From: an uncultured Alteromonadaceae bacterium
GTDB lineage: Bacteria; Pseudomonadota; Gammaproteobacteria; Enterobacterales; Alteromonadaceae
DNA length: 64,000 nucleotides
Direction of reading: 5' to 3'
NCBI GenBank assembly: GCA_950073835.1
Contig: CATMRP010000005.1
Span: 1 to 64,000 of the forward strand
A model generated the notes under the pieces. The model did not search any database, was not told where the DNA came from, and saw only the letters and a list, made by a program, of their open reading frames with translations. Below, piece by piece: positions 1-64,000 of this stretch (position 1 is its first letter; each line of letters begins with the position of its first letter). Both the position numbers and the translations under genes were made by a program.

Positions 1-900
1 TTTCTGCTCCGGCCGTTATTAGTCTCGGGCTGGGTAATGGGCGGTGCGAGTATGCGTGGTGAAGCCGATATACCAGAAAGCTTGTGGCAGGGCCTGAAAA
101 GCCTGTCAGAATTGCCCGCCGGTATGTTTACCGGCACTCATTTATGGTTTCTTTATTACCTGATACTGTTTACCGCCATCGCTGTGCTGGTGATAACTCT
201 GCTGGATCGAGCGCCCGCGATTTCACAATTTTTGGCCGTTGCGGGCAGGCGGTTTCTGGCCTGGCTTTGTGGTAGCCGTTTGGGGCTGGTACTGCGATGT
301 GTGTTGGTGGCTTGCTGTCTGTGGTGGATGGAGCACTGGGGATTAGATACACCCGATAAATCGCTGTGGCCTCATATCCCCTTATTGCTTATTTATGGTG
401 GCTTTTTTCTGATCGGGTGGGGCTTATTCCAACACCAGTCTTTACTGGCAGACTTCATGCTCTTTAGCTGGTTTCGGCTTGCCTGGCTGGGAATTTGCGT
501 AACGGGAGCGATTTATCTGTCTGCTTTCGAGATGTATCCCGGACATGAGTTCTACCTATACTTTAAAGCCGGGTTTGTAGTGTGTTATGCCAGCATGATG
601 TGGCTGTTGGTTGCAGCATTAATGAGCGCTTGTAAGCAGTTATTCAGCCAGCCGAGTGCGACCATTCGTTATCTGTCGGTACGGGCCTACTGGCTGTATC
701 TGATTCATTTACCATTGGTTGTGTGGTTGCAGGTAGCCTTTGCTGAAATTGAGCTGCACTGGTTAATTAAGTTAATCAGTATTACGGTTATTACCCTGGC
801 TATCGCCTTTGTCCTGTTTGAAGTGATGGTAAAGAAAACAGGGTTAAAGTACGTCCTTAGCGGTGCGAGTAAACCATTGGTGAACAAGCCAATCGCTTAA
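1..900 (+). CDS. Acyltransferase 3-family integral membrane protein (OpgC/MdoC-like), 5'-truncated by window edge
   Basis: Frame stays open to base 1 (FLLRPLLVSGWVMGG...), so ATG at 37 is probably internal; multiple hydrophobic helices typical of acyltransferase 3 proteins (LWFLYYLILF, YWLYLIHLPLVVWLQ). Confidence 0.75.
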   Translation, partial: FLLRPLLVSGWVMGGASMRGEADIPESLWQGLKSLSELPAGMFTGTHLWFLYYLILFTAIAVLVITLLDRAPAISQFLAVAGRRFLAWLCGSRLGLVLRCVLVACCLWWMEHWGLDTPDKSLWPHIPLLLIYGGFFLIGWGLFQHQSLLADFMLFSWFRLAWLGICVTGAIYLSAFEMYPGHEFYLYFKAGFVVCYASMMWLLVAALMSACKQLFSQPSATIRYLSVRAYWLYLIHLPLVVWLQVAFAEIELHWLIKLISITVITLAIAFVLFEVMVKKTGLKYVLSGASKPLVNKPIA

Positions 901-1013
901 AAAGGGAGAGTGTAGGCAAAGTATGCAATTAAGGCTTCAACTCCGTTTCCAGTTGGGGTAATGTCGTAACAAAACAGTAACCCTATAAAAACAGAATATA
1001 AAAGCGATATTGC

Positions 1014-2573
1014 ATGCTGTTTAACTCCTACGAATTTATTTTTGCGTTTTTGCCGCTGACCATATTACTGGTGTGGTTGTTCGGGCGCTACGCCTCGTTT
1101 CAAGCCGTGGTTTGTGTGCTGGTGCTTGCCTCATTGTTTTTCTACGGCTGGTGGAACCCCGCCTATCTGGCGATCATTCTGGTATCCATGGTACTGAATT
1201 ATCAGTTAGGTAAACGCCTCAGTAAAAAGCGGGAAAAAATAACCTTGTATATCGGCGTTTTCCTTAATTTATTATCGCTGGGTTATTTTAAATATACCGA
1301 TTTTGTGCTGGAGAATGTCAACTTATTGCTGGATTCCCCATTACCGCTGCCCAATGTGGTATTGCCACTGGCCATTTCGTTTTTTACCTTTCAGCAAATT
1401 GCTTACCTGGTGGACTCGTATCGCGGTGAAACCGTAGAGAAGCACCCATTGGACTATGCGTTATTTGTGACGTTTTTCCCGCAGCTAATAGCGGGTCCTA
1501 TCGTTCACCATAAAGAAATGCTGCCTCAGTTTGCCAATGGTCATGCGTCTATTACCGCCCGAAATCTGGGCCTGGGATTATCGATCTTTGCCATGGGGTT
1601 ATTTAAAAAAGCGGTACTTGCCGATGGTGTGGCAGGTTATGCCAACGTTGCTTTTGCGAATGTCGATAACGGCGTCACGCTGGATTTTTTTGCTGCATGG
1701 GCCGGCGCACTTGCCTATACCTTTCAGCTCTACTTTGATTTCTCCGGGTACTCCGATATGGCCATAGGACTGGCCAGAATGTTTGGCATCATATTGCCGT
1801 TAAATTTCTATTCGCCTTATAAATCAGTCAACATTTCGGAGTTTTGGCGCCGCTGGCACATGACGCTTTCGCGGTTTCTCCGGGACTACCTTTACATCGC
1901 GCTGGGCGGGAATAGAGCGGGCAATTTCAACCGCTACCGTAACCTGTTTTTAACCATGGTCATTGGTGGTATCTGGCATGGTGCGGGTTGGAATTTCCTA
2001 ATCTGGGGCGCTCTTCATGGCTCTTATCTGATTATTTTCCACGCCTGGCGCTATCTGTTTCCTGCCCTGCATGCGTTGCAGAATGCCTGGGCGCTGATGA
2101 TAGGTTGGGGGGTTACCTTTGTTGGTGTTGTAGTGGGATGGGTCTTTTTTCGAGCGGTTACCTTTGACGGCGCTATTACGATGTTAAAAGGGATGTTCGG
2201 CAGCTACGGCGTCTCTATTCCTCAGGGGATCTGGACCCGGTTAGGTGATACGGTGACGGGATTCCTATCGCAACTTGGAATGACGGAGTCTTCAGCTGGC
2301 AGCAGCGCTTTTGTACAAGTGTGGGTGTGGAATATCCTGTTATTGGTGGTGGTGCTGACGATGCCTAATACACAGGATATTTTCAGTCGGGTGGCAGGCT
2401 CCTTGAGCAAGCTATCCTATGACCGACGTGATACCTTCTGGCCCGGGATTAACCTGGTCAGCGGCATTGGTTGGAAAGCGAATACGCGCTGGGCACTGAT
2501 TTCAGCGATACTTTTTGTAGCCGGGGTGCTCACATTGTCTCAGGTGAGTGAATTCCTGTATTTTCAGTTTTAG
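1014..2573 (+). CDS. MBOAT family membrane-bound O-acyltransferase (AlgI-like)
   Basis: MLFNSYEFIFAFLPLT start, FFPQLIAGPIVHHKEMLPQF, DFSGYSDMAIGLARMFGI, FWRRWHMTLSRFLRDYLYIALGGNR, GGIWHGAGWNFLIWG: hallmark AlgI/MBOAT motifs. Confidence 0.95.
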   Translation: MLFNSYEFIFAFLPLTILLVWLFGRYASFQAVVCVLVLASLFFYGWWNPAYLAIILVSMVLNYQLGKRLSKKREKITLYIGVFLNLLSLGYFKYTDFVLENVNLLLDSPLPLPNVVLPLAISFFTFQQIAYLVDSYRGETVEKHPLDYALFVTFFPQLIAGPIVHHKEMLPQFANGHASITARNLGLGLSIFAMGLFKKAVLADGVAGYANVAFANVDNGVTLDFFAAWAGALAYTFQLYFDFSGYSDMAIGLARMFGIILPLNFYSPYKSVNISEFWRRWHMTLSRFLRDYLYIALGGNRAGNFNRYRNLFLTMVIGGIWHGAGWNFLIWGALHGSYLIIFHAWRYLFPALHALQNAWALMIGWGVTFVGVVVGWVFFRAVTFDGAITMLKGMFGSYGVSIPQGIWTRLGDTVTGFLSQLGMTESSAGSSAFVQVWVWNILLLVVVLTMPNTQDIFSRVAGSLSKLSYDRRDTFWPGINLVSGIGWKANTRWALISAILFVAGVLTLSQVSEFLYFQF

Positions 2574-2576
2574 CCT

Positions 2577-3725
2577 ATGAATTATCTAACGCGTTTAGCC
2601 CTATGTATTGTTCTTGTCTTCGCCCTGGTAGGTGGATTCAACTTTCTGGTTGATCCCTATGGCTTTTATTGGAGCCCTGCGCTGGAGGGATTTAATCAAC
2701 AGAAAACCCAGGCCGATGAAAGGGTGAGAGAGGTGACGCCTTACCGGGCTCTGGCTCTGCAACCGGACACCGTGCTAATTGGTAATTCGAGGGTTCAGCT
2801 CGGCATAGCAGCAGAATCAAAAGTGCTGGAAGGGCGTAAAGCGTATAACTTATCGCTACCCGGAGCAGGCCTTACAGAAACATTACGCCATGCATTGAGT
2901 CAGGCCCGTCACAATCACAATCTCACAACAATGATTATTGCATTGGACTACCGGTATTTTTTGCATAATTACTCGCAAAGCCCAGGACCGTGGCCTCAAG
3001 AGGAATTACTCAACACAATTACTCAACCGCCTGAAAGCACTATTGCCAGGATCAAGCGCATTTATCCTGCCGTGTTCTCACTCGATACCCTGTTCGATTC
3101 AGTGAGAACAGTCGCCCAGCAAGGGGGCACTTACAATAACATTACCCGATTAGGCAGCAATACTGGTGGGTATTATCTGGATGCCATTAAAGCTGAAGGG
3201 AAAAAGCGCTTTTATAAGCATCAGTTTGATGGGCTATACATGCGCTTTGGCCGCCAACATTTGACCTACGAAGCGAATGGAACGGTGTATTCTACGGATT
3301 TATTGACAACGTTTCTGGATGAAATGCGAAAGGCCCATCCTTCGGTCAACATTTACTTTTTTATCAACCCCTACCATCAATCTTACTGGCAGGTGATTTA
3401 CCGAAGCGGCCATTGGGGAAGCTATCTGAAATGGAAGCGGGACCTGGCCCGGATAGCAGATAAGTATCCTGAATACCCGGTCTATGACTTTAGCCTGCCC
3501 AGCCAGCAGACTCTTGAGCCACTTAATTATGCTCAGGATAAACAACTGATGACCTGGTATTGGGAACCGGCGCACTACCGGCCTGCATTAGGCGATGAAG
3601 TGCTAAAGGTTTTACTTGGCCAGGCCACCACGTCGACAACGGGAAATTGGCCGGTAAGGTTACAAGCGCACACCATTGAAAAAGCCATTAAACAGAATAT
3701 TGACGGGCTGTCTCAGTCTGACTGA
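2577..3725 (+). CDS. Membrane-anchored SGNH-like protein, putative partner of the upstream MBOAT acyltransferase
   Basis: N-terminal hydrophobic segment; VLIGNSRVQLG (block-I-like G-N-S) and C-terminal EPAHYRPALGDEVL (block-V-like His); 3 bp after the MBOAT stop. Confidence 0.6.
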   Translation: MNYLTRLALCIVLVFALVGGFNFLVDPYGFYWSPALEGFNQQKTQADERVREVTPYRALALQPDTVLIGNSRVQLGIAAESKVLEGRKAYNLSLPGAGLTETLRHALSQARHNHNLTTMIIALDYRYFLHNYSQSPGPWPQEELLNTITQPPESTIARIKRIYPAVFSLDTLFDSVRTVAQQGGTYNNITRLGSNTGGYYLDAIKAEGKKRFYKHQFDGLYMRFGRQHLTYEANGTVYSTDLLTTFLDEMRKAHPSVNIYFFINPYHQSYWQVIYRSGHWGSYLKWKRDLARIADKYPEYPVYDFSLPSQQTLEPLNYAQDKQLMTWYWEPAHYRPALGDEVLKVLLGQATTSTTGNWPVRLQAHTIEKAIKQNIDGLSQSD

Positions 3726-4062
3726 GCGTTAAGACTGGCGTAAACGTCGGTTAGTTGGTAATACGGCGATGCCAGTGTTTGGCGATTCAAGGTGGCAGAC
3801 GCAACTCTGACTGGTTTGCGAAGTGGCACGGCCTGTTGTCAAATGCTCTATAGCTATGGGCTCGTTGGCAAGCCAATGTTTGCCAGAAGACTGAGAAGCC
3901 CAATAATCCCATTCCCACTACATTAATGTGCCAACATTAGTTGGTTGCGTGCGTCGAGCCTGACAGCAAGCTAAAAAACTTTATGCGCTAACCGCTGGTT
4001 AAAGCTGAACCTAACAATAAGTAATAACAATCACTTGATTGGGGAGGTCAGGGGCTGAAAAT

Positions 4063-4094
4063 AAAAAAGGGAGTTCAGTAACTACTGAACTCCC
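4063..4094 (-). terminator. Rho-independent terminator of the minus-strand protease gene
   Basis: Perfect inverted repeat GGGAGTTCAGTA / TACTGAACTCCC (4069-4080, 4083-4094) with A6 at 4063-4068, i.e. a T-tract on the minus strand. Confidence 0.85.
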
Positions 4095-4117
4095 TTCATT
4101 AACATAAGTAAATATGT

Positions 4118-5257
4118 TTATTTGGCTTTTCTGCGACGTACTACCATGATGCCCAGACCACTTAGCAAAATTGCCAGCGTAGCAGGAGCGCTTGCGTTAG
4201 TGATGCTGTTAATCCAATCAAGGTAAGGCGCGTAAAGGTTGCCACCAAAGATGTGACCATAACCGCCGTTAGCAACCGGAGAGGTGTTAATACCAAAGGT
4301 GTTGTTACCCGCTAGCAGGAACTTATCGTTTGTAGAGTCGTAAACAAATGAAGGACCACCTGAGTCACCACCACCAATGTTTGCTTCAAACAAGCCGCTG
4401 GTTGTATCGCTGCCGAAAGAGTCGCCACATACACCAAATACGATACAGAAATAATCCCAGTCAGTACCATCGGCAACACCGTCAAAGTCGGCATACCATA
4501 CCTCTGCTTCTGAGCCGAACTCTACCGGACAAGCGGCAGAAGAAGAGTAACCACCTGAGCGATCCGGAGCGGCAACACTGCCATCGTCACAGTCAAAAAA
4601 CTCAGGAATATTGAAACCATAGCGTTTTTCTAACCAGCTGGAACTGCCAGAAGTATAACCGTCCAGGCCGTTACCCGTAGTACCATGACCGACCATAGTG
4701 AAAAGTTCGCCGTTGTCGATATCACCCGTGTAGAAATCATAAATTTCAACGCCGGCTGGAATGTCTTCTTCCAGGGTTAAGATGGCGATATCGTCGTTAA
4801 GACAGCCGCCAGAGAAACCAGCACCTTCAGTTGCTGCGCAAACGCCGAAACCCAGATAATCAGGGTGAGCCACTACGCTGGAGCTAGGGATGTAATCAAC
4901 AAAATCGCCGCCGTCAGAGAAAACCGCGCTTACTGTGCCTGCTGACAAGTCCATAATCGAACCGTCATCACGCTCAATACAGTGAGCAGCAGTAATAATG
5001 TGTCGTGGCGAAATGGCGCTACCGGTACAAATGTAGTAACCACCGTCGCGGAAGATTTCGATACTTACCACGCCGGTAAATTCACCTGCCGACGTAAAAG
5101 GTGCACCGCCATTGCCATACAGGTTAGAGTCACCTGCAGAAATAGTAGGGCTTACCGAATAACCCTCTAGGGTGACGGGGGATGCCTGAACCAGACCTGC
5201 CGTTAACAGACCACAAAGTAGTGTCCCTGTTTTTAACACTTTGTTTTTTATTTTCAT
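4118..5257 (-). CDS. Trypsin-like (S1 family) serine protease with PEP-CTERM-like C-terminal sorting tail
   Basis: Signal peptide; catalytic triad motifs TAAHC, DDIAILTL, GGGDSGGPSF; C-terminus SAPATLAILLSGLGIMVVRRRKAK (short motif + TM helix + Arg cluster). Confidence 0.88.
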   Translation of the reverse strand: MKIKNKVLKTGTLLCGLLTAGLVQASPVTLEGYSVSPTISAGDSNLYGNGGAPFTSAGEFTGVVSIEIFRDGGYYICTGSAISPRHIITAAHCIERDDGSIMDLSAGTVSAVFSDGGDFVDYIPSSSVVAHPDYLGFGVCAATEGAGFSGGCLNDDIAILTLEEDIPAGVEIYDFYTGDIDNGELFTMVGHGTTGNGLDGYTSGSSSWLEKRYGFNIPEFFDCDDGSVAAPDRSGGYSSSAACPVEFGSEAEVWYADFDGVADGTDWDYFCIVFGVCGDSFGSDTTSGLFEANIGGGDSGGPSFVYDSTNDKFLLAGNNTFGINTSPVANGGYGHIFGGNLYAPYLDWINSITNASAPATLAILLSGLGIMVVRRRKAK

Positions 5258-5472
5258 TTTGCTTTTCCGAATGGTTGTTCTTCGAAACGCTGTGATGCAA
5301 TTATCGATCCTTTACTGGTTTTTTATTTTAAGATATTGAAAATAAATAATAAAGTTTGAGTTTTGGGACTGCCTGAATCAAACAGTAAAACAAATCTGTT
5401 AAAAAAACTGACATTAGGGTGGTATGCTGAAGACTGGATATAATAAAAACACTCAGTAATTTTTGAAACGAC

Positions 5473-8244
5473 ATGAACAAATCTACATTAACCCGAATTG
5501 CCGCACTTTCAGTGGCGCTGCTTATTGTTTCAGGCTGTAGCCAGAAAAACTTCGATGATCACATTAATGAGGCTCGGCAACACTTTGAACAAGGCGATAA
5601 CAAAGCCGCTATTATTGCTTTAAAAAATGCCATTCAACTGGCTCCTCAAGCTGCCCAGCCGCGATTTGAACTGGGCAAAATTTATCTGTTAGAGCAGGAC
5701 TACGAATCAGCCGAAAAAGAACTCTCCCGAGCGCTTGATTACGGTTACGCAAAGGCCGAAGTGCTTCCTCTGCTGTCCAAGGCATTTCAGCAAACTCGCG
5801 CCGATTTAGCGATGTCTGAACTGCCGTTGGAAAGCAGTGGCTTGTCAAATGTTGATAAAGTGATGGTCGGTTACCGAAAAGCTTTGGCAATGCTGACACT
5901 CGAAGAAAATAAGCAGGCCGTACTGCTGTCAGAAAATTTAACAGCACTGAATGTTAACAGCGTATATCACGAGTTAATTCAGCTCATACCGTTGCTGGCT
6001 GCCCAACAGTATGAAGAAGCTGTTGGCAAAGCGGAAAAAGCCAGGGACCGTTCGCCGCTAAATAGTGATGCCTTGTTAATATTGGGAAGGTTGTATTCGT
6101 CTACCGGGCAAGGCGCGAAAGCCGTTGAATCGTTCAAAGATTATCTGCGTGTTGAACCTAACGACCTGCGGGTGAAGTTTATTCTTGCCAGTTTGCTAAT
6201 ACAGCAGCGGGATGCAAAGCAGGCCGAACCGCTTGTGGATGAGTTATTGACAGTCAACAGTAAAAGCCCGTATTTGAATCAGCTCAAAAGCATAGCGCGA
6301 GCGGTCGACAATGATTATGCGGCGGCACTAAACTATGCTGAGATCGCCATCAATACCGGGCGATTGGATCCCACATTAAGAGTGGTTGCCGGTTTTGCCG
6401 CATATAAAACCGAGAATTACGATAAAGCCGTAGAGCATTTATCCACGGTAGCCAGCCTGCTTCCCGACGACCACAGTGTATTGCGATTGCTTGCTGCCAG
6501 TCAGGTAAATTCAAGTACCAGCGCACAGGTAAAGTCGGTTATTGAGCGCCTCGAAAATGTTACATCAACGGATGTTCCCTTGTTGTCCAAAGCAGCACTG
6601 GAAATGCTCAAAGCGGACGACGAGGCGGCCGCTAGCGAAATAATTGATCAAATGGAAAGTGTGTCTCAAAGCGCTGAACAATTAGTGCAATTGAACTTGT
6701 TACGACTATCAGTAAACGACATTGACGGCCTGATCGGCGTAGACGAGTTTGTGGGGGATCAGGAAGTCCCTGCCGAGGCTAAGCAGATGATTGCCATGGC
6801 GCTTATTAACCATGGCAAGTACGACCAGGCAATAGCCATTGCCAGAGAGTTAAGTAGCGATGAAGACACAGCGTACAGTAGTTTTGTGATTGAGGCTGAA
6901 GCGGCACTGGCGCAGGGTGATATAGCCGGAGCAGAGTTGCCGCTTGAAAAGGCGCTTAGTAAACAACCGCATGCAGCACCGGCACAGGTTTTAAAAATGA
7001 GGCTGCTTGAACAACAAGGACAGATGGATAGCGCGTTAACTCTGGCCCGAAAAATTGTGGCAGACAGCCCGAGTGCATTTAAAGCGTGGCAATTTCTACT
7101 CACGCAGGACAGCGCGCAAGCTGAACAGGACTTATCTGTGCTTATTAAATCCCTCGAGTCGGACCTGAATAATCCACCGCTTAGAATGCTGGCGGCTCAA
7201 AAGGCCCTTGAGCTTGACCAAGAGGAGCAGGCGCTTAAGCTCATCGAAGGCATTTCACTCTCTGCTGACAGCCCTCAGACATTGTGGCAATTAAAAGGAA
7301 ACGTGTTGGTTAAAACCAATCAGGTTGCTGCAGCCCAAGAGCACTTCAAGCAGTGGGCTGGTTTTTTTCCTAATCAGGAAAATGCTGCTATTGGGGTGAT
7401 TGCTGTGAATAACATTCGCGGAAATTTTCCAGCGGCATTGGCCGAGGCAAATCGCTTTTTGCAATTGGAAGATAATCAGGAAATTCGCATTCTGCAGGCA
7501 TTGTTTAATGCCAAGCTGGGCAACCTGGAGGAAGCCAAAGCGGCCTGGCAGAAAATTGACAAGCGACTACACAGTGAACCAGAAGTAAGAGGAATAAGCG
7601 CCCATATCAGTTTGCTGGAAAGGCGCCCGGCAGCAGCCCTTGATGATGCGCTGGTTGCTTATAAGGCGAATAGCAACTTTGGAAACCTTGCTTTGCTCAC
7701 CCGCATTTACGCGGCGCAGGATAAGCGCGAGCAGGCACTTAAATTGTTACAGCAACATAATGCTTCGCCCGAAAAGGATATTCGTTCGCTCATGCTGATG
7801 GCAGAATTTCAGATGGTGTTAGCCCCGGATGAGGCGGTCGCCAGCTATACAGAAGCCATCGCAGAAGATCCTTATAATTACGTGGCACTGAATAACCTTG
7901 CGTACCTGAAAATGAACCAGGACGAACTCGATGAAGCGAAAGGGTTAATTGAAAAGGCGTACAAATTAGTCCCGATGAATGAAGGTGTGGTAGATACCTA
8001 CGCTGAAATTTTAGCCAGGCAAGGGGAGCCCGATGAGGCCATAAGGCTTTATGAAACCCTAATCGAGCGACCTCAGGTAGCCGAGCATATCAAACTTAAC
8101 TACGTAGAAGCGCTGTTAAAGCAAGGTAACACAACTGTTGCTCAACGTAAGCTTGAGCGGATGCGCTTTTCGCAACCCGCTTCATTTGTGCGCCTGAACA
8201 GCCTGATCCAACAATATGAATTAAAGAATGTAAAACCCCGATGA
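5473..8244 (+). CDS. prsT: PEP-CTERM/XrtA system TPR-repeat lipoprotein PrsT-like
   Basis: Lipoprotein signal ALLIVSGCSQ; multiple TPRs; N-terminal HINEARQHFEQGDNKAAIIALKNAIQLAPQAAQPRFELGKIYL resembles PrsT. Confidence 0.85.
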   Translation: MNKSTLTRIAALSVALLIVSGCSQKNFDDHINEARQHFEQGDNKAAIIALKNAIQLAPQAAQPRFELGKIYLLEQDYESAEKELSRALDYGYAKAEVLPLLSKAFQQTRADLAMSELPLESSGLSNVDKVMVGYRKALAMLTLEENKQAVLLSENLTALNVNSVYHELIQLIPLLAAQQYEEAVGKAEKARDRSPLNSDALLILGRLYSSTGQGAKAVESFKDYLRVEPNDLRVKFILASLLIQQRDAKQAEPLVDELLTVNSKSPYLNQLKSIARAVDNDYAAALNYAEIAINTGRLDPTLRVVAGFAAYKTENYDKAVEHLSTVASLLPDDHSVLRLLAASQVNSSTSAQVKSVIERLENVTSTDVPLLSKAALEMLKADDEAAASEIIDQMESVSQSAEQLVQLNLLRLSVNDIDGLIGVDEFVGDQEVPAEAKQMIAMALINHGKYDQAIAIARELSSDEDTAYSSFVIEAEAALAQGDIAGAELPLEKALSKQPHAAPAQVLKMRLLEQQGQMDSALTLARKIVADSPSAFKAWQFLLTQDSAQAEQDLSVLIKSLESDLNNPPLRMLAAQKALELDQEEQALKLIEGISLSADSPQTLWQLKGNVLVKTNQVAAAQEHFKQWAGFFPNQENAAIGVIAVNNIRGNFPAALAEANRFLQLEDNQEIRILQALFNAKLGNLEEAKAAWQKIDKRLHSEPEVRGISAHISLLERRPAAALDDALVAYKANSNFGNLALLTRIYAAQDKREQALKLLQQHNASPEKDIRSLMLMAEFQMVLAPDEAVASYTEAIAEDPYNYVALNNLAYLKMNQDELDEAKGLIEKAYKLVPMNEGVVDTYAEILARQGEPDEAIRLYETLIERPQVAEHIKLNYVEALLKQGNTTVAQRKLERMRFSQPASFVRLNSLIQQYELKNVKPR

Positions 8245-8267
8245 GCTAATTTTATCCTGGCTGGCAA

Positions 8268-8306
8268 CTTGTGGTGTCAGGTTAGTTTACTAACCCACAC
8301 CACAAG
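8268..8306. other. Long imperfect hairpin between prsT-like and mscS-like genes
   Basis: CTTGTGGTGT-CA-GGTTAGT-TT-ACTAACC-C-ACACCACAAG: 10+7 bp of pairing, no T-tract. Confidence 0.7.
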
Positions 8307-8411
8307 GATGCTCATAGAGAGTTATTTATACCATTTCCGAATATATTTCTTTACCCGCGGTGTGATTAACGATAAAACTTGCCCGGAGCCTATCCTCTGC
8401 AAGGTTAAATT

Positions 8412-9731
8412 ATGGAAGCCTTTATCGCCGAGCTGAAAGAAGCACTGTTGGGTGCGCAGGAAGCTGTTTTAAGTCCGACGTTTTTGTACCAGGCCATCGT
8501 CATAGTGTCGATTTATGCCGTTGCCTGGCTGATATCCTCCAATTTGCGCCGGCAATTCAGCTGGACACGGGAAGTGCCAACTGACGGCGCACATATTCTC
8601 AGACTCAAAATGTATCGCCTGGGCGGTACGCTGTTCCCGGTTATTACTATAACCCTGCTAAAGCTTACCTCCATTCTGGGCAAGCAGTATCAGCTGGATG
8701 CCTGGCTGCTCGAAGTCGCGGTAGTGCTGGCGATTATGATTTTCCTCAACTCATTCATTCGTGCATTCGTTGAGAGCAAGGTTATCGCTAATTTCCTGCG
8801 TTGGGTGGGGTTACCCATTGTCTTTTTGCATATGATTGATGTGCTGCCGTCTGTCATTGCCGCCTTAGAGTCAATCTCAATAAATATTGGTAACGTCAGC
8901 GTGTCTGCCTACGGCATCGCCAGAGTGACGATTTTCGGGGTGTTACTGTTCTGGCTTGGCCGGGCATCCAGCGTGGTGGGTAAAGACATTATCCGCAATC
9001 ATGACAAACTTGATGTTACTACCAAAGAGGTTTTTTCCAAGCTCTTCGAAGTCGTGCTGTTCTGCGTTATCTTTCTGTTACTGCTGAACATTATGGGCAT
9101 TAACCTTACTGCCCTTGCCGTGTTTGGTGGCGCATTAGGAGTAGGGCTTGGTCTGGGATTGCAATCCATCGCCTCTAACTTTATATCAGGCATTATTATT
9201 TTGCTGGATCGCTCTTTGACCGTTGGCGATTTTGTTGAGCTTGATGATGGTAGCAAGGGGTTCGTGCGCGAATTTAAAATGCGCTACGCGGTGCTCGAAA
9301 CCTATGACGGTAAAGACATTCTCGTGCCTAACGAAAAGTTTATCAGTTCGTTACTAATTAACTGGACGCATAAAGATCCTAAACAGCGGTACCGCATCGA
9401 CTTTTCGGTGGCCTACAAAACCGATATTCGCGCCATGGTCGAAATTATCAAAGAGGCCGTAAGCGAACACCCTCAGGTAATAAGCGGCCCGGATATTCCC
9501 TTTGAGGAACGCCCTGATTGTGAAATCGACAGCTTTGGTGACTCCGGCGTGAATATGTTTGTAGAATTCTGGATGGAAGGCGTGGATGACGGTAAAAATC
9601 GGGTTGGCGGCGACCTGCTGCTGATAGTGTTTGAAACTCTGCGAGCACACGATATCGAGATCCCATTCCCGCAGCGCGAAGTTCGCGTTATTAATGAGGA
9701 CGCTATTTCACTTAAAAATACAACGCCCTGA
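8412..9731 (+). CDS. Mechanosensitive ion channel, MscS family
   Basis: AVFGGALGVGLGLGLQSIASNFISGIIILLDRSLTVGDFVEL is the MscS TM3/beta-domain signature. Confidence 0.93.
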   Translation: MEAFIAELKEALLGAQEAVLSPTFLYQAIVIVSIYAVAWLISSNLRRQFSWTREVPTDGAHILRLKMYRLGGTLFPVITITLLKLTSILGKQYQLDAWLLEVAVVLAIMIFLNSFIRAFVESKVIANFLRWVGLPIVFLHMIDVLPSVIAALESISINIGNVSVSAYGIARVTIFGVLLFWLGRASSVVGKDIIRNHDKLDVTTKEVFSKLFEVVLFCVIFLLLLNIMGINLTALAVFGGALGVGLGLGLQSIASNFISGIIILLDRSLTVGDFVELDDGSKGFVREFKMRYAVLETYDGKDILVPNEKFISSLLINWTHKDPKQRYRIDFSVAYKTDIRAMVEIIKEAVSEHPQVISGPDIPFEERPDCEIDSFGDSGVNMFVEFWMEGVDDGKNRVGGDLLLIVFETLRAHDIEIPFPQREVRVINEDAISLKNTTP

Positions 9732-9759
9732 TTAAAAAGGGGCTGGTGCCCCAAGCGTT

Positions 9760-10272
9760 TTAGTTAGCTGGCGTCGGCGTAGTCTGATAGGCGTTTGTGC
9801 CCCACAACGGCACGGTCGATAAACTGTGTTTAAAACTGCCCGAGGTCTCCTTGGTGGAATAGGCCAGGTACATTAGTGTTTGGTTCTGGGCATCGAAAAT
9901 GCGGCGAATTTTCATATTTTTAAACAGTACGCTTTTCGATTTTTTGAACACGACATCACCGGATTTGGATTTATCGATAGCAGCGATCATGGCGGCTGTA
10001 ATTTCGCCGGTCTGACGGCAGGCAATCGAGCTGTCGGAAGGATCGGCAAGGCTCAGGTCTGCCTCAATGCTGGCTACATGGCAGGTCACCCCCGGGATCA
10101 GCGGGTCGGTGAACATGTCTATTTTAATGTCCTTGGTGGTAAACAGTCCTAAAGAGACATCACCCACTTCATTGCGGTCGCAGGCGGTTAGCAGCAAAAC
10201 GCCGGTTAGTGCGATTATCAGGTTTTTCATAACATTCCTTTTAACAATTGCCAGTTTAGTAACAGGGTACAC
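9760..10272 (-). CDS. creA: CreA family protein
   Basis: Signal/lipobox (LLLTACDRN), VGDVSLGLFTTKDIKIDMFTDPLIPGVTCHVASIEADLSLADPSDSSIACRQTG. Confidence 0.9.
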   Translation of the reverse strand: MYPVTKLAIVKRNVMKNLIIALTGVLLLTACDRNEVGDVSLGLFTTKDIKIDMFTDPLIPGVTCHVASIEADLSLADPSDSSIACRQTGEITAAMIAAIDKSKSGDVVFKKSKSVLFKNMKIRRIFDAQNQTLMYLAYSTKETSGSFKHSLSTVPLWGTNAYQTTPTPAN

Positions 10273-10395
10273 CCATCGACGATGCTACGGTATGTTTATC
10301 CCCAATAGTTGATGTACAATAGCCAGCGTTAAACTTATTCACGGTTTTGCGCGTAGTAAGGGTCGCATTACCGATATCAATCAAGGAATTTAATC

Positions 10396-10902
10396 ATGCC
10401 ATTACTCGACAGCTTCCGTGTTGATCACACCCGCATGCAAGCCCCGGCTGTTCGCATTGCGAAAAAAATGACGACGCCCAAAGGCGATCCTATCACTGTT
10501 TACGATCTGCGCTTTACGGTACCTAACCAGGAAGCGTTGTCTGAAAAAGGCATTCATACCCTTGAGCACCTGTTTGCCGGCTTTATGCGTGAGCATCTGA
10601 ATGCGGATGACGTTGAAATCATCGATATTTCTCCAATGGGCTGCCGTACCGGTTTTTACATGAGCCTGATTGGTACACCAGACGAAGAGCGCGTAGCCAA
10701 AGCCTGGCTGGCAGCCATGAATGATGTACTGAATGTACAAACCGAATCCGATATTCCGGAACTGAATGAATACCAGTGTGGCACTTACAAGATGCACTCT
10801 CTGAAAGAAGCGCAGGAGATTGCACAAACGGTACTGAACCGCAAAGTAGGTATCAACAGTAACGACGAACTTTACTTAAGCGATGAGTTTTTAGAGCAAT
10901 AA
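10396..10902 (+). CDS. luxS: S-ribosylhomocysteine lyase LuxS
   Basis: [63 protein letters not shown]: diagnostic LuxS motifs. Confidence 0.98.
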
Positions 10903-10915
10903 TAATATGAGCCTG

Positions 10916-10949
10916 GATCTTCTGTTTTCATTGCTGTTGGCAGAAGATC
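10916..10949. other. Hairpin downstream of luxS
   Basis: Inverted repeat GATCTTCTG (10916-10924) / CAGAAGATC (10941-10949), 16-nt loop. Confidence 0.5.
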
Positions 10950-11253
10950 TTACCTGGCTGAAAGTGAAATAAAATGCCGTCTGTTTAAAACCTCTGTTCA
11001 AACAGTTTCTCTGTTTTACTTTTACCCCTCAATAGCTTTTGATTGCGGGTTTCCCACTCCTTGAGTAAACTGATTGCTAAACGATCAGCCAGTATTCGAC
11101 CGCTACAGGTTTAGTATTTGTCTAATAAAATCAGCTCGGTGCGGTAAGTCTGGTGTTTACAATGTATTGCTGTAAATAATAATAACCATTGCTAAAAGTA
11201 GCGCCGCCTTTTTAATCGGGTAGAGGACTACCCATGCAGTAGAGGACAAGGAT

Positions 11254-12300
11254 GTGACAGACTCCCCCCTTTCTCATCAGAAAGTCGCCCCGTTTCGCTC
11301 GGTGTGGCTTGAAGGTTTACTAACATTTATTACCATGGGCTGTTACCTGTTTGTCTGGTTTGCCCTGGCTGCCCGCGACTGTAAACGTATTACGGGTCGC
11401 TCGTTTACGCCCATCCTGTGGTTTTTTGTGCCGGTAATTTGCTTGCCGTTACCTTTTGCCTTACACATTTTGCTCAGTACCTTCAGTGATATTGAAAAAG
11501 AGCGTGCTCTGCCGGGCTGGACCAAAGGCCAGAATTTTGCCTTCAACGGATTATTCAGCAGTGCTTATATTGGTGCTTATGTAGTCGGTGAAATTATTGA
11601 AAATCAAATGCTTCAATTTGTCCTGTGGGCTGTGGCGTTTGTGCTGTTTTTGCTGCTGCATGGTCGTTTAAATCGCATCAGACGAGCATTTGAAAGCGAG
11701 CCCATGATGCACCGGTTTGCCGGCTTTAACGCCCTGGAGTGGGTGGTCGGTTTGCTATTTTTAGCCCTGTGGGTCGGATTATTCTGGGCGCTGGGGCAGT
11801 TGAAACTGGTGAATGCAGACACTACCCGTATTGATCCTGGCACTGAAATAGTGGTGGCCGAGGCTGGCGTGCGTTTTACGGTGAATCAGGAAGGCTGGGA
11901 AAATGTACCGGTTGGCACTGTTACCGATGGTACGGCTGAATATGAACTTCGAGGGCCAGCGTCATTAAATAACATGTGGTACGCCGTATTTACCTATACC
12001 GAACATGACGACTTCAATGAAATTGCGCAAAATCGCTATGCGACTTACCTTGAAGTGTTGCCCGGTGCACAATGTACTGCCGCACGTTCACTGCAAGAAG
12101 GAACCGATCTCCTGCGTTCGGTAGTGAGCTGTGAAAATACCGAGGCTGGTGATAAACAACTCTATATCTCACACCTCATCGAACGGGAAAAAGGCCTGGT
12201 TGAGCTGGTGGGATACATGTGGGTGGCCCCGCGTAAATATACGCAATATAAGCCGCAATTTATCAAGGATGTAAAAGGGCTGATCGCAGATGAGAAGTAA
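11254..12300 (+). CDS. Hypothetical multi-TM protein with DUF4234-like N-terminal region (GTG start)
   Basis: Several TM helices, then soluble C-terminal domain; stop overlaps the next gene's start. Confidence 0.6.
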   Translation: MTDSPLSHQKVAPFRSVWLEGLLTFITMGCYLFVWFALAARDCKRITGRSFTPILWFFVPVICLPLPFALHILLSTFSDIEKERALPGWTKGQNFAFNGLFSSAYIGAYVVGEIIENQMLQFVLWAVAFVLFLLLHGRLNRIRRAFESEPMMHRFAGFNALEWVVGLLFLALWVGLFWALGQLKLVNADTTRIDPGTEIVVAEAGVRFTVNQEGWENVPVGTVTDGTAEYELRGPASLNNMWYAVFTYTEHDDFNEIAQNRYATYLEVLPGAQCTAARSLQEGTDLLRSVVSCENTEAGDKQLYISHLIEREKGLVELVGYMWVAPRKYTQYKPQFIKDVKGLIADEK

Positions 12301-14176
12301 ATTATTCCTATTACTCAGTTTGTTGTTAACGCTGCCAGTATCGGCGGAATTTCTACAGGGGGATTCTTTGATTGCGCGGGCCAAACAGCTTGCCAGTGAG
12401 CTGGAACCCGAAGCTCACAGTGCATTAACCGGCCTGGAGCGTACCTACAAAGTTGAGGTGAAAGACAACAAGGTTACCGTTTACGGTCATAAAATCTGGT
12501 TCTATCCCACCACGGCATCCGTGCAGAACAATGCATATGAAAGCATCTACTTTAATCAGTTAAATGAACAGCTCACGGTGCTGACAGCAGCGAGTATTTC
12601 GCCGGCTGGTAAGGTGAATTATGTCAATGAATCTCACCAGAAAGTGATTGCAGAAGATACCTACAATACCTTCACGGAAACCGAAAAAATGATTGTGTCT
12701 TTTCCGGCGGTGGAAGTGGGCGGGGTCACACTGATTGCATACAAAATCGAGGAAACTCTCACACCAGAGCGACCTTTCTGGAGTATTCGTTCTTACCCTC
12801 AGCAAACTGCTGATATGCTCAATTACAGTTTCGAGGCGCAGTGGGACGACAGCGCCCGACTGTATTTTGATAATACCAGTGAGCTTGTCAGCTGTGAGCT
12901 GCAGCCTGCGCGGGTGTTCTGTCAGGCAGATGATCTTGTGGCGGCGGAGTCTGACAGCATGGTGAACTGGGGCGATCAGTTGGGCCAGATCACCCTTTCT
13001 ACAGAGCCAGACTGGCAAGCGGTTAAAGCCCAGGTGCGCCCCGGCTTTGTAAATGCTATTGAAAATAATCAGGGCGTACAGCCGCTGGTTGAGGCGTTGG
13101 CTGAGAGTGCTGATGGCAAGCAGGCGCTGATCCAGCGTATTTTCGAGTTTGTTGCCCGCGATATTCGTTATGTTTCTCGCTCTGAAGCTGGCTACGATAT
13201 AGTGCCGCATAACGTAGACGAAACCATCGATAACCGCTTCGGTGACTGTAAAGACAAATCAGCCGTGCTGATAGCCATGCTTCGCGCCATTGACATTGAT
13301 GCTGAGCCCGTGTTGGTGGCAACCAAGCGAGAGCGCGAGGACATGGCTGGCGCGGCGGCCGTCGGCTTATTTGATCACGTAGTGGTTTGCTTTAGTTTTG
13401 CCGGCCAGCAATATTGCCTTGATCCCACCGATCCCTATACGCAGTGGCAGAGCACGTCAGACTGGATCCAGGGGCGGGTTGCACTGAATCTATCCAACGA
13501 TGAGTCGTTAACCACGATCCCTCGTCCGCAGTTTCGCTGGCATTTGAAAGCGAAGTCAGATATTACCATTACGCCAAAGGGAGGCCAGCAAGAGCGCGTT
13601 ACTCTCACTTTCCTGAATGAGTATGCATCGTTAATGCGCCAGAATATGGCTGGCCTGTCGCAGCAAAAACGCCTGGAATATATGGTAGACGTTTATCATG
13701 ATGTGGCCAATGAAGATGCTGAACCGGTATTTGAAATCTCCGGCGTCGATACAATGTCGAGCTATCTTACCACTCACTCTGAAACCACATACGAGCCTTA
13801 CTTTAATCCTCAGCAGGGGATATCGCTGGCCGAAAATGACTCATGGTTACGCTCAGAGCTCTCATCATCCTGGCTGAATAACGAAGTTTATGGTCAGTTT
13901 TATCCCGGCTTTCTGGTTGAGTCAGAATATAAAATTCAGGTACCGCATGAATGGGCACTCAATCGCTTTCCGCCGGATCTGAACCTCGAACATCACTATG
14001 GAAGGCTCACCCGCTCTTACCGGTTTGAACCGGGTGATGAGCAGGATACCTTGCATGTAAGTACCACACTATCGATGCCTTCCCGCTATCTGGCGGTGGC
14101 AGAGATAAAAGCCTTTAATGAATTATTAAATGTCTTTTATAAACAGGCTCCGATTACTTTCGGACATGATAGTTAG
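12290..14176 (+). CDS. Exported DUF3857 / transglutaminase-like domain protein
   Basis: Signal peptide; DNRFGDCKDKSAVLIAMLRAIDIDAEPVLV (transglutaminase Cys region) and DHVVVCFSFAGQQYCLDPTDPY (His/Asp region). Confidence 0.85.
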   Translation: MRSKLFLLLSLLLTLPVSAEFLQGDSLIARAKQLASELEPEAHSALTGLERTYKVEVKDNKVTVYGHKIWFYPTTASVQNNAYESIYFNQLNEQLTVLTAASISPAGKVNYVNESHQKVIAEDTYNTFTETEKMIVSFPAVEVGGVTLIAYKIEETLTPERPFWSIRSYPQQTADMLNYSFEAQWDDSARLYFDNTSELVSCELQPARVFCQADDLVAAESDSMVNWGDQLGQITLSTEPDWQAVKAQVRPGFVNAIENNQGVQPLVEALAESADGKQALIQRIFEFVARDIRYVSRSEAGYDIVPHNVDETIDNRFGDCKDKSAVLIAMLRAIDIDAEPVLVATKREREDMAGAAAVGLFDHVVVCFSFAGQQYCLDPTDPYTQWQSTSDWIQGRVALNLSNDESLTTIPRPQFRWHLKAKSDITITPKGGQQERVTLTFLNEYASLMRQNMAGLSQQKRLEYMVDVYHDVANEDAEPVFEISGVDTMSSYLTTHSETTYEPYFNPQQGISLAENDSWLRSELSSSWLNNEVYGQFYPGFLVESEYKIQVPHEWALNRFPPDLNLEHHYGRLTRSYRFEPGDEQDTLHVSTTLSMPSRYLAVAEIKAFNELLNVFYKQAPITFGHDS

Positions 14177-14194
14177 CTCCGGTAACGGGGGGCA

Positions 14195-15391
14195 TTAGTC
14201 TGACTGCTGAATTCTGATAAAAGCGCAGGCAATCACACTGCAAAGGCTCAAGGTTGTGGTTGTCAGTATAAAGGCGTGAGCGGGTGGCTGGTTTATCATC
14301 GCCACCAGGTAGGCGCCGGCCGAGGCGCCGGTAAGGTGGAAAAAGCCGGTTAAGGCGGCCAACAGACCCGCCGAGGTAGCAGAAAAATCCAGCATCAGGA
14401 GTACGCTGCAGGGCATGGCAATACCGGCCAGAAAGAAAGCTAAATAACTGAAACTCAAAATGAGCCAGAGTTTGTCAGCACCCATTACCGTAATCCACAA
14501 CAGGGTGATACACGACAATCCCAGTATCCCCCATCCGGACAGTGTAAATTTACGCAGCGCACAAAGGCGCGATAATTTAATGTTAACAACGCTGCCCAGC
14601 ACAAAGCACACAGTAGCGAGCAGTGAAAATAACGAAAAAGCACCTTTACTGTAGCCGTGCTCATTGATAATCAGCAATGGGCTGACAGTAACAAAGCCGA
14701 ATACAATCCCATAAAGTAACCCACTGGCACTACCTATTAACACAATAGAGCTCAAACTGCTTTTTAGCAGCGTAAAGGTGTCCCGCATAACGTGCAGAGA
14801 GTCGTGAGTTCGCCTGAAGTTGAGCGCAGGCGCAACCGCAAACAGTAACCCGAAAGCCAGTAGCGCAATTCCCAGTACGACCAGAAATATCGCCCTGAGC
14901 CCCAGCCACTCCCCGGTTAATGTCCCCAGGATTGGTGCAACTGCCGGTGCGATGGCAAAAGCTATATTGGTGAGTGACAAGGATACATTGAGTTGTTGCG
15001 GGCTAAATAACTGTTTCGATAAGGCTCGCGTTACCGACACGCCAACCCCACCGCCCAATCCTTGCACAACACGCCCGGTCAGAAAGAGCAGTGGACTATT
15101 GGCAAAAGCAACCATCAGCGTGCCCAGTATAAATAACAGTAACCCCGACTGCAGCAGCCGAGCTTTGTTCAGGTAATCGCAGGCGATGCCGGACAATAGT
15201 TGTGAAACCGCAAACGCGATAAGAAAAATGGCAACGCTTTTTTCAATCAGAGTGATATTTGCGCCATGCAACCGGGCTAACTCTGCAAAAAAGGGCGTGT
15301 AAATGCCCGTGGAAAGCTGACCTAGCACAGCGAGGAGAATAAAAGTGACGGACAGTCCGTAAAATAATGGTCTGGAAATCGCTGAGCTCAC
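14195..15391 (-). CDS. MFS multidrug efflux transporter, Bcr/CflA-like
   Basis: 12-TM protein; QLSTGIYTPFFAELARLHGA, GRVVQGLGGGVGVSVTRA. Confidence 0.85.
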   Translation of the reverse strand: MSSAISRPLFYGLSVTFILLAVLGQLSTGIYTPFFAELARLHGANITLIEKSVAIFLIAFAVSQLLSGIACDYLNKARLLQSGLLLFILGTLMVAFANSPLLFLTGRVVQGLGGGVGVSVTRALSKQLFSPQQLNVSLSLTNIAFAIAPAVAPILGTLTGEWLGLRAIFLVVLGIALLAFGLLFAVAPALNFRRTHDSLHVMRDTFTLLKSSLSSIVLIGSASGLLYGIVFGFVTVSPLLIINEHGYSKGAFSLFSLLATVCFVLGSVVNIKLSRLCALRKFTLSGWGILGLSCITLLWITVMGADKLWLILSFSYLAFFLAGIAMPCSVLLMLDFSATSAGLLAALTGFFHLTGASAGAYLVAMINQPPAHAFILTTTTLSLCSVIACAFIRIQQSD

Positions 15392-15445
15392 CGAAAGTCT
15401 ACCCCGCTATCATTGGTAACTGTTAATACTATTTTATTGATATGA

Positions 15446-15473
15446 CAAACGTTTGAAATGGCAAGCGCTAACG
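15446..15473. promoter_or_regulatory. Possible LacI-family operator(s) upstream of sugar transporter/glucosidase operon
   Basis: AAACGTTT and GGCAAGCGCTAACG within the divergent intergenic region. Confidence 0.3.
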
Positions 15474-15753
15474 CCTGATACCCATCTTTAAATTTTTTGT
15501 TGCAGGGTAATTATTTACACACTTAACTTTAAGAAAGTGAGGAGAAAACTTGCGTAATCTTCTTAATCGTTTAAGATTCAGTTTGCGAAGTTAATTTTTT
15601 GTGTGTTTTATGTTGCGCAGAAAGACTGCTAATAGTCGCGCACAACATCAAACCTTGCACTAGTTTCAGCGTGTTACATGTTTATGTTTCGAGTTTGTGA
15701 GAATCAGGAGCATGTTTGTTACGCTAACATTTACTACAAACAGAGATCTTGCT

Positions 15754-17091
15754 ATGAAAGATTCACTAAAACCGAACTTAAGCTTTTGGCAGATATGGAA
15801 CATGTGCTTTGGCTTTTTTGGTATCCAGTATGGCTTTGGTTTGCAACAAGCTAACCTGAGTCCGATTTTCCGCTACCACGGCGCGGCAGAGCACGAACTG
15901 CCTATTCTGTGGCTGGCTGGCCCGGTAACAGGGTTACTCATCCAACCGCTTATCGGAGCCATGAGTGATGGTACCTGGACCCGCTTTGGTCGCCGTAAAC
16001 CGTTTTTTATGATCGGTGCGCTGGTTGGCTCGATTGCTGTGATGTTTATGCCTTATGTGCCTGAGTTATGGATGGTGGTGGGATTATTCTGGATCCTCGA
16101 TGCCGCCATGAATACAGCCATGGAGCCCTACCGTGCAGTAGTCGGTGATCAGCTTAATCATCAGCAACGGCCTAAGGGCTACGCGCTGCAGTCGTTTATG
16201 GTTGCAGCCGGTCAGATGCTGGCCGGACTAATGCCGCTGATTATGATCTCGGTCGGCGTTTCAGCCGAAACCGACGGTAAGCAAATTCCGGAAATAGTAA
16301 AATATTCTTTTGCTATTGGTGTGGTAGTGATCCTGATATCTACCGCCTGGTCATTCGTAAAAACAAACGAATACCCGCCTGAAGATATGGCAGCATTTCA
16401 CGCTAAGCGGGAGCACAAAAGTATTGGCCATGTGTTTACCGAACTGTGGAGTGCGCTGGTGGATATGCCCAAGTCGTTGCGCGCGGTTTGGTGGGTGAAG
16501 CTGGTTACCTGGTTTGGTTTACCACTGATGTGGCAATACCTGGCACTGTCGATTGCCCGCCACGTTTACGATGCCCCTAATCCGGATAGCCCTGGTTTTG
16601 CAGAAGGGACTGCGCAGGTGGGAATGGCCTTTACCATTATGAATGTAACCACCCTCATCATGGCGCTGGTCATCGCTAAAATAGTCACCAAAATCGGCGA
16701 TGCAAAAACCTATTCGTTATTCTTATTGATTGGTGGTGTGGGCTATCTGTCCATGCAACTAACCACAGACCTGTATCTCACTTTTGCCTGTATGGCACTG
16801 GTTGGTGTAGGTTGGTCTGCTGTAATGACCGTGCCTTTTATTATCGCAGCCGACGTTACTCCGGCAGCACGAGTAGGCGTTTACATGGGTCTGCTGAATG
16901 CCATGATTTGCCTGCCACAGATTATGGAAATGCTCACGGTTGGCTATTTCTATGATTCGCTGCTCGGCGGCGATCCACGAAATGCCCTGGCAGTTACTGG
17001 TATTTTATTCGTGGTCGGTGCCGGTTTGGCACTGCGAATAAACTCCAAACCTGATCACCTGGCTAATCAGGAGAAACAGTCATGCAACTAA
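15754..17091 (+). CDS. MFS sugar (maltose/sucrose-type) transporter, GPH/SLC45-like
   Basis: MKDSLKPNLSFWQIWNMCFGFFGIQYGFGLQQANLSPIF, GPVTGLLIQPLIGAMSDGTWTRFGRRKPF; ORF track start 15697 is likely upstream of the true start. Confidence 0.88.
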   Translation: MKDSLKPNLSFWQIWNMCFGFFGIQYGFGLQQANLSPIFRYHGAAEHELPILWLAGPVTGLLIQPLIGAMSDGTWTRFGRRKPFFMIGALVGSIAVMFMPYVPELWMVVGLFWILDAAMNTAMEPYRAVVGDQLNHQQRPKGYALQSFMVAAGQMLAGLMPLIMISVGVSAETDGKQIPEIVKYSFAIGVVVILISTAWSFVKTNEYPPEDMAAFHAKREHKSIGHVFTELWSALVDMPKSLRAVWWVKLVTWFGLPLMWQYLALSIARHVYDAPNPDSPGFAEGTAQVGMAFTIMNVTTLIMALVIAKIVTKIGDAKTYSLFLLIGGVGYLSMQLTTDLYLTFACMALVGVGWSAVMTVPFIIAADVTPAARVGVYMGLLNAMICLPQIMEMLTVGYFYDSLLGGDPRNALAVTGILFVVGAGLALRINSKPDHLANQEKQSCN

Positions 17092-18764
17092 AACAGATGA
17101 ACCGCCAGTGGTGGAAAGAGGGCGTTGTTTATCAGATTTATCCCCGCAGTTTTCAGGACTCCAATGGTGACGGGGTGGGCGATTTGCAGGGGATTATTAA
17201 GCGCCTCGATTATATCGCCTCACTGGGGGTGGACATTGTCTGGTTAAACCCGATTTATAAATCGCCAAACAACGATAATGGCTACGATATCTCTGACTAT
17301 CGGGACATTATGGATGAGTTTGGTACCATGGCCGACTTTGAGGAGTTGCTGGCCGGTTTTCATGCGCGCGGTATTAAAGTGGTGATGGATTTGGTGGTAA
17401 ACCACTCCAGCAGTGAGCATGAATGGTTTAAACAGGCCTGCTCGTCGCGCGATAATCCCTATCGTGATTATTATCACTGGTGGCCAGCCGAAAATGGCAC
17501 ACCGCCGGAACGCTGGTCGTTTTTCGACGAAGAAGGCTCAGCATGGGCCTATCATCAGCCCACCGATGCTTACTATTTGCATTACTTTGATAAAACCCAG
17601 CCAGACTTAAACTGGGAAAACCCCACAGTGCGCAAAGAAATCTTCGACATGATGCATTTCTGGTTTAAAAAGGGCATCGATGGTTTCCGGATGGACGTGA
17701 TCACCTTTATTTCCAAGCATGATGACTACCCGGTATTCGAGGGCGTGCATGGCGATGCCATGATTGATGTTTATGCCCAGGGCCCCCGTTTACATCAGTA
17801 TCTGCACGAAATGAACCGCGAGGTGCTGCAGCATTACGATATTATGACCGTGGCTGAAGGGCCGGGCACAAACCTGGATAACATTCACGACCTGGTGGAC
17901 GAAGACCGTCAGGAGCTAAACATGAATTACCACTTTGAGCATGTGGAACTGGGCGTTGATCAACGTAAGATCGTTAACGCTGATTTCCAGAACCTGGTGA
18001 AGTACAAAGAGATCATGAGCGCCTGGGCAACCACCTTCGACGAAAAAGGCTGGGGCACTCAGTGGCATACCAATCATGATTTCCCGCGCCAGGTGACCTG
18101 GTTTGGCGATGATTCGCCAGCCCATCGTGTGCAGTCCTCAAAGTTACTCAGTACCTTTTTGCTGACTATGCGTGGTACGCCCTACTATTATATGGGCGAT
18201 GAAATCGGCATGACTAACGCCAAATTCGACAGCATTGATGACTACAACGATCTTATGACCATTAATTGGTATAACCTCACCAAAAATGAGGGCGGTGATG
18301 CCGAGATGTTGCTGGAATCACACAAATTAAGTGGTCGCGACAATGCCCGAACACCTATCCAGTGGGACGATTCGGTCAACGCTGGTTTTACAACCGGTAA
18401 ACCTTGGTTGAAGGTTACCGGTAACTATCCGGAGATCAATGTGGCTGCCCAGGAAGAAGACCCTGACTCGCCACTGAATTACTTCCGCCAGCTTACCCGC
18501 TTACGTAAGGAAAATTTGACTCTGGTGTACGGTGCTTATGAATTGCTGTTGCCGGACGATGAGCATATTTATGCCTTCACTCGTAAACTTGATGATGAGG
18601 TGATTCTGGTATTGCTTAACTACTCTGGTAGTCAACAACATTGCCCATTGGAGCCGGCACTGATTGGCGATAATGTTATGATCAATAACTACGCAGCGCT
18701 GCAGTCAGATGACTCAGGTTACACCCTTGAGCCCTGGCAGGCTGTTGTGATCCGCATAGCGTAA
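17082..18764 (+). CDS. Alpha-glucosidase, GH13 family (oligo-1,6-/maltose-hydrolysing type)
   Basis: WWKEGVVYQIYPRSFQDSNGDGVGDLQGII, DLVVNHSS, DGFRMDVITF, TVAEG, TNHDFPR; overlaps the transporter stop. Confidence 0.95.
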   Translation: MQLKQMNRQWWKEGVVYQIYPRSFQDSNGDGVGDLQGIIKRLDYIASLGVDIVWLNPIYKSPNNDNGYDISDYRDIMDEFGTMADFEELLAGFHARGIKVVMDLVVNHSSSEHEWFKQACSSRDNPYRDYYHWWPAENGTPPERWSFFDEEGSAWAYHQPTDAYYLHYFDKTQPDLNWENPTVRKEIFDMMHFWFKKGIDGFRMDVITFISKHDDYPVFEGVHGDAMIDVYAQGPRLHQYLHEMNREVLQHYDIMTVAEGPGTNLDNIHDLVDEDRQELNMNYHFEHVELGVDQRKIVNADFQNLVKYKEIMSAWATTFDEKGWGTQWHTNHDFPRQVTWFGDDSPAHRVQSSKLLSTFLLTMRGTPYYYMGDEIGMTNAKFDSIDDYNDLMTINWYNLTKNEGGDAEMLLESHKLSGRDNARTPIQWDDSVNAGFTTGKPWLKVTGNYPEINVAAQEEDPDSPLNYFRQLTRLRKENLTLVYGAYELLLPDDEHIYAFTRKLDDEVILVLLNYSGSQQHCPLEPALIGDNVMINNYAALQSDDSGYTLEPWQAVVIRIA

Positions 18765-18785
18765 AAAGGTCGCTGTCTAAAGCTC

Positions 18786-18820
18786 GAAAGCCGCTCAGAT
18801 GAGCGGCTTTCTTATTTCTT
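18786..18820 (+). terminator. Rho-independent terminator after glucosidase gene
   Basis: GAAAGCCGCTC AGAT GAGCGGCTTTC followed by TTATTTCTT. Confidence 0.8.
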
Positions 18821-18838
18821 CCTGCCAGGCCAGAGTTC

Positions 18839-19621
18839 TTAACGTTTTACCCTGCGCCGGAATAGAACAGCTGTTAAGCCAATAACCAGTAACGCCAGTG
18901 GATGCATGGCGCCACCGGAAGAGCCGCCACCTGAAGGTGATGTTGGTTCACTGTCGTTGTCGATCAGGGTGTTGGGAACCGGAGTTAAGTCCGGGTTGGT
19001 CACTGTCGCTGCGTCAGTAACCACAATATCGGTAATCAACACAAAGTTATCACCGTCCGGTTCACGGCCGTTGCTGGCATCGTCGTTGGTGTAATCCTGC
19101 AGCGGAATAGAGTTTGCAGCCCCGCCCAGATTAAAGCGAGGGAGCTCGCTAATCGCGTCTGCGACATCCATGCCGTTATCAATCACCTGGCCAAATACGG
19201 TAAAGCCGCCATTCTGCACATCCAGATTCTGGCTGTTGTCGGATAAATTAATAAACCATTGTGATGTAGCACTGTTTGGATCGCCAGCTTGTTTAGCCAT
19301 GGCAATAGTGCCGCGTACATTCGAAAGCACCGGTTCATTAACCACTGCAACACCGGTAGCCACATCGTCGAGGGGCAGGGTATTGTTGTAGGTGAAACCG
19401 CCAGCCTGGACTACAAAGTCAGGTTCAGAACGATGTACTACGTTATTGGCATAAGCCCCTGAGTTGACATATTCAAGAAAGTTTTCAACGGTCTCCGGGG
19501 TATCTTCATCAAAAAGGTTAACGCTGATGTTGCCCATATTGGTGCGAATTTCTACCACTGTCGCCGCAGCCTGCAGGCTGAACAGGGCCGCAGTGCTGAG
19601 TGCAAGAATTGGTTTTATCAT
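18839..19621 (-). CDS. Exported cyclophilin-type peptidyl-prolyl isomerase with GlyGly-CTERM-like C-terminal tail
   Basis: Signal peptide; TNMGNISVNLFDEDTPETVENFLEYVNSGAY, GTIAMAKQAGDPNSATSQWFINLSDN; tail SPSGGGSSGGAMHPLALLVIGLTAVLFRRRVKR. Confidence 0.9.
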   Translation of the reverse strand: MIKPILALSTAALFSLQAAATVVEIRTNMGNISVNLFDEDTPETVENFLEYVNSGAYANNVVHRSEPDFVVQAGGFTYNNTLPLDDVATGVAVVNEPVLSNVRGTIAMAKQAGDPNSATSQWFINLSDNSQNLDVQNGGFTVFGQVIDNGMDVADAISELPRFNLGGAANSIPLQDYTNDDASNGREPDGDNFVLITDIVVTDAATVTNPDLTPVPNTLIDNDSEPTSPSGGGSSGGAMHPLALLVIGLTAVLFRRRVKR

Positions 19622-19898
19622 GCCGGTTATCTGCTCGTTGTTATTAAATGCAGGCTAATGGTACGCAAAGTCCCCATGGCCGCAAACCTTTTCTCTGTAT
19701 CATTTTGTAATCGAGTTCCTGGCGGGCGAAAACACGGTAATTCATTTTAGGGCGATGACTGTAAGCAGCGCGGCGCAGATTGGCAATTATTGCGCTGGCT
19801 GTCTACTATACACAGTAATGCTTGTTGCCTGGGATTGCGTTACCGCCATTGCCGGCTAACAAGCGGGTTGTAAATAACAACGAAAGAGGAACAATAAC

Positions 19899-20087
19899 TT
19901 GGATATGAATGATACAGAGACAAGGCTCCTCACAAAATACCGCCTGTTAGATGAAGGTCATCAACAACTTGTTGAAAAATTCATCGATAAAATTCTCGCT
20001 CAGGATAAAGACAGCTATGATGCCAATCTCTCCAATGCCGAATTAGTGGAGTATGCCATAGAGCTTGAAAGACAAAGCGACGCCTAG
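19899..20087 (+). CDS. Small hypothetical protein (62 aa, TTG start or ATG at 19905)
   Basis: AGAGGA ribosome-binding-like sequence ~8 nt upstream; charged, helical-looking sequence. Confidence 0.5.
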   Translation: MDMNDTETRLLTKYRLLDEGHQQLVEKFIDKILAQDKDSYDANLSNAELVEYAIELERQSDA

Positions 20088-20243
20088 TCAATCGCTTCGA
20101 CTTTGCTCGTAATCGTGATAACAGCATTAGGTCCGTTTAAGCCTAAAGCGGGCTTAATGCCAGTCCTGCGCCTGCAATAAATCCCATTTCAGTCGTAAAT
20201 ACAGTAAACTTGCGCACAACGTAGTGATAACAGGACATAGTTA

Positions 20244-21248
20244 GTGGCCTTACAATGGTTTCCCGGGCATATGCACAAAGCCCTGAAAGAAATTAAAGAA
20301 TCGATTAGTCAGGTTGATATTCTGATAGAAGTGCTTGATGCGCGGATCCCGTACTCCAGTGAAAACCCGGAAATCGCTAAGATAAGAGGGGATAAGCCGG
20401 TCCTTAAAATCCTGAATAAATATGATTTGGCGGACCCGGATCTGACCGCCCGGTGGCAGGCTTATCTGGAAAGTGAGCGCGGGGTAAAAACCATTACCAC
20501 CACTACCGACCACCCGGCTAACAGCAAGCAGATCATAAAATTAATCCAGTCCATTTGTGCCCAGAAACACGCTTCGGTGAAGTCGATCAATGCCATGATC
20601 ACCGGTATTCCCAATGTGGGTAAATCGACCCTGATTAACATTCTGGCTGACCGGGTGATTGCCAAAACCGGCAATGAACCAGCGGTAACCAAATCTCAGC
20701 AGCGGATTAACTTAGGCGGCGGGATCGTACTCTATGATACGCCGGGCGTGCTGTGGCCAAAACTGGAAAACCCCAACTCTATCTACCGGCTGGCGTCATC
20801 CGGCGCGGTAAAAAACACCGCTATGGAATACGATGACGTGGGCTTTTATGCCGCTGACTATTTAATTAAAGCTTATCCGGAGGCAATGAAAGAGCGTTAC
20901 AAGCTGGAAGAGCTGCCCGATACCGAGCTGGAGTTTTTAGAAGCTGCTGCCAAAACCCGTGGCGCTAAGATGGCCGGAGGCCGGGTTAATTTGCATAAGA
21001 TCTGCGAAATCCTGTTAACCGAATTGCAGGCGGGCAAGCTGGGACGCCTGACCCTGGAAACGCCTGAAATGATTGAGCAGGAAAAAATCGAGATGGCCGC
21101 CGCTGCCGAGAAAAAAGCGGCTGACAAAGCCAGACGCAAACAAAAATTCAAAGAAGGCTCGTTAACCCCTGATAAAGTGGCGCGTAAAGAAAAGCGCGAA
21201 GAAAAGCGTCAGGAGCAAAGCCGCCGAATGAAGAAAAACCGGCGCTAG
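20244..21248 (+). CDS. ylqF: Ribosome biogenesis GTPase YlqF/RbgA family (circularly permuted GTPase; GTG start)
   Basis: WFPGHMHKALKEI; G4 NKYD precedes G1 GIPNVGKST and G3 DTPG; Lys/Arg-rich C-terminus. Confidence 0.92.
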   Translation: MALQWFPGHMHKALKEIKESISQVDILIEVLDARIPYSSENPEIAKIRGDKPVLKILNKYDLADPDLTARWQAYLESERGVKTITTTTDHPANSKQIIKLIQSICAQKHASVKSINAMITGIPNVGKSTLINILADRVIAKTGNEPAVTKSQQRINLGGGIVLYDTPGVLWPKLENPNSIYRLASSGAVKNTAMEYDDVGFYAADYLIKAYPEAMKERYKLEELPDTELEFLEAAAKTRGAKMAGGRVNLHKICEILLTELQAGKLGRLTLETPEMIEQEKIEMAAAAEKKAADKARRKQKFKEGSLTPDKVARKEKREEKRQEQSRRMKKNRR

Positions 21249-21293
21249 CAGCGCCTCTCCCGCAATAATTCAGCCTTCTTTTTGCAACTGCAC

Positions 21294-22034
21294 TTACTTT
21301 GTGGCTTGCGCCAGCTGAAAGGCGCAGATCCCCACAGCACTAGCCAGATTTAATGATTCGATGTTGCCGTTGCCGGCAATGGTAAACGCTTCAGCGTTTG
21401 TTGCAGTTAGCGCTTGTGCCGGTACGCCCCGAGCTTCGTTACCAAACAGATAGCAGGGGTAATTGCTAAACTGTTCAGCTGTTATTGCCGAGCCTTCAAG
21501 GTCGAGGTAGGCAAACCTTTCAAAGCGGGATTGCAGTTGGCTGAGCGAAACGTCCAGTTCAACCGGCAAATGAAAGATTGCGCCCATACTTGCGCGTACT
21601 GCCTTGGAATTAAACGGGTCGACACTGTTAGGGCTTAGCAACAGCCGAAAACCACCAAACCAGGCCAGCGAGCGTAAAATGGTGCCCAGATTGCCTGGAT
21701 CCTGAATTTCATGCAGGTAAATACAGCGCTCGTTAGCTGCCACTGGTGCATCAATATTATTGACAGGTAGCGGTACTCTGGCGATAACACCCTGAGGCGT
21801 TTTGGTATCACTGAGGGAGGCCATCTGGCGCTCGGTTACCGATACGACCTCAAAGCGATCATCCAGGGTCACGCCTTTTGACTGCCAGGTATCAGTAACA
21901 TAGACCGTAACAGGCAATGCCATCAGCGGCGAGCGTTGCAGTTCCTGAATCAAATGCTCACCTTCCACCAGATAGTAGCCAAACTGCGAACGGTACTTTT
22001 TCTGATGCAGTTTTTTTACGTCGTCTAATTTCAT
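21294..22034 (-). CDS. TrmH/SpoU family RNA methyltransferase
   Basis: YLHEIQDPGNLGTILRSLAWFGG, LFGNEARGVPAQ, ESLNLASAVGICAFQ: SPOUT motifs. Confidence 0.9.
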   Translation of the reverse strand: MKLDDVKKLHQKKYRSQFGYYLVEGEHLIQELQRSPLMALPVTVYVTDTWQSKGVTLDDRFEVVSVTERQMASLSDTKTPQGVIARVPLPVNNIDAPVAANERCIYLHEIQDPGNLGTILRSLAWFGGFRLLLSPNSVDPFNSKAVRASMGAIFHLPVELDVSLSQLQSRFERFAYLDLEGSAITAEQFSNYPCYLFGNEARGVPAQALTATNAEAFTIAGNGNIESLNLASAVGICAFQLAQATK

Positions 22035-22228
22035 GGTGCTGGCCGTTCCGGATCGATAAGGGGCGATAGGCGCTTTTAAAGGCGCATGATAAGATAGCGC
22101 GTATTGTAGCCTGTAATAACTATGAAGTCAGGCGGCCCGGTAAAGTTTGTTGACACTGCCGGATTTGCAAATGGCTTAGGCATGCTTACAATAAACGCCG
22201 ATTTCCCACCAGTCACAGCAGAGTAGAT

Positions 22229-22849
22229 ATGGCCCGCTCAAAAACCAGTAAAAAATGGATGGAAGAACACGTTAACGACCCTTATGTAAAAAAGGCGCAA
22301 GCCGATGGGTATCGTTCCCGGGCCAGTTACAAGCTGATTGAAATCAACGAAAAAGACAAACTGTTTGGCCCCGGCAGCGTAGTCATGGATCTCGGTTCTG
22401 CACCGGGCGGCTGGTCGCAAATCGTTGCGCCCGTTGTGGGTGAAAACGGGCGGGTGATTGCATCGGACATTCTGCCTATGGACAGCATTATCGGGGTAGA
22501 CTTCATTCAGGGTGATTTCACCGACGAGGCGGTATACGACCAAATACTTAAGGTGCTTGGCGATGATCAGGTGGATGTGGTGGTTTCGGATATGGCGCCT
22601 AATCAAAGTGGCGTAAAAACCACCGATCAGTATGCCTCTATGTATCTGGTTGAGCTGGCACTCGATATGGCCAGAAACGTGTTACAGCCCGGCGGCAGTT
22701 TTTGTGCAAAAGTGTTTCAGGGCGTGGGTTACGACGAGTATGTCAAAGATGTCCGTTCATCCTTTAACAAGGTGGTAGTACGAAAGCCTGCGGCATCCCG
22801 CCCCCGTTCCCGGGAAGTCTATTTAGTCGCTACCGGTTTCAAGGGCTAG
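22229..22849 (+). CDS. rlmE: 23S rRNA (uridine-2'-O) methyltransferase RlmE (FtsJ/RrmJ)
   Basis: [57 protein letters not shown]. Confidence 0.97.
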
Positions 22850-22869
22850 TAGGCAGCCCTGATTAAACC

Positions 22870-23193
22870 TTAGCGTTCCAGCAACGGCAGTTTTTCCGGT
22901 ACGCCATTCCAGCTGTCTGCATCCTCAGGCGGCGCAATCACTTCAGTAATATTTGGCCACTGCTGACTAAGCTCAGCGTTAATGGCCAGATAGGGTTTTT
23001 GTTCGTCGGTTAACTCGGTGTCCTGAATAATGGCCTCGGCCGGACATTCCGGCACGCACAGCGCGCAATCAATGCAGATAGCCGGGTCGATAGCCAGAAA
23101 GTTTGGCCCCTCAAAAAAGGCGTCTACCGGGCATACGGCCACACAGTCGGTATATTTGCATTTTACGCAGTTGTCGGTCACTACAAAGGTCAT
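22870..23193 (-). CDS. fdxA: Seven-iron (3Fe-4S/4Fe-4S) ferredoxin FdxA
   Basis: [55 protein letters not shown]. Confidence 0.95.
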
Positions 23194-23350
23194 GAAAGGT
23201 CGGCGCGTGAATCAATTTGGTTGTAATTATAAGGGTTCTGTAACCTGATCGAAAGACAAATGGCCACAATGGCTACCGGATTGCCAGCAACTGCATTAAA
23301 CTATAGCCGCTCTGACAGATAGGCTGTCCGGCGAACCAGGATCCCCCCTC

Positions 23351-24970
23351 ATGTTGCGTTTAACCGATATAAAACTTCCTCTCGATCATGACGACTCTGC
23401 ACTGGCTGCGGCGATCGTCAGTAAACTGGCGATTGCCGTCGATGACCTGTTGAACATTAATGTGTTTAAACGCGGTTACGATGCGCGCAATAACCGGGAT
23501 ATTCAGCTGATATACACGGTGGATGTAGAGGTAAACGGTGAGGCGGATTTGCTGACGATGTTTGCCAAAGATACCCAGGTTCGTGTTACACCAGACATGA
23601 CCTACAAGTTTGTTGCCCAGGCGCCTGAAAATCTGACTCACCGTCCGGTAGTGGTAGGGCTGGGCCCGTGCGGGATATTTGCGGCGTTGATCCTGGCGCA
23701 GATGGGGTTTAAACCGATAGTGCTGGAACGCGGTAAAGCCGTGCGCGAGCGCACTAAAGATACCTTTGGCTTCTGGCGTAAGCAGCCGCTTAACCCGGAA
23801 TCCAACGTGCAGTTTGGTGAAGGCGGCGCTGGCACGTTTTCAGACGGTAAGCTGTACAGTCAGGTAAAAGACCGCAAGCATTATGGCCGTAAAGTATTGC
23901 ACGAGTTTGTTGAAGCCGGTGCACCGGAAGAAATTTTATATGTTAGTAAACCGCATATCGGTACGTTCAAACTGGTAAGCATGGTAGAGAAAATGCGCCA
24001 GCAAATTATCGATTTGGGCGGCGAAATTCGCTTCTCTACCCGGGTCGAAAAACTGGATCTGGACGAACAAGATGGCCAGTACACGGTAAAGGGACTGCAT
24101 TTATCCGACGGCGAATATCTGGCATGCAAACAGGTCATTCTGGCCCTGGGACACAGCGCCCGGGATACTTTTCAGAATCTGTATGAGCAGGGCGTTTACA
24201 TTGAAGCCAAGCCATTTTCCATTGGCTTTCGCATTGAACACGAGCAGAGCATGATTGACCGCTGTCGGTTTGGTGAAAACGCCGGTAACCCTATTCTGGG
24301 CGCGGCAGATTACAAACTGGTGCATCATTGTAAGAATGGCCGTACCGTTTACAGTTTCTGTATGTGCCCGGGGGGGACTGTCGTTGCGGCGGCTTCTGAG
24401 CCTGGCCGTGTGGTTACCAACGGCATGAGCCAGTACTCCCGCCATGAGCGCAACGCAAACAGCGCTATTGTAGTGGGGATCACGCCGGAACAGGATTATC
24501 CTGGCCACCCACTGGCAGGCATTGAATTACAGCGCCGTCTTGAGGAACTGGCATTTAAGGCCGGTGGTGAGAATTACAACGCCCCCGGACAGCTAATTGG
24601 TGATTTTCTGGCTGGCAAACCCAGCGCGGCATTGGGCGACGTTACGCCATCTTATACACCGGGTGTTACCTTAACCGATCTGAGCAAAGTGGTGCCGGAT
24701 TATGTTACCCAGGCTATTCGCGAGGCGATCCCGGCGTTCGACCGCCAAATCAAAGGCTTCGCTAAAGCCGATGGTACCCTCACCGGCGTAGAAACCCGCA
24801 CCTCGTCACCGGTATGCATTAAACGGGATAAAGACTATCAAAGCGTTAACGTTAAAGGGCTGTATCCGGCAGGCGAGGGGGCAGGCTATGCTGGTGGCAT
24901 CTGGTCGGCAGGTATTGACGGCATTCGTGTGGCCGAGGCACTGGCACTGGCGTTTGATAATCAGGAGTGA
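23351..24970 (+). CDS. NAD(P)/FAD-dependent oxidoreductase (uncharacterised FAD-dependent dehydrogenase family)
   Basis: VVVGLGPCGIFAALILAQMGFKPIVLERGKAVRERTKDTFGFWR; NVQFGEGGAGTFSDGKLYSQ; SFCMCPGGTVVAAASE. Confidence 0.88.
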   Translation: MLRLTDIKLPLDHDDSALAAAIVSKLAIAVDDLLNINVFKRGYDARNNRDIQLIYTVDVEVNGEADLLTMFAKDTQVRVTPDMTYKFVAQAPENLTHRPVVVGLGPCGIFAALILAQMGFKPIVLERGKAVRERTKDTFGFWRKQPLNPESNVQFGEGGAGTFSDGKLYSQVKDRKHYGRKVLHEFVEAGAPEEILYVSKPHIGTFKLVSMVEKMRQQIIDLGGEIRFSTRVEKLDLDEQDGQYTVKGLHLSDGEYLACKQVILALGHSARDTFQNLYEQGVYIEAKPFSIGFRIEHEQSMIDRCRFGENAGNPILGAADYKLVHHCKNGRTVYSFCMCPGGTVVAAASEPGRVVTNGMSQYSRHERNANSAIVVGITPEQDYPGHPLAGIELQRRLEELAFKAGGENYNAPGQLIGDFLAGKPSAALGDVTPSYTPGVTLTDLSKVVPDYVTQAIREAIPAFDRQIKGFAKADGTLTGVETRTSSPVCIKRDKDYQSVNVKGLYPAGEGAGYAGGIWSAGIDGIRVAEALALAFDNQE

Positions 24971-25275
24971 TCCACTCCTGGCACTTATAAAACGCGCAAG
25001 AGAAAGTACCTGTAGTGTTTGACGTTTCTCACCACCATAAGGTGGTGAGTTGTAGAATACATTTATGCCGGAGTCGCTACAAGGCATCAGTTTAATCACT
25101 GAGACACACAATATATCGCTATCTTTGAACCGTGCCGATGAAAGCAGCCATACTGCAAAATTCTAATACTCACTCTATTTCAAAAGCTTAATCCCAACGC
25201 CTGGTGTAACCAGCTTAACTAAAATACAACCTTCTGCGGATTAATCTTAAAGCGCCATTGATACAAGTGAAGATA

Positions 25276-25297
25276 TGAATGATAATGATTATCAATA
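25276..25297. promoter_or_regulatory. Fur-box-like site upstream of TonB-dependent receptor
   Basis: TGAATGATAATGATTATCAATA, close to the GATAATGATTATC Fur consensus, ~45 bp before the start codon. Confidence 0.75.
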
Positions 25298-25340
25298 ACA
25301 ATAATATGATTTTATCTTTGATAATCTTTAAGGACATTTA

Positions 25341-27458
25341 ATGCGCTATTCTGCTCTCGCTCTTGCACTTTTTCCTTCTCTCAGTCTGTCATTTTCCGTT
25401 ATTGCTGCCACCAACTCAGATGTCGAAACTATTGAGGTGACCGGGCGCGCCCAACAATTCTACTTAGACAGTAGTACCCGGGTAGGTACAAAAACCGAGT
25501 CAGATATTATGCAAATACCGTTGTCGGTTCAGGTGTTGACCCGTCAGCTTATCGCCGACCAGGCTGCCCGGGACATAACCGATTTGTATCGTTCGATTGC
25601 AGGGGTATCTGAGTTCAGTTATTCCGGCGTTACTTTTCGTGGTTTCCGGGATGATGCTAACGTATTTTATGACGGGGTCCGGGGTGATCCTTTTTCAGGC
25701 TTTAGTGTGCCTCAGTTATTTAATGTTGAGCGGGTTGAAGTACTTAAGGGGCCTGCAGCGGCTCTATACGGTGGTGGTGAACCTGGCGGTATGATTAACT
25801 ATGTAAGTCGCAAGCCAACCTTTAATGAACGCCGAAATGTCACCCTGACGGCAGGGAACTTTGCCCTTGCCGGCGCCTCGGCAGAATTTACCGGTGGTCT
25901 TTCTGAAGACCTGGCTTACCGGTTTGGTGCCTTTTATGAATCTCAGGATAGTTTCCGCAACAACGCAGATGCTGAGAACATTGAATTAGCCGGTGGCGCT
26001 TTGTTTGTGTTGGGGGACAATACCGAACTAACTACCACTTATGATTACATAGTTCAGAATCTCGGCGGTAATCGTTTGCGCGGTGTACCAGTGGATGATA
26101 ATGGTAATTTCCTGGTGAGTCGAAGTTATAATGCTAATGAGAAAGGAGATTATCAGGATCTGGAGGCGTTAGTGTTACAGGCTAATCTGCAGCATGACTT
26201 CAGCGATAATTTTACTTTTAACGGTACACTTCGTTATCTGGATAACGAGCGAGAGCAAGCCTATCACGAGTCGCGAAGCTGGATTGATGTGAACGGGGAT
26301 GGGGCCGCAAATATTGAGGATCAAACCATCCGTCGGGAGTACCGAAAACAGTATCGCGCGAACAATGAGCTTAGCCTTACACTCGATTTTGTGTACGACT
26401 TTGCAACTGCTGGTATCGAACACCAGTTTCTGTTTGGCGGCGACTGGCATAGCGTTGAAACCGATTACGATTATTACCGGGCTCGATTTGAAGCCGATGG
26501 TATTGCCAACCTTAACATTTTCACGCTCAATTATGGTGAAACGGACCCGGCCACTTACAACCTGACTAATATGAACCGTGACGGGTTAGAACGTGAAAGA
26601 GCCAGTATTTATATGCAGGACAAACTGCAATTTTCACCACAATGGGCATTAATGGCAGGCGCACGACTGGATTATTTCGACGAAAAGAGCATGGATACCA
26701 ATACTCAGTATTCAGACAGTGATATTACCCCGCGGGCAGGTTTAATATATACCCCTTCAGGCGCTACTACGGTGTATCTGAATTATTCTGAAAGTTTCAA
26801 TCCGGTTGATCCCTCCGACTTTGCCGAGGCTGGCGCTGAGCCATTGTCACCGGAAACCGGTAAACAGGTCGAGTTGGGTATCAAGCAGTCTTGGTTACAA
26901 GGCCGCATTATGACAACGATGGCGGTGTATCAAATAGATAAAGAAAACCTGGTGATCAGTAATCCGGAATATGTGGAAGGGCTTAACGATGATGTGGAAC
27001 CGGCACTGATTAACTTTGGTTTAGTGGAAAGTAACGGCGCCGAATTCACTCTGGTAGGGGATGTGAGCGAATCGGTAAGCATTACTGCCAATTATGCCTA
27101 TAACGATACAGTAGTAGCCAGTGGGAGTACCAGTAATACCTACGGTGGTAGCCGCTTTGCCAACTCACCTCGTCACCAGGCCGGCTTTTGGGCCCGCTAT
27201 GATATTGCGTCCATTGATTCCTCGTTTGCAATGGGCGTGGATTACGTAAGCGAACAAATCAGTCTCAGTGGCCAGCGAGTAAAGCCTTTTACTGTCTTTG
27301 ATGCCAGTTGGACAACGCAATGGGACAATCTGTTACTGAGCGTAAACGTAAAAAATCTGTTCGACAAAGTCTATGCCGTTAGCGGTTTCAGCGAACGAAA
27401 CGGTCACTTCCCGGGAGAGCCCAGAGAAGTGGTGGTGCAGCTAAGTTACGACTTTTAG
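25341..27458 (+). CDS. TonB-dependent siderophore receptor (FhuA/FpvA-like)
   Basis: Signal peptide; TonB-box-like region; plug RVEVLKGPAAALYGGGEPGGMINYVSRKP; C-terminal VVQLSYDF. Confidence 0.95.
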   Translation: MRYSALALALFPSLSLSFSVIAATNSDVETIEVTGRAQQFYLDSSTRVGTKTESDIMQIPLSVQVLTRQLIADQAARDITDLYRSIAGVSEFSYSGVTFRGFRDDANVFYDGVRGDPFSGFSVPQLFNVERVEVLKGPAAALYGGGEPGGMINYVSRKPTFNERRNVTLTAGNFALAGASAEFTGGLSEDLAYRFGAFYESQDSFRNNADAENIELAGGALFVLGDNTELTTTYDYIVQNLGGNRLRGVPVDDNGNFLVSRSYNANEKGDYQDLEALVLQANLQHDFSDNFTFNGTLRYLDNEREQAYHESRSWIDVNGDGAANIEDQTIRREYRKQYRANNELSLTLDFVYDFATAGIEHQFLFGGDWHSVETDYDYYRARFEADGIANLNIFTLNYGETDPATYNLTNMNRDGLERERASIYMQDKLQFSPQWALMAGARLDYFDEKSMDTNTQYSDSDITPRAGLIYTPSGATTVYLNYSESFNPVDPSDFAEAGAEPLSPETGKQVELGIKQSWLQGRIMTTMAVYQIDKENLVISNPEYVEGLNDDVEPALINFGLVESNGAEFTLVGDVSESVSITANYAYNDTVVASGSTSNTYGGSRFANSPRHQAGFWARYDIASIDSSFAMGVDYVSEQISLSGQRVKPFTVFDASWTTQWDNLLLSVNVKNLFDKVYAVSGFSERNGHFPGEPREVVVQLSYDF

Positions 27459-27515
27459 TGCCCATGAAGTATTTGCTAATACTGGCTGAACCTGCTGGAT
27501 AAAAAAGCTCAGTCC

Positions 27516-28709
27516 ATGAATAAACAACAATGGTACAAATGGCACAGTTTTGCAGGCCTCCCGCTGGCTGTGTTTGTGTGTTTCATTATGTTTACGGGCA
27601 CCCTGGCGGTGCTGTCACACGAACTGGATTGGTTAACTAATCCGGCAATAAGGTCGACAGCTTCCGATAAGCCTTTGGATTGGTCAGCCTACTATCGGGC
27701 TGTTTTGGCACAGGCTAAGGGTGATAAGGTTTACCAGTTGTCAGCGCCATTACATCCAGGCTTTGCCGCACAAGCAATACTGCTTGATGAAGGCGGGCAG
27801 CGGTACCGCCTGTTTTTTAATCCGGAAACACTCGAATATCAGGGCAATGGCGTGTGGCTAAACTGGCAGACTGTGCTTCGTCGCCTGCACAGGCATTTGA
27901 TGTTGCCATTAAATATTGGTCTGACGATAGTCTCTGCTACCGGATTCTTATTGTGTATCTCGTTAATCTCCGGGCTTGCATTGCATAAGCATTGGTGGCG
28001 AGGGTTATGGCGTTTGCCACGGCACCACAACCCCCGGGTGTTCTGGGGTGACATGCACAGATTAACCGCACTGTGGGGTAGTTGGTTGCTGCTAATTATA
28101 GCATTGACCAGCGTGTGGTATTTTGTTGAGAAATACGGGCTCGCTGCTGACTACCCGGCTAATGCTACAGTCAGTAATTTGCCGGCAAAGCCACATACGC
28201 TCGCAGTAGAACCGGATATTTTTGCGCAGGTTATCCGCCAGTCTTCTTCTTTACGGCCAGATTTGCGCATTTCATCCATTTTTCTGCCGGTAACATCCGG
28301 CCAGCCTGTGCGAGTTGATGGTCAGAGTGATACTATTTTAGTCCGTGACCGCGCCAATAATTTGATCTTTGACCCGATAACCGGCGAATGTTTGTCGCAG
28401 CGTTTTGCAAGTGAACTGTCTGTACATGCTCGTATATCAGAAGCGGCCGACCCACTTCATTTTGGTACCTGGGGAGCTTATTGGTCTAAAACGGTATATT
28501 TTGTCTTTGGCTTCTTATTAACCAGTCTCTGTTTTACCGGCACAATTATCTATGCCCACCGGGTTTGCAAGTGGCGACGTAATGCTGTGCCCCCTCTGTC
28601 AAAGGTAGTAACGGCGGGCGTAAAGCAAATGAAGGTGGGTGCATTGGTTTCAATTTGGCTAGTTACCAGCGGCCTGATGATGACTCTTTATGTGCTTTTT
28701 ATGGGATGA
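27516..28709 (+). CDS. PepSY-associated TM helix domain protein (iron-uptake linked)
   Basis: WYKWHSFAGLPLAVFVCFIMFTGTLAVLSHELDWLTNP; 4 TM segments; downstream of siderophore receptor. Confidence 0.88.
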   Translation: MNKQQWYKWHSFAGLPLAVFVCFIMFTGTLAVLSHELDWLTNPAIRSTASDKPLDWSAYYRAVLAQAKGDKVYQLSAPLHPGFAAQAILLDEGGQRYRLFFNPETLEYQGNGVWLNWQTVLRRLHRHLMLPLNIGLTIVSATGFLLCISLISGLALHKHWWRGLWRLPRHHNPRVFWGDMHRLTALWGSWLLLIIALTSVWYFVEKYGLAADYPANATVSNLPAKPHTLAVEPDIFAQVIRQSSSLRPDLRISSIFLPVTSGQPVRVDGQSDTILVRDRANNLIFDPITGECLSQRFASELSVHARISEAADPLHFGTWGAYWSKTVYFVFGFLLTSLCFTGTIIYAHRVCKWRRNAVPPLSKVVTAGVKQMKVGALVSIWLVTSGLMMTLYVLFMG

Positions 28710-28804
28710 GTTACAACTGCTTGAAAAACCACAACGCTTACTAAGCATAGAGGCGATTTATACTTGGTGCTATAGTAACTACTGAGTATTTACAGGCCAC
28801 AAAG

Positions 28805-30709
28805 ATGGATAATAATAATCAACCGGAACTAGCTGTCGACGCCAACTCTATTGGTGCGTTGGCGCAGGTACGCCGTTACCGGCTATTGCAAATTTGTGGC
28901 GTTAGCGCGTTAGGGTTGGTGGCCTCTGTACTGGTTGCCAGAGGCGTCGCCTTCACTATATTTTCGGCTGGTCTGGCATCACTGATACTGGCTTTTTTAC
29001 TCGCCTACATACACAAAACACAAGCCTCTTCCTACGTTTTATTGAGCTCCATGTCGGCGATGTTATTCGCCCTTGCTTTAGTGGGGGCTGGACTGTTTGA
29101 CATAGCTATCATCGGCTATCCCTGCTTACTGATATTTGCTGCCATCCTTGGCGGAGTAGGGCTGTTTGGTACACTGCTCACGCTTACCATTGTACAATGC
29201 TCTGTACTGGTATGGCTCAACATCGGCGGCTATGTTACCCCCAGTACGCCGAAACTTAGCTGGGAACACCTCATATTTGTGCAGGTGATTTTTATTGTTA
29301 CTGGCTTTAGTGTTTACGTATTAGTTAGAGATATCAAACGGTTAATGAGATCCCTGCAAAGGGAAAACGAAAAGGTACAGCTCAGCCGCGAGCAAATTCA
29401 ACACCTTGCTCATCACGATCCTCTTACCCATTTGCCAAACCGCTTGCACGGTGAGCAGTTATTTCAGCGTCTGTTGGAGCAAAGCAAAAGCAATAATGCC
29501 CAAGTGGCCATGCTGTTTCTTGATTTGGATAACTTTAAACCTGTTAATGACGCCCTTGGTCATGTAGCCGGCGATGTGCTGCTGGAAGAATTGGCCCAGC
29601 GCCTCAGCGATCGTCTTAGCGAGGGGCAGCATCTTATTCGGTTTGGCGGCGATGAGTTTTTGGTGCTCACCCCATGCGGTGGTGACTGCGACAATAATGA
29701 TAAGCTCAAGGCGTTTGTAAACAACCTGCTGCTGGAATGCGCCAAAGAGTTTGAGGTATTGCAAAATCGGGTAGTGATCTCTTCTTCAATTGGCATTGCC
29801 ATTGCGCCAAAAGATGGAGAGCACTTTAAAGAGCTATGTCGTAAAGCCGATATTGCTATGTATCAGGCAAAAAGCGATGGGCGCAATACTTATAGCTTTT
29901 ACTCACCAGAGCAGGATGAACTTAGCGAAGAACGTTTCAAATTGCTGCAAAAATTACGTAGTGCAGTGAGTAACAACGCATTTGAATTATATTATCAGCC
30001 GATTGTCGACCTGAATTCTGAGCAACCATTAGTGGTAGAGGCTTTGTTGCGCTGGCCACAAAAAGAAGGGGGCATGATTGGGCCAGACATATTTATCCCT
30101 ATGGCTGAGACCGCTGGCGTCATCAACAAACTGGGAAGCTGGGTAATCGAACAGGCTTGCCTGTTTTGTGCAGGTCAGCGCCAAAGTGGTTTGTCTGATC
30201 TGCGCGTAGCAGTGAATATCTCAGCCCTACAGTTTAACGATGGCTTATTACAACGTCACGTGGAGCGTGCATTACAGCAGGCAGGCCTGCCGCCCGAGGC
30301 GCTTGAAATTGAGCTGACAGAGTCGCTGTTTATTAATGACTCATCCGGTATCGTGGCACAACTGGCAGCCCTGACCGACATGGGCATTACCATCGCCATC
30401 GACGATTTCGGCTCGGGATACTCAAATTTAGCGTATCTTCGCCGGTTCAATGCCTCTACGCTTAAGATCGATCGTTCGTTTATTCATCCGCTTACCAGTG
30501 ATGACAACGATGTGCCCCTGGTGCAGGCGATGATCACCATGGCCCGCAGTCTCGGTATGAGTACCGTTGCTGAGGGAATAGAAGATGACGCAACCAGGCA
30601 AATACTGCTGAGTATGGGCTGTGATTTTGGTCAGGGATATCACTGGTCGAAACCTTTAAGTGCTAGCGAAATCGGCAAGTACCTAAAGGTGCTTATCAGC
30701 AGCAAATGA
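28805..30709 (+). CDS. Membrane-bound GGDEF-EAL c-di-GMP signalling protein
   Basis: N-terminal TM cluster; RFGGDEF (intact GGDEF); VEALLRW (EAL) and DDFGSGYSNLAYL (intact EAL-domain motifs). Confidence 0.95.
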   Translation: MDNNNQPELAVDANSIGALAQVRRYRLLQICGVSALGLVASVLVARGVAFTIFSAGLASLILAFLLAYIHKTQASSYVLLSSMSAMLFALALVGAGLFDIAIIGYPCLLIFAAILGGVGLFGTLLTLTIVQCSVLVWLNIGGYVTPSTPKLSWEHLIFVQVIFIVTGFSVYVLVRDIKRLMRSLQRENEKVQLSREQIQHLAHHDPLTHLPNRLHGEQLFQRLLEQSKSNNAQVAMLFLDLDNFKPVNDALGHVAGDVLLEELAQRLSDRLSEGQHLIRFGGDEFLVLTPCGGDCDNNDKLKAFVNNLLLECAKEFEVLQNRVVISSSIGIAIAPKDGEHFKELCRKADIAMYQAKSDGRNTYSFYSPEQDELSEERFKLLQKLRSAVSNNAFELYYQPIVDLNSEQPLVVEALLRWPQKEGGMIGPDIFIPMAETAGVINKLGSWVIEQACLFCAGQRQSGLSDLRVAVNISALQFNDGLLQRHVERALQQAGLPPEALEIELTESLFINDSSGIVAQLAALTDMGITIAIDDFGSGYSNLAYLRRFNASTLKIDRSFIHPLTSDDNDVPLVQAMITMARSLGMSTVAEGIEDDATRQILLSMGCDFGQGYHWSKPLSASEIGKYLKVLISSK

Positions 30710-30801
30710 GTTGAGTGTGCAGCTGAGCCGGAGCCGGGAGGAATACCTTCGTTGCCTCTTGCACTCCGCACCGGCTTGAATCTGACAGATTTGTGGCCCG
30801 C

Positions 30802-32823
30802 TCAGAGTTTAAACTGGTTGATGACTTCACGCAGTTCACTGGCGATTTCACTTAAGCGGGTGGCATCTGCAGCTAGCTGGCCAGCATTATCGCTGGCTTT
30901 ATCGCTAACACTACTGATGGCTACCAGTGAACGGTTAATGTCTTCTGCAACACTGGTTTGCTGCTTAGTCGCCTGAGCGATCTGGGTACTCTGCGATTGC
31001 ACAGTGCCGATGGATTCACTGATATGAAGCAGAGACGCCGCTACCTGTTGCGCTTGCTCAACACCTTGTTCTGACTTTTTCTGCCCATCCTGCATAGCAT
31101 TCCGAGTGTGCGAAGTCATGTTCTGTAAACGTTCAACCATTTTGCGGATATCATCGGTGGAATCCTGAGTGCGTGAGGCGAGTGAACGCACTTCGTCGGC
31201 CACAACCGCAAAACCACGTCCTTGTTCACCCGCCCGGGCCGCTTCGATTGCCGCGTTCAAGGCTAACAGGTTGGTTTGCTCAGCAATCCCATTAATCACA
31301 TCAATAACAGCGCCAATGTTTTGTGATTCCTGCGACAGGCCACTAACGATCTGTACCGCATCATTAATCGATTCTGCCAGTTGCTGAAGTTCGCCACGGG
31401 CGCTATTGGCCAGTTGCATCCCATCATTGGCTTGTTGTTCTGCGGTGGTTGCCGCTTCACTGGACTGCAGCGCGTTGGCCGAAATTTCCTGCACCATGGT
31501 AGCCATTTGTGTTACCGCACTGGATACTGAGTCGACCTGGCGTTGTTCTTGTCTGACTTCATTACTGGTGCTTTGCGAAAGCACCTTTAAATGTCCTGCG
31601 GCATCTGCTACGGCCTGAGTACTATGCGCAGCTTCAATCAATAATCGGTGCAGTTTATCGGTGAACAGGTTGAACTGTTCGGCCAGCTGGCCTACTTCGT
31701 CGCGACTGCTAATAGTCAGTCGTTTAGTCAGGTCGCCTTCACCAGAAGCAATATCTGCCATGGCGTCTTTCATTTGCAATATAGGGCGGGTCACGCGGGT
31801 GCTGGCTATATAGGTGATTGAAACCAGAATACCAATGATGACTAACGCCAGCACACCAGCCACCAGAATAGCATGCTGGATAGGGTCGGCAATGACACTT
31901 TGCGGGAGCATAAAACCGAGTGTCCAGTTCATTTCAGGATTGCTTAGTCTGGCGTGACGGAAGGTGGCATAATAGTCTTTCCCCTGCCAGCGCACATCAA
32001 CCGTGCCCTGATTATCAGCAGTCATGGCTGTGGCCAGTGCCGTAAAGCCGTTAGAGTCACTGAAGGCAGAATCAAAGGAAGCGAGTGGTGAGCTGATATC
32101 CAGCGTGTCACTGGTGTTGGGAAAGTACACCACATTCTGGTTATCATCTACTAAAAACGCGACCCCCTGACCCTCGTAACGAATATCGTCGAGTACCCCG
32201 GCAATAGTGCTGATAAGAATATCCACGCCGCCCACACCCAGTAAGGTGCCATTGAGGTAAACGGCTGACTGTACTACGGCTGAAATACTGCCGTCCTGTG
32301 AATCAACGGCAGGCGGCGTTACGTAAAGACCGCGATGACTGACTGCTGCTTTAAACCACGGGCGCGCCGTGGCAAAGTAACCTTTGGTGGGATCGCCAGC
32401 ATCCGCTCCTTCAGTATCCACACCCACCCGACCTTCCTCGTAAAAGTACTCGCCGGTATTAGCAGAGCCAAAGAAGGCCGATTTTATATTCTCATCAGCG
32501 CTGCTAATTTGCTGAAAAGTTTTATAAATTTTATCTGAGTCGGGTAATGACGCCGCTCCGGCTCCACGCTCATCGTGTTCGGCAAAAAAAGTTTGAATAA
32601 ACGGGTTACTTAAAAAACTACGGGCGACACCACCATAAGTTGAGAAAAACCCTTCGATGGCCTGAGCTTCTTTGTTCACGAGGCTCAGCACGTCATTTTC
32701 GATGGTGGTTCTGGCTCGTTCACTAACAAAATTCAGTAAAATAATGGCGGCAATTAACAAAACCAGTGACATTGCGCCACCGACAATCAGCATAAATTTC
32801 TGTTGCAAAGACATAGACTTCAT
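30802..32823 (-). CDS. Methyl-accepting chemotaxis protein with dCache-like periplasmic sensor
   Basis: Two TMs, HAMP, and signalling hairpin [38 protein letters not shown]. Confidence 0.95.
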
Positions 32824-33245
32824 AAGCGCACTCTTATCGTTATTTTTATAGGCAACTTTGATTTTATTCTTATTATTTTTTATTTGTTATACCAGAACGG
32901 CGCGCTTTTTACAGCAGCTAAAATAATGAAAGATCATAGGAGTCTAAATAAAAAAGGCCTCTGGCAGCGACCATCTTTTATATCGCTGATGCTGTGGCAA
33001 GAGGAAGTCTCCACAATAATTGATACCAGCACCTGGCGGGGGCGTTCAGTGCATTTATTTACTAACAAACTCTCAATGCAGATTTGCCGACAAAGCCTGG
33101 CATCTGATTTGTGATAAACCGTTCAGAACTCTGTGCTCCTGGTGTCGGGCACTGAACCTGGCACACGCCATACAGCCGCTACGACACAGGAGAAAATTGC
33201 AACCCCACCTCACTTTCTGCAGGTGAATGCCCTGCCGTTATAAGG

Positions 33246-33270
33246 AACTCTTATCATTCTTATAAGAGTT
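33246..33270. other. Hairpin in long leader region upstream of TonB receptor
   Basis: AACTCTTAT CATTCTT ATAAGAGTT. Confidence 0.5.
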
Positions 33271-33306
33271 GCGCACTTCTTCTGAGCGAATAACTAAAAT
33301 ATCATA

Positions 33307-33328
33307 TAAATGATAATTGTTAGCATTT
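33307..33328. promoter_or_regulatory. Fur-box-like site (distal)
   Basis: TAAATGATAATTGTTAGCATTT resembles a degenerate Fur box. Confidence 0.5.
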
Positions 33329-33463
33329 AGATTTTATCGTTCGTATGGGCCGAAGCAGAGCTGAATAAAGGGATGCAGCTTGTTTTTGGCTTGCTTGTCT
33401 CGTTTCGATTGTCAGTAGCGTTTATTCAGTGATTTCAATTATGTCGTACAATTCTGTTGTTGC

Positions 33464-33489
33464 AAATAATAATGATTCCCATTAGCATT
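33464..33489. promoter_or_regulatory. Fur-box-like site (proximal)
   Basis: AAATAATAATGATTCCCATTAGCATT, ~115 bp upstream of the receptor start. Confidence 0.55.
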
Positions 33490-33602
33490 CGAGCGATATT
33501 TCAGTAGGGCCTGCTCCTTTTCATGGGCTGATAGCGATCACAGAGCAGGTTGGACATACATGACAATGCCCAAACGCATTAAAAACCAAGGAATTATTTT
33601 TC

Positions 33603-35840
33603 ATGTCTATGAATAAAAAGCGATTACTGTTGACCACTCTTTTCCCCATGCTGACCGTGGGAGGTGTCGCCGCGCAACAATCAGAAGAAATTGAAACGCT
33701 TGAAACCACCGTGGTTCAGGCTGCATCCGAAGAATTAAAACAAGCACCGGGTGTATCGGTTATCACGACAGAAGATATGAAACGTCGGCCGATCACAAAT
33801 GACATCGCTGAACTGGTCAGAACCATGCCAGGTGTTAACCTAACGGGTAATTCAAGTTCTGGTCAGTATGGTAACAAGCGCCAAATCGACCTGCGTGGAA
33901 TGGGGCCTGAAAACACACTGATCTTAATCGACGGCAAACCGGTTTTGTCGCGCAACTCAGTAAAAATGGGCCGTGCAGGCGAACGAGATTCTCGTGGTGA
34001 CAGTAACTGGGTGCCAGCTGAGGCCATCGAGCGCATCGAAGTTATTCGCGGCCCGGCGGCTGCTCGTTATGGTTCAGGAGCGTCCGGTGGTGTCATTAAC
34101 ATTATTACTAAAACCCCTGAAACCAGTTCAGCTACCGTTACAGTACAAACTGAAATTCCGGAAAACTCACTGGAAGGCGGCAATAAGCGCGCTATCGTAG
34201 TTCTGAGCGGCCCTCTTAGCGAACGATTCTCGCAGCGTACTGTACTGAACTATAACAAACAGGACGGTGATGAGCCTGATCTGAATCGTGATGCAACCGT
34301 AGCGGAAAGCGCAGGACGAGACGGTAGTGCCCGCGTAGCGGCTGGCCGCGAAGGGGTGGAGAATATGGATGCCCGAACCTTAATCCGCTTTGACCAAAAC
34401 GAAACTCATACCTGGGAAGCCGAGCTGGCGTATAGCCGTCAAGGCAATATCTACTCAGGTGACAATGCTTTCCAGGGCGTTGATGCGACGACCACTCAGC
34501 TATATATCGGTGAAGAAACCAACATAATGCGTCGTAAAACGGCGTCGCTAACTCACAATGGTGACTACGAATTTGGTGATTCATTCAGTTATATCCAGTG
34601 GGAAGAAACCGAAAATACCCGGTTAAGTGAGGGAGCTGCTGGTGGTGGTGATGGCGCCATTAATACCGAAACTGGCGAAATGAATACCATTATGCTTCGT
34701 AACATTACCGCTAAAAGCGAATGGAACCTGCCGCTGAAATTTGCTGGTCTGAATCAAACCATGACCCTTGGTGCTGAGTTCCGTGGTGAGCGATTAGATG
34801 ACAGTGTGAGTAATCAAACCGGTATCGCAGCGGTTGATTTAGATGAAATTGACGGCACTGTTGCCGTTGAAGACCGCCCCTCAGTGGTCACCGCCGAACT
34901 TATAGGTGTATACATTGAGGATAACATTATGGTGTCTGATGCGGTCACTGTCACGCCTGGAGTACGCTTTGATAATCACAGCGAGGCTGGAACTAATGTT
35001 TCGCCTAGTTTGAATATTGGCTACCAGGCTTCTCCAAATCTGACATTTCAGGCGGGGATAAGCCGGGCATTTAAAGCGCCGAATCTTTATCAGTTGAACG
35101 CAAACTATGTCTATACCACCCGTGGTAACGGTTGTCCGGTAGCTTACCCAAGCCAGGGCAGTGGTTGTTCCATCATTGGTAACCCCGAACTTGAACATGA
35201 AACCTCTGTCAATAAAGAGTTGGGGGTACATTATGTTGCCGAAAGCGGCATCAATGCTGGATTAACTTATTTCCACAATGATTATCGCAACAAAATTGGC
35301 ACCGGTAATCAATCACCTATGTACGTGATTGACGGTTCAAATGGCGGATATGTGCAAGTATTTCAGTGGGCTAATATTCCCAAAGCGGTTATTGAAGGTC
35401 TGGAAGCCAACTTGTTACTGCCTTTAAGCGATTCAATTGAATGGTCTACCAATGCCACGGTCATGCTTGAATCGGAAGACAAAACCACCGGTGAGCCGTT
35501 GTCAATTGTACCTGATTACACCATCAACTCTATGCTGAGCTGGCAGGTTAACGATGATCTGGAACTGGTGTTAAGCGGTCAGCATTACGGTAAAACCGTT
35601 AGTCCAACGACCAGCGTGACGTCGGGTGAAGAATTGGAAAATCCAAAAGATCGCGACCCCTATACCATCGTGAATTTTAATTCGGTTTATCAGTTTAACG
35701 ACGCACTGCAATTTACTTTCAGTGTGAAGAACTTACTGGATAAAAGCATTTTCAGGGAAGGGGTACAGGCTACTGCGGGGGCTAACACTTATAACGAGCC
35801 TGGTCGAAGCTTCTTGCTGGCTGCCAGCTACCGTTTTTAA
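33603..35840 (+). CDS. TonB-dependent receptor, FepA/PfeA-like (ferric-siderophore)
   Basis: RQIDLRGMGPENTLILIDGKPVLSRNSVKMGRAGERDSRGDSNWVPAEAIERIEVIRGPAAARYGSGASGGVINIITK; C-terminal LAASYRF. Confidence 0.95.
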   Translation: MSMNKKRLLLTTLFPMLTVGGVAAQQSEEIETLETTVVQAASEELKQAPGVSVITTEDMKRRPITNDIAELVRTMPGVNLTGNSSSGQYGNKRQIDLRGMGPENTLILIDGKPVLSRNSVKMGRAGERDSRGDSNWVPAEAIERIEVIRGPAAARYGSGASGGVINIITKTPETSSATVTVQTEIPENSLEGGNKRAIVVLSGPLSERFSQRTVLNYNKQDGDEPDLNRDATVAESAGRDGSARVAAGREGVENMDARTLIRFDQNETHTWEAELAYSRQGNIYSGDNAFQGVDATTTQLYIGEETNIMRRKTASLTHNGDYEFGDSFSYIQWEETENTRLSEGAAGGGDGAINTETGEMNTIMLRNITAKSEWNLPLKFAGLNQTMTLGAEFRGERLDDSVSNQTGIAAVDLDEIDGTVAVEDRPSVVTAELIGVYIEDNIMVSDAVTVTPGVRFDNHSEAGTNVSPSLNIGYQASPNLTFQAGISRAFKAPNLYQLNANYVYTTRGNGCPVAYPSQGSGCSIIGNPELEHETSVNKELGVHYVAESGINAGLTYFHNDYRNKIGTGNQSPMYVIDGSNGGYVQVFQWANIPKAVIEGLEANLLLPLSDSIEWSTNATVMLESEDKTTGEPLSIVPDYTINSMLSWQVNDDLELVLSGQHYGKTVSPTTSVTSGEELENPKDRDPYTIVNFNSVYQFNDALQFTFSVKNLLDKSIFREGVQATAGANTYNEPGRSFLLAASYRF

Positions 35841-35937
35841 GTAGTTGCCAATGTAACTAAGTGCATCTGTTGCAAGGGTTCGTTGCAGCGGGTGCGTTTT
35901 TGTTTATTCAGAACCTATCAATACTCGGATGTAAAGC

Positions 35938-36696
35938 ATGTTTCGGTTATACAACATTCTGTTGCTTAGTTTGCTGATAAGCCCTGTCTGGGCGCAGCAG
36001 GCGATTAATGAAGTGGATGGTCTCACTGAAAAATGGCTGGGGCTGGAGCGTCAGGAAAGACGATTACTCAATGAGTGGCAACAACAAGCGCCAACCATGC
36101 AGCAGCGGATCCAGTTGTTACAAGCAGAAAAGGCGCAGTTAGACGACATACTTGCACAAGGCAAAGCCAATCAGGGCGATGTTGAACAACAGCGTGAGGC
36201 TCTGCTGGCGTCTCAAAGTGACATGGAATCACAACAGGAAAAATTAACCCGCTCGCTGGCAACCATCACCGCACGGGTAAATAGCCTTTACAGTGCTCTG
36301 CCGGATCCGGTTCGCACTCTGTGGGATGAAGAGCAATCCCAACTCGATGATAGCACCGAAACATCAGCGAATTTACAAGTGGTGTTAGCCAAGCTTTCAG
36401 CGCTACACAGATTCAATCAGCAACTCACCGTTAATGAAACCATTATTACCGCACCAGATGAGCAGGACGTGCTGGTAAAACAGTTTTATCTGGGCGCAGG
36501 TTATGCCTGGTTCACCAACGCCAGCGGCCGCTACCAGGGAACGGGTGAAGTGATTGAGGGAGAATGGCAATGGCGCTTTGATGAGTCTTTAACAGGGGAT
36601 GAAATCGCTAAGGCCATCGCCATTTACGAGAAGCGCAAGGAACCGGGTTTTGTTGAGTTACCTGTCTCACTGTCATCAGCAACCGGAGGCCAGTAA
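35938..36696 (+). CDS. DUF3450 family protein (TonB2-system associated, coiled-coil)
   Basis: Signal peptide, coiled-coil, C-terminal GAGYAWFTNASGRYQGTGEVIEGEWQW; start of TonB2-type operon. Confidence 0.85.
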   Translation: MFRLYNILLLSLLISPVWAQQAINEVDGLTEKWLGLERQERRLLNEWQQQAPTMQQRIQLLQAEKAQLDDILAQGKANQGDVEQQREALLASQSDMESQQEKLTRSLATITARVNSLYSALPDPVRTLWDEEQSQLDDSTETSANLQVVLAKLSALHRFNQQLTVNETIITAPDEQDVLVKQFYLGAGYAWFTNASGRYQGTGEVIEGEWQWRFDESLTGDEIAKAIAIYEKRKEPGFVELPVSLSSATGGQ

Positions 36697-38018
36697 TGCG
36701 CATTCTACTGTTTATTTTACCGGTAATTTTCTGCACTGCCGTCGGTGCCGCTACACCACAGGATGTCCTGCTTAATAATATTGATCAGGCCAGGGAAAGT
36801 CTGGAAACCACCGAAAATCGCATCACTAAAGAACGCATTGCCCTGGGTGAAAAGCTCAGAAAGCTGGAGCAAGAGGTGATTGAGCTGCGCAACGAAACCG
36901 CAGTGGCTCGGCGTAAAATGGATGAACGCACTTTGAGTCTGACTCAGCTAGAGGAACGGCTAGCGAGCTGGACCGAGCAACAGGATTATCAACGCAATCT
37001 TCTCGACCGTTTTCTGCAACAAAGCGGCTACGCCTATAGCACCCTGGAAGCGAAAAGCCTGAGCGAAAAAATTGCTTTAGTGGGAGAAACGGCCACCGCA
37101 GCACAACAAACCCTGTCGCCACAATGGCAGACCCAAAAGCTGGTATTACCCGATGGCACAGTGATCCAGGCAAACACCTTAAGTGTGGGCCCGGTTACGT
37201 GGTTTATTCAACCCGAGCGTGAAATCGGCGGGCTGGCCAGTCACCAAAATGGTTTGCTGACCGCCACTTCCTTGTTTGATGGCAGCGCGTTCGAACAGCT
37301 CAATACTTTACAGCATTCACCAGCGGGCGTGTTAACTCTGGATCCAACATTAGGTCGGGCTGTTACTAAAGATAATGCCTCGGAGTCGATAATCGAACAC
37401 GTTGTGAAAGGCGGCATTTGGGTGGTGCCAATCGTGCTGTTCGCGTTTATTGCCACCGCTATCGGGTTATTCAAAATTACCCAGTTATGGCGCTTACCCA
37501 AGCAGGTTGTTATCACTTCCATGAAGCAGGTTAGCGCTCGTATCAAAGCGCATGGTGAAGCCGCCTTTAAAGGTATGCAGCAGCAATTACTGAAAATCTC
37601 ACTCACGGCGCCGACTACCAGAGAGCGGGATGACGAATTGTTTATGCAGTTACAACTCGATAAATCCAAACTGGATAAGTGGATCAACACGGTAGCGGTA
37701 ACCGCAGCAGTAGCGCCATTACTGGGCCTGTTAGGTACCGTTAGCGGTATGATCGAAACCTTCCGCATGATGACGGCTTTTGGCTCGAGCGATCCCGAAG
37801 TGATTTCCGGCGGTATAGCCAAGGCCCTGGTAACCACTGAACTTGGCCTGGTGGTGGCAATCCCGGCATTGATCCTCAACGCTATGTTGTCGCGCAAAGC
37901 GAAAGCTTATTACGACGGCCTCGAGAGCTTTGCGTTGCTGTTGAGTAACGAGCAGTCTGATGCCAGTAATGACGATAACGCACAACCTGTGTCCGCCAAA
38001 GCCGTGGGAGCGGAATGA
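36696..38018 (+). CDS. MotA/TolQ/ExbB proton channel family protein with periplasmic coiled-coil domain (TtpC-like)
   Basis: Signal peptide and long N-terminal extension; PLLGLLGTVSGMIETFRMMTAFGSSDPEVISGGIAKALVTTELGLVVAIPALI. Confidence 0.93.
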   Translation: MRILLFILPVIFCTAVGAATPQDVLLNNIDQARESLETTENRITKERIALGEKLRKLEQEVIELRNETAVARRKMDERTLSLTQLEERLASWTEQQDYQRNLLDRFLQQSGYAYSTLEAKSLSEKIALVGETATAAQQTLSPQWQTQKLVLPDGTVIQANTLSVGPVTWFIQPEREIGGLASHQNGLLTATSLFDGSAFEQLNTLQHSPAGVLTLDPTLGRAVTKDNASESIIEHVVKGGIWVVPIVLFAFIATAIGLFKITQLWRLPKQVVITSMKQVSARIKAHGEAAFKGMQQQLLKISLTAPTTRERDDELFMQLQLDKSKLDKWINTVAVTAAVAPLLGLLGTVSGMIETFRMMTAFGSSDPEVISGGIAKALVTTELGLVVAIPALILNAMLSRKAKAYYDGLESFALLLSNEQSDASNDDNAQPVSAKAVGAE

Positions 38019-38422
38019 TGCTTGAACTGGTGGTTTCAAACTGGATCTGCTGGCTGATGGTGGGGGTTGCCTGGTTTGCTTATCTGAATATCTTCACTTT
38101 ATATGTAAACCGGCACGCTCCACGGGATGAGCAAAAAGATATCGATACCAGTTTAGCCGAACAGCAAATGCTGCCGGGTATTCTGGTTAACGCTTTACCC
38201 CTGCTGGGATTATTGGGCACGATCTCCGGCTTACAGTTTAGCTTTACCAGCATGATGGCTTTTGGCGTAGACAGCCAGGCGGTTAGTGGCGGTATTGCCG
38301 ATGCATTGTTAACTACACAACTGGGTCTGGTGCTGGCAATCCCAGGCTGGCTGGCGCTGGTGTTTGTAAAAGGCGCAGTGAAAAAAGCCTGGCTTAAAGA
38401 AGGAATGCGTTATGCCCAGTAG
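38015..38422 (+). CDS. ExbB2-like MotA/TolQ/ExbB proton channel protein
   Basis: PLLGLLGTISGLQFSFTSMMAFGVDSQAVSGGIADALLTTQLGLVLAIPGW; ATGA-type overlap with preceding gene. Confidence 0.92.
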   Translation: MMLELVVSNWICWLMVGVAWFAYLNIFTLYVNRHAPRDEQKDIDTSLAEQQMLPGILVNALPLLGLLGTISGLQFSFTSMMAFGVDSQAVSGGIADALLTTQLGLVLAIPGWLALVFVKGAVKKAWLKEGMRYAQ

Positions 38423-38819
38423 ATTACAGCGTCGTTTGGAAAGCCAGAATAACCACACGATTGATATGTCACCGCTGCTGGATGTGGTGTTTATTCTGTT
38501 GATCTTCTTTATCGTGTCGACCGTGTTTGTTAAAGAAACCGGTGTGGAAGTAGAAAAACCGCAGGCGATTTCAGCCCAACAGCTCGACCAAATGGCCATA
38601 TTGTTAGCGATTACCCGTACCGGAGAAGTCGTGTATGACGGCGCGAACATCGGAGTCAGTGGCGTTCGCTCTACCGTTGAACAGCTATTGTTAAAAGATG
38701 ACCGGCCGGTGGTTGTTCAGGTCGACAAAGCGGTGCGCTCAGAGTTGCTGGTAGAGGTGATTGACGAAGCTAAGTTAGCTGGTGCTTCGGCGGTCAACAT
38801 TGCCACGCTCAAACCTTAA
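38412..38819 (+). CDS. ExbD/TolR biopolymer transport protein
   Basis: IDMSPLLDVVFILLIFFIVSTVFVKETGVEVEKP. Confidence 0.93.
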   Translation: MPSRLQRRLESQNNHTIDMSPLLDVVFILLIFFIVSTVFVKETGVEVEKPQAISAQQLDQMAILLAITRTGEVVYDGANIGVSGVRSTVEQLLLKDDRPVVVQVDKAVRSELLVEVIDEAKLAGASAVNIATLKP

Positions 38820-38841
38820 TAGTGTGACGGAGTACACAACT

Positions 38842-39462
38842 ATGCTTAATCGATTCGGCGCTTCATTTATCAGTACGTTGTTGCTGTGTGGGGCTATTGG
38901 CGTGATGTGGCTTGGCCATTATCTCAGTGCGTCAACCAGTCAGGATGTGGTGGTCCGAAAGCTGGACATTGCCATTACGCCGCCTCCGCCCCCACCGCCA
39001 CAAAGCCAGCAGGTCGAAGCTGAAACTGAACTTACCATGCAGGTAGAGGGGCAGGGCGCCCAGATGACCATGGCCGATTTGTCGGTACAGCCGGATATTC
39101 AGATGACCCGCCCTGATATGCCCAATGTGGTGGTGCAAAACAGTGAATGGGAAATGCCGGAAATCGACTGGGATGCCTATGGTCTGAGTGAACTCGATGG
39201 TAAGCCCACATTATTAACCCCGGTAAAAATTCGTTTCCCGAAAAAACTAAAGCACAAAGGCATCAAGCGCGTGGTAGTAAAGCTGGATGTGATGATAGAC
39301 GAAAAGGGCAATGTCAACTTGATTGATATTGTTGAAAACCCCTACCACGAACTCCGAAAAGAAATAGTGCGGTTTGTTAATGCCAGTAAATTTACCGCGC
39401 CATACAAGGCCAATGAAGCTGTCCGGGCCCGGTTTATCTGGCCGGTCGTTATAGAGGCGTAA
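38842..39462 (+). CDS. Energy transducer TonB (TonB2-like)
   Basis: One N-terminal TM, PPPPPPP tract, C-terminal VVKLDVMIDEKGNVNLIDIVENP; ATG at 38842 preferred over track start 38782. Confidence 0.9.
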   Translation: MLNRFGASFISTLLLCGAIGVMWLGHYLSASTSQDVVVRKLDIAITPPPPPPPQSQQVEAETELTMQVEGQGAQMTMADLSVQPDIQMTRPDMPNVVVQNSEWEMPEIDWDAYGLSELDGKPTLLTPVKIRFPKKLKHKGIKRVVVKLDVMIDEKGNVNLIDIVENPYHELRKEIVRFVNASKFTAPYKANEAVRARFIWPVVIEA

Positions 39463-39467
39463 AGAGC

Positions 39468-40853
39468 ATGAATATAATGAAAAAAGTAACCCCCCTACGT
39501 AGTCTGGTAAGTGCTTGTTGCCTCGCTGTCTCATTGTGCAGCCTGAAGGCTACTGCCGCCATCGACATAACCCTGGCCGAAACCGATTGGGACTTCGTGA
39601 TCAAAACCCAGTTTGGCGAGGGCAAGCGTGGCCGTGTGTCACGGGATGAAAGTAAATTCATTCAGACTATTCAACCGTTGCTTTCACAAGGTAAATATCA
39701 GGACGTTGCTACAGCTTTTGAACAGCTAACGATTTCCGACCCCAGCGCCAGCCTGTTGGAGCTGAAAGGGCAGGTCTTACTTAACCTCAAACGGTACGAT
39801 GAAGCCGAGCAGGCACTAAGTACAGCACTGAAAGAACTGCCGGGACTGGCGGCAGCGCACCGCAGTTTAAGCCTGGTGTATTTATTAACTGAAAAACTCG
39901 ATAAGGCCAGGGAACATCTGGTGAAAAGCGTTGAGTTGGGGGCCGCTGATGCCCAGCTGTACGGCCAGCTTGCCTATGTCAATTTGCAAACGGGTAAACC
40001 GGTGAGCGCTATCAGCGCTTATCAGAATGCTTTGATGCTGGAGCCCGAAAATGACCAATGGTACCGGGGATTACTGTTTGCACTGATAGAGAGTGAAGCG
40101 CTGGACCAGGCGCAAAAACTCCTCGACGAAATGCTGCTGGATGAGCCAGCCAATCCACAGTTGTGGTTACAACGCAGTCAGATAGCCCTCAAAAAATCCC
40201 AGCATATTAAGGCAATCAGCAGTCTCGAAAGCGCTTTAACCTTAGGGGAAGACGCGCTGACAAATCTTATTTCACTGGCCAAACTGCACATTACCGACGG
40301 CAGTGCTCGCAGAGCGACAGAAATTCTCAGCCAGAATATGGTCGCGTTTTTAACTGACGAAGGCCGTGATGGCTATCAAGCGGTAACTAGCATTGCCAGT
40401 TATCTTGCGGCCAAACAGGACTGGCAGAATCTACAACAGTTACTGCAGTCGGCGCAACAACAAACCAGGACGCTGTCCGCTGATCAACAAGCGGGTTTAA
40501 ATGTGTTTCAGGCCAAACTGGCTCTGGCACAAAATAAGCAAAAAGAGGCTACCCGTTTACTGCAGGACGTGGTTAAACAGCTTCCCAATAACGGCGAGGC
40601 GCTGATGAGCTTAGCGCAGCTCTACCGCGAAACTAAAAACACGGAGCGCGCTGCCATGTATTACCTGCGAGCTGAAGCCGTCGATGGGTATGCAGCACAG
40701 GCGATGCTGGGTCGGGCGCAATTATTCATTAATCAGCGTCAGTACAACGAGGCGCTGACCTTGCTGCGCAAAGTGTACAAAAGTAACCCGTCTCGTACGG
40801 ATCTACTCGCCAATATCCAGTCACTGGAAAACCTGCTTCGCAATACGATTTAA
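39468..40853 (+). CDS. Exported TPR-repeat protein of the TonB2-type operon
   Basis: Signal peptide and successive TPR motifs; 6 bp after tonB-like gene. Confidence 0.85.
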   Translation: MNIMKKVTPLRSLVSACCLAVSLCSLKATAAIDITLAETDWDFVIKTQFGEGKRGRVSRDESKFIQTIQPLLSQGKYQDVATAFEQLTISDPSASLLELKGQVLLNLKRYDEAEQALSTALKELPGLAAAHRSLSLVYLLTEKLDKAREHLVKSVELGAADAQLYGQLAYVNLQTGKPVSAISAYQNALMLEPENDQWYRGLLFALIESEALDQAQKLLDEMLLDEPANPQLWLQRSQIALKKSQHIKAISSLESALTLGEDALTNLISLAKLHITDGSARRATEILSQNMVAFLTDEGRDGYQAVTSIASYLAAKQDWQNLQQLLQSAQQQTRTLSADQQAGLNVFQAKLALAQNKQKEATRLLQDVVKQLPNNGEALMSLAQLYRETKNTERAAMYYLRAEAVDGYAAQAMLGRAQLFINQRQYNEALTLLRKVYKSNPSRTDLLANIQSLENLLRNTI

Positions 40854-40865
40854 GCTCAATTACAC

Positions 40866-41174
40866 GTGATCTCAAGCATGACTATTTTAACTTTATCTAC
40901 GCATCCTAAATTTCTGGTGACGCTACGAACGCTCTGTGCTGTGGTGGGCGGATATGCTGCTTCAGCCTGTCTCAGTTTGCTTTTGGCCCAATGGCTGGGG
41001 CTTACCGAACGTCCGGCCGAAGCCTTTATCAAAATGGTGTTCTTCGTTGTATTTTGTACGTTAATCATCTGGTCTTTTGCCATCAACAGCCATAGAAAAG
41101 CCTTTATTCACATGGCAGGGTTAAATGCCGTGGTATGGGCGGTTTATCTGGCAACACAAGGAGTCAGCGCATGA
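40866..41174 (+). CDS. Small membrane protein, DUF3649-like
   Basis: Three TM helices; precedes PepSY and DUF3325-like genes in a typical iron-uptake order. Confidence 0.65.
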   Translation: MISSMTILTLSTHPKFLVTLRTLCAVVGGYAASACLSLLLAQWLGLTERPAEAFIKMVFFVVFCTLIIWSFAINSHRKAFIHMAGLNAVVWAVYLATQGVSA

Positions 41175-42766
41175 CCGGTTCATTAAGACAATCCATGACA
41201 TGGCTGCATACCTGGAGCTCCATTACCGCCGGCTGGATCCTGTTTGCTATCTTCCTCACGGGAACGCTGTCGTTTTTTCGCAATGAAATAAGTTACTGGA
41301 TGCAACCTGAGTTACACCAGAGTGTGCCAAATGAGCAGTCGGTCATAGTGGCATACGACTATTTAACTGAACACGCAGCCCAGGCCAATGAGTGGCAAAT
41401 CAGTTTACCGGACGCTCGCAAAAACACCCTGGATTTATCGTGGACGACACCGGGTGAAGCCCGGGAACGACGCCGGGGACCCAGGGTGCAGTTAGATGCT
41501 TCAACCGGTGAGCCGCTTGAAGCGCGGCAAACCGAGGGCGGGAATTTTCTGTACCGTTTCCATTTTGAGCTTTACGGTATGCCCCGTGAAGTGGCCCGCT
41601 GGCTGGTGGGTATCGTTAGTATGATGATGTTTGTGGGCATTATCAGCGGTGTGATCATGCACCGTAAAATTTTTGCTGATTTCTTTATGTTCCGGCCTGG
41701 GAAAAAGCTTTTATCCTGGATTGATGGCCATGCCATCAGCGCAGTGCTGGCCTTGCCTTTCCACATTATGATTACCTTTTCCGGTCTGATCCTGCTTGGT
41801 AATACGTTAATGCCCTGGAACGGTGAAGGGCATCATGGGGGGCCGCGAGACCGCGGCGCCGGGGGAGGCGATCGCCCGGCGGCAGTGGAGGTGGCAAAAG
41901 ACTTTGACGACAACCCGCCGTTTGACAAGATGTTCAGACACTTTGAGCAGCAATGGCAGGTACCGGTTGATACCTTGAGCATAAGTAAGCCGGGTACCAA
42001 CAAAGTGACTTACACCTTAGGTGGTGGCAACCGCACTGAGCTAAGCGCCGGTCGCGGTGGTGAAACCTCCTTTACCTTCGATGGTAACGGCGAACAAATC
42101 AGCACACGGCCGGCTAACTCCGAAGAAAACACCGCGCAGGCAGTGTATAACTACTTCGATATGTTACACCAGGCGCGTTTTGCTGATACACCCACTCGCT
42201 GGCTGCTGTTCTTTGCGGGCATCCTGGGCACCATTATGGTGGGAACAGGCTCTGTATTGTGGGCGGTAAAACGTAGCAAACAGCAAATGGGTCAGTTTGG
42301 CTTTGAGCTCATCCGTGGCTTAAACGTAGGGACGATTGCCGGACTCATGACCGCCTGTGGCAGTTATTTCTGGGCTAATCGGTTGTTATCAGCAGAACTG
42401 GCCAGCCGTTCGGGCTGGGAAATAAACATTTTCTTTATTGTGTGGGCGATGGGAATTGTTGGCGGCCTTATCTGGCGCGATCGTAAAGGCTGGCTGGTGC
42501 AGTTATCACTGGCTGGTACGTTATTTACCTTATTGCCCATTCTGGACTCAATCACGTCGTCGACCTCAGTGTTCTTCGCCCTGAACAACGCTGACTGGAT
42601 GCGTCTGAGTTTTGATATCAGCTGTTTACTTATCGCTGCGGTTCTGTGGTTAAGTGTGTACTACCTTGCGGTGCAGAAAAAAGGCCGCAGAGGTCGTAAC
42701 GTGCCTGCGTCGCCTGCACCAAAACGCAAGGTAAAACCCTTAAAAACAGCCGGAGGTGAAGCATGA
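41171..42766 (+). CDS. PepSY-associated TM helix domain protein
   Basis: MTWLHTWSSITAGWILFAIFLTGTLSFFRNEISYWMQPE; ATGA overlap with previous gene; track start 41135 is upstream. Confidence 0.9.
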   Translation: MTGSLRQSMTWLHTWSSITAGWILFAIFLTGTLSFFRNEISYWMQPELHQSVPNEQSVIVAYDYLTEHAAQANEWQISLPDARKNTLDLSWTTPGEARERRRGPRVQLDASTGEPLEARQTEGGNFLYRFHFELYGMPREVARWLVGIVSMMMFVGIISGVIMHRKIFADFFMFRPGKKLLSWIDGHAISAVLALPFHIMITFSGLILLGNTLMPWNGEGHHGGPRDRGAGGGDRPAAVEVAKDFDDNPPFDKMFRHFEQQWQVPVDTLSISKPGTNKVTYTLGGGNRTELSAGRGGETSFTFDGNGEQISTRPANSEENTAQAVYNYFDMLHQARFADTPTRWLLFFAGILGTIMVGTGSVLWAVKRSKQQMGQFGFELIRGLNVGTIAGLMTACGSYFWANRLLSAELASRSGWEINIFFIVWAMGIVGGLIWRDRKGWLVQLSLAGTLFTLLPILDSITSSTSVFFALNNADWMRLSFDISCLLIAAVLWLSVYYLAVQKKGRRGRNVPASPAPKRKVKPLKTAGGEA

Positions 42767-43086
42767 TTGGGTTAGCTGTTTTTCTGTGTTTTATTGGTTT
42801 TACGTTGTTTTCAATGGCAAACAAGAAGCATTTCGACCTCGCATTTCCAGAACAATCACTCAGTACAACCGGTAAATGGGTTTTACACGTGGTGGGATGG
42901 GCCTTCCTGGTGCCCGCTCTGCTGATTTGTGTACAACTTTGGGACACTGAAATAGGTGCCACTGTGTGGGTGGGGATGTTGCAGCTGGCAAGCCTGCTGG
43001 TGTCAGCCTGTCTGACTTATCTTCCCTCTGTTTACCTTAACCTTTGTCGCTATGGACTGCTTGGTCAGTTTTGGAGCAGGCGATAA
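42763..43086 (+). CDS. DUF3325-like small membrane protein
   Basis: AVFLCFIGFTLFSMANKKHFDLAF; TM-rich; 4-bp overlap with PepSY gene. Confidence 0.7.
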   Translation: MIGLAVFLCFIGFTLFSMANKKHFDLAFPEQSLSTTGKWVLHVVGWAFLVPALLICVQLWDTEIGATVWVGMLQLASLLVSACLTYLPSVYLNLCRYGLLGQFWSRR

Positions 43087-43130
43087 CCCTGCCTCCGCTA
43101 TCCCTATTTTTGATTCAGGACTTTATCACT

Positions 43131-45215
43131 ATGAAACTCCTACGCCATTTTTTTTCGTTGGTGTGTTTATCACTGTGCGTTAACGGCCAGCTTCAGGCCG
43201 CAAAGAACGACAAGCCTATGCTGCCGCAGGATTTGCTTATTGAACTGGGGGCTGCGGCGATCCCCGACCGTGAAACTTTTTTAACCCTCGCTCATATCGG
43301 CCAGGAGCGCGGCAGTAGCACATCCAAAGATGTGGAGCTGATTAAGTTTATTGTAAACATTCAGCCCAATCAGGCTCCGCTGGTGTATTGGATAAATACC
43401 AATAACATTAATATGCATCCTGTATTTATGCAGGAAGTGGGTATTGATGGCGGTTTTGGCCCTGGGATGGGCAAACGCGATGGTGGTCGTCGCGGTGAGC
43501 GGGGGGCTGATGCTGAACGCCCTGGACCAGATGATCGCAGGGGGAGAGGCGGTCGTGACGGCAGCAACCAGAGCCGGGGCGAGCGCGGTAGTCTTATTGT
43601 GCAGGGCCGTGGCAAAGAGATGAAAACGGTGTCTGGTTACTCGCCCGAAACCACCTCGGTGATCTTTCGCGGAGACATGTCTTATCTGGCAGATGAAACA
43701 GCGCCAAATGGTACTAAGGGCCTGTATACCTACAACTTAGATCCGCGCGCTGATGCACCATTGGTTGCAGTGGTTCAACAAGCTCTGCTGGCCACACTGC
43801 CTATTGCTCAGGGGAAGCTTGCCTACCGACTCCCAGCAAGTGACGATGAAGAGACATACCAGCAGTTTGCCCGGGCCGGGGTGGCAGTGCACAGCGATAC
43901 AGAACGCTTTATTGCACTGAATACTGGAGTGTCGATGGGTCAATTGCGTTATCTCAACGATGATAAACTGCCTTCTGCCAATGACATTGTGATCGCTAAA
44001 ACCTTGCCGAATGAATTACCCAGAGTCGCCGGGGTGATCACCGCGGTAAGACAAACGCCTTTGTCTCACGTAAACCTGCGCGCGGTGCAGGATAAAATCC
44101 CCAATGCGTATATTGCGGGCGTGCTGGAAAACAGCAGAATCACCAGTTTAATTGGTCAGTATGTGCGATATAGCGTTAATGCAGACGGCTACGAGCTGGA
44201 AGGTGTATCGTCCCAGGAGATAGAACAGTATTTACGTGCTCAGCGTCCAGCCAAATCGCCCGCGCTGAAACGTGACCTCAGCGCCCGGCAAATAAAACCA
44301 CTAAGTGATTTAACCTTTGCCGACTCTGTGAGTGTGGGGGCCAAAGCGGCGAATGTCGCAGCGCTAAAACATATAGGTTTGCCTGCTGAAACCGTGCCCG
44401 ATGGGTTTGCGGTGCCATTTTATTTTTACGATACCTTCATGCAGCACAATGGCTTTTATGCCAAGGTTGACGCTCTGCTGGCTGATAAAGCGCTTATTGC
44501 TGACAAAAGCCGGTTGGAAAAGGCGTTAAAAGCCTTACGTAAAGAGATCAAGCAGGGTGACATGCCTGCCTCCTTGATGGCGGCATTGGAGAAAACGCAT
44601 CAGAGCTTTCCTGAAGGTAGTAGTCTGCGTTGCCGTTCCAGTACCAATAATGAAGACTTAGCCCATTTTAGTGGTGCAGGGTTATATGATTCTTATACCC
44701 ATCATCCGCATGAGGGACACCTGGCTAAATCAATCAAGCAGGTTTACGCCAGCTTATGGAATTTCAGAGCTTTTGAGGCGCGTGAACGTTATGGCGTAGA
44801 CCATCAACAGGTCGCCATGGGCGTGCTGATCCATCCAAACTTTAAAGACGAGTTGGCCAATGGCGTGGCGGTTACCCAGGACGTGCGGTATGGCTCTGCG
44901 CATAACTATTATGTTAACGCCCAGCACGGTGAGGATCTGGTTACCAACCCGGATGCCTTATCCACCCCCGAAGAGCTACTGATTGCAGACAACAAAGGCG
45001 CCGGTTTTCGTCTGTTAACCCCGGCGGCAGACAAGCGCGTTGTGCTGGTCAATAAAGAACTGGATCAGTTACGTGAGTATCTGGGCCTGATTGAGCGCGA
45101 ATTCAGCCGCTTGTATCAGCCTGCTGACGATAGCCAGTTTGCCATGGAAATCGAGTTTAAGGTCACGGCCCAAAACAAGCTGGTTATCAAGCAAGCCAGA
45201 CCCTGGATTTTCTAG
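43131..45215 (+). CDS. Exported PEP/pyruvate-binding (PPDK/PEP synthase N-domain-like) protein with swivelling-His-like motif
   Basis: Signal peptide MKLLRHFFSLVCLSLCVNGQLQA; TPLSHVNLRAVQDKIPNAYIAG; VGAKAANVAALKHIGLP; SLRCRSSTNNEDLAHFSGAGLYDSYTHHPHEGHLAKSIKQVYASLWNFRAFEARERYGVDH; Arg/Gly/Asp-rich insert. Confidence 0.85.
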   Translation: MKLLRHFFSLVCLSLCVNGQLQAAKNDKPMLPQDLLIELGAAAIPDRETFLTLAHIGQERGSSTSKDVELIKFIVNIQPNQAPLVYWINTNNINMHPVFMQEVGIDGGFGPGMGKRDGGRRGERGADAERPGPDDRRGRGGRDGSNQSRGERGSLIVQGRGKEMKTVSGYSPETTSVIFRGDMSYLADETAPNGTKGLYTYNLDPRADAPLVAVVQQALLATLPIAQGKLAYRLPASDDEETYQQFARAGVAVHSDTERFIALNTGVSMGQLRYLNDDKLPSANDIVIAKTLPNELPRVAGVITAVRQTPLSHVNLRAVQDKIPNAYIAGVLENSRITSLIGQYVRYSVNADGYELEGVSSQEIEQYLRAQRPAKSPALKRDLSARQIKPLSDLTFADSVSVGAKAANVAALKHIGLPAETVPDGFAVPFYFYDTFMQHNGFYAKVDALLADKALIADKSRLEKALKALRKEIKQGDMPASLMAALEKTHQSFPEGSSLRCRSSTNNEDLAHFSGAGLYDSYTHHPHEGHLAKSIKQVYASLWNFRAFEARERYGVDHQQVAMGVLIHPNFKDELANGVAVTQDVRYGSAHNYYVNAQHGEDLVTNPDALSTPEELLIADNKGAGFRLLTPAADKRVVLVNKELDQLREYLGLIEREFSRLYQPADDSQFAMEIEFKVTAQNKLVIKQARPWIF

Positions 45216-45224
45216 CGGTACGCT

Positions 45225-45743
45225 ATGCCTATGTTTAACAAAAAGAATGCGTTTGGTGTCTTTGTGGTTGCCATCACGTTACTGGTAACGTGGCTGTTCT
45301 GGGTGTTGCAACTGAATAATGCGAATCGGCTGTATATAAGCCAAGTGTCGTTCAGCAATAACAATAAGCAGGACTGGGTAGAAGTGTATAACCCATCGCT
45401 GGCTAATGTGTCGCTCAAACATTATTACCTGTCTGATGATGCAGAGGATCCTACTCGCTATCAGGTACCTTTTGAGTTGATTGTGCCAGCCCATGGATCT
45501 GCCGTGTTGTGGGGCAAATCGGCCAGGCAGGTACCGCCGGGCAGTGCCCGTTTGAGCTTTAATCTGGGGAATGGTGAAACTGTGGTGTTGTCTGCTCCCA
45601 AGGGGGAGCAACTTAGTGAAATGACGCTGATGTCGCCGGCAGACTATAAAGGTGCTTTCACGCTGGTGCGTGATCCTGAGGATATGTCGAAGGTTGAGAT
45701 AGTCTATTCGTCATCGCCTGTGGCACTGTATGGCGGGTACTAA
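45225..45743 (+). CDS. Lamin-tail-domain-like protein with N-terminal TM anchor
   Basis: ISQVSFSNNNKQDWVEVYNPSLANVSLKHYYLSDD...LSFNLGNGETVVLSAPKG resembles the LTD beta-sandwich pattern. Confidence 0.65.
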   Translation: MPMFNKKNAFGVFVVAITLLVTWLFWVLQLNNANRLYISQVSFSNNNKQDWVEVYNPSLANVSLKHYYLSDDAEDPTRYQVPFELIVPAHGSAVLWGKSARQVPPGSARLSFNLGNGETVVLSAPKGEQLSEMTLMSPADYKGAFTLVRDPEDMSKVEIVYSSSPVALYGGY

Positions 45744-46455
45744 TGTGACAACACCGTTAAATGTAAAGCGCCACGAAATAAAGTTTTACATCAGCTACGC
45801 TGACTATGAACATACCCGCCATGTACTCAGCCATATGATGGAGACCGATCCTCATCAGGCTGACCCGCGGGGGTATTTTATACGCAGCCTATACTTTGAT
45901 GATGTGTATGACTCCAGTGTTGAGGAAAAGCTCGACGGCATTGAAAAGCGCGATAAATACCGTATTCGCATTTACGATACGGCGCAACAATGGGCAAAGC
46001 TGGAGCGCAAACGCAAGCATAATCAGTATGTAGACAAATCGTCGGTCACTATTTCCCGGTCGGAAGCAGAGTGCCTGATAAACGGAAACGCTGATTTTTT
46101 ATTAACCAAAAACAATGCCGCTGCCCGCTCGATTTATTTTGATTTTGCCCGTAAATACTTCAGGCCAACGGTGGTAGTGGATTATGACCGCGAGGTATTT
46201 ATTCTCGACTACAACGAGATCCGCGTGACCTTTGATAAACAATTACGGGTATCTACCTCCGATTTTGATTTATTTTCCCCAAACCTGGTAACCCAACCCT
46301 TACAACGTGCTGACACCATCATTATGGAAGTGAAATTTAATGTGTGTTTACCACCCTGGTTTGCCACCCTGTTAAACCTAAACGGAACCACGGCACAAGC
46401 GATCAGCAAGTACTGTCAGGGCCGCATGCACCTTAGAGAGTTTTATTTAGATTAA
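45730..46455 (+). CDS. VTC-domain (polyphosphate polymerase-like) protein
   Basis: NVKRHEIKFYISYADYEHTRHVL, YFIRSLYFDDVYDSSVEEKLDGIEKRDKYRIRIYD, KLERKRKHNQYVDKSS, VVVDYDRE, IIMEVKFN: VTC/CYTH-type tunnel motifs. Confidence 0.88.
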   Translation: MAGTNVTTPLNVKRHEIKFYISYADYEHTRHVLSHMMETDPHQADPRGYFIRSLYFDDVYDSSVEEKLDGIEKRDKYRIRIYDTAQQWAKLERKRKHNQYVDKSSVTISRSEAECLINGNADFLLTKNNAAARSIYFDFARKYFRPTVVVDYDREVFILDYNEIRVTFDKQLRVSTSDFDLFSPNLVTQPLQRADTIIMEVKFNVCLPPWFATLLNLNGTTAQAISKYCQGRMHLREFYLD

Positions 46456-46457
46456 CC

Positions 46458-47141
46458 ATGAACGATTTACCACAAATTATTGAATCTACTGCCGCTTTTT
46501 CATCTACCGCAATGAGCTCACTACAAATTTTACTGTCGTTGAGCGTGACATTTTTGATGGCGATGTTTATCTACTTTGTTTACAAGCGCACCTATAACGG
46601 CGTGCTTTATTCGCAAAACTTTAATATCACCCTGGTAATGACAGCGATTGCGATCAATTCCATTGTTATTGGCATCAGTGGCAACCTCATGCTGTCACTC
46701 GGTATGGTTGGTGCGCTATCGATCATCCGTTTTCGTACCGCCATTAAGGACCCCCGTGATACGGCCTTTATTTTCTGGTCGATTATGGTGGGTATTGCCA
46801 ATGGCGTGGCGTTTTACCAACTATCGTTAATTGCCAGTGTTTTTATTGCCGTAGTGTTGTGGGGGCTATCCAGAAAGGTGAGCTTTGAGCCTGCCTACAT
46901 GCTTATTATTAAGTACCAGGATGGCGATGCGTGGCAATCGGTAAAGACCCTATTGCAGGACAAGCAATGGGTGAGTAGTCACATCGTGCGCTCGGATACC
47001 TATAAATCCGACACGATTGAAAAAGTGACCGAAGTAAAGATCAAGCCAGGCAAACAGGATGAATTGCTGGCCAGGATCCGCACCTGCGAAGGTATTCAAA
47101 GCAGCATTTTACTGTCGAGCAACGGAGAGTTTTCAGAATGA
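46458..47141 (+). CDS. DUF4956 family membrane protein
   Basis: LSLGMVGALSIIRFRTAIKDPRDTAFIFWSIMVGIANGV, the characteristic DUF4956 segment. Confidence 0.88.
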   Translation: MNDLPQIIESTAAFSSTAMSSLQILLSLSVTFLMAMFIYFVYKRTYNGVLYSQNFNITLVMTAIAINSIVIGISGNLMLSLGMVGALSIIRFRTAIKDPRDTAFIFWSIMVGIANGVAFYQLSLIASVFIAVVLWGLSRKVSFEPAYMLIIKYQDGDAWQSVKTLLQDKQWVSSHIVRSDTYKSDTIEKVTEVKIKPGKQDELLARIRTCEGIQSSILLSSNGEFSE

Positions 47142-48556
47142 GACAGCAATTAAAGAAACCCTTGTTGGTGAGTTTGTTAGGAGGCGTAGCATGTTTTGCT
47201 GCGTCAGCTTTGGCAGCTCAGTCCGTACAAATCATTGATTTTAGTAAGCCAGATAATCAGCAAAAGATAACGCTCAAGCAGGGCGGTACCTATCGCCTGA
47301 CTGGCGAGAGTACACAAGGTCAGTTGTGGATAGAGGCCGGGGAAGAAAAGATTACCCTGATTCTGGATAATCTGACACTGTCTAACACCATGGGATCAGC
47401 CATTTTTATTGCATCATCCGGTGATGCTAATGTGATCCTGGCCAACGGCAGCCAGAACTTTTTAGCGGATCATCCGCGCCAGTCCGGCAGTATCGGTGGC
47501 GAACAAAATGCGCCGCTCTATGCAAAATCAGATCTAAAAATTGAAGGCCAGGCGAATGCAACACTTACCGTAAACGGGCGTTATAAAGACGGTATTGTCA
47601 GTAAAGATGATCTGGATATTCGAGGCGGTACTATTATTGTTGAAGCCGTTGATGATGCGCTTTACGGCAAAGACAGCGTGGATATTCGTAACGCCGCAGT
47701 GAATATTGTGGCGGGTGATGATGGTATTAAAGCTGACAATGTCAAACGAACCGATAAGGGCTTTGTGTATATTGAAAACAGTCAGGTAACACTGCATGTT
47801 CAGGATGACGCTATAAAAGGTGCGCTAGCAGTGGATTTGCTAACCAGCAACATCAATATTGAGCATTCCAAAGAAGGCATAGAAAGTAACAGCATCACAA
47901 TTTATAGCGGTGATGTGTCGGTGGTTTCCCTTGATGACGCCCTGAATATCGTTAAAGGTGATTTTAGTTCTGCCCGCTTGCTAGACGGTCTGTCTGAAGC
48001 CCTTAGCAGCGAAAATGAAACCTCACGAAAAAGAACGCCAGGCACACTGACTGTGCTGGGAGGCAATATCCACATTCGTTCCGGCGGCGATGGTTTTGAC
48101 TCAAACGGTGCGGCGCGCATGTCGGGCGGCCGGTTATTTATCGAGGGGCCAAATTCACGCGGCGACGGCTACATTGATGTTGATGAAGGATTTACCTTAA
48201 CCGGCGGTGAATTGCTGGCTATAGGTAACAGTAGTATGGCGCAAACCCCATCTGATACGACTCAGCCTATTCTTCAGGTGAATACTGAAGAAACGGTAGC
48301 TGCGGGCACGGTATTGACCATTGTCGAGGCAAACGGAAAATCAGTACTAGCGCTAACGCTACCAAAAGCGATAACGTCATTGACGTTTTCGGCCCCGGCA
48401 CTAACTCTTGGCAATACCTATCAGATTATGGCGGGAGATGTCATGTTAGGCGAGGTTGCCTTAACGGAAATGATCACTGTTATTGGTGAACGCGGACGTG
48501 GTGGAAGAGGTAAAGGCAAAGGCCGGGATAAGAATAAATCCTGGTGGGAGTGGTAA
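47138..48556 (+). CDS. Exported carbohydrate-binding-domain (DUF4353-like) beta-helix protein
   Basis: Signal peptide; DNLTLSNTMGSAIFI..., KSDLKIEGQANATLTVNGRYKDGIVSKDDLDIRGGTIIVEAVDDALYGKDSVDIRN repeats; basic Gly-rich C-terminus. Confidence 0.85.
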   Translation: MRQQLKKPLLVSLLGGVACFAASALAAQSVQIIDFSKPDNQQKITLKQGGTYRLTGESTQGQLWIEAGEEKITLILDNLTLSNTMGSAIFIASSGDANVILANGSQNFLADHPRQSGSIGGEQNAPLYAKSDLKIEGQANATLTVNGRYKDGIVSKDDLDIRGGTIIVEAVDDALYGKDSVDIRNAAVNIVAGDDGIKADNVKRTDKGFVYIENSQVTLHVQDDAIKGALAVDLLTSNINIEHSKEGIESNSITIYSGDVSVVSLDDALNIVKGDFSSARLLDGLSEALSSENETSRKRTPGTLTVLGGNIHIRSGGDGFDSNGAARMSGGRLFIEGPNSRGDGYIDVDEGFTLTGGELLAIGNSSMAQTPSDTTQPILQVNTEETVAAGTVLTIVEANGKSVLALTLPKAITSLTFSAPALTLGNTYQIMAGDVMLGEVALTEMITVIGERGRGGRGKGKGRDKNKSWWEW

Positions 48557-48588
48557 ATGAAAAGGCAGAGTGACACCGGAGAGGATCA

Positions 48589-49575
48589 GTGATGAAATCT
48601 GAGAACGTAAAATTTTGGTTGGTTTGTGGGGCGTTACTAAGCATGCTTCTAACCGCTTGCTCTGATAACGCTCCTGATGCGGGAGCGCGGCAATGGGATG
48701 ATTCCTGGGGCGGCGTGGATAAAAGCTATGATGAACAGTTATATACGATGCGTGAAGCGGTAATACCTTCGTTTGAAACACTGCAATTTCACGATGCCGA
48801 AATGGGCAGGGTGATGCAGTACAATTTGTATAAACCTGCCAATTATGACCCTCAAAAATCATACCCGTTAGTGCTGTTTATGGCCGATGCCTCTACCACC
48901 GGCAAAGGGGTAAAATCGCCATTGATGCAGGGCTATGGCGGCATTATCTGGGCAACACAAGCCTTCCAGCGTGACCACCCAAGCTTTGTGTTGGTCCCTG
49001 CCTTTGACGGGCCTGACAGAGCGACCAACGATAACGGGGAAGTGAGTGATGAAGTGGGTGTGGCGCGCCGCTTACTACTGTCGGTTATTTCACAATACGC
49101 CATCGATACTCAGCGTTTATACACTACCGGGCAGTCCATGGGGGGCATGATTTCTTTTTATTTTAATGCCACCTATCCGGATTTGTTCGCGGCGTCTTTG
49201 TATGTTGGCAGTCAGTGGGACGTTAGTGTGCTTGACCCTTTATTAGGGCAGTCTTTTATGTACATCGTGTCGGCGGCTGATCCTAAAGCCTCTAAAGGGA
49301 TGGACGAACTGGCCGAACTGTTTCAGGCCAATAATACGGACTTTGGTGAAACGATCTTTTCGGCCAGATTGCCTGTTGCGGAACAAAACGCTGCGGTGGA
49401 TTCGTTACTGGCAGCAGGACATTCGGCTAATTTTATTCGGTTTACCCCTGGTACTGTAATACCTGAGGGGAGCAGCGGAGGACGTGGTGGAGAACATATG
49501 TACTCTTTTGACTATGCTTACCAGTTGAGTGCGGCAAGAAGCTGGCTGTTCAGCCAGACTAAGGCTGAGCAATAA
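48589..49575 (+). CDS. Alpha/beta-hydrolase (esterase/PHB-depolymerase-like) lipoprotein
   Basis: Lipobox SMLLTACSD; TTGQSMGGMISFYF (nucleophile elbow). Confidence 0.85.
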   Translation: MMKSENVKFWLVCGALLSMLLTACSDNAPDAGARQWDDSWGGVDKSYDEQLYTMREAVIPSFETLQFHDAEMGRVMQYNLYKPANYDPQKSYPLVLFMADASTTGKGVKSPLMQGYGGIIWATQAFQRDHPSFVLVPAFDGPDRATNDNGEVSDEVGVARRLLLSVISQYAIDTQRLYTTGQSMGGMISFYFNATYPDLFAASLYVGSQWDVSVLDPLLGQSFMYIVSAADPKASKGMDELAELFQANNTDFGETIFSARLPVAEQNAAVDSLLAAGHSANFIRFTPGTVIPEGSSGGRGGEHMYSFDYAYQLSAARSWLFSQTKAEQ

Positions 49576-49587
49576 AAATGGACGTTG

Positions 49588-49636
49588 TTATGTGCAGGAT
49601 CTTAGCTCTCTATTAGGTTTGCAATCCTGCACATAA
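49588..49636. other. Hairpin after the esterase gene
   Basis: Perfect 13-bp inverted repeat TTATGTGCAGGAT (49588-49600) / ATCCTGCACATAA (49624-49636). Confidence 0.65.
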
Positions 49637-49659
49637 TACCTATAAATATAAATGTTAAT

Positions 49660-49676
49660 ATAAATCATTATCATTT
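49660..49676. promoter_or_regulatory. Fur-box-like sequence upstream of LysR gene
   Basis: ATAAATCATTATCATTT, half matching the Fur consensus. Confidence 0.4.
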
Positions 49677-49748
49677 GGGTGCGGTTTTATATAGAATAGC
49701 CAAAGATACAGCGATACTTATTCCTGAACATGGCACACCCTTAAAACT

Positions 49749-50624
49749 ATGATGTTAAAGCCCAGTTGGATAAAGTCTTTCAAGACTCTTGCAGAAGTAA
49801 AGAATTTCACTCGTGCAGCAGAATCTCTCGATCTTACGCAGGCGGCAGTGAGCCAGCATATCCAAAGGCTCGAAGCAAAATTTGGCCGGCTCATTATTCG
49901 CAGCTCACGACAATTAGAGCTAACGCCCAAAGGATTCGCCTTACTCGATTATTGTGTGGAAGTTGAAAATGCCGAAATAAGACTTAAAGGGCGGCTTTCA
50001 GAACACGAGGGATCTACTGGCAAAGTGGGGGTTATTTGTCCTGGCAGCCTAGGGCTGCGTATTTATCCATTGTTGCTCGACCTGCAAACAGAGCAGCCTG
50101 AATTAAAAGTTTGTAATCGATTTGCGCCAGACAGCGAGGTGATAGACGCGGTAGTAAACAATAAATATGAAATAGGCTTTACCAGCAGCCGTCCGGACGA
50201 TCCCCGATTAACAGCTACCCCATTTTGCCAGGAAGCCCTGGAACTAATTGTGCCGGCAGGACGACAGATAAACAATTTTCAGGAGTTGGTAGAATTAGGC
50301 TTTATCGACCACCCGGATGGCAAGGCAATGGTCTCCCGCGTACTGAGCCGGCTATACCCTAATCAATTTTCTTTATCCTCTTTAACCATTAGTGGTTATA
50401 GCAATCAAATTGGCCTTATTTTAGATCCGGTCGCTCGCGGTCTTGGCTTTACGGTTTTACCTAGCTATGCTCGTCAAGCCTATGCGAATGCGGCAGCACT
50501 ACACATTATAAATCTTGATGAAGCTTATACCGACACCCTTTGGCTGGTTTACCGAAGTGAGTGGCCACTTATGGGAAAAGCCTTGCAAGTTATAGAGTAC
50601 CTCCGCGAAAAACTCAGTGCCTGA
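49749..50624 (+). CDS. LysR family transcriptional regulator
   Basis: WIKSFKTLAEVKNFTRAAESLDLTQAAVSQHIQRLEAKFG HTH. Confidence 0.93.
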   Translation: MMLKPSWIKSFKTLAEVKNFTRAAESLDLTQAAVSQHIQRLEAKFGRLIIRSSRQLELTPKGFALLDYCVEVENAEIRLKGRLSEHEGSTGKVGVICPGSLGLRIYPLLLDLQTEQPELKVCNRFAPDSEVIDAVVNNKYEIGFTSSRPDDPRLTATPFCQEALELIVPAGRQINNFQELVELGFIDHPDGKAMVSRVLSRLYPNQFSLSSLTISGYSNQIGLILDPVARGLGFTVLPSYARQAYANAAALHIINLDEAYTDTLWLVYRSEWPLMGKALQVIEYLREKLSA

Positions 50625-50657
50625 GCTTCTTTATAACAAAATTCAAAGTGCTGACCT

Positions 50658-50987
50658 TTGGCTGAGGTAATTGGCAAATTCTTGATTTGCTCGAAAGCTT
50701 ACTTTCTTTGTATTCATGTTTTGGCCAGTATTCAGACTGGCGCAGATCGTTTCTTTCCGTTATTAGCGTGGCATCGCTGGTTGAATGCTAACCATTCATC
50801 ATTGCTGCGCATTTCAATACTGACTGGCGTTTGGCGCAAAAAAATTTATAAACGCTTTGATAAAAGAGGGGCCAGAATTAAACCTGGCGCCCAGTGCGAA
50901 ATTCTGCACCGACTGATTCGTCTCTACCAACAAGAGCCCGACACTCTTAATTTTCACCGTGGTAAATGGCATTCGCCACTAAAATAG
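50658..50987 (+). CDS. Hypothetical protein (109 aa; start uncertain)
   Basis: Open frame only, no recognised motif. Confidence 0.3.
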   Translation: MAEVIGKFLICSKAYFLCIHVLASIQTGADRFFPLLAWHRWLNANHSSLLRISILTGVWRKKIYKRFDKRGARIKPGAQCEILHRLIRLYQQEPDTLNFHRGKWHSPLK

Positions 50988-51123
50988 CGACAAGAGTGGA
51001 CTAGGCTATACTTGACCAATGAATTGCAGATACTTACACATGTTACTCGTTGTGTAAGTGAATTTAAGAATATTGTTGGAACAATCGCCTTTTTATTGCC
51101 TTCAAGGTTGAAACAGGAATGTC

Positions 51124-52746
51124 ATGAAAGCTGCGCCGATTCCCGAAGATGAAAACGAACGTTTGGCTGAACTATTGAGTTATGATGTGCTCGATACTGA
51201 AGCTGAAGAACTGTTTGATGATCTCACGGTACTGGCTTCACAAATTTGCCAGACCCCCATTGCGTTAATAAGTTTGGTCGACCCGGACAGACAGTGGTTT
51301 AAATCACGGGTGGGAATCGACGCAACTGAAACCTCAAGGGAAATAGCATTCTGCTCTCATGCTATTTTGCAAAAACAAGTATTTGAAGTATCCAATGCAC
51401 AGGAAGATCCACGTTTTCACGACAATCCTTTGGTAACAGGAGCGCCCAATATTCGCTTTTACGCCGGAGCGCCGCTCATTACTCCCTCTGGTCATGCGAT
51501 TGGTACTTTGTGTGCGATTGACAGAAGGCCAAAAGCGCTAACGGAGGAACAGCGAACAGCATTACAAACCCTTAGTAAATCGGTTATTGCGCATCTGGAG
51601 CTTAAACGGAAAAATCGGGAACTGGTGCGAACGAACCAGTTTAAATCAGATTTTTTGTCGTACGTGAGCCACGAAATACGCACGCCTCTTAATGCCATTA
51701 ATACATTTAGCCATTTGCTTGAAGCCGAGGCGACCAAACTCAGGCTACCCACAAGCTTTACTTCCCCTTTGTCTCATGTCAGTAAAAGCGGAGAGCGTTT
51801 ACTTGAAATCGTTAATTCAGTACTGGACATCAAGCAAATTGAAGCTGGCAAAATGCATATAATGCCGCGTTCGGTGAATACAAGAGACTTCTTTATTCAC
51901 TTGTTTTCACTGACTAAAGTTCGCGCGGAAGACAGTAATATTGCATTTTCAACAACCATTGATGAAACCGTTCCGGACTATCTTTTCTTCGATGATACAA
52001 AGTATGGTCAGGTGGCCCTTAATCTGTTATCCAATGCGATTAAATTTACGCCAAAAAATAAAAGTGTGAAGGCGCAGGTTAAATACAAAAATAACAAGAT
52101 AATCTTTAATGTGGTTGATGAGGGCATTGGTATAAGTGAAGAAGATCAACAAAGGCTCTTTATGCCATTTGAACGGATGAACAACGCACAGCAAATTAAA
52201 GGCACGGGGCTGGGTCTGAATATTTCAAGGCGTTTGATTGAGTTGATGGACGGCAGTATTAAAATCAGCAGTAAACTCAGTGAAGGAACCAGAGTAAGTG
52301 TATCGATGCCTGCCGATGAGATAAGTGCAAATCAGTTCGTTGAAGATAAGCCGCAAAGCTTTGCTGCTCAGGTTGTGTTGCATAAAACCGTAAATGTACT
52401 GGTGGTGGAAGACCACGAAATAAACCAAATAGTGGTTGAAACCTTATTTGAAAAGTTAGGTGTTCCTGTGGCCTTGGTCAGTACCGGTGAAGAAGGGGTT
52501 GAGTACGTTAAATCGAATCCCGTGGATTTAGTTTTGATGGACTTAAACTTACCCGGTATTCAGGGTGACGAAGCGACTGCGCAAATTAAAGCATTACAGC
52601 CCTCTTTGCCCGTTGTTGCTCTTACCGCAGACGTGATCACCGAAGCGGAATCCTTGCAAGAAAAAGGGCTGGATGCGGTACTCACCAAGCCCATCGACAG
52701 TGCGAAGCTGATTAGCACGCTCAATTCATTCTTAGGTCAGAAGTAG
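51124..52746 (+). CDS. Cytoplasmic GAF - histidine kinase - receiver hybrid protein
   Basis: GAF region; YVSHEIRTPLNAI (H-box); GTGLGLNISRRLIELM (G-box); receiver LVLMDLNLPGIQGDEATAQI and LTKPID. Confidence 0.93.
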   Translation: MKAAPIPEDENERLAELLSYDVLDTEAEELFDDLTVLASQICQTPIALISLVDPDRQWFKSRVGIDATETSREIAFCSHAILQKQVFEVSNAQEDPRFHDNPLVTGAPNIRFYAGAPLITPSGHAIGTLCAIDRRPKALTEEQRTALQTLSKSVIAHLELKRKNRELVRTNQFKSDFLSYVSHEIRTPLNAINTFSHLLEAEATKLRLPTSFTSPLSHVSKSGERLLEIVNSVLDIKQIEAGKMHIMPRSVNTRDFFIHLFSLTKVRAEDSNIAFSTTIDETVPDYLFFDDTKYGQVALNLLSNAIKFTPKNKSVKAQVKYKNNKIIFNVVDEGIGISEEDQQRLFMPFERMNNAQQIKGTGLGLNISRRLIELMDGSIKISSKLSEGTRVSVSMPADEISANQFVEDKPQSFAAQVVLHKTVNVLVVEDHEINQIVVETLFEKLGVPVALVSTGEEGVEYVKSNPVDLVLMDLNLPGIQGDEATAQIKALQPSLPVVALTADVITEAESLQEKGLDAVLTKPIDSAKLISTLNSFLGQK

Positions 52747-52924
52747 GTCGGTAATAGCGCTAGGATGAATACCCATTGTAAAAGTGAGAACGATCATGCG
52801 GCCAGATGCCAGGCGCAGTCAACGTTCACATCGCCATATTAAGGCCGCCTATGATTTTCATGTAAGTCCACATTTATCTTGCAGGGACAAGGGAAGCCAG
52901 CGCATAGCGATGGCTTTTTGTAAG

Positions 52925-53797
52925 TTAGTCCCATGTGGGTGAAAAATCCGGGTTCGCCTGACGATCGCCACGCTCTAATGCGTCAATTTTAGTGATGTCG
53001 TCTGCATCGAGCCTTAGCTCCAGTGCTTTGAAATTGGTTTCAAGATTTTTGCGTTTGGTTGATGATGGAATCGTCACCAGATCGTGTGCGAGTTCCCATG
53101 CCACCACCACTTCGGCTGCACTGACACCGTGCTTGTCTGCGATGTTGAGAATGGTGTCATCCTTTAAGACCTTGCCGACGGCAAATGGCATATAGCCCGT
53201 TACCTTAATGCCGTGCGTGTTACACACTGCGCGAACTTTTTCATTGGTCAGATAAGGATGGACTTCTATCTGGTTGGTGGCAATAACGCCTTTACCCAAA
53301 ATGCTGACTGCTTGTTCAATCTGAGCGATCGTAAAGTTAGAAATGCCGATCTCTTTAGTCAGTCCCAATTTTTTTACGCGTAGCAACTCGCCTAAGTACT
53401 CTTCCATGCTTTCACCGTTTTCTGGTGACGGCCAGTGAATAAGCAAAAGGTCAACATACGACAGTTGAAGCTTAGCCAGACTTTCTTTAACGCTATCAAC
53501 AAAATTCGCTTTGTTCAGCTTATCGTTCCACACTTTTGTGGTAACGTATACATCTTCGCGCGCTACCGCGCTGTCTTTAATCGCACGGCCTACGGCTTCT
53601 TCGTTGCCATAAATTTGCGCCGTATCGATATGCCTGAAACCGACTTCCAGCGCCATGCTTACGCTATTATACGCCTCATCGTCTTTTAAGCGAAAGGTCC
53701 CTACACCCAGCGCGGGAATGTTTGAGCCGGACTGATTTGCATTCGTCATGGTGTCTCCAGATTGACTTTGTTTACTTGTAAAATTTTGGTAGAACAA
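52925..53797 (-). CDS. Aldo/keto reductase
   Basis: GVGTFRLKDDEAYNSVSMALEVGFRHIDTAQIYGNEEAVGRAI; IHWPSP; TNQIEVHPYL; IPSSTKRKNLETNF. Confidence 0.95.
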   Translation of the reverse strand: MFYQNFTSKQSQSGDTMTNANQSGSNIPALGVGTFRLKDDEAYNSVSMALEVGFRHIDTAQIYGNEEAVGRAIKDSAVAREDVYVTTKVWNDKLNKANFVDSVKESLAKLQLSYVDLLLIHWPSPENGESMEEYLGELLRVKKLGLTKEIGISNFTIAQIEQAVSILGKGVIATNQIEVHPYLTNEKVRAVCNTHGIKVTGYMPFAVGKVLKDDTILNIADKHGVSAAEVVVAWELAHDLVTIPSSTKRKNLETNFKALELRLDADDITKIDALERGDRQANPDFSPTWD

Positions 53798-53938
53798 ACT
53801 CTACTAAGCATTGCTTGTTCTACCTACTGTGTATTCCGTTTGAAGTGAAACCCGTTATGGCTGCTACCGGCTTTTTCCATTGCTGCGATGTATCGATAAG
53901 GCCATTAACGCCTGTTTCAACCCCGAGTCGGTCTCTCT

Positions 53939-55129
53939 TCACGCGCTTGCGGGTTTCCCTGCATTATTCATTGCGCGGTTATCAAGGTGCCCGCTGTAGC
54001 GTGTCACCAATAATGCAGCAACAGAAATCAGTGCGCCTATCCAGGCGGTATCAGGCAACTGCATGTCTTCAACAATGGCGCCGCCCACAACAGAGCCCAG
54101 AGCAATTCCAATGTTAAATGCTGCGATATTCAGACCGGAAGCTACGTCCACCGCATTCGGCGTAAACTTTTCGGCAAGCTGCACCACATAAACTTGCAGC
54201 CCCGGCACGTTACCAAATGCGAATGCACCCCAAACCAGCACGGTGAAAACTGCTGCGACTTTATTTCCCATTGTAAATGTCAGTGCAAATAAAATGAGTG
54301 ACAGCGCTGAAAAGATAATACTGAGTGCTCGAATAGGGCCTTTCTTATCAGCCAGTTTGCCACCATAAATATTTCCCACGGCAACCGAAGCGCCATAAAC
54401 CAACATGATCAAACTGATAGCAGAGGGAGCGAACCCGGCTTCCTGCTGTAAGATGGGGGCAAGATAGGTAAACGCAGTAAACGTACCGCCATAGCCAAGG
54501 ATAGTCATGAGGTACACCAACACCAAACGCGGCTGAACCAATACCTTCAGTTGCTCACTTAGGGTTGCTGGCTTACTTTGCTTCAGGTTGCCAGGAACTA
54601 GCAGCGCGCTGCCGATAAGTGCAATCGTGCCCAGTGCCGATACCACCAGGAAAGTAGTACGCCAGCCGAAGCTCTGCCCAATCCAGGTCCCCAGAGGGAC
54701 ACCTGTTACCAGCGCAACAGTGAGACCGGTAAACATGATGGCAATAGCGCTGGCTTCTTTTTCCTTCGCTACTAAACCTGTGGCAATCGTAGAACCAATA
54801 GAAAAAAATACGCCGTGTGCCAGACCGGTAAGAATGCGTGCCAGTATTAAACTCTCATAGCTTGGAGCTTGCCATGCCAGCAGGTTGCCAGCAACAAACA
54901 ACGCCATAAGACTAAGCAGAACGTGCTTCCTGTTCCACTTTCCCGTTAAGGCAGTTAAAGCTGGCGCTCCCACTGCCACACCAACGGCATACAGGCTTAC
55001 TAATAAACCTGAACTGGGTAAAGTAACACTAAGATCGGTTGCAATGGTGGGGACCAAGCCAACAATAACGAACTCAGTCGTGCCAATAGCAAACGCACTT
55101 AACGTTAAAGCAAATAACGCAATAGGCAT
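53939..55129 (-). CDS. MFS transporter (AraJ/YdhP-like efflux)
   Basis: MPIALFALTLSAFAIGTTEFVIVGLVPTIATDLSVTLPSSGLLVSLYAVGVAVGAP; start placed at 55129, not 55333 as in the track. Confidence 0.9.
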   Translation of the reverse strand: MPIALFALTLSAFAIGTTEFVIVGLVPTIATDLSVTLPSSGLLVSLYAVGVAVGAPALTALTGKWNRKHVLLSLMALFVAGNLLAWQAPSYESLILARILTGLAHGVFFSIGSTIATGLVAKEKEASAIAIMFTGLTVALVTGVPLGTWIGQSFGWRTTFLVVSALGTIALIGSALLVPGNLKQSKPATLSEQLKVLVQPRLVLVYLMTILGYGGTFTAFTYLAPILQQEAGFAPSAISLIMLVYGASVAVGNIYGGKLADKKGPIRALSIIFSALSLILFALTFTMGNKVAAVFTVLVWGAFAFGNVPGLQVYVVQLAEKFTPNAVDVASGLNIAAFNIGIALGSVVGGAIVEDMQLPDTAWIGALISVAALLVTRYSGHLDNRAMNNAGKPASA

Positions 55130-55320
55130 ATCGTTTATCCTCGCAAAAATAAATAACGTTGTGGACGTCGATAGCGACGCCTCACTCCTGGCCCAAAGAA
55201 CAAAAACCTTGCTCGTAAGCGCCGTTAATAAAGTGCGCACAGTGTGACGATATTTTTGTTTGCGAAAAATAGCATTAATGTCAAAATGCTTTTGTGTAAA
55301 ATGCAAAAACAAGGTGTGTG

Positions 55321-56208
55321 ATGCCAGTTTCATCTAAAACAGAAGATTTGGAGGCGTTTCTTACCGTTGTCGACACGGGGAGTTTTTCGAATGCGGCCAA
55401 TCTTTTGAATCAACAGGTGGCAAAGGTAAGCCGAGCGGTTACGCGCCTGGAAGCTTCGCTTGATGTGACGTTGTTAAATCGTACTACCCGCAGGCTCGAG
55501 CTTACTGAAGAAGGGGAGCTGTTTCTGCAATATGCCAGGGACGGATTAAACGTTCTGGAAAAAGGAGAGGAAGCCCTACGCTTGTTAAAACATGCACCTG
55601 CGGGGAGGCTGCGGGTTGATGCGGCCAGTCCGTTTGTTTTCCACCAGCTTGCGCCCTTAGTTGCAGAGTTTAGCGAGGCATTTCCTGACATCACCCTCGA
55701 CATCACGAGCCATGACAGCATTATCGATTTACTTGAGCATAAAACCGATATTGCTATTCGGATTGGTGATTTAAGCGACTCAAATTTACACGCACGATAT
55801 TTGGGTAAAAGTAAGCTACACATTGTAGCGAGCCCGCAGTACCTCAAAAAGTACCCGGTTTCAGGTGAAGCCGATACATTGAACAACCATAAACTGATTG
55901 GCTTTAGTGACTCACCTGGTCTAAATAAGTGGCCGCTCGGGCAAGAGATAGATTTACGTTACAGCCTTCGTGCATCAAGCGGTGAAACAATCAGACAGTT
56001 CTGCATCGCAGGGCAGGGGTTAGCATTACTTTCAAACTTTATGGTGCATAAAGACATCAAGGAAGGCAGGTTAATTCCGGTGTTCGCGGATGACATTGTT
56101 AGTCCCAACCGCCGGGAGTCGGTAAATGCTGTGTACTATAAAAACAGCGCTGTTTCGTCACGTATTTCAGCCTTTTTAGACTTTATTCAGCCCAGGCTGA
56201 TTTTGTGA
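55321..56208 (+). CDS. LysR family transcriptional regulator, divergent from MFS gene
   Basis: TEDLEAFLTVVDTGSFSNAANLLNQQVAKVSRAVTRLEASLDVTLLNRTTRRLELTEEG. Confidence 0.93.
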   Translation: MPVSSKTEDLEAFLTVVDTGSFSNAANLLNQQVAKVSRAVTRLEASLDVTLLNRTTRRLELTEEGELFLQYARDGLNVLEKGEEALRLLKHAPAGRLRVDAASPFVFHQLAPLVAEFSEAFPDITLDITSHDSIIDLLEHKTDIAIRIGDLSDSNLHARYLGKSKLHIVASPQYLKKYPVSGEADTLNNHKLIGFSDSPGLNKWPLGQEIDLRYSLRASSGETIRQFCIAGQGLALLSNFMVHKDIKEGRLIPVFADDIVSPNRRESVNAVYYKNSAVSSRISAFLDFIQPRLIL

Positions 56209-56392
56209 GGTGTCAGCCGATGCAAACAAGACGTCAGCCCAGCGAGTTTTGCCGGGCCAGGATTGCAAAGTCCTCGGCGATAAGTCATCCGGACACATGG
56301 CGAGCCAGATAATTATGTCGAACAGAACGCTGTCTTTTAATGAGTTCAGACGGTGATGACTCTGGTGAGTGCGAAGCAGCTTACTTTCATCG

Positions 56393-57112
56393 CTACTTCT
56401 TCACATCATGCTTGAACCGTTCAGCGTTTTCACGTTCTTGCGCTTCAACATCGCCTTTACCAAAGAAAGCCCAGAACGGCTGGGGAATTTCAAGCGCGCG
56501 TTGTGTGGCGGGTCTCTCGTCAATTCTATCGAACCAGGCTTGCAGGTGAGGCAGACCATCCACGCTGACATTCGCCCAATAATAAGCTCTTGCCCACGTG
56601 TAAGTAGCCATATCTGCGATGGTGTACTCGTTGTTTACCAGAAAGTCTTTCCCTTCCAAATGTGTATTCAGGACTTCCATCAGTCGGCGACTTTCGTCCA
56701 CGTAACGTTTAATCGCAAACGGATCTTCATTGCCGTTTTTAGCCGCAATACGTTGGAAATACATTGCCTGGCCCATCATTGGACCGACACCGCCCATTTG
56801 GAACATTAGCCACTGTAGTGTTCTTGATTTCTCATCAGAGTTAGATGGAAGAAATTTCCCGTACTTCTCAGCCAGGTACCAAAGAATGGCTCCTGATTCG
56901 AAAACAACAAAGTCGTTGTTGGAGCGATCGACTATGGTGGGAATGCGGCCATTGGGATTGAGCTTCACGTAGTCGGGCGCTTTTTGCTCGTTCTTTGAAA
57001 AATCGATATGTGTTAAATCGTATTCGATACCCGCTTCTTCAAGAAAAACAACAGGTTTCCAGCCATTCATGGTAGGTGCTGTGTATAGATGTATATCTTT
57101 TTGTGAACTCAT
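56393..57112 (-). CDS. Glutathione S-transferase family protein
   Basis: IHLYTAPTMNGWKPVVFLEEAGIEYDLTHIDFSKNEQKAPDYVKLNPNGRIPTIVD...FESGAILWYLAEKYG. Confidence 0.93.
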   Translation of the reverse strand: MSSQKDIHLYTAPTMNGWKPVVFLEEAGIEYDLTHIDFSKNEQKAPDYVKLNPNGRIPTIVDRSNNDFVVFESGAILWYLAEKYGKFLPSNSDEKSRTLQWLMFQMGGVGPMMGQAMYFQRIAAKNGNEDPFAIKRYVDESRRLMEVLNTHLEGKDFLVNNEYTIADMATYTWARAYYWANVSVDGLPHLQAWFDRIDERPATQRALEIPQPFWAFFGKGDVEAQERENAERFKHDVKK

Positions 57113-57199
57113 CGTCGTATTCTCCTTCGCAGTTCAGTAAGCAATAACGAGCCAAAGCAGTGCTTCAGTAAGATCAGTAAATACCATTGCATACCTCTC

Positions 57200-57574
57200 C
57201 TATTTTTCTTCTATGATAATCGCGATAGCCGTCTGCTCACCGAGGTTTGTTACTCTGTGGGTCCAGGCCTCATGCCACATAACATGGCCGTCAGGAACGT
57301 CAGCAACAACCGGCTCGCCGCCGAGCGTTTCAATTTTTAACTTGCTGCCTTTTTCAAAATAAACCGTTTCGTTGTTGTGACGATGAAACGCATCGCTTTC
57401 GCCCGGCTTTAACATAATTTTCAAAACCAGGGCACGCTCGTTTTCGAGCAACAATTCATACATTTGGGGTGAAGCAATATGCCCTGGTTCATGCTGCTCG
57501 TGAGCATGAGTGTTGGCAGACGTTGCCAATAATAAGCAAAGTCCGGACTTCCATACGGGACGTAAAAAAGACAT
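57200..57574 (-). CDS. Exported cupin-domain protein
   Basis: MLKPGESDAFHRHNNETVYFEKGSKLKIE, VMWHEAWTHRVTNLGEQTAIAIIIE. Confidence 0.75.
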   Translation of the reverse strand: MSFLRPVWKSGLCLLLATSANTHAHEQHEPGHIASPQMYELLLENERALVLKIMLKPGESDAFHRHNNETVYFEKGSKLKIETLGGEPVVADVPDGHVMWHEAWTHRVTNLGEQTAIAIIIEEK

Positions 57575-57617
57575 AAAAACTCCTCAGGCGCTTTTCAAAG
57601 ACACCGCTTTAAAATGG

Positions 57618-58214
57618 TTAAAAGTGGTTATTGATGTGAGCTTCAAAGCGTTTAAAGTCGTTCTCAATATCTGCGTTTTTCATCACGTCAAAGCTGGCAA
57701 AGGTTGCCATTGGTGTCATACCAAAAAACTTAAAGTTCATATGCATTGGGAACATTAAATCGTCGACAGACTTGCCGTCGAAAAACTCTTCATTATTATC
57801 GAAGGACTCTGCTGGTGCATTGAAGGTCAAAGACATCATGTACTTCACATCAGCAAGCGTGCCGCCAGTACCGTAGTTTTTCTTAGGCTCTTCTGCTACA
57901 CGTCCGTCGCCTGCACACAAAGCGCCGCCCATGCCTGCGGTATAAACTTCGTCCATGTATTTTTTAAATGACCATGGCACGCCCATCCAATTAATAGGTG
58001 ACTGAAGAATGACAAAGTCAGCCCACTGGTGATGTGCAAGTTGCTCATCCACATCGTATTCTTCTGCCATCGTCACTACGCGTGTGTGATAGCCTTTGCC
58101 TTCAAGCAGAGTGATGGCTTTATCAACAAAGGCAGCATTCAGCTTACCTTCTGAGAATGGGTAATATTGATGGGCATTAATAATCAGTACATTACCAGAA
58201 CTTGTGGTGCTCAT
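57618..58214 (-). CDS. NAD(P)H-dependent quinone oxidoreductase, MdaB-like flavoprotein
   Basis: [55 protein letters not shown]. Confidence 0.9.
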
Positions 58215-58290
58215 TGAAAAACTCCTCATGTTGCTTATATACAGGTTGATGAAAGCAAGTGTGTTTTCTCACTTAATGCTTTGTGGTATA

Positions 58291-58338
58291 TTTTAGTAAC
58301 CTAAAGTCTATAATCAATTAGTTTACTTTTAGTAACCT
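58291..58338. promoter_or_regulatory. Candidate HxlR operator: duplicated TTTTAGTAACCT
   Basis: 12-bp direct repeat at 58291-58302 and 58327-58338 in the divergent mdaB-like/hxlR intergenic region. Confidence 0.55.
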
Positions 58339-58345
58339 GCTGAAG

Positions 58346-58732
58346 ATGAGAGAGTTTCGCTTGGAAAGTTCAATAAAAACAGACAGTAAAGGACGGAAAA
58401 AAGTTTACAATGCTTGCATGGAGCCCTGTGCTATTGAAAAGGGAATGCGATTAATTGGCGGAAAATGGAAGGGATCAATTATTTATCACCTAAAAGATGA
58501 GCCTGTCAGATTTAACGATCTTGCACGAATGCTAGGTGGTGCAAGTAAAAAGATGGTTGATCAGCGCCTCAAAGAGCTCGAAGATGAAGGCATGGTGTTA
58601 CGGAAGGTCATAAGCGACAGGCCAGTTGCTGTTACTTATGAACTGACCGAGTTTGGGCGAACAGCTTTGCACATTCTGGATGAGCTCAGAGTGTGGTCTG
58701 AAACATATGATCTGCAGTTAAGTTCGAAATAG
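58346..58732 (+). CDS. HxlR family winged-helix transcriptional regulator
   Basis: CAIEKGMRLIGGKWKGSIIYHLKDEPVRFNDLARMLGGASKKMVDQRLKELEDEGMVLR. Confidence 0.95.
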   Translation: MREFRLESSIKTDSKGRKKVYNACMEPCAIEKGMRLIGGKWKGSIIYHLKDEPVRFNDLARMLGGASKKMVDQRLKELEDEGMVLRKVISDRPVAVTYELTEFGRTALHILDELRVWSETYDLQLSSK

Positions 58733-58771
58733 GCTTCAGCGCGGATAAAGAACCAATTCTCACACACAGAA

Positions 58772-58796
58772 AAACCGACTCGCGTCGGTTTATGTT
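58772..58796 (+). terminator. Probable terminator after hxlR-like gene
   Basis: AAACCGAC TCGC GTCGGTTT followed by ATGTT. Confidence 0.55.
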
Positions 58797-58808
58797 CACA
58801 TCTAAAAG

Positions 58809-58899
58809 TGGCGCCAGAGGCCGGGCTTGATTGGTCGCCACGCGATGCGCCGGTCACCGGACAACACTGAGTAACCTCCCATTCGGCGGGTTTTGAAAA
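58809..58899 (-). pseudogene. Degenerate tRNA-Leu(CAA)-like 3' half (site A), interrupted by extra sequence
   Basis: TGGCGCCAGAGGCCGGGCTTGA ... CGGCGGGTTTTGAAAA aligns with site B at 63175-63231. Confidence 0.5.
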
Positions 58900-59164
58900 A
58901 TTGGTGCCTATAAAAATTATTTTAATTCAGTGGGTTACGTTTTATTGTTTGCACTTTGCAAATTCTTCTCATTTTTTAAGATGTATCAGTGGGTAGTAGA
59001 TAGCGTTAAAGTTTCTTATACTCAATCCAAGCGGTGTTATGAAGAATAACGATATTTTTGGGGCTAGTTGTTCTAGGTTCTGGTAGTTCAGAGATATGGC
59101 TTATTGTTAAGGTTATATTGAGTTCCTGTTCTTCGCTTTGTTTAATTAGATATGGAAATCACGA

Positions 59165-62100
59165 ATGTTTAACAAGACGGTTTTGTTGCTACTGCTGACG
59201 ATCTTTACTCTTCGAGCACCTGCCTCCGAAATTAACACTTATGACCTCAATCACTACTTCGAACGTGATTTTCATATCAATGCTGTTCAACAAATAGAGC
59301 GTTTTCCAGTCGAAAATATCCGATTTGGGGATGTTCACTGGACTGGTAACCAGCCAGCCTCTCTATTTATGGTGGTAACCGTAAAGGAAAACGCTAGACA
59401 ACGGAGTTGTCGATTTCATCTAGAAATGGAATCGAATAATAAAGAGGCTTATCAATTCGTTTTTAAACCTAAGCTATCCATGCAAAAAGATAAGAAAGGG
59501 GCGTATAAAAAACCTAAAGCTGCAAAGTTTTGTGAAGCCAATCTCAAACTCAGCAGGGTTCATTTACACCCATTTCATAAAAAAATAATGGGCGCTGAGT
59601 TAGGGCTTGATAGTGATGCCACATACAAAGCTGTTTTACAGTACGGCAGCAATGTACCGCAGCATATTTTTTCAAACGCGGCTTACGCGTCTGTGGCTGA
59701 CTACTTTGGTGTGAAAATTCTGCAAGCGTCAGCGTTTAGTCGGCAACGATCAAGCCGCGTTGCTATTTGGTATTCGAAGCACCGTTTTAGTAGTGCTGAG
59801 CCGGCGCCAATTGAGTCGATTACTCCTAAAGTAACTGGAGCGGTTACCGCCATCGACGGTAAATACACCGGTGAGTTAATTTTAGGGCAAGCTCGACATA
59901 GTTGCAGTGTGAATCTATCGTCACCAGAGTTTGAGGATGAAGGGCATTCTGCCAACTTTACTGGCTTTGTGAAGGGGCCTGAACCAAATTGTGAAGAACT
60001 GATGGCTCAGATATCTGCAATTCAGGTTTTTGCTATTAGCAACAATCAACTTGGCATTGAGGTAAGGTTCAAGGATAAGACATGGTTTCGAGAATCATTT
60101 GAGCACCTTAGAGGAAATCAACTCGATATATCAAATATTGCATTTACCAAAGCCTACACCGAGCTATTTACTCCCCCAACAGAGCCAGACATTGAGAAAC
60201 AAGCAGCTAAAACACCTGCTACTAAACACAAAGAACCGAAAGCTCCCAAGGCTACAACAAAACCTAGAGAGCCTATAGCTCAAGATAAGGGGCGGTATCA
60301 AGATAAAGCTCAGGCAGTAGTGAAAAAACACGATGAAAGTAAAGCGACACCGGTTAATAAAGTTGTCAATCCACCTCCGTTCGAGATTGATACCCGAAAA
60401 ACACCCATGCCAAAAAATCCAAGTCTTAAGCACTTCGTTGGTACATGGGTGGGGGATATGAATAGGCCCTATGGCGATCCCATTTATGCTGAGCTAGCGT
60501 TATGGATCACTAAAGAGCCCGATGTGTATTCACTGGATCATCAACAGAATTTCTTACTCGGTTTATTGCGTATCCCACAGACAAACTGTTACCTCATTCT
60601 AGACAGTTCCCCGAATCGAACAGACCATTTTATACCCATATATGGGCGAAAGGCTGACGTAGATAGCAATAGCTCTACTTGGCAAAAGAACGCAAAACTA
60701 TTTCTGGGTAGCTGGGTTGATGTGCGTATGCATTTTAACAGCAAATGGCCCGCTAATGACTGTTGGCCTTCCAGTAATGCCTCAGGAGTAGCCATTGACT
60801 CTATGGTGCTAAGTTCTGGAAGTAGTATTGAACTTCATTTCTCAGACATGCTGGCGCGGATAAAGCCGCGTACTACAACATTTTATCGTACAAAGGCTTC
60901 TTCAGAATTAAATGCGCAACTGGCTCGATTAAATTCGGACTTTAGCAATACATACACCGAGGCTCCAAAATCTTCACCAAATAAACAACAATTAGCATTG
61001 ATTAATGCAACCTCCCCTACGGAAGAACAAATTCAGGAGGTCTCGTTGGATTGTGCCAATGATTGGCGACCATTTGCCATTACCCTTGCTGAGCAAGGTG
61101 TCTTTGGCATCATGGGGGTTAAAAATGATGATAGATCGTGGATTGCGTTAGGCTGGCAGGACAAAAGCAAGAATGACTTCACTCGACTTCAATGGACAAG
61201 GCATAACGTAATTGGGGACGGTAGCGTTGATTGGAATGGATTGCAATACGGCCCTGGCATAGGTGTTTCTTCCACACGACACTGTGTTAGAAAAGAGATT
61301 GTCACGGCGTTTACGGATTACTTAGCGAATAATGCATTGGCATTGACCGAACTGCCAGAAGCGACGGATCTTCATATATTAAATACTCTTAACGAGATCT
61401 ATTTGGTTGATGAAAGTGGTGTCGACAAAGTGACAGCGAGTTCGGGCAAGGCCTATCGTGAATTTGGTACTACCTCCATATTTAGACCTGGTGACCAAAC
61501 ATGGCATATTGAATTTTCAGAGCCAGTCCAACGAATATTCCTGTCAGCCTCTGTGAAAAACTCTTGGGATGGCGAAATTATTAGAGACACTTTAGGCCCC
61601 TATTTGTCGAGAAATTTACAATATGAAGAGGCACTTTCAACGAAGTACGGTACAGATGTATGGAAGCTGGGCCAAATTATTGATAAATCAGAATATTGTA
61701 CGTATTGGCATAACGATCATAAACCGAAGAATTGTCGAAAGGATTTTGTATCTGACAAGGAAGATTCGAATCCCACACATTATGTCACTTTTAATAAAGA
61801 TGTCTCAATTGAGTTGTTTAAGCAGTTATCACCCAATGCAGCGATGATCGAAAAGCGGCCAGAGACGGATCGGTTCGACAGTTGCGAGTCGTCGCCATTT
61901 TGCGAATTACCTTTCGGGGGATATTTCAATGCGATCTATCGTGGTGATCTTTTAAGTACGCAGTTTTACGATGCGCAAATTATAGATCTTTTGCTTCAGA
62001 AGATTGGTCTCAATATTCGCGATTCCACTTGTAGCTTTGCTGGTGGTAATGGGTGCGCAGCCAAAATGGAAGAAGGGGGGAATATCCTCAATGCATTATT

Positions 62101-62533
62101 TAAAAACGTGAACAAAGCCACACAAATGCGGTTTCTCTATAATCTGGCTAAAAATTATATGTATTATTACAAGGAATATCCTTCACAGTGCTTTTCTGCT
62201 AATAGTGTTCAGATGACTGCAACGGGTGTTATCGAAGGTGTAAAAGTTGACGATATGATGGGGGATACTGTTTTTGAAACGTCTGACTACGAGGTATCAA
62301 CAACGTACCGCATTAACCCTGAGTTTAAGCGTATTCTAGAGAACGAAGCTTCTGCCCATGGACCTCTTTACGAGCTTATTAACAAACAAATGCCTTATGT
62401 AACAGCAATAAAAGAGCTACAGCAGTATGGGTGCAACAGTAAAGAAGTTAAGCAGTTTGAACGCAATCTGCGCGACATGTACTGGAAGATGAAAAACGCT
62501 CCAAAGCCCTATTGGGTTAGGAACAGTTACTGA
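59165..62533 (+). CDS. Large exported orphan protein (1122 aa), no family recognised
   Basis: Signal peptide MFNKTVLLLLLTIFTLRAPAS; long intact ORF; Lys/Pro/Ala-rich linker around residues 340-400. Confidence 0.8.
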   Translation: MFNKTVLLLLLTIFTLRAPASEINTYDLNHYFERDFHINAVQQIERFPVENIRFGDVHWTGNQPASLFMVVTVKENARQRSCRFHLEMESNNKEAYQFVFKPKLSMQKDKKGAYKKPKAAKFCEANLKLSRVHLHPFHKKIMGAELGLDSDATYKAVLQYGSNVPQHIFSNAAYASVADYFGVKILQASAFSRQRSSRVAIWYSKHRFSSAEPAPIESITPKVTGAVTAIDGKYTGELILGQARHSCSVNLSSPEFEDEGHSANFTGFVKGPEPNCEELMAQISAIQVFAISNNQLGIEVRFKDKTWFRESFEHLRGNQLDISNIAFTKAYTELFTPPTEPDIEKQAAKTPATKHKEPKAPKATTKPREPIAQDKGRYQDKAQAVVKKHDESKATPVNKVVNPPPFEIDTRKTPMPKNPSLKHFVGTWVGDMNRPYGDPIYAELALWITKEPDVYSLDHQQNFLLGLLRIPQTNCYLILDSSPNRTDHFIPIYGRKADVDSNSSTWQKNAKLFLGSWVDVRMHFNSKWPANDCWPSSNASGVAIDSMVLSSGSSIELHFSDMLARIKPRTTTFYRTKASSELNAQLARLNSDFSNTYTEAPKSSPNKQQLALINATSPTEEQIQEVSLDCANDWRPFAITLAEQGVFGIMGVKNDDRSWIALGWQDKSKNDFTRLQWTRHNVIGDGSVDWNGLQYGPGIGVSSTRHCVRKEIVTAFTDYLANNALALTELPEATDLHILNTLNEIYLVDESGVDKVTASSGKAYREFGTTSIFRPGDQTWHIEFSEPVQRIFLSASVKNSWDGEIIRDTLGPYLSRNLQYEEALSTKYGTDVWKLGQIIDKSEYCTYWHNDHKPKNCRKDFVSDKEDSNPTHYVTFNKDVSIELFKQLSPNAAMIEKRPETDRFDSCESSPFCELPFGGYFNAIYRGDLLSTQFYDAQIIDLLLQKIGLNIRDSTCSFAGGNGCAAKMEEGGNILNALFKNVNKATQMRFLYNLAKNYMYYYKEYPSQCFSANSVQMTATGVIEGVKVDDMMGDTVFETSDYEVSTTYRINPEFKRILENEASAHGPLYELINKQMPYVTAIKELQQYGCNSKEVKQFERNLRDMYWKMKNAPKPYWVRNSY

Positions 62534-62591
62534 GGTGATTTGTAACCCCGGAGCGGAATTTACTCGAAAGCGGCGTTGTATTTGACGTGTT

Positions 62592-62613
62592 TCTCTTTTT
62601 TTAAAAAAAGAGA
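62592..62613. terminator. Perfect AT-rich palindrome downstream of orphan gene, possible terminator
   Basis: TCTCTTTTTTTAAAAAAAGAGA. Confidence 0.4.
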
Positions 62614-62775
62614 GAGCTTTGTGCAAAATAGAGATAGCTAAAGTGGCGCCTGGTTAGATACTGAGTCACGACATTATATTACGAGCGAATTATAGCGGGT
62701 AAAGCCGAATAAACCCGCTGCATAAAGCCTGTTAACAAATACTAATAGTGAATTGGGAAGTGGTTAATTTTAAAA

Positions 62776-63092
62776 GTTGATCTCTGCCGCAATAACCGTT
62801 ATTTCAACTAATGATGCTTCACGTGCCATGTTGGATGATACACAAGCTCTGGCTGGGGCGAAACCTTCGGGAATTCACTTATCCCATACATCGTTCATCT
62901 TGGCGAAATCATCCATGGTTTTAAGGTAAGTCGTTGCCGAAAGAATATGTTGGCGGTCGCTTCCTGCTTGTTCAAGCAGCGCGTCAACTTATCTAACATG
63001 GTTTGGGTTTGATGAGTAATATCCTGCGTAGAATCGGCATACACTTGACCACATAAATAAATGGTACCGTTGTGTTTAACTATGCGGCTCAT
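62776..63092 (-). pseudogene. RidA/YjgF family pseudogene (frameshift + in-frame stop)
   Basis: [36 protein letters not shown] | frameshift | [70 protein letters not shown]. Confidence 0.85.
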
Positions 63093-63174
63093 ACGCTGTT
63101 TGGCTTCAATAAGCTAAAAATTCATGAAGGACATACTTAAATAACCAGTTTTTTGATGCACACCCAGAAGTGTT

Positions 63175-63231
63175 TGGTACCAGAGGCCGGACTTGAACCG
63201 GCACAGTGTCACCAGCGGCGGATTTTGAAAA
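63175..63231 (-). pseudogene. tRNA-Leu(CAA)-like 3' half (site B): anticodon loop to CCA
   Basis: Minus strand TTTTCAAAATCCGCCGCTGGTGACACTGTGCCGGTTCAAGTCCGGCCTCTGGTACCA contains an intact T-arm (GCCGG TTCAAGT CCGGC) and CCA, but no matching 5' half. Confidence 0.65.
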
Positions 63232-63262
63232 CTTAGTGCTTAGAATAAATATTTTAAATCAA

Positions 63263-63532
63263 CTAGGGGCTGTTGATCTTTGCTGTACACTTTTGCAGCA
63301 GTCTGTGTATCATTTAGACAAGGCGACTGTTTGCAGGTCTAGTGGGCTAAATCAAAAACAGTCAACACAGTATAAATGATACACAGGCGCTGCCCGAAGG
63401 GGTCGTCATGAAAGCATTTTACTCATTGTCACAGCCCTTTGACGTAGAACAACTATGCCTTCAGGACTGCTCCGCGATTAAAATGCTTTCATATAGACCA
63501 AAAATCGTACAGCAAAGATCAACAGCCCCTAG
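63263..63532. mobile_element. MITE-like non-autonomous element, ~270 bp, with perfect 26-bp terminal inverted repeats
   Basis: CTAGGGGCTGTTGATCTTTGCTGTAC (63263-63288) / GTACAGCAAAGATCAACAGCCCCTAG (63507-63532); CTAG at both edges; two internal inverted-repeat modules; no transposase ORF. Confidence 0.88.
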
Positions 63533-63590
63533 ATGAAGCTGCAAGAAGTAACTTTGCAAATTCTTTGCATGCAAGTCCTATGAAGTTAAG

Positions 63591-63998
63591 CTACAAGTAA
63601 TGGGTAAACTGAGAACGAAGTAACTTCATCAAATTCGGCCTCCTACAGTTTTCATTGGCGATACCCCTAACTAATTTCTCAAAAGACTGGTTCACTTGTT
63701 GTTCGTCGGGGAGTCGGTCATCAATTTTTTTGAGTACGCTTACCGCTTCTTGGTAATTCTTGCTTTCGGCGTGCCGCAAAATAATTGATAGTGCTCTTGT
63801 GCAGTAGTTAATGGCTTTGTCCGGAAAGTGAGGGGCAAGACAAACAGCCGCCTCTTTTAAAACATGTTCTCCCGCTTTATTTTTGTCTAGCCAATCAACA
63901 GCCTTATCAAATTGATTGTCAGATAGATAGAAGTCAACAATATCTGTATTGGGTGGCCGAAGCCAGTTAGGTTCTTCTTTTTTGCTCACTTGAAGCAA
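63591..63998 (-). CDS. Hypothetical helical-repeat protein, probably the C-terminal part of a gene running past the window
   Basis: DFYLSDNQFDKAVDWLDKNKAGEHVLKEAAVCLAPHFPDKAINYCTRALSIIL...RRPNLMKLLRSQF; resembles C-termini of SWIM-Zn-finger/DUF6880-type proteins. Confidence 0.4.
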   Translation of the reverse strand: MLQVSKKEEPNWLRPPNTDIVDFYLSDNQFDKAVDWLDKNKAGEHVLKEAAVCLAPHFPDKAINYCTRALSIILRHAESKNYQEAVSVLKKIDDRLPDEQQVNQSFEKLVRGIANENCRRPNLMKLLRSQFTHYL

Positions 63999-64000
63999 TT

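Follow-up and report, generated by a model that had tools for sequence, protein, structure and literature searches.

Background

Streptococcal and clostridial Pel loci carry genes for CotH, a polyphosphate (polyP) polymerase and DUF4956 (PMC7112168), and VTC and CotH genes are also found in NELoc-2 of C. perfringens (PMC2879425). The module of S. intermedius is SIR_1592-1594. Strains of this species lacking either the CotH gene or the DUF4956-type gene had changed Pel levels, and their aggregation in sputum medium fell by more than half; a mutant without VTC continued to aggregate and to produce Pel (PMC12345266). In Bacteroides, BT3498, which is a DUF4956 gene, appears in a list of iron-responsive genes that gives no mechanism (PMC10434189). 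The general CotH-VTC-DUF4956 system is already known, and the new element described here is an exported GWD-like dikinase in the place of CotH.

In plant alpha-glucan water dikinase (GWD), an enzyme that phosphorylates starch, the phosphohistidine domain stands before the ATP-grasp domain. The essential histidine of GWD has been described (PMC12892837). Rifampin phosphotransferase is a dikinase whose His domain swivels, and in this enzyme, PEP synthase and PPDK the ATP-grasp domain comes first (PMC4844700).

Here we describe a six-gene cassette from the genome of an uncultured Alteromonadaceae bacterium (assembly GCA_950073835.1). The cassette lies in a stretch of 64,000 nucleotides (contig CATMRP010000005.1, positions 1 to 64,000), which is the window analysed. 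Our main reading, which is tentative and falls a little short of an even chance, is that the cassette represents a variant of the CotH-VTC-DUF4956 envelope system, in which a GWD-like dikinase replaces CotH and modifies an envelope polymer.

Organisation of the locus

The region 43131-49575 contains six closely spaced ORFs on the plus strand, separated by 9, -14, 2, -4 and 32 bp from the first gene to the last. An earlier note made from the sequence alone had described six tightly packed genes and named their domains; both points are borne out by the ORF list and by Pfam. The six assignments (PPDK_N, LTD, VTC, DUF4956, Cthe_2159 and Esterase) are far from chance, with E from 7.2e-58 for Cthe_2159 to 3e-6 for Esterase. 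Topology assignments rest on inspecting the sequences and on a hydropathy scan.

The first gene (43131..45215) encodes an exported GWD-like dikinase of 694 aa (PPDK_N, 1.2e-35) with a signal-peptide-like N-terminus. The second (45225..45743) encodes a lamin-tail-domain (LTD) protein of 172 aa (PF00932, 2.1e-12), anchored by a single N-terminal TM segment at residues 10-28, and its ORF overlaps the VTC ORF by 14 bp. The VTC-domain polyP polymerase homologue (45730..46455, 241 aa; PF09359, 1.3e-38) is soluble and cytoplasmic. Adjacent to it, after a 2 bp gap, lies the gene for the DUF4956 membrane protein (46458..47141, 227 aa; PF16316, 2.5e-15), which has a soluble C-terminal domain and is predicted to have about three TM segments; a profile of this protein found no match in the PDB. 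The fifth gene (47138..48556) encodes an exported Cthe_2159-type carbohydrate-binding protein of 472 aa (PF14262, 7.2e-58), again with a signal-peptide-like N-terminus. The last (48589..49575) encodes an alpha/beta-hydrolase (esterase) lipoprotein of 328 aa (PF00756, 3e-6) with the lipobox LLTAC. It matches a PHB-depolymerase-type NCBIfam at 3.6e-12, which is below the cut-off of that family.

The cassette shares with the Gram-positive Pel-locus module the neighbouring VTC and DUF4956 genes and an exported kinase-type protein in the gene set. It differs in having the exported GWD-like dikinase and no CotH, and in encoding the LTD, Cthe_2159 and esterase proteins in separate genes. The neighbouring genes examined included no pel genes.

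Structural features of the dikinase

The dikinase consists of a signal peptide, an N-terminal region (residues ~30-255), a phosphohistidine domain (~257-385) with His313, and an ATP-grasp nucleotide-binding domain (NBD, ~390-691), where PPDK_N matches residues 401-691 at the C-terminal end. The N-terminal region matched no Pfam family and would be a candidate site of acceptor binding. The motif QTPLSHVNL lies upstream of PPDK_N. Across 45 dikinase sequences there is no variation at its Gln308, Thr309, Leu311, His313 and Asn315, nor at Lys405, Arg502, Glu675, Gln688 and Arg690 of the ATP-grasp domain.

An AF2 model of the whole protein (pLDDT 80, pTM 0.76) matches rifampin phosphotransferase and PEP synthase in a fold search. 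The four best fold matches of the isolated phosphohistidine domain (pLDDT 90) are all rifampin phosphotransferase (E 2.3e-5 to 6e-4); by sequence, the profile of this domain gave only a chance match in the PDB. The Pfam family GWD1_pHisD was matched by 31 of the 45 members (best E 6.9e-5), with scores below the Pfam cut-off in every individually listed member (14.7 bits for this dikinase against a curated 27). No other family was matched by more than one member.

The protein resembles plant GWD and PWD in the phosphohistidine domain upstream of a C-terminal PPDK_N NBD, the conserved His and the sub-threshold GWD1_pHisD match. It differs from them in being bacterial, exported and 694 aa long, and in having no recognised starch-binding domain. 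In rifampin phosphotransferase and PEP synthase the NBD is first (PMC4844700), whereas here it is last; this dikinase is also exported, and no PEP/pyruvate- or rifampin-binding domain is recognised in it. The first gene had been called an exported PEP/pyruvate-binding protein. Export stands, but the recognised domains are limited to the NBD and the phosphohistidine domain upstream, and no PEP/pyruvate-binding barrel is recognised. We reject an identity as PEP synthase or PPDK on the domain order.

VTC loci and dikinase relatives in other genomes

VTC genes are rare: 274 genomes of the class yielded 8 that carry one, and 400 genomes of the family yielded 20. In the stretches read at 27 other VTC loci, DUF4956 is present at 26 and CotH at 21, so the earlier claim that VTC and DUF4956 often sit beside CotH is upheld (see also PMC7112168). 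The CotH proteins at these loci look exported, as lipoproteins or TM-anchored proteins, and carry LTD at several of them; the fusion is confirmed by Pfam in L158 and L160, and L048 has a separate LTD gene beside DUF4956. A Cthe_2159 homologue adjoins VTC-DUF4956 in L052 (E 3.7e-48). CotH is not always nearby: it is missing from the stretch read at six of the 27 loci, four of which (L156, L161, L163, L169) have CotH elsewhere in the same genome, and it is absent from the whole assembly that carries the cassette (95.6% complete).

The order CotH(LTD)-VTC-DUF4956-Porin_O_P is found in the Alteromonadaceae loci L157, L160, L162, L164, L165, L167, L168 and L170. These share with the cassette the family, the VTC-DUF4956 core and an exported LTD domain. 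They differ in that their kinase is CotH fused to LTD, in the phosphate-selective-type porin that follows, and in a longer (~290-330 aa), divergent VTC protein. More widely, most Alteromonadaceae VTC loci (L156, L157, L160-L165, L167-L170) and L052 have a Porin_O_P-like gene after DUF4956, confirmed by Pfam in L160 and L052 and by similar sequence in the others. This position suggests traffic of phosphate or polyP across the outer membrane.

When 85,462 species genomes were scanned with a dikinase pattern, 66 loci were found, mainly in Verrucomicrobiota and Planctomycetota MAGs, with some in Proteobacteria, Bacteroidota and others. No VTC, DUF4956, CotH or Cthe_2159 gene lies near any of them (multi-sequence profiles at E 0.1; flanks up to 10 kb, some short), and no dikinase occurs at the 27 other VTC loci. 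The six-gene set is therefore not conserved elsewhere within the reach of these searches. In one of the 66 loci (L126) a dikinase gene and an LTD gene stand side by side, a few bases apart. We read the dikinase family as extracellular because of the signal peptide and the T9SS sorting tails on two relatives. An order-wide search added one further relative (G961, probably the same contig as L129), and a plasmid search gave no match.

Other associations of the dikinase were also observed. A histidine-phosphatase-type gene adjoins it in five loci from several phyla (L075, L081, L129, L130, L131; His_Phos_1 confirmed by Pfam in three), possibly forming a phosphorylation-dephosphorylation pair. Longer exported cousins of 970-1040 aa with the same domain order occur in many Gammaproteobacteria (L059-L066), and are often followed by an exported protein of ~420 aa, with a Beta-lactamase2 domain in L060.

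The earlier suggestion that a dikinase takes the place of CotH fits a genome that lacks CotH, a dikinase with intact catalytic residues, and the usual position of CotH beside VTC and DUF4956; no recurrence of the swap was found, and we regard the earlier interpretation as supported in part. The likeliest alternative, which we consider unlikely though not negligible, is chance co-location: a standalone exported dikinase, together with its LTD partner, would have come to lie beside a VTC-DUF4956-Cthe_2159 unit in a horizontally acquired cassette, with halves that do not cooperate. Dikinase homologues elsewhere have no VTC neighbours, the gene combination is unique to this locus, and the cassette DNA is present in one of 60 genus genomes, its own, and was not found in the 59 congeners. 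However, the genes are tightly spaced, with the LTD/VTC overlap, LTD is a recurrent partner of CotH at VTC loci, and CotH is lacking throughout the genome. A 37-bp DNA match in one congener (G682) is not VTC and is unrelated.

Origin of the cassette and the upstream operon

Directly upstream, on the same strand, lies a complete siderophore-type operon (33603-43086, plus strand) of a TonB receptor, DUF3450, TtpC-like, ExbB, ExbD, TonB, TPR, small membrane protein, PepSY and DUF3325 genes. The same operon is conserved in five congeners, where it ends at DUF3325 and other genes follow. Since this is the only one of the 60 genus genomes in which the cassette is found, it was most likely added behind this conserved operon. 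Further upstream in the window (25341-28709) are the genes for another TonB-dependent receptor and, after it, a PepSY-type membrane protein.

DUF3325 and the cassette are 44 bp apart, and the cassette may be read through from the operon. This gap holds no terminator-like match; the scans for promoters and terminators gave no more than chance would. This arrangement, together with the weak similarity of the last gene to enterochelin esterase (E 0.009), would suit an iron-uptake accessory, in which the cassette extends the TonB operon, the esterase cleaves siderophore and polyP or phosphate chemistry helps to handle iron. We regard this as improbable: the operon ends at DUF3325 in the five congeners, no TonB system was seen beside other VTC loci among the neighbours listed (a non-systematic annotation), and the esterase is closer to PHB-depolymerase-type enzymes.

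The VTC protein

A VTC profile matches yeast Vtc4 in the PDB (3g3q, E 1.6e-24); a single-sequence search gave chance matches only. In the profile alignment to 3g3q the basic tunnel residues and the catalytic Lys of Vtc4 are present, and 15 bacterial VTC proteins all share R14, K18, R78, R80, E92, K94, R154, R165, E200, K202 and K227. The tunnel-domain residues are thus shared with yeast Vtc4. Unlike Vtc4, this protein lacks both an SPX domain and a TM part, and DUF4956 is the sole membrane partner in sight.

At four positions that are basic in Vtc4, tripolyphosphatases have glutamates (PMC4641920). Two of these correspond, in our own alignment, to R14 and K202, both basic and invariant, which argues that the VTC protein is likelier a polymerase than a phosphatase. 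That it is a triphosphatase or polyphosphatase, in a cluster that recovers phosphate rather than builds polyP, is the most doubtful alternative: the TTM superfamily to which it belongs also contains phosphatases, and E16 retains half of the ExExK acidic pair, but the solved relatives found by profile search are Vtc proteins only, with Vtc4 first, and the two basic positions point the other way.

VTC is not alone as a polyP maker in this genome, which also encodes PPK1 (contig C129, L182; 55% identity with E. coli, truncated where the contig ends).

Proposed mechanism

In the main reading, VTC would polymerise polyP from ATP in the cytosol, as its homology and residues suggest. DUF4956 would partner VTC in the membrane, where it may serve as a conduit or an anchor for the polyP chain. 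On the outer side the exported dikinase, instead of CotH, would carry phosphate on His313 and transfer this phosphate to hydroxyl groups of a polymer in the envelope, most probably a glycan. The LTD and Cthe_2159 proteins may anchor or bind the polymer, and the lipoprotein esterase may edit it. The phosphate source outside could be exported polyP or, equally speculatively, a nucleotide. We infer both the functional replacement of CotH by the dikinase and the synthesis and export of polyP by the cassette.

The main reading is favoured by the domain order, invariant residues and H-domain fold of the dikinase, by the Vtc4 match, by the recurrent linkage of VTC and DUF4956 with CotH and LTD, by Cthe_2159 at L052, and by the effects of the CotH and DUF4956-type deletions in S. 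intermedius (PMC12345266). Several points weigh against it. A dikinase beside VTC has been seen once, PPK1 is also present, and the GWD1_pHisD scores lie below the cut-off. Extracytoplasmic ATP is expected to be scarce, yet the NBD of the dikinase is intact. By analogy, the aggregation and Pel production of the S. intermedius VTC mutant (PMC12345266) also tell against it. A more specific proposal, which we hold to be rather unlikely, is that polyP would be synthesised by VTC, leave through DUF4956 and act as the phosphoryl donor for the exported kinases, CotH or the GWD-like dikinase, and that the latter would be a bacterial extracellular glycan dikinase.

Conclusions

The relatives of the first gene suggest that bacteria have a widespread family of exported GWD-like dikinases, to all appearances uncharacterised, mostly from Verrucomicrobiota and Planctomycetota MAGs. 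An unrelated phosphotransferase with an assayable phospho-His in the place of CotH would support an extracytoplasmic phosphotransferase as what the module needs. Such a locus would make it testable how exported kinases beside polyP-polymerase genes, including CotH outside spores, obtain their phosphate. If true, a polyP donor would let bacteria phosphorylate polymers on their surface with no need of extracellular ATP.
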